Part shown: positions 1-34,490 of the stretch, in pieces
Numbering within the stretch: the first letter of the stretch is position 1
Layout of the letters: each line of letters starts with the position of its first letter
From: a bacterium
GTDB lineage: Bacteria > RBG-13-66-14
DNA: 34,490 nt
Reading direction: 5' to 3'
Assembly: GCA_035528375.1 (NCBI GenBank)
Contig: DATKYS010000007.1
Span: 1 to 34,490, forward strand
Notes under the pieces: model-generated
What the model was told of the DNA's origin: nothing
The model's database searches: none
Seen by the model: only the letters and a program-made list of their open reading frames with translations
Position numbers and translations under genes: made by a program

Positions 1-20
1 CGGTCGGCCCCTACGTCATC
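1..20. repeat. Edge of a dispersed composite-hairpin intergenic repeat
   Basis: The first 20 bases repeat the outer end of the element seen whole at 11958-12013 and, inverted, at 27763-27830 (GGTCGGCCCCTACG type). Only the right-hand end is inside the window. It is followed at 34-56 by a separate C-run/G-run hairpin of the type also seen at 23113-23133. Confidence 0.6.
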
Positions 21-75
21 GCAACATGCATGTCCCCTCCCCCCTGGGGGGGGAGGGCAGGGAGGGGGGTGCAGA

Positions 76-1977
76 TTACCGGCTGACGACCAGCCGCCGC
101 GTCAGCGATCCCGCGCTCGTTTCCAGGCGGTAGAGGTAGACGCCGGAGGGAATTTCCACGCAGTTCCAGGACGCCTCGTGACGCCCGGCGGTCGTCTCGG
201 CGTTCATCACGGTGGCCACGCGCCTGCCGGCCAGGTCGTAGACGGCCAGTTCCACATGGCCGTCGGCGGGAAGCGAATAGGCGAAGCTCACCGCCCCGCG
301 CGCCGGGTTGGGATAGGCTTCTTCGAGTGTCAGCCGGTACGCCGGTCCTGGGAAAGTCACCGCCTCCGTGGGGCCGAAGCGGCTTACCGTCCCGTCCGAG
401 TCGGTGACCTCCAGCCAGTAGACGTAGCTCAAACCGGCCTCTGTATCTCTGTCCAGCCAGCGGACCGCCGAGCCGGGAAGCGCGCCGGATACCGCCTCCG
501 GTTCGCTCTCACCAGTTGACCGCAGGACGTGTAGACCGGCGGGAACGTCGCCGGTGATTTCCCAGCCGACCAGGACCCCCTCGTCGCGAACGTCCGCAAA
601 GATGTCCGCGTCCTCCAGGCCGACCCCGAGCTGGTTGTAGAAGACGAAGTTGGGTTTACCATAATCCCAAGGGTTCGAGGTTAATCCCACGGCCAGGTCG
701 GGTGAACCGTCGTTGTTCAGGTCCCCGAGGTCTGAACACACTGCATAATAGTCCGGCAGCCAGAGCAGTTCGGGATATGTTTCCAGTCCGCCGCCGTTCC
801 AGAGGTACATGTGTATCGTGCCAAGGTCCGAAAGAAACATGTCCGTGTGACCGTCCAGCGTGGCGTCGCGGATGCTGCAGGAACAAACGTGGCCGTACAA
901 CTCGGATTCCCAACTGGGCGAGGTGGGGAGGCCGGAACCGTCGCCGTAGTAGACGTCGGAGTAGAAATCCAACCAGTCGTCGGCGCCGCAGATGCCCTTG
1001 AAGAGGTCGAGGATGCCGTCATCGTTAACGTCGCCCCAGAGTGCCACCTGGCATCTTCCGGGGGGTGGGTCGTTCTTCCAAATCGGCGTCGTCTGGATGA
1101 CGCCGTTTACGTTCTCATAGACCCGAACGTAGGACCCGTAGCTGGCTACGGCCAGGTCCAGGTCGCCGTCCGCGTCGTAGTCCCCCCAATCTGTCGATAC
1201 GCCCATTTCATGTCTAAACAGCAGGGGCTCGTCGGTCAGGACGCCGCCCTCGTTGGTATAGATCGCGACGTTGTGAACATGTTGGTCGGTCATCGCCAGG
1301 TCGGGGTAGCCGTCGTCGTTGTAATCACCCAGTGTGAGACCATCGTACACGGCGGAGGGGTCGTACATGTGGGACCAGGAGGGCGTGGTCTCGAGGCCGT
1401 TCCCGTCGTTGTAGTACACGTGAAGCTGATCGCCGCCACAGACCAGGTCCAGGTCGCCGTCCAGGTCCAGGTCCCCGGCGACGCAGGAGTAGGAGCCCTC
1501 GTCCAATCCCGAGGTCCAGCCCGGTGCCTCCGACAGACCGTCCCCCTCGTTGTAGTACACCACGTCATAATCGTAGGTGGCCGTGATGTTGTTGGCGGCG
1601 TAGAGGTCCAGCCGGTCGCTCCAGGTGTAGTCCACCTCGACGGTCGCCCCGTCGGCGGGGGCCGCGCCCAGGGCGATCCATCCGTCGTGCGGGTCCTCGC
1701 AGTACTCGTCGAGACCGAGGACCCGTCCGTTGACGCGCACCTCGGCAATGTCGCGCGCCGGAATGTGGTCGAGGTTGAACACCTTACAGTGACCGTCGCC
1801 GGTGCTCGTCTCGCCGGTCTGCGTCACCCAGCCGTCCCCGTTAAAGTCGCCGAGGACGATCCAGTGCGTCGAGGCCCCGTCCTCGCTCGTCCAGTCGGGG
1901 GGGATGGAATAGGGAATCCTGTCCACCGCGACGACGGGCACCAGGACCACCACTAGCATCGTTAGTATCTTACGCAT
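76..1977 (-). CDS. Secreted VCBS/FG-GAP repeat protein with FlgD-like C-terminal sorting tail
   Basis: The 633-residue product begins with a signal peptide (MRKILTMLVVVLVPVVAV). The middle carries at least six VCBS/FG-GAP motifs of the form D-x-D-G-x-x-D-(L/M), such as DGDLDLVCGG, DGYPDLAMTD, DGDLDLAVAS and DGSPDLAVGL; such repeats build calcium-binding beta-propellers. Residues about 555-633 form a FlgD-like Ig/T9SS-type C-terminal domain (YPNPARGAVSFAYSLP ... VYDLAGRRV ... GVYLYRLETS ... RRLVVSR). This domain in FCB-group bacteria directs export and surface attachment, so an extracellular or surface role is inferred. The ligand is unknown. The start is supported by AGAGGTGAG upstream. A short inverted repeat (TGAGGTA/TACCTCA, 1997-2014) sits just ahead of the ribosome-binding site. 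The stop is TAA at 76-78. Confidence 0.85.
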   Translation of the reverse strand: MRKILTMLVVVLVPVVAVDRIPYSIPPDWTSEDGASTHWIVLGDFNGDGWVTQTGETSTGDGHCKVFNLDHIPARDIAEVRVNGRVLGLDEYCEDPHDGWIALGAAPADGATVEVDYTWSDRLDLYAANNITATYDYDVVYYNEGDGLSEAPGWTSGLDEGSYSCVAGDLDLDGDLDLVCGGDQLHVYYNDGNGLETTPSWSHMYDPSAVYDGLTLGDYNDDGYPDLAMTDQHVHNVAIYTNEGGVLTDEPLLFRHEMGVSTDWGDYDADGDLDLAVASYGSYVRVYENVNGVIQTTPIWKNDPPPGRCQVALWGDVNDDGILDLFKGICGADDWLDFYSDVYYGDGSGLPTSPSWESELYGHVCSCSIRDATLDGHTDMFLSDLGTIHMYLWNGGGLETYPELLWLPDYYAVCSDLGDLNNDGSPDLAVGLTSNPWDYGKPNFVFYNQLGVGLEDADIFADVRDEGVLVGWEITGDVPAGLHVLRSTGESEPEAVSGALPGSAVRWLDRDTEAGLSYVYWLEVTDSDGTVSRFGPTEAVTFPGPAYRLTLEEAYPNPARGAVSFAYSLPADGHVELAVYDLAGRRVATVMNAETTAGRHEASWNCVEIPSGVYLYRLETSAGSLTRRLVVSR

Positions 1978-2061
1978 GGCTTTCTCACCTCTATTATGAG
2001 GTATCTCTACCTCACCGTAACGAGACCCGAGATGGGTTTTCCATCCCGAGCTGACCGTGAT

Positions 2062-2154
2062 TCACCGGCTCACGACCAGGCGCTCGCCGAGGACCAGGTA
2101 GATATGCACAACCACCTCTTTTTTCTGGCGCGATTTCCAGCGTCCCCGGGCGAA
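2062..2154 (-). pseudogene. Possible remnant of a FlgD-like C-terminal sorting tail
   Basis: On the minus strand this gap reads, in one frame, a tail ending HIYLVLGERLVVSR followed by TGA at 2062-2064. The last residues match the end of the sorting domain of the gene at 76-1977 (RRLVVSR-stop). No start or body of such a protein is present because the frame is closed by TAG at 2155-2157, which is the stop of the regulator next door. I read it as the leftover 3' end of a deleted secreted-protein gene. The match is short, so chance is not excluded. Confidence 0.35.
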
Positions 2155-3066
2155 CTAGTGTTTACCTCCGATGACTTCGTTTACCAGTACTATCCTTTTC
2201 TCCCTCAAAAGAACTTCTATATCCATGTCTTTTACAGACGGCGCCGAATCGAAGTAGGCATAAAAGGCCCGTTTGAGCACCTCGGCCAGCCCCCTGTCCC
2301 TGAGATGAAGTGCCAGCAGACCGTAGCCGCTGGCTAATTCGCTCTTCAAGCCGAGCAGTATCTCGCGTCCGTCAATTACCAGAACCTTGCCCGGCACCTC
2401 GTCAATGATTTTTACATCAACGTTATCGTAGTCCCTGTAAACGTTTGTAATGACGTTTACCAGGCTGTGGTTCAGCTTCCCGAGCCCCGCTATTGAATGA
2501 AACTTCACCTTTCTTTTTTGTAGCGCTTCGGTAAACTCGGCTTTGTATTTTATTAAAGATTCCTCCATCATCTTTTTCTTCGCGCCGCCCTGTGCCTTCT
2601 CCAAGACGAGGTCAACCGCGAAGAGCACTATTTCCTCCTTCGCGTTAGAAACCAGTCTCGTGAGCTCCTCTTGAATTACGAGAGGGTCTTTCATTACCTT
2701 GACGTAATCAATCTTCTCCCCGGCTTTCTTCGCCTTTCGGTAGAGCTTGCTCAGGGTATCGCCGACCTCGGTCAGGCTTTGCTGGAACGTCTTCGCTTCC
2801 TGGGCGAAGTTTTTCTGGGCCTCCTCGAGGAGCATTTTGGGAGCCACCGCTTCGTAGAGCTTCCGGCCGGAGTTGAGCTGGATGCACCCCCCCTTGGCCT
2901 CCAGGGAGTTCAGCACGTCGTAGGCCTTCACCCTGCTCAGCCCGGCCAGTTTTCCGACCTCCGCCGGGGTGCACTTCTCTTTTCGCAGGAGGGCGAGATA
3001 GGCCTTGACCTCACTCTCGGTGAATTCGATGTATTTCAGCATCTCGTGTATCTTCTTGTAGTCCAT
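2155..3066 (-). CDS. TrmB-family transcriptional regulator
   Basis: The 303-residue product has an N-terminal winged helix (residues about 1-75; FTESEVKAYLALL, TPAEVGKLAGLSRVKAYDVLNSLEAKG) typical of TrmB regulators, a short helical linker (about 80-125), and a C-terminal effector region with the PLD-like fold seen in TrmB proteins (KEEIVLFAVD ... KVLVIDGREILLGLKSE). TrmB proteins, best known from archaea, sense sugars or other ligands and repress or activate transport genes; the ligand here is unknown. I choose ATG 3066 over an upstream in-frame codon at 3108 because GAAGGA lies in front of it and a good promoter with its start point falls between the two. Codon choice is visibly more A/T-rich than in neighbouring genes, which suggests acquisition by transfer. 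Confidence 0.8.
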   Translation of the reverse strand: MDYKKIHEMLKYIEFTESEVKAYLALLRKEKCTPAEVGKLAGLSRVKAYDVLNSLEAKGGCIQLNSGRKLYEAVAPKMLLEEAQKNFAQEAKTFQQSLTEVGDTLSKLYRKAKKAGEKIDYVKVMKDPLVIQEELTRLVSNAKEEIVLFAVDLVLEKAQGGAKKKMMEESLIKYKAEFTEALQKRKVKFHSIAGLGKLNHSLVNVITNVYRDYDNVDVKIIDEVPGKVLVIDGREILLGLKSELASGYGLLALHLRDRGLAEVLKRAFYAYFDSAPSVKDMDIEVLLREKRIVLVNEVIGGKH

Positions 3067-3089
3067 CAGGTTTTTCCTTCGCAAATAGT

Positions 3090-3109
3090 GTTGTCCCGAC
3101 AGTGACAAC
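3090..3109. promoter_or_regulatory. Operator-like palindrome overlapping the TrmB-gene promoter
   Basis: GTTGTC and GACAAC form an inverted repeat with an 8-base spacer (3090-3109). It overlaps the end of the -10 box and the expected start point of the regulator gene, which is the usual position for autorepression. That the regulator binds here is inference. Confidence 0.5.
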
Positions 3110-3136
3110 GATAGTGTATAATTAATCCCCTGTCAA
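3108..3136 (-). promoter_or_regulatory. Sigma-70-type promoter of the TrmB-family gene
   Basis: Read on the minus strand: TTGACA (3131-3136), a 17-base spacer, then TATCGT (3108-3113). The -35 box is perfect; the -10 box matches four of six consensus positions. Transcription would start near 3101, leaving about 35 bases of leader before ATG 3066. Confidence 0.55.
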
Positions 3137-3157
3137 GGGTGTTCTGGGGAAAAATAT

Positions 3158-3185
3158 AAAAAAAGGCGGGTCCTCGGGACCCGCC
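3158..3185 (-). terminator. Intrinsic terminator of the 3254-4399 gene
   Basis: On the minus strand the stem GGCGGGTCC/GGACCCGCC (3165-3185, 3-base loop) is followed by seven T residues (3164-3158). It lies about 70 bases after the stop codon at 3254. Confidence 0.85.
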
Positions 3186-3253
3186 GTCCGTAGCTCACCG
3201 ACCGCTTCGAGGTGCATCATCCTTCGTCGCGTATATACGGACCGGAGGCTACC

Positions 3254-4399
3254 TTACCTCGCGTTGGATACCAGGGATACGGCGCCGGCTTTCCACCAGC
3301 GGATGCGGTCGCCGGACATGGCGGCGGCGACAATATCGTCCGTCCCGTCGCCGTCCAGGTCGGCGGCGTTCACCGCGTAGGCCCCGCTGAATTCAGCGTC
3401 CACGGTGTGCGAGTACCAACTCGACCCGCGACCGTCAACATTCTCCCACCACCGCACGGTGTTGCCGGTGGCCGAGGCCCCGATAATGTCGGCGTCCCCG
3501 TCGGCGTCGAGGTCGGCGGCGTGGACGGCGCAGATGGCCAGGCTCTTCTCGATGGAGTGCAGGTTCCAGCTCGTTCCGGAACCGTCGGCGTTCTCCCACC
3601 AGGCCAACAGGTTTTCGCCCACCCCGGCGCCCACGATGTCCGTGTCGCCGTCGGAGTCCAGGTCGGCGGCGAAGGCGCAGTACGCCTCACCCAGGGCTTC
3701 GGCCAGCGGGTGCCCCGTCCACTCCGAACCCCCGTCTATGTTCTCCCACCAGACGATTCCGCACGTGGTACACGACGCGGTGAGGATGTCCGGGTCGCCG
3801 TCGGAGTCCAGGTCGGCCGCCTGGACGGAGTCGACGCCCTCGCAGTAGTAGCTCACCTTGTGCTCGGCCCAGTCCGACGCGCGGCCGTCCAGGTTTTCCC
3901 ACCAGACGACCTCGTCTACCAGGTGGCCGGAGCCGAGGACGTCGAGGTCGCCGTCGGAGTCCAGGTCGGCGGCGCACACGGAGGTGGCGCCCCGCAGGTC
4001 GTCGTCCAGGATGTACCGCGTCCAGCCCGCGCCGGAGCCGTCGTTGGTCCACCAGGCGACCGTGCTGGAGTCCCAGGAGGCGCCGATGACGTCGGGGTCG
4101 CCGTCGGAGTCCAGGTCGGCGGCGTTGACCGACATCGCGCCGGGGAAGTCGTCCTCCACCACGCGGGTAAGCCACCGGGCGCCCGTTCCGGCGGTGTTCT
4201 CCCACCAGAAGAGGTCGCCCGCGTACCGGGCGGCGCCGAGGATGTCCAGGTCGCCGTCGGAGTCCAGGTCTACGGCCGCGATGGACCGCGCCCCGTCGAA
4301 GTTGTCCGCGACGGGGTACCCCGAATCGGTGAGGCCCCGGCCGGCCATGACGGTCGTTATCAAGGCGATGATGAGCTGTGCGTAGCGGGAAACCATCAT
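3254..4399 (-). CDS. Secreted seven-repeat VCBS/FG-GAP beta-propeller protein
   Basis: The 381-residue product has an N-terminal hydrophobic signal (YAQLIIALITTVMAG), then seven regular repeats of about 46 residues, each with a calcium-loop core A-D-L-D-x-D-G-D-x-D-(I/V) followed about 15 residues later by (V/A)-W-W-E-N. Seven blades fit a closed beta-propeller. The repetition is also strong in the DNA: a segment encoding DLDSDGD recurs with few changes, a pattern prone to repeat loss or gain. Unlike the protein at 76-1977 it has no C-terminal sorting domain and ends soon after the last repeat. Its ligand is unknown. Two adjacent ATG codons (4399 and 4396) follow GGAGAGGG; either may be used. 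It ends with TAA and its own terminator. Confidence 0.8.
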   Translation of the reverse strand: MMVSRYAQLIIALITTVMAGRGLTDSGYPVADNFDGARSIAAVDLDSDGDLDILGAARYAGDLFWWENTAGTGARWLTRVVEDDFPGAMSVNAADLDSDGDPDVIGASWDSSTVAWWTNDGSGAGWTRYILDDDLRGATSVCAADLDSDGDLDVLGSGHLVDEVVWWENLDGRASDWAEHKVSYYCEGVDSVQAADLDSDGDPDILTASCTTCGIVWWENIDGGSEWTGHPLAEALGEAYCAFAADLDSDGDTDIVGAGVGENLLAWWENADGSGTSWNLHSIEKSLAICAVHAADLDADGDADIIGASATGNTVRWWENVDGRGSSWYSHTVDAEFSGAYAVNAADLDGDGTDDIVAAAMSGDRIRWWKAGAVSLVSNAR

Positions 4400-4720
4400 G
4401 TCCCTCTCCGGGGTCGGCTGCGGTGTCTATCAATAAAAGCAAATATCGTTCCGGGCCGGAGGGCCGTCGGTCCGCGGCGAGACGCTGGTTCGTATCATCT
4501 TGTAAATGCGCAAGTTGCGGAATAGAGTCGCCGCCGTTAGCCGGGTGAACGCCCGCTCGGTGGAGCGGAAGTCGGGCGTTCTGACGCAGCAAAATGGTTG
4601 CTCGCCGGTCGAGCGGCCCGGGTGAGGTCGTCCTCCGGTCATAACGTATAAGCGGACCGATGGGTCCGCCGGTTCTTCCCCGTATCACGGAAGGGGGGTT
4701 CTGCGCCGGGTCGTGCAGTT
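4400..4720. other. Non-coding gap with an inverted repeat
   Basis: No convincing gene is seen. Short open frames on the minus strand here have no family resemblance. A perfect 9-base inverted repeat, GAACGCCCG (4547-4555) and CGGGCGTTC (4573-4581), encloses a 17-base loop that itself contains CCGCTC/GAGCGG, so two hairpins compete. Confidence 0.5.
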
Positions 4721-5080
4721 TTACGGATGCAGCAGGGGAGCGACCAGGGGTCGGAGGGCGCCCTGCAGCTCCCGGTCCCGGGGGGTGAAGGGATCGGAGG
4801 TGTGGGAGTCTATGTCTATCTGGCCCACCATGACGCCGGAGTGGAAGATTGGGGCCACTATCTCGGCCTTCGTCGCCGCGCTGCAGGCCAGGTAATTGCT
4901 TTCCCGGGTCACGTCGCCGACGACGACGGTCCGGCGCTGGGCGGCGGCCCGTCCGCAGACGCCTCGACAGAATGGAATCCGCGTGTGCTCCGTCGCCGCC
5001 CCGGTGTAGGGTCCCAGGACCAGCTCCCGGTCGTCGTCGGGGTTGACGAGTCGGAAGTTCGGTCTGTGGGTCGGCCATCG
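4721..5080 (-). pseudogene. 5'-truncated GAF-domain gene, free-methionine-sulfoxide-reductase-like
   Basis: Reading the minus strand from 5080, the open frame encodes a clear GAF core: NPDDDRELVLGPYTG, HTRIPFCRGVCGRAAAQ, RTVVVGDV, SNYLACSAATKAEIVAP, GQIDIDSHTSDPF, ending with TAA at 4721-4723. Order and spacing match the fRMsr (YebR-type) family, including three cysteine positions (C in RGVCG, LACS and IPFC). Family members are about 160 residues with some 40-60 residues ahead of this region; here the frame is closed by TAG at 5081-5083 and no usable start codon lies ahead of the core (the first in-frame GTG is at 4912, inside the domain). The N-terminal helix is not found in other frames. 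A deletion that removed the 5' end is the likely cause. Confidence 0.6.
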
Positions 5081-5481
5081 CTAATCGCCGGTTCCCGGGG
5101 GCTCTTCCCTGTCCCCGACCAGCGGCTCCTCCTCGCCGTTGCCGATGCTCGCCAGTTGCCACCAGTTACGCGAGTCCTTGAAGCCGCCGTAGGGGTTCTC
5201 CTCGCCGTAGAAGACGAAGCCGAGGATGATCCCCCGGTGCCGGGCGAAGGGGTAGAAGTCGTCGAAGGAGGCCCAGACGTTGAGGGCGATTTCCCCGGCT
5301 TCGAAGTCGCCCTTCAGCACGTCCCGCACCTGGCAGCGCAGGACGTGGCCCCAGCCGTGGCTGGTGCGTACTCGGTGTCCACCTTAATCACCAGGTCGGC
5401 CCCCGCCCATTCGTCGGCCGCCCGCACTGCCGGGAGCGCGAGCAGAATCGCCGACACGGTCAAGAGTGCTCTTTTCGACAT
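5081..5481 (-). pseudogene. Frameshifted small secreted protein of unknown family
   Basis: ATG 5481, preceded by GGGAGG, starts a signal peptide (MSKRALLTVSAILLALPAVRA) and ADEWAGADLVIKVDTEYAP. The frame then runs into nonsense and a stop at 5314, while the next frame carries the natural continuation TSHGWGHVLRCQVRDVLKG, GEIALNVWASFDDFYPF, RGIILGFVFYGEENPYGGF, ending at TAG 5081-5083. The switch falls near 5360-5372, so one base is missing or added there. With the frame restored the product would be about 133 residues, periplasmic or secreted. Promoter and ribosome-binding site are intact, so a sequencing or assembly error is as likely as a true mutation. I do not recognise the family. Confidence 0.6.
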
Positions 5482-5561
5482 GGTCACGACCTCCCGGCCC
5501 ACCGCGTCCGATTCGTTCACTCGCAAGACCGCCGGCGGGTTCCCCCGATTTACCCACCCCT

Positions 5562-5590
5562 TTAATAGTCCGGGTTTCACACCCCGTCAA
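5562..5590 (-). promoter_or_regulatory. Sigma-70-type promoter of the frameshifted secreted-protein gene
   Basis: On the minus strand TTGACG (5585-5590), 17 bases, then TATTAA (5562-5567). Transcription would begin near 5555, about 75 bases before ATG 5481. Confidence 0.5.
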
Positions 5591-5788
5591 GGGGGTGCCG
5601 CGGCGATGCGGTTCTCGCCTGTCCGGTCGGTGTGGGGATCGTGCTCGGGAAGCTCAACTGCAATTTTATCCGGTTGAAATGCGGAAAGTTACGCAAGACG
5701 TACACCTTCGGTGCGCCTGCAGATCGGGTCTGCGCTTCTTATCTGATTGATATTTTAAGATATGCGCCGAGTGTAAAAAAAAGTTGAC
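5591..5788. other. Divergent intergenic region without a gene
   Basis: This is the central part of the 389-base gap between the minus-strand gene starting at 5481 and the plus-strand small gene at 5871. It becomes AT-rich from about 5740. Apart from promoters at both ends I see no gene or strong structure. Confidence 0.5.
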
Positions 5789-5818
5789 TTGACAAAACCC
5801 CCTATGTTAGGGTGTAAA
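5789..5818 (+). promoter_or_regulatory. Promoter with operator-like inverted repeat ahead of the 61-residue gene
   Basis: TTGACA (5789-5794), 18 bases, TGTAAA (5813-5818). The spacer holds CCCTA-TGT-TAGGG (5800-5812), a perfect 5-base inverted repeat placed where a bound repressor would block polymerase. An overlapping TTGACT at 5784 duplicates the -35 box. Confidence 0.45.
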
Positions 5819-5870
5819 TGGGAAAAGTGATTCGCGGGTGAAATAAACAAAGCCGGACGAAGAAAAAACG

Positions 5871-6056
5871 ATGCACCTGAGCCCGAGAAACGTGTACCAC
5901 GGCGAATTCACCTACAACAAACCCAGCCGGGTCAGCTCCCGGCGACTCGTCATCCGCTCCATCCACGTCGCCTGCCGTCACCAGAAACTGATCCACGACA
6001 TGCTCGGCTTCCACTACGACGGCGGTGGAGGCTCTTTTTCCGTGACGCCGTGCTGA
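5871..6056 (+). CDS. Small histidine-rich protein of unknown function (61 residues)
   Basis: No family is recognised. The product is basic and rich in histidine, with HVACRHQKLIHDMLGFHYDGG in the middle and a C-terminal cysteine. Several facts support a real gene: 51 of 61 codons end in G or C, as in genuine genes of this window; a promoter with an operator-like repeat lies 50-80 bases upstream; and an intrinsic terminator starts six bases after the TGA stop. The ribosome-binding site is weak (ACGAAG, 9 bases ahead of ATG). The unit is monocistronic and ends before pstS. A metal-binding role would suit the His/Cys content but is only a guess. It could alternatively be a structured small RNA with a fortuitous frame. 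Confidence 0.55.
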   Translation: MHLSPRNVYHGEFTYNKPSRVSSRRLVIRSIHVACRHQKLIHDMLGFHYDGGGGSFSVTPC

Positions 6057-6061
6057 ACGAA

Positions 6062-6093
6062 GGGAACACCGTTCTTTGGTGCTCCCTTTTTTT
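6062..6093 (+). terminator. Intrinsic terminator of the small gene
   Basis: GGGAACACC/GGTGCTCCC (one mismatch, 7-base loop) followed by seven T residues. Confidence 0.85.
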
Positions 6094-6102
6094 GCGAGTG
6101 TT

Positions 6103-6124
6103 CGGTTGATCCGCCAATCAACCG
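6103..6124. promoter_or_regulatory. Inverted repeat upstream of pstS
   Basis: CGGTTGAT and ATCAACCG, 8-base perfect arms with a 6-base spacer. It has no T-run, so it is more likely an operator or RNA hairpin than a terminator. No PhoB-box repeat of the enterobacterial type was found in this region. Confidence 0.4.
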
Positions 6125-6173
6125 GAGAAGTGCCCGGGACAAGAGTTTCCCAACATCGGGGCACATTGAAAGA

Positions 6174-6201
6174 GGGCATCCAGGCCGCCACCTGAATGCC
6201 C
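6174..6201 (+). promoter_or_regulatory. Stem-loop in the pstS leader
   Basis: GGGCATCCAGG pairs with CCTGAATGCCC (11 bases, one mismatch, 6-base loop) about 60 bases before the pstS start. It could affect leader stability; no riboswitch class is recognised. Confidence 0.35.
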
Positions 6202-6261
6202 GACCCCCTGGAAGTTCCCTCAGTCGTCCAAGACCGGAAAGAACTCTACAAGGAGGCTTGC

Positions 6262-7089
6262 ATGCGCAAGTATAGCACAATCCCCACCGCTTTAACCCTC
6301 ATTATCGTGGGGGCCCTCGCCGGTTGCGGCGGGGAAGAGAACGGTGAGCCGTCGGAGGTCGTCACCCTCAGCGTGAACGGCTCCACCACCGTGACCCCCA
6401 TCATGCAGAGCGTGGCCGAGGTGTACGAGGCGGCGGACCTCGAGGTCTCCGGCACCGGCTCCGGCGACGGCATCACCGCCCTCATTGACGGACGCACCGA
6501 CGTCGCCATGGCCTCCCGGAAGATGAAGGACAAGGAGAAGGAAGACGCTGCGGCAAAGGGCGTCAAGCCCGTCGAGGTCGTCATCGCCCGCGACGGCATC
6601 GCCATCGTCGTCCATCCCTCCAACACCGTCTCCGGCCTCACCCTCGAGCAGGTCAAGGATATCTACCTCGGCAAGATCACCAACTGGAAGCAGCTCGGAG
6701 GTCCCGATGCCGAGATAGTTCCGGTCACCCGCGACAGCTCCTCCGGAACCTTCGAGGTCTTCGAGGAGCTCGTCATGGACAAGGAGCCCATCGTCCCCGG
6801 CGCGGTCACCCAGAACTCCAACGGCACCGTGCGCACGGCCGTGGCGGGATCCGAGGGCGCCGTCGGTTACGTCGGCCTGGGTTACGTAGACAAAACCGTC
6901 AAGGCCCTGGCCGTGGATGGCGTGGTCCCTTCGGAAGATACGGTCAACAGCGGGGCCTACAAGATCGCCCGCGACTTGAACCTTTACTATCCCAAGGGCG
7001 CCCCCCAGGCCGTGCTCGACCTGGTCAAATTCGTCCTGAGCAAAGAGGGACAGAAGATCGTGGCCGACGAGGGCTTCATCCCCCTCTAG
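6262..7089 (+). CDS. pstS: Phosphate ABC transporter, substrate-binding lipoprotein PstS
   Basis: The 275-residue product is the periplasmic phosphate receptor of the Pst transporter. A lipobox (GALAGC) places the lipidated cysteine at residue 22. Phosphate-binding motifs of the PstS/PBP-like family are visible: NGSTTVTP, GTGSGDGI, DVAMASRKM and TRDSSSGTFE. ATG 6262 is chosen because AAGGAGG precedes it and the lipoprotein signal starts directly after it; the longer frame from 6196 would put an unrelated 22-residue leader ahead of the signal. It opens the pstSCAB-phoU-porin cluster; pstC begins 42 bases after its stop. Confidence 0.95.
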   Translation: MRKYSTIPTALTLIIVGALAGCGGEENGEPSEVVTLSVNGSTTVTPIMQSVAEVYEAADLEVSGTGSGDGITALIDGRTDVAMASRKMKDKEKEDAAAKGVKPVEVVIARDGIAIVVHPSNTVSGLTLEQVKDIYLGKITNWKQLGGPDAEIVPVTRDSSSGTFEVFEELVMDKEPIVPGAVTQNSNGTVRTAVAGSEGAVGYVGLGYVDKTVKALAVDGVVPSEDTVNSGAYKIARDLNLYYPKGAPQAVLDLVKFVLSKEGQKIVADEGFIPL

Positions 7090-7131
7090 GCCGCTTCTTT
7101 CGTGCAAGGATAGAAAAACGGGGCGAAGAAC

Positions 7132-8040
7132 ATGACCAGATTCACCTCCGAAACCGTCGTGAAGCCGCTGCTGGGATTCTTCGCCCTGTTGTCCCTCGTC
7201 TTCCTGGCGGGCATCCTGGTGACCCTGTTGACCGAGTCGGGCCCCTTCTTCGGGGAGTACGACCCCCTTAAGTTCTTCACGGGCACCCAGTGGTACCCGA
7301 CCCTCCAGACGCAGAACGAGGCCGGGGAATGGGTGTCTAATCCCCAGTTCGGTCTCCTCCCCCTGCTGACGGCCTCGCTCCAGGTGACGTTGCTGGCCCT
7401 CGTCATCGCCCTGCCGCTTTCCCTGGGCGCGGCGGTCTTCCTGGCCGAAATCGCCCCGCCGGCGCTCAGAGAAATAATAAAACCGCTCATCGAGCTCCTG
7501 GCGGGCATCCCCAGCGTCGTCTTCGGGTTCATCGGCATGGTCCTCGTCGCCCCCTTCATCAAGGACCTGTTCGGCATCCCCATCGGTCTCAACGGGCTCT
7601 CCGCCTCCATCGTCCTGGCATTTATGGCTTTCCCCACCATCACCAGCCTGGCCGAGGACGCCATCTCCGCCGTGCCCCACGATCTCAAAGAGGCCTCCCT
7701 GGCGATGGGCGCCAACCGTTGGGAAACGGTGAGCCGCGTCATGGTCCCCGCGGCCCGTTCGGGCATCTACTCGGCGGTCATCCTGGGCTTCGGACGCGTC
7801 ATCGGTGAGACGATGACGGTGCTGATGGTTGCCGGCGGCGGCGCCGCACTGACCATCAACCCCCTCTCCCCCCTGAGGCCCATGACGGCGACCATCGCCC
7901 TGGAGATGGGGGAGGCGGTGCAGGGAGGGCCCCATTACCACGCCCTCTTCGCCCTGGCGCTTCTGCTCCTGGTGATAACCCTGGCCTTCAATCTCCTCGC
8001 TGAACGGATACGGGGCGGACGGCAGGAACTGCAGAGATGA
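7132..8040 (+). CDS. pstC: Phosphate ABC transporter permease PstC
   Basis: This 302-residue inner-membrane permease forms the phosphate channel with PstA. A first membrane segment (about residues 10-32) is followed by a periplasmic stretch and then five hydrophobic segments. The EAA loop that contacts the ATPase is [22 protein letters not shown] (residues about 188-209, given here as a 22-position region with key E, G and P residues). GIPSVVFGF is typical of PstC/PstA. The gene overlaps pstA by four bases (ATGA at 8037-8040), indicating coupled translation. Confidence 0.95.
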
Positions 8041-8894
8041 AATTTTCCCGAAAATTCCGGCAGGGTTTCTGGTTCGCCATGTCCGGCGTTTCGATAGTCA
8101 TCGTCCTGGGCATGCTCGGCCTGGTTATCGGTTTCATCATCTCCAAGGGCGCCGATGTCATCAGTTGGGAGTTCCTCACGGACGTGCCGCACAAGGCGAT
8201 GACCGAGGGCGGCATCTGGCCCGCCATCCTCGGAACCCTCCTTTTGTCCCTGGGCTCCATCGTCTTCGCCCTGCCCCTGGGTCTTTTCGCCGCGATCTAC
8301 CTCGTCGAGTATTCCCGGGACGGGAAGCTGCGTCGCTGGATCCGCGTCGGCGTCAATTCGCTCTCCGGCGTCCCATCGGTGGTGTTCGGCCTGTTCGGCC
8401 TGGCGCTCTTCGTGAACTTCCTCGGCTTCGGCGCCTGTATTCTGGCGGGGAGCCTGACCCTGGGCCTGATGGTCCTGCCCACCATCATCCGCGCCACCGA
8501 GGAGGCGCTCAAATCCATCCCCATGAGCTTCCGGGAGGCCTCCCTGGCCCTGGGGGCCACCCGGTGGAACACCACCGTCCGGGTGGTGCTCCCCGCGGCC
8601 GTCTCCCAGATTCTGACCGGGGTGATTCTGGCCGTGGGACGCGCCGCCGGCGAAACGGCCCCCATCATGTTCACCGCCGCCGTCTTCTTCACAAAACGGC
8701 TGCCCACCGGTCTTTTCAGCAAGGTCATGGCGCTGCCCTATCACATATACGCCCTGATGACCGAGGGCACCCATCCCGTCGAGCAGACGGCCATGGCCTA
8801 TGGAACCGCCCTCGTCCTTCTGATGCTCGTGCTCTTGGTCAACGGTGCGGCGATATTCTTCCGCATCCGGGCCAGGAAGGGGAAGAAATGGTAG
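8037..8894 (+). CDS. pstA: Phosphate ABC transporter permease PstA
   Basis: The 285-residue product is the second Pst permease. It has six predicted membrane segments, the conserved [16 protein letters not shown] stretch and an EAA loop beginning [12 protein letters not shown] and ending VVLPAA. Its start overlaps the pstC stop and its last codons overlap the pstB start (ATG at 8888), so the three genes are translationally linked. Confidence 0.95.
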
Positions 8895-9688
8895 ACGTGC
8901 AACTGACGCATCGGGAAACCAGACCGGAGGAGATGGTGGCCAAGGTTACCATCGAGGGGCTCGACCTCTGGTTCGACGACGCCCAGGTCCTCAAGGGCGT
9001 CACCTGCGCTATCCCCGAGAAGGCGGTCACCGCCATCATGGGGCCGTCGGGCTGCGGGAAGAGCACCCTCCTGCGCGCGATGAACCGCATGCACGACCTG
9101 ACACCGAGCTGCCGGATTCGGGGTAAAATCAGGCTCGACGGCCGGGACATCTTCGAGGAGGGAACCGACGTCTACGAGCTCCGGCGGCGGGTGGGGATGG
9201 TTTTCCAGCGCCCCAACCCATTTCCGAAGAGCGTCTTCGAGAACGTGGCCTACGGCTTGAAGATACACGGCGAACGCGGCCGAGCCGCGCTGGAGCAGGC
9301 CGTGGAGAAGGCCCTGCGGGACGCGAACCTGTGGGAGGAGGTCCGGGACAAGCTTCACCGGTCGGCCCTCGACTTATCCGGCGGCCAGCAGCAGCGCCTG
9401 TGCATCGCCCGCGCCCTGGCGGTCGAGCCCGAGGTGCTCCTCCTGGATGAGCCGGCCAGCGCCCTGGACCCCATTTCCACCGCCAAGCTCGAGGAGCTCA
9501 TCGAAAAGCTGCAGGACGACTACACCGTCATCATCGTCACCCACAACCTGCAGCAGGCGGCCCGCGTTTCCCAGTACACGGCCTTTCTGATGCTGGGAGA
9601 GCTGGTCGAGTTCGGCGTGACCGACGAAGTTTTCACCTCTCCGTCCGACCACCGGACGGAGAACTACCTCCGCGGCATCTTCGGTTAA
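8888..9688 (+). CDS. pstB: Phosphate ABC transporter ATP-binding protein PstB
   Basis: The 266-residue ATPase powers phosphate import. Visible motifs are Walker [10 protein letters not shown] (about 52-60), Q-loop [11 protein letters not shown], signature LSGGQQQR, Walker [13 protein letters not shown] and the switch histidine in IVTHN. NRMHDL and RPNPFPKSV are characteristic of PstB rather than of other ABC ATPases. ATG 8888 has GGAAGGGGAAG ahead of it. ATG 8932 would have its ribosome-binding site only two bases away, so the longer form with a 15-residue extension is preferred. Confidence 0.93.
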
Positions 9689-9749
9689 AGGTCTGAAAAT
9701 CCGTTTCAAGGACGGAAAAAGACGCCCGCCGGGGCTAAAGAGGTGTCCG

Positions 9750-10526
9750 ATGCTTTATAAACGGTTGGAAGCCCTGGGCTCGCGGTTGATGGAGATGGCC
9801 GAGCTCACCCGGTCCATGCTCGACGATTCCCTCAAGGCTCTGGAAATCCTGGATGTGGATTTAGCGACCCGGGTCGCCGATGTGGACGAGCTCCTCGTCA
9901 ACCAGATGGAGACCTGGAACCTGGAGGAGGCCATCCACGTCATTACCCTCTTTCAGCCCATGGGCAAGAACGTCAGGCAGCTCGTGGCCGTCATCCTCAT
10001 AAACCGCGACCTCGAGCGCATCGCCGACCACGCGCAGAACATCGCCAACCACGCGCGCTATCTGGCCTCGCCCGAGGGTGAGCCCGAGTCCGGGGCCGCC
10101 TGCGCGACGCTCGGAGTGATAGAGCTGCCCCGGGAGCTTCTGAACATGGGGGAGATGGCCCGGAAGATGGTGGCCGACAGCCTGCGGGCCTACAACGACG
10201 AGGACGAGGAGCTGGCCAAGCGCGTAATCGCCGGCGACGCGGAGCTCAACGACCTGACCGCCCGGACGGTACGGATACTCCTCGGCAGGATGTCCGGCGG
10301 GTGCAGCGACGGGGAGTCGGGCGACGGGCCCGGGCTGACCGAAACCTGCTGGCGGCTGGCCCTCGTCGCCCGGAACCTCGAGCGTGTCGGCGACCACGCC
10401 ACCAACATCGCCGAGAGCGTGCTCTTCGTGGTGGAGAGCCACCTGCACCTGCACCACAAGCACGAGATAGCGAAAGAGCTGGCGAGAATGAAAGAGAAGA
10501 AGCGGCGTCCGCGGGGGGATGGATAA
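9750..10526 (+). CDS. phoU: Phosphate transport regulator PhoU
   Basis: The 258-residue product is an all-helical two-repeat PhoU protein, slightly longer than the usual 220-240. Each repeat has the metal-binding signature: DLERIADHAQNIANHA (about 88-103) and NLERVGDHATNIAES (about 209-223). PhoU links Pst transport to Pho signalling and restrains phosphate uptake. It sits 61 bases after pstB. No PhoR/PhoB pair is found in this window, so the signalling partner lies elsewhere. A 23-residue basic tail after the second repeat (KEKKRRPRG) accounts for the extra length. Confidence 0.92.
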   Translation: MLYKRLEALGSRLMEMAELTRSMLDDSLKALEILDVDLATRVADVDELLVNQMETWNLEEAIHVITLFQPMGKNVRQLVAVILINRDLERIADHAQNIANHARYLASPEGEPESGAACATLGVIELPRELLNMGEMARKMVADSLRAYNDEDEELAKRVIAGDAELNDLTARTVRILLGRMSGGCSDGESGDGPGLTETCWRLALVARNLERVGDHATNIAESVLFVVESHLHLHHKHEIAKELARMKEKKRRPRGDG

Positions 10527-10622
10527 CCGCCCGTCCACGCTCCGCGGCGTCGTAGCCGTAAAGTCGCATAAAGCCTGAATCTACCGTTGCCTGTAACAAA
10601 CCCCAACCTGGAGGTAAAGACA

Positions 10623-11834
10623 GTGCGAAAATTACTTGCCGTTCTCCTGGCCCTGACCTTCGCCGGCACGGCCCTGGCCGGCGTCACCGTCTTCGACGAC
10701 GACTTCTTCAAGGTCAAGCTCGGCGGCTACTTCCAGTTCCGTTGGGACTACGATCTCCAGACCAACGTCACCGACGGCAACGCCTTCGGCGAGCTCTACT
10801 TCAAGCGCGCCAAGCTGGAAGTTTCCGGCGACATCGGCGACTACTGGTCCTTCAAGCTCGTCGAGCAGGTCAAGGACCGCGCACACTTCAAGGGCCTTTC
10901 CCTGGACACAACGGACTACGACATTGATGACGACGGCACCCCCGATTTCACCTACGTCTCCGGCGTCACCGCCAGCACCGCGAAATACCTGCAGTGGGAG
11001 CTCGAGGAGCTCTACCTGTCCTTCAAGCCGGTGGACCTGTTCAACCTGCGATTCGGTCTGCAGAAGCCGGCCGGCTCCTGGACCTACATGCTGTCCAGCT
11101 CGGCGCAGCCCTTCATTGACCGGCCCCAGCACGACGCCTGGTCGCCCGATTTCCAAGAGGGCGTCGTGGCCGGGCTCAATATCGCCGGCGCGGAGAAAGG
11201 CACCAGTTACCTGAACCTTCAGCTCGGCGTCTGGGAGAACGACAGAGCCGGCTGGGGCGGAGAAACGGGCCCGGGGAACGACCCCGACCTCACCGACATC
11301 AACTTCTCCGTCTACGCCGACAGTTCCTTCATGAAGGGTATCCACCTGGGCGGCTTCCTCTACATGGCCAACGACCAGGACCTCGGATACATGGATCCCG
11401 AAACCGATGCGGATGTCTACACCGGTGTCACGGGCTACGGCGCCCACGCCAACTACACCCACGATTACTTTTACGCGGGCCTCGAGTACGTCGGCGGGAG
11501 CATCGGCGTGTCCAGCTCCAAGGACGCCGACGGCGGCTCCGTTGACGCGGGCGACGACTTCGGCGTCATGGGCCTGGCCGTGGACCTGTTCGGACGGCTG
11601 CCCGTGGGCGGCGACTTCCTCGATTTGGTGGAGATCGGCGGCCGTTACGACATGAACGACACCGATGACACCCTGGACAACAACGGCATGAACCAGTTGA
11701 CCATCGGCGCCAACCTCTTCTTCACCAAGGATCACTACGCGCTGTTGCAGCTCAACTACATCATGCAGATGCCCGAGGACTCCGACGTGGACGGCAACTC
11801 CTGGATCAAGGCGCAGTTGCAGCTCAAGTTCTAA
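10623..11834 (+). CDS. Phosphate-selective porin of the OprP/OprO family
   Basis: The 403-residue product has a signal peptide (MRKLLAVLLALTFAGTALA) and then alternating beta strands with the family opening KVKLGGYFQFRWDYD, FKRAKLEVSGDIGDYWSFKLV and VDLFNLRFGLQKPAGSWTY, ending in the outer-membrane C-terminal signature QLQLKF. OprP-type porins pass phosphate or pyrophosphate through the outer membrane. Placement right after pstSCAB-phoU makes a phosphate role likely. GTG 10623 is chosen because GGAGG lies 8 bases ahead and the signal peptide starts there; an upstream in-frame ATG at 10587 would add a non-signal leader. No strong terminator follows. Confidence 0.85.
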   Translation: MRKLLAVLLALTFAGTALAGVTVFDDDFFKVKLGGYFQFRWDYDLQTNVTDGNAFGELYFKRAKLEVSGDIGDYWSFKLVEQVKDRAHFKGLSLDTTDYDIDDDGTPDFTYVSGVTASTAKYLQWELEELYLSFKPVDLFNLRFGLQKPAGSWTYMLSSSAQPFIDRPQHDAWSPDFQEGVVAGLNIAGAEKGTSYLNLQLGVWENDRAGWGGETGPGNDPDLTDINFSVYADSSFMKGIHLGGFLYMANDQDLGYMDPETDADVYTGVTGYGAHANYTHDYFYAGLEYVGGSIGVSSSKDADGGSVDAGDDFGVMGLAVDLFGRLPVGGDFLDLVEIGGRYDMNDTDDTLDNNGMNQLTIGANLFFTKDHYALLQLNYIMQMPEDSDVDGNSWIKAQLQLKF

Positions 11835-12129
11835 AAAAAGGACCGGGGCTCACGGCTGTAAAGGGGTTCCCCTCTGCACATAAAGGACGACCGGTTTAAT
11901 GATTGAACTCCTTGGGGCGGTCGGTCCGACGCGTGATCAAGGGAGACAAGACACCCTCGTAGGGGCCGACCTTTAGGTCGGCCCGCGGGCGGGTCTGAAG
12001 ACCCGCCCCTACGTCATCCAACCTGCCTGGATGTCGCTTTCGTTTGTGCGAGATAATCAACTTCCCGGGTTGATAACGGGGCTGCGGAGTAATAGAATCG
12101 TGTCCCCTCACCCGTCAGGAGGTCAGCCC
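11835..12129. other. Intergenic region carrying the composite repeat
   Basis: No gene is seen. It carries the composite-hairpin repeat at 11958-12013 and, at its right end, the AGGAGG that serves the next gene. Confidence 0.6.
11958..12013. repeat. Composite-hairpin intergenic repeat, copy A
   Basis: Two perfect 9-base hairpins stand side by side: GGGCCGACC/GGTCGGCCC (11963-11984, loop TTTA) and GGGCGGGTC/GACCCGCCC (11987-12008, loop TGAA). They are enclosed by an outer inverted repeat CGTAGGGG/CCCCTACG. Copy B at 27763-27830 has the same parts in the opposite orientation and a partial copy lies at 1-20. Confidence 0.75.
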
Positions 12130-12747
12130 TTGCACTACGTCCTCATAGAATGCGGCGTCAAGTGCCCCAAGTGCGACAACCCCGTCCCGCTCAACGGGCC
12201 CTGGGAGATCGCCCACTGCGCCCACTGTCAGGCGGACTTCGATGTCCCCCACGAGTACTGGATAGACATCTTCAAGGACATCCTGGACGACGAGAAATCC
12301 GGGGAGCTCAAGACGGGCGAGGGCAGCAACTCGACCATCTGGGGCACGTTCAACACGACGCTCATGTACGCGAACCAGGTTCCGTACTGCCTGAAATGCG
12401 GGACCGATTTCCCGGAGGCCGCCTTCAAGCCGGACGCGGGCACGCTAGCGTGCGCCAAGTGCGGCGAGACCGTGGAAACCGCCCCGCCGCCGGGCTGGTT
12501 TTCGAGCCTCAACCCCCGGCTCCTGGTGGGCGCGTCGCTGAGCGTCGCCGACGAGGTGCAGCCCGAGGGCGTCTCGGGCCCCGTGGCCTTCACCTGCCCC
12601 AAGTGCGGCGGCGCCCTGGTCGTGGACGGCAAGGACCGCCTGGTGCCCTGCCAGTTCTGCAACGTGCAGGTGTACCTGCCCGACGACCTCTGGCTCAGGC
12701 TCCACCCGGCGAAGTCCAAGTCCAGGTGGTTCGTGGTTTTCGAGTAG
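12130..12747 (+). CDS. Protein with three zinc-ribbon modules, function unknown
   Basis: The 205-residue product has six CxxC knuckles that pair into three zinc ribbons: C12/C15 with C30/C33, C87/C90 with C108/C111, and C156/C159 with C174/C177. Between the first two lies an acidic helical stretch (YWIDIFKDILDDE). Such proteins bind zinc and often nucleic acid or protein partners. No known family is recognised. TTG 12130 is chosen as start because AGGAGG lies 8 bases ahead and homology-like content starts at once; there is no ATG nearby. It stands alone, about 100 bases before larA. Confidence 0.7.
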   Translation: MHYVLIECGVKCPKCDNPVPLNGPWEIAHCAHCQADFDVPHEYWIDIFKDILDDEKSGELKTGEGSNSTIWGTFNTTLMYANQVPYCLKCGTDFPEAAFKPDAGTLACAKCGETVETAPPPGWFSSLNPRLLVGASLSVADEVQPEGVSGPVAFTCPKCGGALVVDGKDRLVPCQFCNVQVYLPDDLWLRLHPAKSKSRWFVVFE

Positions 12748-12849
12748 TTTGAGGGCTTACCGGGCGGACGCCGGTTTGCATTGACAAACCGGACGCTCTA
12801 TCGTAGTGTCCCCCCGGTTTAGCTCTTTCGATTTTCCACCGAGGCGGTC

Positions 12850-14109
12850 GTGGAGATTCGGGTCCCTTGGGGAAAAGGGGAGCAGACGGTCGCGCTCGAA
12901 CCTGACCGGCTGGCCGGTGTCGTTCACCCGAACGAGGTTGATTCGGGCGACGAATTCGAAACGCTGCGCCGCGCCCTGGCCGACCCCATCGGCACCGTTC
13001 CCTTCGGCGAGTTCATCGGCGCCGGCGGAGAGATTCTCTTCATCGTCAACGACGGCACGCGGCCCACCCCCACCGCCAAGGTCCTCGATATAATCGAGGG
13101 GGACCTGGCCGGCATTGAGCCCTCCTTCATCATAGCCACCGGCGTCCACCGCGGTCCCACCGAGGAGGAGCTCCGCTTCATCTTCGGCCGCCACCTCGAG
13201 CGTTTCCGCGACCGGATCCACGTCCACGATTCCAAGGCCGACGCCGAGATGGTCCACATCGGCACCTCGTCGTCTGGCACCGAGATGTGGGTCAACCGCC
13301 TGGGGGTGGAGGCGGACCGGCTGGTCATCATCGGTTCCGTCGAGCCCCACTACTTCGGCGGCTACACGGGCGGCCGCAAGGCCTTCCTGCCGGGCATCGC
13401 GTCTTACCTGACAATCGAACAGAACCACAAATTCGCTATGAATATCCGGGCTCAGGCGCTGGCCCTCGACGGCAACCCGGTCCACGAGGACATGATTGAC
13501 GCCCTGAAGGTCATCGCCGAAAAACCGATTTTCTCCATCCAGACCGTCCTGGACCGCGACCGCAAAATATACGCCGCCACCGCCGGGCACATCCACGAAT
13601 CCTTCTACGCCGCCATCGAACGGGCCAACGAGGTCTTCTGCGTAGAGATTCCCGCCAAGGCCGACGTGGTGGTCAGCGTCGCTCCATACCCCATGGACGT
13701 GGACCTCTACCAGTCCCAGAAGGCCCTGGACAACGGCAAGCTGGCCCTGGCCGAGGGGGGTATACTCATCCTGGTGTCCAAGTGTCGCACCGGAATCGGC
13801 CACGAGACGTTCTACGAGCTCCTGAGCTCCTGCTCCACCCCGAAAGAGGTGCTGGCCCGCATCGAGCGGGGCTACGTCCTGGGGTACCACAAGGCGGCCA
13901 AGATGGCGGAAATCGGCCTCTGGGCGGAGATGTGGGCGGTCACCGAGCTCCCCGACGACGTGGTGCACAAGTGCCTCATGCGCCCCTTCGCCACGTTGCA
14001 GGCGGCGGTGGACGAGGCCCTTTGCGCCAGGGGGCCCGACGCGAAGGTGCTCTTCCTCGTGGACGGGAGCATCACCGTGCCCCTCATCCCCGACGGCAAA
14101 CCTTCCTGA
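12850..14109 (+). CDS. larA: LarA-family nickel-pincer 2-hydroxyacid racemase
   Basis: This 419-residue protein matches the LarA (DUF2088) family, which racemises lactate or related 2-hydroxyacids with a nickel-pincer nucleotide. Key residues are in place: NDGTRPTP (68-74), H100 in ATGVHRG, H167 in VEPHYFGGY, K177 in GGYTGGRKAFLPG, and H193. The H167-K177 spacing (10) and K177-H193 spacing (16) equal those of H174, K184 and H200 in Lactiplantibacillus LarA. The family also holds malate racemases, and a malic enzyme follows at 14443, so lactate or malate are both plausible substrates; the downstream GlcD-type oxidase favours lactate. Cofactor genes larB, larC and larE are not in the window. 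The start is GTG 12850. Confidence 0.85.
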   Translation: MEIRVPWGKGEQTVALEPDRLAGVVHPNEVDSGDEFETLRRALADPIGTVPFGEFIGAGGEILFIVNDGTRPTPTAKVLDIIEGDLAGIEPSFIIATGVHRGPTEEELRFIFGRHLERFRDRIHVHDSKADAEMVHIGTSSSGTEMWVNRLGVEADRLVIIGSVEPHYFGGYTGGRKAFLPGIASYLTIEQNHKFAMNIRAQALALDGNPVHEDMIDALKVIAEKPIFSIQTVLDRDRKIYAATAGHIHESFYAAIERANEVFCVEIPAKADVVVSVAPYPMDVDLYQSQKALDNGKLALAEGGILILVSKCRTGIGHETFYELLSSCSTPKEVLARIERGYVLGYHKAAKMAEIGLWAEMWAVTELPDDVVHKCLMRPFATLQAAVDEALCARGPDAKVLFLVDGSITVPLIPDGKPS

Positions 14110-14322
14110 CGGCGGGATCGTGTGGGCGGGTTCCGCACCGGCCTTCAGACGGACTCGTGCGAGCTCCTGACGGCGGGGTCGAGGGAACGGGACTCGATCG
14201 TTTAAAGTGTTAAATCGGCGGTTTGCGCCCCAGTCGGCCTTACACCTGAGTACTTTCATCCAGTTGGGTCGAAGATGAAATCCCGGTCTGCGGGGTACAG
14301 AAAGCTTTACGTTTCACTCTCG

Positions 14323-14366
14323 ACACCCGGACCGACGGCGAGCCGCTCGGGAGGGTGTGTTTTTTT
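14323..14366 (+). terminator. Intrinsic terminator between larA and maeB
   Basis: ACACCC (14323-14328) pairs with GGGTGT (14353-14358), with inner pairs CCGA/TCGG and CGG/CCG, and a run of seven T follows. It would end the larA transcript about 210 bases after its stop, or act in a maeB leader. Confidence 0.65.
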
Positions 14367-14402
14367 CGTTTCCCGAATTCCGGGGACGGCGGAAGAGTAA
14401 CC

Positions 14403-14428
14403 GGCGCAGGGCGTACCCTGTGCCTTTT
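14403..14428 (+). terminator. Hairpin plus T-run directly ahead of the maeB ribosome-binding site
   Basis: GGCGCAGGG/CCCTGTGCC (one wobble pair, loop CGTA) is followed by TTTTAATT, then GGAGG and ATG 14443. A terminator this close to a start suggests an attenuator or a translation-blocking hairpin rather than the end of another gene. Confidence 0.5.
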
Positions 14429-14442
14429 AATTGGAGGAACCG

Positions 14443-16683
14443 ATGGCCATCAGCCGCGAGGAGGCTCTCGAGTACCACAGCCGGGGCAGGGCCGGCAAGA
14501 TAGAGGTCGTTTCCACCAAGCGCTGCCGGACTCAGCGCGACCTGTCCCTGGCGTACACCCCCGGGGTGGCGATACCGTGCCTGGATATTGAAAAGGAGCC
14601 GGAGAAGGTCTACGACTACACGGCGAAGGGCAACCTGGTGGCCGTCGTCTCGAACGGCACGGCGGTACTCGGGCTGGGCGACATCGGCCCCGCCGCGGGG
14701 AAGCCGGTGATGGAGGGCAAGGGCGTCCTCTTCAAGCGCTTCGCCGACATTGACGTCTTCGATCTGGAGGTTGACTCCAAGAACCCCGAAGAGATCATCC
14801 GCACCGTGGAGATGCTCGAGCCGACCTTCGGGGGGATCAACCTGGAGGACATCGCCGCCCCCGACTGCTTCGTCATCGAGGAGGAGCTGAAGAAGCGGAT
14901 GAGCATCCCGGTCTTCCACGACGACCAGCACGGGACGGCCATCATCTCAGGAGCGGCGCTCCTGAACGCCCTGGAGCTCAACGGGAAGGACATCGGCCAG
15001 GTCCGGCTCGTGGTCTCGGGCGCCGGGGCCGCCGGTATCGCCTGCACCAAGTACTACATCACCCTCGGGGTGGACCCGGCGAAGATCCTCCTTCTCGACT
15101 CGAAGGGGGTCATCTACGCCGGTCGCAAGGAGGGGATGAACCCGTACAAGGAGCAGTTCGCCGTTGAGACCGACCGGCGCACCCTCGCCGACGCCATGGA
15201 GGGGGCGGACGTCTTCCTGGGCCTCTCCACCGCCGGGCTGGTGACCCAGGACATGGTGCGGTCCATGGCCTCCGATCCGATCATCTTCGCCATGGCCAAC
15301 CCGGACCCCGAGATAACCTACCCGGACGCGAAGGCGGCCCGCGACGACGTAATCATGGCCACCGGCCGCTCCGACTATCCGAACCAGGTGAACAACGTCC
15401 TGGGGTTCCCGTTCATCTTCCGCGGTGCCCTGGACGCCCGCGCCACCGACATCAACGAGGCCATGAAGCACGCCGCCACCAAGGCCCTGGCCGACCTGGC
15501 CAAGGAGGACGTGCCCGATTCGGTCTGCAAGGCCTACGGCGTCGAGCGGCTGAGCTTCGGGCGGGAGTACCTCATCCCCAAGCCCTTCGATTACCGCGTG
15601 CTCATCTGGGAGGCCTCCGCCGTCGCCCAGGCGGCTTTGGAGTCCGGCGTCGCCCGGGTCAAGCTGGATATTGACGAGTATAAAGAACGGCTCGAAGCCC
15701 GTCTGGGCAAGAGCCGCGAGATCATGCGCCTCGTGATTCACAAGGCCCGTAAACATCCCGCCCGCCTGGTTTTGCCCGAGGGCGAGGACGACCGCATCCT
15801 GCGCGCCAGCGCCATCATCGTGGGCGAGGGAATCGCCAGGCCCATCCTCCTCGGCCGGCGCTCCGTCATCGAGGAACACATCCGTGAGCTGGGCCTGGAC
15901 CTGGGGGACGTGGAAATCATCAACCCGCCCGAATCCCCCAATCTGGACTCCTACGCCGAGGAGTATTTCAAGCTCCGGCAGCGGAAGGGCAGAGCCCTGG
16001 CCCACTGCCGAGAGTTGTTGCAGCTGGGGCGTGTGTACGGGCCGATGATGGTCCGGATGGGCGACGCCGACAGCGTGCTGACGGGGATAACCACCTACTA
16101 TCCGGAGACGATCCGTCCGGCCATCAGGGTCATCGGCACCGATGACGGATTCGGTATCGTGGCCAGCATGTTCATGCTCATCTTCAAAGAGAAGGTGTTT
16201 TTCTTCGCCGACACCACCGTGAACATTGATCCCAGCGCCGAGGAGTTGGCGGGCATCGCCCAGCTCACCGCCAAGTATGTCAAGAAGCTCGGCTACGAAC
16301 CTCGTATCGCCATGCTCTCCTTCTCCAACTTCGGTAGCGTGGCCCACGAGAAAACCCTCAAGGTGAAGCGGGCAGTGGAGATTGTCAAGAGGGCTGTCCC
16401 CGACCTGAAGATTGACGGGGAGATGCAGGCGGACACGGCGGTGATGCCCGAGCTCCTCGAGAGCACCTACCCCTTCGCCGACCTGCGAGGTGGGGCGAAC
16501 GTCTTGATCTTCCCGGACCTGCAATCGGCCAACATCGCCTACAAGTTGTGCTCGAAGCTCGGCGGCGCCGAGGCCATCGGGCCGATCCTGATGGGGCTGA
16601 ATAAATCCGCCCACATCCTACCCCACAGCTGTGAGGTGGACGACGTGGTGAACATGGCGGCCATCGCCGTGGCCGAGATTTAG
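14443..16683 (+). CDS. maeB: NADP-dependent malic enzyme, MaeB type
   Basis: The 746-residue enzyme decarboxylates malate to pyruvate. Domains in order: malic N-terminal domain (about 1-160; [27 protein letters not shown]), NAD(P)-binding domain (about 160-400; [20 protein letters not shown]), and a C-terminal phosphotransacetylase-like domain (about 425-746; [44 protein letters not shown]) that in MaeB acts as an acetyl-CoA-responsive regulatory module. Length equals the family norm. ATG 14443 follows GGAGG; an in-frame TTG at 14431 is part of that same ribosome-binding site. Product pyruvate would feed the same pool as the neighbouring hydroxyacid oxidase. Confidence 0.93.
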
Positions 16684-16710
16684 GTAAAGAAACCGGGGTC
16701 CTGCCAAAAC

Positions 16711-16749
16711 TGACGAGTCGGTCTCCCTTCGGGGTTGGCCGGCTCGTCA
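16711..16749 (+). terminator. Stem-loop after maeB
   Basis: TGACGAGTCGG pairs with CCGGCTCGTCA (one wobble), enclosing CCC-TTCG-GGG. There is no proper T-run, so termination would be weak or factor-assisted. Confidence 0.4.
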
Positions 16750-16819
16750 CGTTCTTGGCGCAGGTTTGGGACGTTGTTTGGATGCCAATTGAGAATTTGT
16801 ATATTTAAATGGTGACGTA

Positions 16820-16847
16820 TTGACTAACCTCTCGGGTTTTGTTTAAG
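16820..16847 (+). promoter_or_regulatory. Tentative promoter ahead of the glcD-like gene
   Basis: TTGACT (16820-16825), 16 bases, TTTAAG (16842-16847), within a strikingly AT-rich 150-base stretch. The -10 box is only four of six, so the call is weak. Confidence 0.3.
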
Positions 16848-16890
16848 TGACATTACCTTTGTTTTATGTGGTTTTTTTTGTGCAAACCTA

Positions 16891-16908
16891 GTGTGAATTT
16901 ATTCACAC
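16891..16908. promoter_or_regulatory. CRP/FNR-family binding site
   Basis: GTGTGAATTTATTCACAC: 8-base inverted arms around a 2-base centre. It contains TGTGA-N6-TCACA, the full consensus of enterobacterial CRP; other Crp/Fnr-family members bind related sequences. It ends 39 bases before the ATG of the glcD-like gene. With so short a distance to the gene it could repress from downstream of the tentative promoter at 16820, or activate a promoter not recognised here. Confidence 0.6.
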
Positions 16909-16947
16909 AAAGGATGGATGAGTATTTGCTTTCGCTAAGGAGCATCC

Positions 16948-18384
16948 ATGAATCCCAAGGACGTGGAACGGTTTCAGCAAATAGTCGGTAGAGAGAATGC
17001 GCGCACCAGTCCGGCCGATCTGTACGTCTACGGCTCCGATGCATCGGTGCATTTCGCGAGACCCGATATCGTCCTCATGCCCGGTAACATAGATGAGATC
17101 CAGGATATCCTTCGCTACGCCAACTCGTGGGAGATTCCGGTCGTGCCCCGCGGGGCCGGAAGCGGCATGTCGGGTCAGGCCGTCCCTATCGACGGCGGAA
17201 TCGTCCTCGACATGAAACGGATGAATCACATCCTGGAAATCCGGCCCCAGGATATGCTCTGCCGTGTTGAGGCCGGGGTGGTGGACGACGACCTGAACCG
17301 GGCGCTGAAGCCCTACGGATTCATGTATCCGCCGGCACCGGCTTCGAGCCGGATCGCCACCATCGGCGGCGAGATAGCCAACAACGCCAGCGGCGTCCGC
17401 TCCGTCAAATACGGGGCGACCCGCGACTCGGTCCTCGGGTTGAAGGTCGTGTTGGCGTCCGGCAAGCTGGTTGATATGGGCACACTCACCCACGTGGAAG
17501 CCACCGGGTATCAGCTCGCGCGCCTGATAGTCGGTTCCGAGGGAACCCTGGCCGTGATCGTCGAGGCCACACTGAAAATCGTCCCCATCCCGAAATACCG
17601 CTGCCTCGGTATCGCATGTTACAACAGGCTCGAAGACGCCGGCCACGCCATCACCGAGATCATCTGCAGCAGATGCTCGGCTTCCATGATCGAATTGATG
17701 GACAACGTCGCAATCACGGCGGTCAACGAGACACTGAAGTTGGGTCTCCCCGATGTGGAGGCAATCATCCTCTTCGAGGCCGACGGTATGTTGCAGGTGA
17801 CGGTTGACGGGGAGCTCGACGCTATAAAGGCTGCATGTGAGAAGCACAACGGCTTCAACATCGAGACGAGTTGCGACCCCGATGAACGAAGCCGGATCTT
17901 CGCCGGTAGGAAAAAGCTGTTTGCGTCGCTGTCGCGCTACAAGAAAGGTTACGCCTGCACCTCCCTGGCCGACGACATGGCGGTGCCCTATTCCAAGATG
18001 GCCGAGATGGCCGGAAAGATACACGAGGTAGGCGACCGGTACAACGTGATCATGACCGCCTACGGTCACTGCGGCTCGGGATGCATGCACGCCAAGATCC
18101 TCATGGACCCGACGAAGAAGAGCCAATGGGAAGACGCCAAGCGCGCCGTGGCCGAAATCTACGAGTACGTCAACTCCGTGGGCGGCACCACTTCGGCCGA
18201 GCACGGAATCGGTCTGTCGAAGGCGCCCGCCTTCAAGCTGGAGAAGGCCGACAGCCTGGAGCTGATGCGGGCCATCAAGCGGGTTTTCGACCCCAACAAC
18301 ATCCTCAACCCCCACAAGCTCTTTGATGCCCCCGACGATTGGCTGACGGCAACAGAACTCAGGTATCCCGTAGAAAGCAGGTGA
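16948..18384 (+). CDS. FAD-linked 2-hydroxyacid dehydrogenase, GlcD/D-lactate dehydrogenase type
   Basis: This 478-residue flavoprotein belongs to the GlcD/Dld family that oxidises D-lactate or glycolate to the 2-oxoacid. The FAD-binding PCMH domain spans about 38-215 (VVPRGAGSGMSGQ, DMKRMN, GGEIANNASGVRSVKYG, VGSEGTLAVI) and the substrate/FAD-oxidase C domain about 216-470 (AYGHCGSGCMHAKI, SAEHGIG, FDPNNILNPHK). AAGGAG lies 6 bases before ATG. It is followed after 4 bases by the GlcF-like iron-sulfur gene, the usual electron partner. It has no signal or membrane segment, so it is cytoplasmic. Third positions appear richer in A/T than in the mvh genes. D-lactate is the best substrate guess given larA nearby. 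Confidence 0.85.
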   Translation: MNPKDVERFQQIVGRENARTSPADLYVYGSDASVHFARPDIVLMPGNIDEIQDILRYANSWEIPVVPRGAGSGMSGQAVPIDGGIVLDMKRMNHILEIRPQDMLCRVEAGVVDDDLNRALKPYGFMYPPAPASSRIATIGGEIANNASGVRSVKYGATRDSVLGLKVVLASGKLVDMGTLTHVEATGYQLARLIVGSEGTLAVIVEATLKIVPIPKYRCLGIACYNRLEDAGHAITEIICSRCSASMIELMDNVAITAVNETLKLGLPDVEAIILFEADGMLQVTVDGELDAIKAACEKHNGFNIETSCDPDERSRIFAGRKKLFASLSRYKKGYACTSLADDMAVPYSKMAEMAGKIHEVGDRYNVIMTAYGHCGSGCMHAKILMDPTKKSQWEDAKRAVAEIYEYVNSVGGTTSAEHGIGLSKAPAFKLEKADSLELMRAIKRVFDPNNILNPHKLFDAPDDWLTATELRYPVESR

Positions 18385-18388
18385 TGGC

Positions 18389-19447
18389 GTGCAGAAAAAG
18401 TACCTGAAGGACTGGGAAAAAGAGCTGAACATTTGTATACGTTGCGCCTACTGCTTCGAGGGTTGCCCTGTCTTCAAGGATCAGGGTTGGGAGGTGGACG
18501 GAGCAAGGGGGAAACTGGTGCTCGCTTACGGGCTTCTCACGGGCGAGCTCGAGCCCTCGGAGTACGTCGCCCTAAAGATATACCAGTGTACCTACTGCAG
18601 GGACTGTGTCGAGAGATGCTCGGCCAACGTGTCCGTGCCGGATATCTTGACCGCCGCCAGAGCGGACCTGAAGGATGCCGGATTCACTTACACTGCTCAT
18701 GAAAAGCTTCTGGATACAATCAAAGAGAGCGGCAACATATTCGGAAAGACGTTAAAGGCGCACGCAGAGGAGGGCGAGGTCCCGGTGCTGCTCGGATGCC
18801 GCCTCCTGGAAAGGAGCGATGATGCCGAGCGTTACCTCGAGATACTCAAAAAACTCGGCATAAAGCCTACCGTCGTGGAGGACGAAATTTGCTGCGGGAT
18901 GCCGTTCGGGGTCCTGGGCTATAAGGATGGTTTAGCCGAGCACAAAAAGAGGTTCAAGGAGAGATTCCCGTACAAGAGGTTCATCTGCCTCTGCACCACG
19001 TGCGTTTTCTTCATCAGAAACGCATACCCCGAGCTCGAACCTATCTACGTGATAGATGAGATCTACAAGAGGCTTCCCGACGCTGCCGTCAAGAATCTCG
19101 GGGTGAAAACGACCTACCATGACCCTTGTAATGTCTGCCGGGGCATGAGGATGGTGGAGGAGCCACGCGATATCATGAGCCGGATCGGTGTAGAGCTGGT
19201 CGAGTTCCCGACAAACCGTATGGGAGCTGAGTGCTGCGGCGGCGGCGGCGGCGTGCTCGTAACCGACAACCCGCTTTCCACAAGGCTGGCTGAAAAGAGG
19301 ATTCGTCAGGCCGGCGAGCTCGGGGTGGAGAACCTGGTCACCCTGTGTCCCACGTGTGAGTTCAACCTGGGCAACGCAGCCGTGTCCGCGGGAGTCGAAA
19401 TAAATGTCAGGAACCTGTTAGACCTCATCTGGGAGGCTTTGCAGTAG
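18389..19447 (+). CDS. GlcF/HdrD-like iron-sulfur oxidoreductase
   Basis: The 352-residue protein has two [4Fe-4S] ferredoxin motifs (C16/19/22/26 and C67/70/73/77) and then two CCG domains. The first has C137, CCG at 168-170 and C202/C205; the second has C247, CCG at 282-284 and C320/C323. CCG domains in HdrB/HdrD bind special clusters, and the same layout occurs in GlcF and LutA/LldE proteins. It probably takes electrons from the GlcD-like flavoprotein encoded 4 bases upstream. The start is GTG 18389 after a weak AGG. Its first 100 residues are closely similar to those of the protein encoded at 19616 (for example RGKLVLAYGLLT against RGKLLLIYGLLT). Confidence 0.85.
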   Translation: MQKKYLKDWEKELNICIRCAYCFEGCPVFKDQGWEVDGARGKLVLAYGLLTGELEPSEYVALKIYQCTYCRDCVERCSANVSVPDILTAARADLKDAGFTYTAHEKLLDTIKESGNIFGKTLKAHAEEGEVPVLLGCRLLERSDDAERYLEILKKLGIKPTVVEDEICCGMPFGVLGYKDGLAEHKKRFKERFPYKRFICLCTTCVFFIRNAYPELEPIYVIDEIYKRLPDAAVKNLGVKTTYHDPCNVCRGMRMVEEPRDIMSRIGVELVEFPTNRMGAECCGGGGGVLVTDNPLSTRLAEKRIRQAGELGVENLVTLCPTCEFNLGNAAVSAGVEINVRNLLDLIWEALQ

Positions 19448-19615
19448 GGGTCTGTGGGGCTCGGGAGTTGAGTAACCGTCTGAACCACACCCGCTGAGTT
19501 TTATTTGGAACGTGATTAATTCTGGATACATCATCAACCACCACAATCCGAGTGGCGCCGCCGACGGACGGGTGACGGCGATCAGGCTTGGATATCCGGT
19601 GGGATAGGAGACGTC
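19448..19615. other. Gap between the glcDF-like pair and the hydrogenase genes
   Basis: 168 bases with an AT-rich centre (about 19498-19545). No clear promoter or terminator is found, so it is open whether one transcript covers both gene groups. Confidence 0.4.
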
Positions 19616-20167
19616 ATGGGCGCGGTATACAAGCGATTACAGAACTGGATGACGGAACTCAGCGTCTGCATCCGCTGCGGCTACTGTTACGAGCTCTGCC
19701 ACCTCTACAAGTCGGGCGCCTTCGAGACCGACACGCCGCGGGGCAAGCTCCTGTTGATCTACGGCCTCCTTACATACGCCCTGGAGCCCGATGGGGACAT
19801 GGTGGAGAAAATCGTCCAGTGTTTCTACTGCAAGAACTGTGAGCGGAGCTGCTCGGCCAAGGTTTCACTCACCGAAATCTTCACCGACGCCAAGGCCGAC
19901 TTCCTCGACGCGGGGTTCGATTTCCGGGGCCTGGCGGCCCGCACCGACGACGATCTGTGCAGCAGATGCCGGGTTTGCCAGGCGATATGCAAGAACGAGG
20001 CGATCAGCTTCGACGAGGAGGGGAAGAGGGTAGACGTCATCAAATGTGAGGGCTGCGGCGTCTGCGCGGCCACCTGCCCCTCGAACGCGATTGTCATGGT
20101 CGAGGGGTTCGGCGTCACCCGGGGTGAGCTCTCCGAGACGATCCGGGCGTTCCTGGAGGAGGTGTAG
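19616..20167 (+). CDS. HdrC-like protein with four [4Fe-4S] motifs
   Basis: The 183-residue protein carries C18/21/24/28 and C69/72/75/79 in an HdrC/GlcF-type N-terminal module, then a second ferredoxin pair C115/118/121/125 and C144/147/150/154. Four [4Fe-4S] clusters can be predicted. Ordinary HdrC has only the first two, so this looks like HdrC fused to a two-cluster ferredoxin. It lies directly before mvhD (one base between stop and start) and so probably links the hydrogenase delta subunit to an electron donor or acceptor. ATG 19616 follows AGGAGA. Cytoplasmic. Confidence 0.8.
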   Translation: MGAVYKRLQNWMTELSVCIRCGYCYELCHLYKSGAFETDTPRGKLLLIYGLLTYALEPDGDMVEKIVQCFYCKNCERSCSAKVSLTEIFTDAKADFLDAGFDFRGLAARTDDDLCSRCRVCQAICKNEAISFDEEGKRVDVIKCEGCGVCAATCPSNAIVMVEGFGVTRGELSETIRAFLEEV

Positions 20168-20168
20168 G

Positions 20169-20603
20169 GTGGGCGTGACCACTACCGAAGGTAAACCTGC
20201 GGCCGAGGATAAAAGCGTGCAGCCGAAGGTCCTGGTCTTCAGCTGCAACTGGTCAACCTACCCGGGCCTCCAGCTCTCCCGGCTGGAGGAGTCCGGAACC
20301 GTTTCCGAGCCCATCATCACGATGTGCACCGGACGGCTGGACCCCGAGCTGATTCTGGAGGCCTTCTCCCGGGGCGCCTGGGGCGTCTTCGTGGCCGGAT
20401 GCCCGCCCGACGAGTGCGAGCACGACGGTAACTACAAGACCCGCCGGCGGATTTTGCTCCTCAAGAAAACGCTCGGTCAGTTGGGCGTCCTGCCCTCCCG
20501 GCTGACCCTGGAGTGGGTTTCCACGGGCGAGTCGGCGAAGCTCGCGAAGCTGGTGGGCGACTTCACCGCGAGGATGGCCCAACTGGGGCCTCAAAGGAGA
20601 TGA
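20169..20603 (+). CDS. mvhD: Methyl-viologen-reducing hydrogenase delta subunit MvhD
   Basis: The 144-residue product matches MvhD, the small [2Fe-2S] protein that passes electrons between the MvhAG hydrogenase and heterodisulfide reductase. Family landmarks are VFSCNWSTYPG, MCTGRLDPELILEAF, GVFVAGCPPDECEHDGNYKTRRR and LEWVSTGE. Cysteines are C26, C53, C78 and C83. The usual opening FCCNWC reads FSCNWS here, so two family cysteines are replaced by serine. GTG 20169 has GGAGGAGG 7 bases ahead. It lies between the HdrC-like gene and mvhG. Confidence 0.88.
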   Translation: MGVTTTEGKPAAEDKSVQPKVLVFSCNWSTYPGLQLSRLEESGTVSEPIITMCTGRLDPELILEAFSRGAWGVFVAGCPPDECEHDGNYKTRRRILLLKKTLGQLGVLPSRLTLEWVSTGESAKLAKLVGDFTARMAQLGPQRR

Positions 20604-20606
20604 ACG

Positions 20607-21608
20607 ATGGTGAAGCCTGATGCGGGCCCGAAGCCCAAAGTGGCGTTTTACTGGTGCGCCTCCTGTGGCGGGTGCGAGGAGGCGGTGGTGGACCTCGCCG
20701 AGGACATCCTCACGGTGGTCGGCGCGGTGGACATCGTCTTCTGGCCCGTGGCGCTGGATTTCAAGAAATCGGACGTGGAGGCCCTCGCCGACGGGGAGGT
20801 TGCGGTCAGCTTCATCAACGGCGCCGTCCGCACCTCGGAGCAGGAGGAGATGGTCGAGCTCCTGCGGAGGAAATCGGGGCTGGTCGTGGCCTTCGGCACC
20901 TGCGCCCATCTGGGCGGCATACCCGGCCTGGCCAACTTCCACGACCGCCGGACCATCTTCGAGCGGGTGTACCTGGAAGCCCCCTCCAACGCCAACCCCC
21001 GGGGCGTCCTCCCGCAGACGAGGAGCACCGTTGACGGCAAGGAGCTCACCCTGCCCGAGTTCCACGACACGGTCCGGACCCTGGACCAGGTGATAGACGT
21101 GGACTACTACCTGCCGGGTTGCGCCCCGCCGCCCGACCTGATCCTCGGGGCGGTCACCGCCATCCTGGAGGGGAAGCTGCCCGAGAAGGGCGCCGTGCTG
21201 GCCCCGGACAAGTCGCTCTGCGACACCTGCCCCCTGAACGACTCCAAGCCTGAGAAGGTCTCCCTGGCGGAGTTCAAGCGTCCGCACCAGATTCTGGCGG
21301 ACCCCGAGAAGTGCTATCTGGCCCAGGGGCTCATCTGTCACGGGCCGGCCACCCGCTCCGGCTGCGGCGAGCGCTGCATCAACGCCAACATGCCCTGCCG
21401 CGGTTGCTTCGGCCCCACACCGGGCGTGCGGGACCAGGGGGCGAAAATCCTCTCCTTCGTGGCCTCCATCGCGGGCCTGGAGGGCGAGGAGAAGATGACC
21501 GACGAGGAGGTCGGGCGGCTCATCGGGCAGATTGACGACCCGGCGGGGCTCTTCTACTTCTACAGCCTGCCCTCCTCGCACATGAAGCGGAAGAACTTAT
21601 CAACCTAA
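20607..21608 (+). CDS. mvhG: F420-non-reducing [NiFe] hydrogenase small subunit MvhG
   Basis: The 333-residue small subunit carries three Fe-S clusters from the active site to MvhD. Proximal-cluster cysteines are seen in WCASCGGCEEAVVDL, GTCAHLGGIPG and LPGCAPPPDLI. The C-terminal half holds the other cluster ligands (CDTCPLN, CYLAQGLICHG, SGCGERCINANMPCRGCFGP). It has no Tat signal, as expected for cytoplasmic group 3c enzymes. It starts 3 bases after mvhD, behind AAGGAG, and the large subunit follows after 14 bases. Confidence 0.92.
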   Translation: MVKPDAGPKPKVAFYWCASCGGCEEAVVDLAEDILTVVGAVDIVFWPVALDFKKSDVEALADGEVAVSFINGAVRTSEQEEMVELLRRKSGLVVAFGTCAHLGGIPGLANFHDRRTIFERVYLEAPSNANPRGVLPQTRSTVDGKELTLPEFHDTVRTLDQVIDVDYYLPGCAPPPDLILGAVTAILEGKLPEKGAVLAPDKSLCDTCPLNDSKPEKVSLAEFKRPHQILADPEKCYLAQGLICHGPATRSGCGERCINANMPCRGCFGPTPGVRDQGAKILSFVASIAGLEGEEKMTDEEVGRLIGQIDDPAGLFYFYSLPSSHMKRKNLST

Positions 21609-21622
21609 ATAAAGGCCGCGCC

Positions 21623-23107
21623 ATGGCTCAGAAGATAACCATTGATCCGATCACCCGTCTGGAGGGTCACGGCAAGATAGAGATCTTCCTCGACGACCGG
21701 GGCGATGTGGACCGGGCCTTCCTGCAGGTTCCCGAGCTCCGGGGCTTCGAAAAGTTTTCCGAGGGGCGCCCGGCCGAGGAGATGCCGCGGATAACGCCGA
21801 AAATCTGCGGCGTCTGCCCCACGGCCCACCATATGGCCTCGGGCAAGACGCTGGACGACCTCTACAAGGTCGAGCCCCCGCCGGCGGCCAGGAAAATCCG
21901 GGAGCTGGTGAACTCGGCCTTCATGGCCGAAGACCACGCCCTGCACTTCTTCTTCCTCGGCGGCCCCGATTTCATCGTCGGTCCCGCGGCGCCCAAAGGT
22001 CTGCGCAACATACTCGGCGTCCTCGAGAAGGTCGGGCTCGACGCCGGCAGGACCGTCATCGGCATGCGCAAGCGCCTGCGCGAAATCATCGCCAAGCAGG
22101 GCGGGCGGGTCATCCACCCGGTGTGCAACCTGCCGGGCGGCGTCTCCAAGGGCGTCACCCCCGAAGACCGCCGGGAGTACATCCAGACCGGGAAGGACGC
22201 CGTAGAGTTCGCCCAGTTCACCCTGGGGGCCTTCGCCGACATCGTTCTGGCCGACAAGGACTACGTGGACGTCATCGTCGGCGACTTGTACCGCCATGAG
22301 ACCTACTACATGGGGCTGGTGGATTCCCAAAACCGGGTGAACTTCTACGACGGCGATATCCGCGTCGTGGACCCCTCGGGCGCCGAGTTCGCAAAATTCA
22401 AGCCCCGCGAGTACCTGGACCACATCGCCGAACACGTGGAGCCCTGGAGCTACATCAAGTTCCCGTACCTGAAGAACGTGGGCTGGAAGGGCTTCGTGGA
22501 CGGCAAGGACTCGGGCGTGTATCGGGTCGCCCCACTGGCGCGCCTGAACGCGGCCGACGGCATGGCCACACCCCTGGCCCAGGGCGAGTACGAGAAGCTC
22601 TACGAGGCTTTCGGCGGCAAGCCGGCCCACAACACCCTGGCTTACCACTGGGCGCGGCTGATCGAGCTTCTGTACGCCGCCGAGCGGCTGCTGGAGCTGG
22701 CCACCGACGAGGAGATTCTCGACCCCAACGTCCGCACCCTGCCCACCGAGATCCCCACCTCCGGGGTGGGCGTGGTGGAGGCCCCGCGGGGCACCCTTTT
22801 CCACCACTACGAGACCGACGAGCGGGGAATCATTAAAAAGGCCAACCTCATCGTGGCCACGGTGAACAACTCCGCCGCCATGTGCATGTCCATCGAGAAG
22901 GCGGCCCGGGGGCTCATCAAGGGCGGAAAGGTGGACGACGGCCTCTTGAACCAGGTGGAGATGGCCTTCCGCGCCTACGACCCCTGTCTGGCCTGCGCCA
23001 CCCACTCCCTGCCGGGGAAGACGCCCCTGGAGGTCGTCATCCGCTCGGAGGACGGGGCGGTTCTGGAAACCTTGCGCAGTAGCTACACCCCTCTCCCCGG
23101 TCTGTAG
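21623..23107 (+). CDS. mvhA: F420-non-reducing [NiFe] hydrogenase large subunit MvhA
   Basis: The 494-residue catalytic subunit has both nickel-iron ligand motifs: C62-G-V-C65 in TPKICGVCPTAHH and D453-P-C455-L-A-C458-A-T-H461. A 33-residue tail after H461 is the expected peptide removed by a maturation protease; neither that protease nor Hyp maturation genes are in the window. TRLEGHGKIEIFLD is the family N-terminal motif. With mvhD and mvhG it makes a group 3c hydrogenase, normally bound to HdrABC for flavin-based electron bifurcation, but no hdrA or hdrB is present here. A 9-base hairpin follows the stop. Confidence 0.93.
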   Translation: MAQKITIDPITRLEGHGKIEIFLDDRGDVDRAFLQVPELRGFEKFSEGRPAEEMPRITPKICGVCPTAHHMASGKTLDDLYKVEPPPAARKIRELVNSAFMAEDHALHFFFLGGPDFIVGPAAPKGLRNILGVLEKVGLDAGRTVIGMRKRLREIIAKQGGRVIHPVCNLPGGVSKGVTPEDRREYIQTGKDAVEFAQFTLGAFADIVLADKDYVDVIVGDLYRHETYYMGLVDSQNRVNFYDGDIRVVDPSGAEFAKFKPREYLDHIAEHVEPWSYIKFPYLKNVGWKGFVDGKDSGVYRVAPLARLNAADGMATPLAQGEYEKLYEAFGGKPAHNTLAYHWARLIELLYAAERLLELATDEEILDPNVRTLPTEIPTSGVGVVEAPRGTLFHHYETDERGIIKKANLIVATVNNSAAMCMSIEKAARGLIKGGKVDDGLLNQVEMAFRAYDPCLACATHSLPGKTPLEVVIRSEDGAVLETLRSSYTPLPGL

Positions 23108-23112
23108 GCGAG

Positions 23113-23133
23113 CCTCCCCTCAAAGGGGGGAGG
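23113..23133. repeat. C-run/G-run hairpin after mvhA
   Basis: CCTCCCCTC pairs with GGGGGGAGG around AAA, six bases after the mvhA stop. No T-run follows. A similar element sits at 34-56; it is probably a dispersed repeat that may also end transcripts. Confidence 0.45.
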
Positions 23134-23242
23134 GGGGATGAGGAAGCCGTTCGGGGTCGGTACGCGCACCGGCCCTTCGTTCAGCCGGGTCACGGGTGCC
23201 CGACGGCGTGTAGCCAAGCCGTTTTACGGGCTATGTGACCGC

Positions 23243-23258
23243 TGGCACGTTTCTTGGA
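23243..23258 (+). promoter_or_regulatory. Imperfect sigma-54 promoter ahead of the sensor kinase
   Basis: TGGCACGTTTCTTGGA matches TGGCACR-N4-TTGCW except that the -12 C is G. The -24 part is perfect and the spacing is right. It lies about 105 bases before the kinase ATG. Loss of the -12 C may weaken or abolish it. Confidence 0.35.
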
Positions 23259-23307
23259 ATAAGCTTGGCGAGAGGTTTCACCGGTATCGGCGAACCTGGG
23301 TCTAATT

Positions 23308-23337
23308 TTGGTATTAATTTCGTTTTTCAGCTAGAAT
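23308..23337 (+). promoter_or_regulatory. Sigma-70-type promoter of the sensor kinase operon
   Basis: TTGGTA (23308-23313), 18 bases, TAGAAT (23332-23337; five of six), about 28 bases before ATG 23366. Confidence 0.45.
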
Positions 23338-23365
23338 CCTGGCCGGCAAGGATAGTCCAGGAAAG

Positions 23366-25132
23366 ATGAAGAAAACCGTCATCAACCTCCAGTCTATCCG
23401 GGAAACAGCGGTCAAGCTGGCGACCGACTTCTGCATCCTGTCGCGGCGCATCCTCCACTACGCCAACCTGGGCACACCCCGCGCGGACTTCCTCCGGGAG
23501 GTGTCCCGGATGCTGTTGGAGTTCTCGCACTGCGACGGCATCGAGCTGCGGATGCGGGACGGGGACCTGCACTACCGCTGGGAGGCGACCGACGGCGAAG
23601 GGGAGAATTACTCCTGCGAAAAGCTCTCGCCGGTGCTGAAGTGCTCAGGCAGGACGATCCCCTGCGTAGACAATGACTCGTGGATCGAGAAACTCTGCGG
23701 TGCGGTGATGTGCCGTCACGTGGACCCCGCCACCGATTGCATCAGCGCCGGGGGCAGCTTCTGGATCGGGAACACGGACCAACCGTTGAAGTGCCCGCCG
23801 GTCTTTTCGGAGCTGACCGTAGAGGAGCTGCGGGAGCTGACGGGGGGCTATCAGTCCGTGGCCTTCATCCCCTTCGAGCTGGAGGAGGAGAGCCGGGGTC
23901 TTCTGCAGCTCAAGAGCCGCCGGGTGAATTTCTTCACCCCCTCCACCATCGAGTTTTACGAGGGGCTGGCCGAGGCCCTGGGCGTGGCCGTGAGTGACCG
24001 CCGCGCCCAGTACGCCCTGCGCGAGCGCGTCAAGGAGCTCTCCTGCCTCTACGAGATAGACGAGCTCGTCCAGCAGCAGGGCGTCATGCTGGACGATCTG
24101 TTACAGGGGATAGTCGAGCTGATGCCGCCCGCCTGGCAGTACCCGGACATGGCTTCCGCCCGGCTGGTGGTGGACAAACGGAGCTACGAGAGCTCGAACT
24201 TCAACGACCAGGGGAGCTCCCTTCGCTCGGACATCGTGTGCGGCGACGAGGAACGGGGCTTCGTCGAGCTGGTCTACTCGGGCGGGGAGGACGTGCTGGA
24301 GACGGCGCTCTTCCTCGAAGAGGAGCACAACCTCATAGACAGCATCGCCCAGCACATCTCCATAATTCTCGAGCGTCGTCGGACCGAGGAGGACAAGCGC
24401 GTGCTGGAGGAGCAGTTGCGGCACGCCGACCGCCTGGCCACCATCGGGCAGCTCGGAGCGGGGGTCGCCCACGAGCTCAACGAGCCGCTGACCTCCATCC
24501 TCGGTTTCGCCCAGCTCTCGAAAAAGGCCCCCGACTTGCCCAACGCCGTGGGAGGCGACCTGGAGCGCATCATCAACTCCACCCTGCACGCCCGCGAAAT
24601 CGTCAAAAAGCTCCTCATCTTCAGCCGGCAGATGCCCACCCAGAAGTCCGAGGTCAACCTGTCCGCCGTCGCCGAAGAGGGGCTCTTCCTCCTGGATTCA
24701 CGGTGCGAGAAGCAGGGGATCCGGGTGGTCAAGCGGTTCGCCCCCAATCTTCCCCTGATTACCGCCGATCCCTCGCAGCTCCTGCAGGTGGTGGTGAACA
24801 TCGTGGTCAACGCCGTCCAGGCCATGCCGGACGGGGGGAAGCTCACCGTGGCGACCTACGCGGACGCCGATTCCGTCTACCTCGACATCGAGGACGCGGG
24901 CACGGGGATGTCACGGGAGACGGTGAAGAAAATCTTCATCCCCTTCTTCACCACCAAGGAGGTGGGGCACGGAACGGGGCTCGGCCTGCCGGTCGTGCAC
25001 GGCATCATCACCTCGCACGGAGGCGGGATAAAGGTCCATAGCGAGTTGGGCCGCGGGAGCCGTTTCATCATCGCCCTCCCCATAGCGGCGATGCCCTTCG
25101 GGGTGGAGAACCAGTGGGAGGGGCGTCCTTGA
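23366..25132 (+). CDS. Soluble GAF-domain sensor histidine kinase
   Basis: The 588-residue kinase has no membrane segment. A first GAF domain spans about 40-212 and contains seven cysteines between residues 84 and 143. A second GAF-like region spans about 222-335. A short coiled coil leads to the dimerisation/phosphoacceptor domain with H369 in GAGVAHELNEPLTSILG. The ATPase domain has N482 (NIVVNAVQAM), DIEDAGTGM, and GTGLGLPVV. It pairs with the NtrC-type regulator 141 bases downstream. The cysteine cluster in the sensor domain hints at redox or metal sensing, but related GAF domains can carry scattered cysteines without such a role. AGGAAAG precedes the ATG. Confidence 0.88.
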   Translation: MKKTVINLQSIRETAVKLATDFCILSRRILHYANLGTPRADFLREVSRMLLEFSHCDGIELRMRDGDLHYRWEATDGEGENYSCEKLSPVLKCSGRTIPCVDNDSWIEKLCGAVMCRHVDPATDCISAGGSFWIGNTDQPLKCPPVFSELTVEELRELTGGYQSVAFIPFELEEESRGLLQLKSRRVNFFTPSTIEFYEGLAEALGVAVSDRRAQYALRERVKELSCLYEIDELVQQQGVMLDDLLQGIVELMPPAWQYPDMASARLVVDKRSYESSNFNDQGSSLRSDIVCGDEERGFVELVYSGGEDVLETALFLEEEHNLIDSIAQHISIILERRRTEEDKRVLEEQLRHADRLATIGQLGAGVAHELNEPLTSILGFAQLSKKAPDLPNAVGGDLERIINSTLHAREIVKKLLIFSRQMPTQKSEVNLSAVAEEGLFLLDSRCEKQGIRVVKRFAPNLPLITADPSQLLQVVVNIVVNAVQAMPDGGKLTVATYADADSVYLDIEDAGTGMSRETVKKIFIPFFTTKEVGHGTGLGLPVVHGIITSHGGGIKVHSELGRGSRFIIALPIAAMPFGVENQWEGRP

Positions 25133-25273
25133 CCCCGGGGCCGGGCCGTTTCATTTTTACGGCTGCGCCGTCGCAGTTACGTGGGAGGCGTTGCTTCGTT
25201 TCGAGTACCTTCCCGGAATGACCCGCGTGAACCTTGCACCCCATACCGACAACGAGGAAGTGAGCACCGACCT

Positions 25274-26623
25274 ATGGCCAAAGAAAGGATTCTGGTCGTT
25301 GACGATTCCCCGGAAACCCTGGAGATGCTCAGGCGTACCCTGACGGCCGAGGGGTACCGGGTTTTCACCGCCGGCAGCGTGGCCGAGGCCATTCGTCTCC
25401 TCGACGGAACCGCGGTGGACCTCCTGATAACGGACCTGCGCATGCCCAACGTGTCCGGGCTGGAGCTGGTGCGCCACGTGCGTGAGAACAACCGCGACAC
25501 CGAGGTGATGATGATTACCGGGTACGCGACGGTGGAGGGCGCGGTGGAGGCCATCAAGACCGGGGCGGAGGAGTACCTGCCCAAGCCCTTCACCGACGAG
25601 GAGCTCTTCGCCGCGGTGGGGCGGTCCCTGGAGAAGCTGAGCCTCCGTCGGGCGGCCTTCCGGCGCCGCCGCCTCGTGTCCCACGACGACTACGGCATCG
25701 TGGGCGAATCCAAGGTCATGAAGAAGGTTTTTGGGGCGATAGGAAAGGCCGCCGGGACCTCGGCCACCGTGCTCATCACCGGGGAGTCCGGCACCGGCAA
25801 GGAGCTCGTCTCCCGGGCCATCCACTACCACGGCTCGCGGGCGCAGGCCCCCTTCGTGCCGGTCAACTGCGGCGGCATACCCGAGGGGCTCCTGGAGAGC
25901 GAGCTCTTCGGGTACGTCAAGGGGGCCTTTACGGGGGCCAACCAGTCCAGGGCCGGGTTCTTCCAGACCGCCGAGGGCGGCACCATCTTCCTGGACGAGA
26001 TAAGCGAGACCTCCCTGGCCATGCAGGTGAAGCTGTTGCGGGTGCTGCAGGACAAAGAGGTCTCCATGGTCGGTTCGGCCAAGAGCCGGAAGATTGATAT
26101 CCGCATCCTCACCGCCACGAACAAGAACCTGCGCGTGCTGGTGGAGCGGGGCCACTTCCGCGAGGACCTCTACTACCGGCTGAACGTGATCAACATAGAC
26201 GTCCCGCCGCTGCGCGAGCGCGGGGAGGACGTGCTGCTGCTGGCGCGGCACTTCATCGGCAAGTACGCCCTGGAGCTCGACCGGTCCCGGGCGGATTTCA
26301 CCTCGGGCGCGCTGCGGGTTTTGGTCAACTACAGCTGGCCGGGCAACGTGAGGGAGCTGGAAAACCTGATTCAGCGCCTGATGGTCATGGTCGAGGGGGA
26401 GACGCTGGACGTGAGCGATCTGCCCTCCCACATGCGCTACAGCGTCCCGTCCGGCGGGCGCCTGAACCGCACCCTGGCGGAGGTCGAGGCCGAGTACATC
26501 AGGAACGTGCTGGAAGAGGTGGGTCAGAACAAGACCCGGGCGGCCAAGATTCTCGACATTGACCGGAAAACACTCCGGGAGAAGTTGAGCCGCAGTCGGA
26601 AGGTGGATGACGACGTAGTTTAA
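25274..26623 (+). CDS. NtrC-family sigma-54-dependent response regulator
   Basis: The 449-residue regulator has a receiver domain (D10-D11, phosphoacceptor D54 in LLITDLRMP, T82, K104), an AAA+ domain (Walker A GESGTGKE at about 170-177; GAFTGA at 217-222, which contacts sigma-54; Walker B GGTIFLDE at 235-242) and a Fis-type helix-turn-helix at the C-terminus (NKTRAAKILDIDRKTLREKL). It should be phosphorylated by the kinase encoded upstream and open sigma-54 promoters. The obvious target is the near-consensus sigma-54 site at 26797, upstream of the Cys-rich gene. ATG 25274 is chosen because the receiver domain starts there; the frame is open further upstream without domain content. GAGGAAG lies 15 bases ahead, rather far. 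Confidence 0.92.
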   Translation: MAKERILVVDDSPETLEMLRRTLTAEGYRVFTAGSVAEAIRLLDGTAVDLLITDLRMPNVSGLELVRHVRENNRDTEVMMITGYATVEGAVEAIKTGAEEYLPKPFTDEELFAAVGRSLEKLSLRRAAFRRRRLVSHDDYGIVGESKVMKKVFGAIGKAAGTSATVLITGESGTGKELVSRAIHYHGSRAQAPFVPVNCGGIPEGLLESELFGYVKGAFTGANQSRAGFFQTAEGGTIFLDEISETSLAMQVKLLRVLQDKEVSMVGSAKSRKIDIRILTATNKNLRVLVERGHFREDLYYRLNVINIDVPPLRERGEDVLLLARHFIGKYALELDRSRADFTSGALRVLVNYSWPGNVRELENLIQRLMVMVEGETLDVSDLPSHMRYSVPSGGRLNRTLAEVEAEYIRNVLEEVGQNKTRAAKILDIDRKTLREKLSRSRKVDDDVV

Positions 26624-26685
26624 CCGGGGATTTTCTCCCCGGTGGTGCGATGCTCCCCGGTCCGCCCGGGGTCTGCCGATGTGCG

Positions 26686-26709
26686 AACGCCGCCCGCGCG
26701 GCGTTTTTT
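26686..26709 (+). terminator. Intrinsic terminator of the kinase/regulator operon
   Basis: AACGCCGC/GCGGCGTT with loop CCGC and six T residues, 63 bases after the regulator stop. Confidence 0.9.
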
Positions 26710-26742
26710 ACAACCTTTACGGATTGTTCGGGTGTATCTTGT

Positions 26743-26766
26743 TGATATATAAGGACATTAATATCA
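26743..26766. promoter_or_regulatory. Candidate upstream activator site for the NtrC-type regulator
   Basis: TGATAT (26743-26748) and ATATCA (26761-26766) form an inverted repeat with 12 bases between, in a short AT-rich patch centred about 69 bases upstream of the expected start point of the sigma-54 promoter. Assignment to the regulator is inference. Confidence 0.35.
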
Positions 26767-26796
26767 TAAATATTTCGGCCCGGCCGGGCTCCAACC

Positions 26797-26811
26797 TGGC
26801 ATACCTCTTGC
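26797..26811 (+). promoter_or_regulatory. Sigma-54 promoter of the Cys-rich repeat gene
   Basis: TGGCATACCTCTTGC matches TGGCAY-N5-TTGC with exact GG-to-GC spacing. Transcription should begin near 26823, giving a leader of about 43 bases before ATG 26866. It lies between the terminator of an NtrC-type regulator gene and the next gene, so control by that regulator is likely. Confidence 0.8.
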
Positions 26812-26865
26812 CTTAACAATCCCATCGAAGGGACGGCGTAAAGGTTTGGAAAAGAAGGAGGCATC

Positions 26866-27549
26866 ATGGCCGGCAAGACGAGCACACCTGGGAAAGTGAA
26901 GACGGGCTCCCCGAAGGAAACGAAGGTCACCGCGCAACCGGCTCCGAAGGCGCCGGCGAAGAAGAAAAGAATCCCCGGGCTCTGCGGGACCTGCAAGCGC
27001 GAGCCGAACTGCACCTTCCCGCGTAAATCGGGCCGACCGCTCCTGGAGTGCGACGAGTTCGAGGGGATCGAGCGCCGGGATGTCATCGCTGAAAGGCTCA
27101 CGAACGTTCTTTTGGGCAATACCAACGTCCTCGCCCGTCTGTACGACGGTGAGGAAGAAAAATTGGAAGACTCCGACGCCGCCGCGGCGGGGCGGTCAGG
27201 GTCGTCCGACAACCCACAAGGAGAAACCATGGCCACGGCCGTAATTCTGACGGCGGAAAAGAAAAAAACCGCGGTTCCGGTAGAGAAGAAGGTTCACACG
27301 CCTCTCGGCCTGTGCTCGACGTGCAAGCTGGCCGCCACCTGCACTTTCCCGCGCCAGGCCGGGCGTCCGGTCCGCTTCTGCGACGAGTTCGAGGGCGAAG
27401 AGAAGGTCGAGGCGGTGAAGCCGAAAGCTTCCACCAGGAAGGTCACCGTGAACGACCTGAAGGGGCTCTGCCGGCTGTGCGACAAGTTCGCCACCTGTAC
27501 CTTTCCCAAGGGCGAGGGCGGCGTCTGGCACTGCGAAGAGTACGAGTAA
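26866..27549 (+). CDS. Protein with three four-cysteine repeats, sigma-54 controlled
   Basis: The 227-residue product has three copies of a small domain G-L-C-x2-C-x5-C-T-F-P-x(9-10)-C-(D/E)-E-(F/Y)-E: C40/43/49/62, C150/153/159/172 and C202/205/211/223. Linkers are Lys/Pro/Ala-rich (1-35, 130-145, 183-197) or acidic and helical (66-121). Four cysteines per repeat suggest a bound metal or Fe-S cluster; the third copy ends CTFPKGEGGVWHCEEYE-like at the very C-terminus. I know no function for the family, although single-domain relatives are familiar as hypothetical proteins in anaerobes. AAGGAGG precedes ATG. A strong internal ribosome-binding site at 27218-27223 ahead of Met122 suggests a second, shorter product. 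Confidence 0.8.
   Translation: MAGKTSTPGKVKTGSPKETKVTAQPAPKAPAKKKRIPGLCGTCKREPNCTFPRKSGRPLLECDEFEGIERRDVIAERLTNVLLGNTNVLARLYDGEEEKLEDSDAAAAGRSGSSDNPQGETMATAVILTAEKKKTAVPVEKKVHTPLGLCSTCKLAATCTFPRQAGRPVRFCDEFEGEEKVEAVKPKASTRKVTVNDLKGLCRLCDKFATCTFPKGEGGVWHCEEYE
27218..27231 (+). promoter_or_regulatory. Internal ribosome-binding site and start codon inside the Cys-rich gene
   Basis: AAGGAG (27218-27223), five bases, then in-frame ATG 27229-27231. A product from here would have 106 residues and repeats two and three only. The site is as good as the one at the gene's own start, and the protein segment around it (SGSSDNPQGET) is low-complexity, as if two tandem genes had fused. Confidence 0.5.
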
Positions 27550-27597
27550 CGAGGCTTGGCTGCGTTTTTCTTGAAGGGATTGAGCGCGGCCAATCGA

Positions 27598-27624
27598 GGG
27601 GCGGTAAAACCGCCCCTTCTTCTT
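27598..27624 (+). terminator. Intrinsic terminator of the Cys-rich gene
   Basis: GGGGCGGT/ACCGCCCC with loop AAA and a pyrimidine tail TTCTTCTT. Confidence 0.75.
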
Positions 27625-27762
27625 AACCCCGAGTACGGTGGAGTGGCCGTAAAGACAGGGGACCAGTTAAAATACATCCACGAATGCAGGGAAAAGACCG
27701 TATGATCAAGGTGTAGAATAAATTTAGTAATCTGTACGATAAGTAACGCCTTGTCGAGATGA

Positions 27763-27830
27763 CGTAGGGGCGGGTCTCCTGACCCGCCCGCGGGCCGACC
27801 TAAACGGCGCGCCGTCGGTCGGCCCTTACG
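27763..27830. repeat. Composite-hairpin intergenic repeat, copy B (inverted)
   Basis: CGTAGGGGCGGGTC/GACCCGCCC is followed by GGGCCGACC ... GGTCGGCCC with a longer 16-base loop containing ACGGCGCGCCGT, itself palindromic. The order of the two hairpins is the reverse of copy A at 11958, so the element is inverted here. Confidence 0.7.
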
Positions 27831-27924
27831 AGTGCAATACTGAAGGACGACCGTGGACGGTCGCCTCTACAGGTTGGTAGATGGAGGGACCATTCCCCTT
27901 CTGCCACAGGACCAAAGGTACATT

Positions 27925-27947
27925 GAAGCCCCTCGTGGAGGGGCTTC
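27925..27947. terminator. Hairpin between the convergent Cys-rich gene and gdhA
   Basis: GAAGCCCCTC/GAGGGGCTTC, a perfect 10-base stem with loop GTG. A short T-run (TTT) follows only on the plus strand. It lies 27 bases beyond the stop of the minus-strand gdhA gene. Confidence 0.55.
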
Positions 27948-27973
27948 TTTCGGGCTTCGGGTTCCGTCGAGGC

Positions 27974-29227
27974 TTACGGGTATATGCCGCGCAGGCGGAC
28001 GGCGTCGGCCACGCGCTTGATGGCGAAGACGTACGCCGCGTCGCGCATCGAGATGTTCTTCTCCTCGGCCAGGGCGTAAACCTTATCTATGTTCTGGTTC
28101 ATCAGAACGGCCAGCTTGTTGTTGACCTCCCTCTCGGTCCAGAAGAAGAAGGCCAGGCCCTGGACCCACTCGAAGTAGCTGACGATGACGCCGCCGGCGT
28201 TGGCCAGGAAATCGGGCGCCACCAGGATTCTCCGTTCGAAGAAGTCCTGGTCCGCCTCCGGGGTGGTGGGGCCGTTGGCGCCCTCGACGATGATCTTCGC
28301 CCGGACCTTGGCGGCGTTGTTCCCGGTGAGCTGGTTCTGCAGGGCGCAGGGGGCCAGCAAGTCGCATTCCAGCGCGAGGAGCTCGTCGTTGGTGATTTTG
28401 TCGCCGGGGAGGAGCTTGCTCACGCTGTCCTCGGGCTTCATGGCGCGCTCGACGGCGTCGTAGGGGTTGAGCCCCTCGGGGTTGTAGACCGCCCCGTAGA
28501 CGTCGGAGAGGCCGATGATCTTGCAGCCGTCGTCGTAGAGCAGCTTGGCGGCCCAGGCGCCCACGTTGCCGAACCCCTGGATGACCACCGTGGCCTTCTC
28601 GGGCTCGATGCCCCTCTTCCCGAGGATGTTGATGGCGCTGATTTCCACCCCGCGGCCGGTGGCGGCGTTGCGTCCCAGGGAGCCGCCCAGCTCCAGCGGC
28701 TTGCCGGTGACCACACCCAGGGTGGTGTTGCCGGTGTTCATGGAGTAGGTGTCCATGAACCAGGCCATGATGCGGGCGTCGGTGTTCATGTCCGGCGCCG
28801 GGATGTCCTTCTCCGGCCCCACGATGGACTGGATATCGGAAAAATACCGGCGGGACAGGCGCTCCAACTCTCCCTCGGTGAGGTCGTGCACGTCCACGTG
28901 GATGCCGCCCTTGCCGCCCCCGAAGGGGACGCCGGCCAGGGAGCATTTCCAGGTCATCCACATGGCCAGGGCCTTGACCTCGTCCAGGGTCACGTCGGTC
29001 GAGAAGCGCACCCCGCCCTTGGCCGGACCGCAGGCGGTGTTGTGCTGTACCCGGTAGCCGGGGAACGTTTTTATCCTGCCCGAGTCCATGCGGACGGGGA
29101 CGTTGACCAAGAGAGAGCGGACCGGCTCCCGGAGCACTTCCCGGTAGCTCGGGTCCAGCTTCATCATCTCCGCGACCTTGTCGAACTCGCGCTGCGCCTG
29201 GTTGAACGCGCTGTAGGTCTCTTCCAT
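27974..29227 (-). CDS. gdhA: Glutamate dehydrogenase (Glu/Leu/Phe/Val family)
   Basis: The 417-residue enzyme interconverts glutamate and 2-oxoglutarate plus ammonia. Visible residues are K70 (ACGPAKGGVRF), K94 (TWKCSLAGVP) and catalytic K106 in PFGGGKGGIHVD, followed by PAPDMNTD, then a Rossmann domain with VIQGFGNVGAWAA, and NAGGVIVSYFEWVQ near the C-terminus. Length and motifs fit the roughly 415-residue hexameric NAD- or NADP-dependent group; the coenzyme cannot be fixed by eye. GGGAGGAGG lies 5 bases before ATG 29227. It is monocistronic and ends near a hairpin. Confidence 0.95.
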   Translation of the reverse strand: MEETYSAFNQAQREFDKVAEMMKLDPSYREVLREPVRSLLVNVPVRMDSGRIKTFPGYRVQHNTACGPAKGGVRFSTDVTLDEVKALAMWMTWKCSLAGVPFGGGKGGIHVDVHDLTEGELERLSRRYFSDIQSIVGPEKDIPAPDMNTDARIMAWFMDTYSMNTGNTTLGVVTGKPLELGGSLGRNAATGRGVEISAINILGKRGIEPEKATVVIQGFGNVGAWAAKLLYDDGCKIIGLSDVYGAVYNPEGLNPYDAVERAMKPEDSVSKLLPGDKITNDELLALECDLLAPCALQNQLTGNNAAKVRAKIIVEGANGPTTPEADQDFFERRILVAPDFLANAGGVIVSYFEWVQGLAFFFWTEREVNNKLAVLMNQNIDKVYALAEEKNISMRDAAYVFAIKRVADAVRLRGIYP

Positions 29228-29490
29228 CGAGCCTCCTCCCGGCCTGGAAAATCCACGTCAGGGTTGCGGGTTGACGACCGTACTCTGGCTTTGCATCTCG
29301 GACGACACGGGACCGTCCGTTTAAACGGCTCCCGGTGATTAAAAATGCAATAAACGTACCATTAATTCCCGGATTTGCCGGGGGCATTACTCGCTTCGTT
29401 TGGCCGTGAATCCGGGAACCCGGCGGCGGATGGTACGACCTCCCAGGTCGCTCGTCAAACCCCGTTTCGTTTCAGGAGAGGAGCGGCGCC
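29228..29490. other. Divergent intergenic region upstream of gdhA
   Basis: It contains a perfect 12-base palindrome CCGTTTAAACGG at 29317-29328 within a larger GGGA...TCCC frame, about 90 bases upstream of gdhA. It could be an operator. No clear -35/-10 pair was settled on. Confidence 0.4.
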
Positions 29491-29994
29491 GTGGGCTCCG
29501 ATTCCGAAGGCCGGTTAACATCCCCCTCCCGTACGTGCGTTAATTTCCCCGTCACCGGGTCCGGCAAGATGGAGCGCTTCCTGATGAACGACCGCTGCGC
29601 CGCGGGGACGGGCCGCTTTTTGGAGGTCATGGCCCGGGCGCTGGAGACCGATCTGGCCCACCTGGCGTCCCTGGCAATCGAGGCGGAGAAGGGGGTCAAG
29701 ATTTCAAGCATGTGCACCGTCTTCGTCGAAAGCGAGGTGGTGAGCCTCCTGGCCCGGGGAACGCCGCGAGGGGAGATAGCCCGGGGGCTGCACCGCGGGG
29801 TGGCCGAGCGGGTGGGCGGCATGGCGAAAAAGGTCGGCCTGCGGGGGGAGGTCTACCTCTCCGGCGGCGTGGCCCTCAACCCGGCCGTGGCGGCCTCGCT
29901 GGGCGAGTTCCTCGGAGTCGAGGTCGCTGTCATCCCCGAGCCGCAATTGAACGGGGCCTACGGCGCGGCGCTCCTCGCCCGGGACGGCGCGTGA
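29491..29994 (+). pseudogene. C-terminal half of an HgdC/BadF-type 2-hydroxyacyl-CoA dehydratase activase
   Basis: The 167-residue frame matches the second lobe of the activator ATPase that drives 2-hydroxyacyl-CoA dehydratases: NDRCAAGTGRFLEVMARALE, KISSMCTVFVESEVVSLLARG, YLSGGVALNP and NGAYGAALLA. The [4Fe-4S]-bridging cysteines C36 and C75 are 39 residues apart, as C127 and C166 are in the Acidaminococcus HgdC. Full-length activases are about 260 residues; the N-terminal lobe with its nucleotide-binding motif is missing and no trace was found in the 260 bases upstream. GTG 29491 has AGGAGAGGAG ahead, so a short protein might still be made, but it could not hydrolyse ATP by the normal route. 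No dehydratase genes are in the window. Confidence 0.65.
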
Positions 29995-30008
29995 GGTTTC
30001 CCGCTTAA

Positions 30009-30036
30009 AAAAAGCGCCCCGCGGGGGGCGCTTTTT
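30009..30036. terminator. Bidirectional terminator between activase fragment and thiolase gene
   Basis: AAAAAGCGCCCC/GGGGCGCTTTTT with loop GCGG gives a T-run on both strands. It serves the plus-strand fragment ending at 29994 and the minus-strand operon ending at 30062. Confidence 0.9.
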
Positions 30037-30061
30037 GTCGGCAGGGGGTAAATCCCTTTTT

Positions 30062-31246
30062 TTAAATCCTCTCGACGCTCATCGCCACGGCGTTTCCACC
30101 GCCCAGGCACAGGGTGGCCAGGCCGGTCTTGGCGCCGCGGTCAAACATGGCGTAGATGAGGGTGGTGAGAACCCGGGCGCCGCTGGCCCCGATGGGGTGT
30201 CCCAGCGCCACCGCGCCGCCGTTGACGTTGACCCGGTTCCAGTCCCAGCCGAGCTCCTTGCCGTCGGCCAGCACCTGGGCGCTGAAGGCCTCGTTGACCT
30301 CGATGAGGTCGTAATCGCCGATTTTGGCCCCGGTGAGCTTCATCAGCTTCTTCACCGCCACGATGGGGGCGTAGAACAGCTCCTTGGGCGGTGTGCCGCC
30401 GGTGGCGTAGCCGGTGATGCGGACCTGGGGCTTAACGCCCAGCTTCTTGGCCGCCTCGTCGGAGAGGACGATCATGGCCGAGGCGCCGTCGTTCAAGCCC
30501 GGGGCGTTCCCGGCGGTGATGGTGCCCTCCTTGGAGAAGGCGGGCCGCAGCCTGGCCAGCGATTCCAGGTTGGTGTCCTCGCGGGGTCCCTCGTCGGTGT
30601 CGAAGATGACGGGGTCGCCCTTGCGCTGAGGAATCGCGACGGGGACTATCTCGGCCTTGTACTTGCCGCCCTTTATCGCCGCCACGGCCTTCGCGTGACT
30701 CCCCGCGGCCCACTCGTCCTGCTCCTGGCGGCTGATGCCCGACTTCTGGGCGGTCCAGTCGCCGATGGTCCCCATGTGCTGGTCCTCGAAGGCGCACCAG
30801 AGGCCGTCGAGGATCATGCCGTCCACCAGGTCCATGTTGCCGAACTTCTGCCCGAAGCGACCCTTGAAGAAGTAGTGGGGGACGTTGGACATGGACTCCA
30901 GTCCGCCGGCCAGGATGCAGGCGGCGTCGCCGGCCTTGATGACCTGGGCCGCCAGGATGACGGCCTTGAGCCCCGAGCCGCAGACCTTGTTGATGGTGGT
31001 GGCGCCCACCTCGGGCGGGATGCCTCCCTTGATCGCCGCCTGACGCGCCGGGGCCTGGCCCATGCCCGCCGAGACGACGTTGCCCATGATGACCTCTTCC
31101 ACGTCCGAGGGCTTGATCCCCGCCCGCTTGACCGCCTCGGCGACGCAGACCGCGCCGAACTCCGAGGCCTTGAGAGGAGTCAGCGCACCCAGGAAGCGGC
31201 CGATGGCCGTGCGGCACGCGCCCGCGATTACGATTTCCTTCGCCAT
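30062..31246 (-). CDS. Acetyl-CoA acetyltransferase (thiolase)
   Basis: The 394-residue thiolase condenses or cleaves acyl-CoA. Catalytic residues are C89 ([10 protein letters not shown]), H351 ([10 protein letters not shown]) and C380 (CLGGGNAVA); NEAFSAQ supplies the oxyanion asparagine. Length and motifs match the biosynthetic acetoacetyl-CoA thiolase group, but chain-length choice cannot be judged by eye. AGGAGG precedes ATG 31246. It is the last gene of the mutase-epimerase-crotonase-thiolase operon, 21 bases after the crotonase stop. Confidence 0.92.
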
Positions 31247-31267
31247 GCATCCTCCTGCAGGTTGTTC

Positions 31268-32014
31268 TTAGTTCCAGTTAGGTTTTCGTTTTTCCAAGAA
31301 GGCGCCCATGCCCTCGGCGGCCTCGCCCGAGGCGAAGCACTCCGCGAAGGCGTCCAGTTCCGTTTCCCCGCCGGGGGAGCCCAACTGCCGCTTGACCTGG
31401 GCCAGGGCGACCGGCCCCAGCGTAGCGATTCTTCCGGCGAGCCCCCCGGCCTTCTCCATCAAGCGTTCCGGCGGATGAACCGCGCTGACCAGGCCCCAGG
31501 CGAGCGCCGATTCGGCGTTCAGCGGCTCGCCGGTGAAGAGCATGGCCTTCGCCCGCCCCAGGCCGACGACCCGCGCCAGGCGGTCCGTCCCGCCCCAGCC
31601 GGGGATGACGCCCAGCTTGAGGCCCGGTTGGCCGAATTTCGCGCCTTCCGAGCAGATACGGACGTCGCAGGCCAGAGCCAGCTCTAGGCCGCCGCCCAGG
31701 GCGTGGCCGTTCACCGCCGCCACGGTGACGACGCGGGAACGTTCGATCCGGTCGAGGTTTTCCCGGCCGTAACGGGCGAATTCGCGCGCCCCGGAGGGCG
31801 TGAGGCCCAGCATCTCGCAAAGATCGGCGCCGGCGGCGAAGCTCTTCCCCTCCCCGGTGACGACCGCCGCCCGGACCGACGGGTCGGCTTCGAGAGCGTC
31901 GAAGGCTTTCCCCAGCTCGGCGAGCACGGCCCGGCTGAGGGCGTTGCGCCTTTCCGGGTTACGCAGACGGACGACGGCCCATCCGTCCCGTTTTTCGATC
32001 TCGAGGAGTGGCAT
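31268..32014 (-). CDS. Crotonase-family protein (enoyl-CoA hydratase/isomerase-like)
   Basis: The 248-residue product has the crotonase fold motifs: oxyanion-hole segments GKSFAAGADL (56-65) and NGHALGGGLELALACD (102-117), and IPGWGGTDRL. Of the two catalytic glutamates of enoyl-CoA hydratase (rat E144 and E164) the first is present (E111), but the second, usually in FGQPE, is glycine here (G131 in KFGQPG). Hydration by the standard mechanism is therefore doubtful; an isomerase, thioesterase or decarboxylase role is possible, and methylmalonyl-CoA decarboxylase is also a crotonase. The start ATG 32014 overlaps the epimerase stop by four bases. An open frame continues upstream but only as a shadow of the epimerase gene. 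Confidence 0.85.
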   Translation of the reverse strand: MPLLEIEKRDGWAVVRLRNPERRNALSRAVLAELGKAFDALEADPSVRAAVVTGEGKSFAAGADLCEMLGLTPSGAREFARYGRENLDRIERSRVVTVAAVNGHALGGGLELALACDVRICSEGAKFGQPGLKLGVIPGWGGTDRLARVVGLGRAKAMLFTGEPLNAESALAWGLVSAVHPPERLMEKAGGLAGRIATLGPVALAQVKRQLGSPGGETELDAFAECFASGEAAEGMGAFLEKRKPNWN

Positions 32015-32421
32015 CAGCGGCGCCTCTCGGTGAGCTCCAGCAGGACCCCCCCGCAGCTTTTCGGGTGGACGAAGGCGATTTTCGCGCCCCCCGCGCCCTG
32101 CCGGGGCTCCTCGTCCAGCAGGCGGTACCCGGCCGCCTTGAGCTCCGCCAGCGCCCCCGCCAGGTCGTCCACCTCCACGCAGATGTGGTGGATGCCCGGC
32201 CCGCGGGCGGCGATGAACCGGCCGACGGGCCCCCCGGGATCCGTACTCTCCAGGAGCTCGACGTCCGCCTCGCCCAGCCGGAGCTTGGCCACGTTGAGGG
32301 ACATGGAGGGGACGGCCTCCCTTTCCCCGGCCTCGAGCCCCAGGGTCTTTTCCCAGAACGCGAGCGCCTCGGCCAGGTTCTCCACGGCGATGCCGATGTG
32401 GCTGATCTTTAAAATTTTCAT
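32014..32421 (-). CDS. mce: Methylmalonyl-CoA epimerase
   Basis: The 135-residue VOC-fold enzyme interconverts the S and R forms of methylmalonyl-CoA. It has the two beta-alpha-beta-beta-beta halves and likely metal ligands H8 (ISHIGIAV), a histidine of the H78-H79 pair (GIHHICVEV) and E129 (VLLELTE). The ending HPKSCGGVLLEL is a family hallmark. ATG 32421 overlaps the mutase stop and the TGA overlaps the crotonase start, so translation of the three is coupled. Confidence 0.93.
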   Translation of the reverse strand: MKILKISHIGIAVENLAEALAFWEKTLGLEAGEREAVPSMSLNVAKLRLGEADVELLESTDPGGPVGRFIAARGPGIHHICVEVDDLAGALAELKAAGYRLLDEEPRQGAGGAKIAFVHPKSCGGVLLELTERRR

Positions 32422-33998
32422 TTCTCGTCGAAGGAGCCGAAGACGCCGCGCAGGGCCTCCGCAATCTCGCCCACGGTGCCCCCGGTGCGGACGCATTCCA
32501 CGATGGGTTCCATGAGCGGGGCGCCGTCCTCTCCGGCGGCTGTTTTCAGTTTCCTTAAAGCTTTTGTAAGAGGGCCTTCCGCGCGGCGGGCGCGGTACTG
32601 CGCCAGCTTGCCCCGCCGATCCCGGTCCAGTTCGGGGTCAACCTTTAAAAGCTCCACGTTTTCCAACTCCGGGTCGGGAAAGCAGTTCACCCCGACCACC
32701 TTCCGCCCGCCGGTTTCCACGGCCCGCTGGTAAGCGTAGGCCGAGGCGGCTATCTGCTCGGCGAAGTAGCCGGACTCGATGCAGGAGAGGGCGCCCCCCA
32801 TCCCCTCGATTTTATCCAGCTCCCCCTCCACCCGGCGGACCAGTTCCCCGGTCAGGTGCTCGGCGTAGAACGAGCCGCCCAGGGGGTCCGCGGTCCCCGT
32901 CACGCCGCTCTCGTGGGCGATGACCTGCTGGGTCCGCAGCGCCAGGCGGACCGAGTCCTCGGTGGGCAGGCCGAGCGCCTCGTCGCGGGAGTTGGTGTGG
33001 ACGGACTGTGCGCCGCCCAGCACGGCGGCCAGGGCCTGGAGCGTCACGCGGACGGCGTTGTTTTCGAATCCTGCGGCCGTGAGGGTGGAACCGGCCGTCT
33101 GCACGTGGAAGCGGAGCTGGGACGAGCGGGGGTCCTTCGCCCCGAATTTCCGGGTCATGATACCGTGCCAGACGCGGCGCGCCGCGCGGAACTTGGCCGC
33201 CTCCTCGAAAAGGTCCGAGTGCGCGTTGAAAAAGAAGCTGATCCGCGGGGCGAAGCCGTCCACATCCAGGCCCGCCGACAGGGCGCCCTTCACGTACTCC
33301 ACCGCGTCGGCGAAGGTAAAGGCCAACTCCTGCACCGCGTCGGCCCCCGCCTCCCGGATGTGGTAGCCCGAGATGGAAATCGGGTACCAATTCCCGACCC
33401 GCTCCGAGGCGAAGCGGACGAGGTCCACGGCGAGGCGCAGGCCGGGTCCCGGCGGGTAGATGTAGGTTCCCCGGGCGAAGTACTCCTTCAAGATGTCGTT
33501 CTGGACCGTGCCCCGGAGCGTGTCCCACGGCACGCCCCGCTCCTCGGCCAGCACCAGGTACATGGCCAACAGAATCGGCGCCGTGGCGTTGATAGTCATG
33601 CTGACCGAGATTTTCGCCGGATCCAGGCCCTCGAAGAGCTCGGAAAAGTCCTCGTAGCTGGAAATCGCCACGCCGACCCGGCCCACCTCGCCCGCGGCCA
33701 TGGGGTGGTCGGAGTCGTAGCCCATCTGGGTGGGGAGGTCGAAGGCCACGGAGAGGCCGGTCTGCCCTGCCTCGATCAGATATTTAAACCGCTCGTTGGT
33801 CGCGCGGGCGTCGCCGAAGCCGGCGTACTGGCGCATGGTCCACAGGCGGTCGCGGTACATGCCGGGGTGGATGCCGCGGGTGTAGGGGGGCGAGCCGGGG
33901 AGGCCGAGCTTTTCCGCCAGGCCGGCCGGAGGCTCGGTGTACACCCGCTCCACGGGGATGCCCGAGGGGGTGGCTATGCTGTCTGTGTTATCAGTCAT
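32418..33998 (-). CDS. Methylmalonyl-CoA mutase, catalytic (N-terminal) subunit
   Basis: The 526-residue subunit carries the substrate-binding barrel that turns succinyl-CoA into R-methylmalonyl-CoA with adenosylcobalamin. Motifs are [65 protein letters not shown] (active-site histidine) and DPLGGSFY. The cobalamin-binding domain (DxHxxG) is absent, so this is a split-type mutase whose B12 subunit must lie elsewhere. It leads the operon. The upstream sequence TTTGGGCACACAAT has no ribosome-binding site, so translation may be leaderless or use another signal; the N-terminus nevertheless aligns with the family ([10 protein letters not shown]). Confidence 0.94.
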
Positions 33999-34266
33999 AT
34001 TGTGTGCCCAAACTGATTACCGTACCCAACCCTTCACCCAAGCCCGTGCCGTGTATATTGCGATGATGTAGGGCGGCCCCATAGGACGAGTCTTCCGCGG
34101 GCCGCCGCCGCGACCCTCACCCCTGCCCTCTCCCTGGAAGGGAGAGGGGGGCAGCTCCGACCCTCACCCTAGCCCGTGGGCGAGCCTCTCCCTGAAAGGG
34201 AGAGGGGATTTATGGAAGCCCTCACCCCGACCCTCTCCCACGGGGAGAGGGAGAGCGGTTGAACGC
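33999..34266. other. Intergenic region filled by hairpin repeats
   Basis: The left part should hold the mutase promoter (not identified). The right two thirds is the repeat cluster at 34113-34251. Confidence 0.5.
34113..34251. repeat. Three-hairpin CCCTCACCC-type intergenic repeat cluster
   Basis: Three units, each led by CCCTCACCC: CCCTCTCCCT/AGGGAGAGGG (34126-34148), CCTCTCCCT/AGGGAGAGG (34185-34205) and CCCTCTCCC/GGGAGAGGG (34231-34251). The near-identical stems suggest tandem growth of a dispersed element. The cluster lies just downstream of the biotin-carrier gene. Confidence 0.7.
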
Positions 34267-34490
34267 CTACTCCACGACGACCAGGACCTGGTCCTTCTCC
34301 ACGCCGTCGCCGGCGGCGACCCTGACCTCCTTGACCGTCCCGTCGGCCTCGGAGGCCATCTCGTTCTCCATTTTCATCGCCTCGAGGCGGCACAGGATGT
34401 CGCCTTTCTTGACCTCCTGACCCGGCTCGACCAGCACCGCGGTGACCACGGCCGGCATGGGGGCGCGGAGGGTGAAACCGGTCTTGGCTT
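34267..34490 (-). CDS. Biotin carboxyl carrier domain, C-terminal part (cut by window edge)
   Basis: About 74 residues are visible, ending with TAG at 34267-34269. They form a biotinyl/lipoyl-type domain: APMPAVVTAVLVEPGQEV, KKGDILCRLEAMKMENEM with the biotin-accepting lysine in EAMKMEN, and DGTVKEVRVAAGDGVEKDQVLVVVE. AMKM marks biotin rather than lipoate. It could be the carrier of acetyl- or propionyl-CoA carboxylase, of a methylmalonyl-CoA or oxaloacetate decarboxylase, or the end of a larger carboxylase. The neighbouring mutase/epimerase genes favour propionyl/methylmalonyl-CoA chemistry. The 5' part lies beyond 34490. Confidence 0.88.
   Translation of the reverse strand, partial: AKTGFTLRAPMPAVVTAVLVEPGQEVKKGDILCRLEAMKMENEMASEADGTVKEVRVAAGDGVEKDQVLVVVE

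Follow-up and report, generated by a model that had tools for sequence, protein, structure and literature searches.

We have analyzed a cluster of six genes in a bacterium of the Coatesbacteria that, on balance, probably encodes a soluble, HdrA-free 2-hydroxyacid:H2 oxidoreductase, most likely one for D-lactate. Descriptions of group 3c [NiFe] hydrogenases pair them with HdrA, a bifurcating flavoprotein. From the gene content, gene order, motifs and recurrence in other genomes, we infer the formation of a complex, the path of the electrons, the substrate and the direction of the reaction. A more detailed reading, to which we give somewhat less than even weight, is that the enzyme is a dedicated lactate:proton oxidoreductase, likewise soluble, and that HdrA would be replaced by an HdrC-ferredoxin adaptor, with direct electron exchange between the GlcD flavin and the group 3c hydrogenase and without bifurcation. 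Its origin in Coatesbacteria would lie in the joining of two parts, a GlcD-p-MvhD module that archaea and Chloroflexota also have, and an MvhGA pair related to the HdrA-linked hydrogenase of the same genome.

Gene organization at the locus

The window, i.e., the whole stretch of 34,490 nucleotides that was analyzed, is one complete contig (C7) of a 2.63 Mb genome of estimated completeness 100%. The nearest named relative is Candidatus Coatesbacteria bacterium RBG_13_66_14 (G009). All six genes listed in a first-pass annotation of this DNA, for GlcD, a CCG protein, an HdrC-like protein, MvhD, MvhG and MvhA (n to s in Table 1), are present in that order on the plus strand between 16948 and 23107. 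The intergenic spacing is tight, 4 bp for n-o, 1 bp for p-q, 3 bp for q-r and 14 bp for r-s, with a gap of 168 bp between o and p. The unit is larger than had been described, since the six genes are preceded by those for LarA (previously missed) and MaeB-PTA, an order that G009 shares. A scan of 12.8-23.1 kb for sigma-54 promoter motifs gave nothing convincing.

Table 1. Coordinates and domain matches of the cluster genes and their neighbors
Gene product	Position	Strand	Matches and remarks
LarA, nickel-pincer lactate racemase homologue	12850..14109	+	PF09861 1.4e-52, PF21113 2.4e-16; genome match 12871-13440
Malic enzyme fused to phosphotransacetylase-type domain (MaeB-like, MaeB-PTA)	14431..16683	+	PF00390, PF03949, PF01515
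n: GlcD-type FAD-linked 2-hydroxyacid dehydrogenase	16948..18384	+	PF01565 (FAD_binding_4), PF02913 (FAD-oxidase_C)
o: HdrD/GlpC/TfrB-like; HdrC-like N-terminus and two CCG domains	18389..19447	+	PF13183 (Fer4_8), 2x PF02754
p: HdrC-like two-cluster domain fused to two-cluster ferredoxin domain	19616..20167	+	Two dicluster Fer4 regions (Pfam)
q: MvhD, [2Fe-2S] protein, GTG start	20169..20603	+	PF02662 (FlpD) 1.7e-34; 5odc_D 8.9e-28
r: MvhG, small subunit	20607..21608	+	PF01058 (Oxidored_q6); 5odc_E 1.1e-62, nearly full length
s: MvhA, group 3c-type [NiFe] large subunit	21623..23107	+	NiFeSe_Hases; NCBIfam VhuA 7.6e-124, below cut-off
Histidine kinase, possible regulator	23366..25132	+	PF02518; also a neighbor in G009 and G011
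NtrC-type sigma-54 response regulator	25181..26623	+	PF00072, PF00158, PF02954; G009 copy 96% identical, adjoining cluster

Domain searches bear out the earlier statement that the cluster lacks HdrA, p matching only its ferredoxin part. An assembly gap was rejected as the explanation for this absence; the cluster is contiguous, with the regulators downstream and LarA/MaeB upstream, and the same is found in G009. As had also been noted, GlcD is the sole flavin subunit recognized at the locus; no Etf gene was found among the domain-searched cluster genes and neighbors, and no second flavin gene was recognized in the cluster.

The hydrogenase subunits carry the features of group 3c, namely the CxxC motifs at L1 and L2 of MvhA, an Mvh-type MvhG and an MvhD/FlpD protein, in which Ser replaces one conserved Cys. 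MvhA retains its nickel ligands (L1 CGVC, L2 DPCLACATH) and has a C-terminal extension, and its structural matches are to the large subunits of 9sw2, 5odc and 7t2r. The solved homologue of MvhG holds three iron-sulfur clusters.

The adaptor protein and MvhD

The description of p as an HdrC-like four-cluster protein holds, and can be extended. The protein contains exactly 16 Cys, in four CxxCxxCxxxC (4Fe-4S) motifs, and its second half is a ferredoxin resembling the C-terminus of HdrA. The best PDB match of this domain is to the HdrA C-terminus in 8rvu (p residues 102-159, 8.4e-14). It also matches residues 566-627 of HdrA2 (3.5e-12), a match that is not exclusive, as PorD-type ferredoxins score similarly, and q matches HdrA2 residues 640-774. 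Given these matches, p and q together resemble an HdrA2-type protein cut down to its C-terminal end, with the flavin domain lost and an HdrC-like domain placed in front. Fusion of p and MvhD into one polypeptide is seen in Thermoplasmatota and Chloroflexota. The sole structure model made, an AlphaFold model of a fused archaeal homologue, was poor (pLDDT 60).

MvhD (q) has the sequence CNWS where the usual protein has CNWC, and retains four Cys. Ser at this position is common to all the GlcD-linked MvhD proteins compared (some reading CNYS, CDWS or CSWS), with Cys in other MvhD. GlcD (n) likewise has GHCGSGCMH near the metal site, compared to the usual GHxGDGNxH, and GHCGxGxxH is typical of its clade. 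The two GlcD-linked signatures are as expected for a co-evolving unit.

Probable substrate of GlcD

GlcD matches the NCBIfam glcD model at 2.1e-115, below cut-off, and among solved structures it is nearest to glycolate oxidase (9qgz) and LctD (7qh2). The GHxGxGxxH and EHG motifs are kept. LarA is encoded near GlcD in the window, in G009, in three other Coatesbacteria (G003, G004, G006) and in two Chloroflexota genomes; it lies beside genes for GlcD-HdrD fusions in those three, and beside GlcD-p-MvhD genes in the two Chloroflexota. In the window LarA, GlcD and a CCG (GlpC-type) protein, o, occur together, with MaeB between LarA and GlcD.

Because LarA adjoins the GlcD family in other Coatesbacteria and in Chloroflexota, lactate is the likeliest substrate. 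The assignment is tentative, since LarA relatives acting on other hydroxyacids exist and GHCGxGxxH replaces GHxGDGNxH. Of the substrates proposed in the first-pass annotation, lactate (or glycolate/malate), the LarA gene thus favors the first, while the choice is still one of deduction.

Recurrence of the cluster in other genomes

A scan of genome contigs with p gave 11 relatives, comprising G009, eight Thermoplasmatota and two Chloroflexota. In the genomes surveyed p was positive in 8 of 390 Thermoplasmatota and 2 of 400 Chloroflexota, the latter adding one more genome to give three Chloroflexota in total. G009 has the order LarA-MaeB-GlcD-p-q-r-s-kinase-NtrC, with identities of 81-96% (81-95% for the part within the six-gene cluster); its LarA and MaeB-PTA orthologues, in the same place, are 95% and 89% identical. 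In G011, q-MvhG-MvhA-kinase lie on a contig that starts in the tail of p, and LarA-MaeB are on a second contig; an assembly gap apparently covers GlcD and most of p.

The Thermoplasmatota loci with enough sequence read HdrA-HdrC-HdrB-MvhG-MvhA-HycI-MvhD-GlcD-[p-MvhD]-MvhD-FdhB-like-...-HdrA-HdrA. The GlcD-p-MvhD module thus lies inside an HdrABC-MvhGA cluster in the archaea whose contigs are long enough, and in one archaeal genome (G018) the two halves are at separate places. In Chloroflexota the neighbors of the module are pyruvate carboxylase, LarA, fumarase, HdrBC-like proteins and fumarate reductase. No hydrogenase was found near it in the Chloroflexota neighborhoods examined, so that the presence of the module need not imply H2; one of these genomes encodes MvhDGA elsewhere, beside Nfn-like genes.

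Judged by its retention in G009, and in G011 as far as the contig reaches, and by the presence of GlcD-p-MvhD in two further phyla, of which one is archaeal, the linkage of GlcD to the hydrogenase is not due to chance. The recurrence proposed as a check in the first-pass annotation was found across genomes and phyla. GlcD-p-MvhD extends to eight Thermoplasmatota and three Chloroflexota genomes and the whole linkage is present in G009 (partially in G011), with the CCG gene o absent from G009 and from the archaeal and Chloroflexota loci.

HdrA sets elsewhere in the genome

FlpD is encoded at four places in the window genome. Three other contigs carry HdrA sets, each with its own FlpD/MvhD. C77 encodes HdrA-type proteins, NuoE/F/G-like proteins, HdrB, HdrC, MvhD, MvhG, MvhA and HycI; C40 encodes HdrABC, MvhD and an FdhB-like protein, without MvhGA; and C31 encodes HdrA-like proteins and one FlpD. 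Both types of hydrogenase coexist in three genomes (that of the window, G009 and G011), each type being orthologous across all three. As this second, HdrA/NuoEF-linked type has its own MvhD (seen in G000 and G009), the MvhGA of the window probably serves a different partner.

These sets raise the question of whether GlcD-p-MvhD and MvhGA could feed HdrA from C40, C77 or C31, such that lactate and H2 meet in trans at a bifurcating HdrA flavin. Docking of this kind would be feasible, because methanogens do not require co-localization of hdrABC, their MvhAG and FdhAB sharing MvhD on HdrABC (PMC6085437), and because HdrA sets are present on other contigs. That the C40 set lacks MvhGA, and that the Thermoplasmatota module sits among HdrA genes, point the same way. 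However, all three sets are provided with an MvhD of their own, and C77 with MvhGA as well; the conserved Cys sets HdrA-linked MvhD apart from the GlcD-linked protein; and the HdrA-type ferredoxin part found ahead of MvhD in HdrA2-like proteins is already present in p. We therefore consider the arrangement in trans rather unlikely. The first-pass annotation had asked if an hdrABC set elsewhere partners this MvhADG: such sets exist, but the one with a hydrogenase has MvhDGA of its own.

The CCG protein

The protein o has two CCG domains, yet it is of the GlpC/TfrB type, and since TfrB gives the top score the earlier label "GlcF" is too narrow. It shares 39-43% identity with the HdrD half of the GlcD-HdrD fusions of other Coatesbacteria. 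The gene is absent from G009, where approximately 120 bp separate GlcD and p, and it was not found between GlcD and p in any archaeal or Chloroflexota locus examined. On this distribution o is an optional accessory. Its treatment as a core component, as in the first-pass annotation, was rejected, because these relatives hold the GlcD-p-MvhD module without it.

The same comparison bears on whether the locus is shared by two enzymes, LarA-GlcD-o being an ordinary lactate dehydrogenase and p-MvhD-MvhGA a hydrogenase for ferredoxin or another acceptor. LarA-GlcD-GlpC operons have been described (PMC5910564), LarA adjoins a GlcD-HdrD fusion, with no p, in other Coatesbacteria, and the 168 bp gap in the cluster falls between o and p. 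In G009, however, GlcD is followed directly by p, and the archaeal and Chloroflexota loci pair GlcD with p rather than o, making two separate enzymes improbable.

Proposed electron transfer and energetics

In the single enzyme that we favor, LarA would interconvert L- and D-lactate, and GlcD would transfer two electrons between D-lactate/pyruvate and FAD. The adaptor p would take the place of HdrA, passing electrons through its four [4Fe-4S] clusters to the [2Fe-2S] cluster of MvhD, and MvhG and MvhA would exchange them with protons/H2. The predicted path is then D-lactate - FAD (GlcD) - HdrC-like clusters - ferredoxin-like clusters (p) - MvhD - MvhG - [NiFe] MvhA; in the window genome o may insert a CCG subunit between GlcD and p. 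The domains and Cys motifs would provide an unbroken wire, FAD-4x[4Fe-4S]-[2Fe-2S]-MvhG-MvhA. The close spacing of p to s, the fusion of p with MvhD in the other phyla and the conservation in G009 and G011 also favor a single complex. The direct lactate-H2 path without HdrA suggested earlier is partly supported, by the conserved wiring and the presence of LarA; against it are the HdrA sets on C77, C40 and C31, the position of the archaeal module among HdrABC, the Chloroflexota modules with no hydrogenase nearby, and the energetic cost of lactate oxidation.

The E0' for H2 is -414 mV. That for lactate is -190 mV (PMC5861303). Conversion of lactate to pyruvate + H2 is calculated from the E0' values to require approximately +43 kJ mol-1 under standard conditions, and the lactate/pyruvate ratio needed is approximately 370 at 1 Pa H2 (1e-5 bar) or 37 at 0.1 Pa (1e-6 bar). 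Because the HdrA flavin is missing, there would be no built-in bifurcation. The reaction would be reversible and close to equilibrium, H2-driven reduction of 2-oxoacids being the easy direction, and formation of H2 from lactate would require very low H2 together with high lactate/pyruvate. Lacking a bifurcating flavin, the enzyme would act mainly in 2-oxoacid reduction with H2, or release H2 under strong H2 removal.

The proposal that ferredoxin is a third partner lacks sequence support, no bifurcating flavin domain having been found at the locus. We know of no GlcD-type flavin that bifurcates alone. Bifurcation or confurcation at the GlcD flavin, in which ferredoxin would dock on the additional clusters of p and, once reduced, yield H2 together with lactate, is very improbable: p does have clusters beyond those required for a simple wire, and a C-terminal part resembling HdrA and PorD-type ferredoxin domains, and LctD-EtfAB meets the same energetic problem by confurcation (PMC5861303), but that complex also holds the EtfAB flavins, for which the cluster has no recognized counterpart.

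Origin of the cluster

The window GlcD falls in a clade with archaeal and Chloroflexota GlcD, apart from the Coatesbacteria GlcD-HdrD fusions (support 100/100, midpoint-rooted). The window MvhA and the HdrA-linked MvhA of the same genus form one group, with support of 96/97 in a small tree and 88/91 in a larger one; the taxon sample of these trees is small. Taking the two groupings together, the most economical account is that a GlcD-p-MvhD module became attached to a duplicated hydrogenase pair, and that GlcD-p-MvhD and MvhGA became neighbors in two ways, with HdrA in archaea and without it in Coatesbacteria. Joint acquisition of the hydrogenase and GlcD from archaea is not favored, given the grouping of the window MvhA with the HdrA-linked MvhA of Coatesbacteria in this small sample.

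Discussion

The components of the cluster are familiar from several systems. MvhADG has been described with HdrABC, where MvhAG and FdhAB compete for MvhD (PMC6085437). The cluster shares with the methanogen MvhADG-HdrABC complex its homologues of MvhA, MvhG and MvhD, HdrC-like and HdrA-C-terminal-like ferredoxin parts and, in o, two CCG domains. It differs in having no HdrA flavin domain, GlcD being the sole flavoprotein, and an MvhD short of one conserved Cys. The set on C77 resembles the HydABCSL complex of A. mobile (7t2r) plus Hdr, and its MvhA is 64% identical to that of the window; in place of its HdrA, NuoE, NuoF, NuoG-like, HdrBC and HycI proteins, the window set has GlcD and p.

On the dehydrogenase side, LarA-GlcD-GlpC and GlcD-EtfAB operons are known (PMC5910564). 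The window genome has LarA, GlcD and the CCG partner o in common with the LarA-GlcD-GlpC or GlcD/GlpC fusion lactate dehydrogenases of that study, but adds p-MvhD-MvhGA in the operon, and o is missing in its close relative G009. The electron-confurcating lactate dehydrogenase LctBCD of Acetobacterium woodii (7qh2) is alike in its GlcD/LctD-type subunit and in lactate oxidation to a low-potential acceptor; the window cluster has a hydrogenase and an Fe-S adaptor, and no EtfAB. The Thermoplasmatota cluster (L027, L029, L030, L032, L033) is also similar, with identities of 64-67% for GlcD, 50-53% for p, 49-56% for MvhD, 55-57% for MvhG and 56-61% for MvhA, but it includes more than one HdrA gene along with HdrBC and FdhB-like proteins, and its p is fused to MvhD.

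An earlier study noted HdrD/GlcD pairs in Korarchaeia, Bathyarchaeia and Methanomethylicia (PMC10667645). In the literature searched, which includes few subscription journals, we found no account of an HdrA-free GlcD-MvhADG cluster, and nothing on a GlcD-hydrogenase linkage in work on Coatesbacteria hydrogenases or Thermoprofundales lactate metabolism.

If the assignment is correct, MvhD would be a modular plug. Anaerobes would have a direct link between lactate and H2, relevant to syntrophy and to H2 cycling in sediments, and it would become testable how organisms oxidize lactate to H2 without confurcation, or make lactate from H2.

An in-frame TGA in the hydrogenase large subunit

The group 3c-type MvhA of five Coatesbacteria genomes (G003-G007) carries a TGA in frame at the second Cys position of the L1 motif. 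Comparison of the MvhA sequences showed that the site is identical across all five, and that other Coatesbacteria have Cys, not TGA, at this position. The TGA is a possible selenocysteine codon. The known selenocysteine site of NiFeSe hydrogenases is in L2, and the MvhA TGA lies at a different position. Some 17 nt downstream lies a short inverted repeat, CTTCGC-AGGY-GCGAAG. In one sequence the folding was better than that of shuffled controls by a slight margin only; in that of G003 it was no better.

Features of the window and of related loci
Feature	Location	Description
TGA-bearing MvhA	L127-L131 and L145 (G003-G007)	RICGV-TGA-P, DNA TGCGGCGTTTGACCG
Phosphate-uptake gene set	window 6196-10526	PstS-like, two permeases, PstB-like, PhoU-like
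BcrAD_BadFG-type ATPase fragment	window 29491-29994	167 aa
Large cluster of contig C77 (L009, source genome)	1075-17712	HycI-MvhA-MvhG-MvhD-HdrA-NuoG/HdrA-NuoF/GltD-NuoE-HdrA-HdrB-HdrC
Lactate-gene row	L075 (G004) 121-11361	HdrA-MvhD-FdhB-like-FNR-GcvH-LarA-GlcD/HdrD fusion

Other genes and a second hydrogenase cluster

The phosphate-uptake genes of the window, assigned by eye from translations and followed by a gene for a porin-like protein, are an ordinary set. The BcrAD_BadFG-type fragment, a truncated or unusual activator, matched only positions 125-271 of 271 in the family model, which are its C-terminal half.

The C77 cluster apparently encodes a complex linked to NAD(P)H, H2 and Hdr, judging from its genes. 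Genome comparison found the cluster retained, at least partly, in G009 (RBG_13_66_14), G002 and G004.

Lactate genes in other neighbourhoods

In L075 of G004, a genome from another Coatesbacteria family, an HdrA set adjoins lactate racemase and dehydrogenase genes. In two Chloroflexota loci (L026 and L117), genes for GlcD (FAD-linked 2-hydroxyacid dehydrogenase), an HdrC-like and ferredoxin-type adaptor fused to MvhD, and LarA (lactate racemase homologue) adjoin those for fumarase, HdrBC-like proteins and fumarate reductase. Hydrogenase genes are absent from the vicinity. These loci may provide an electron path from lactate to fumarate.
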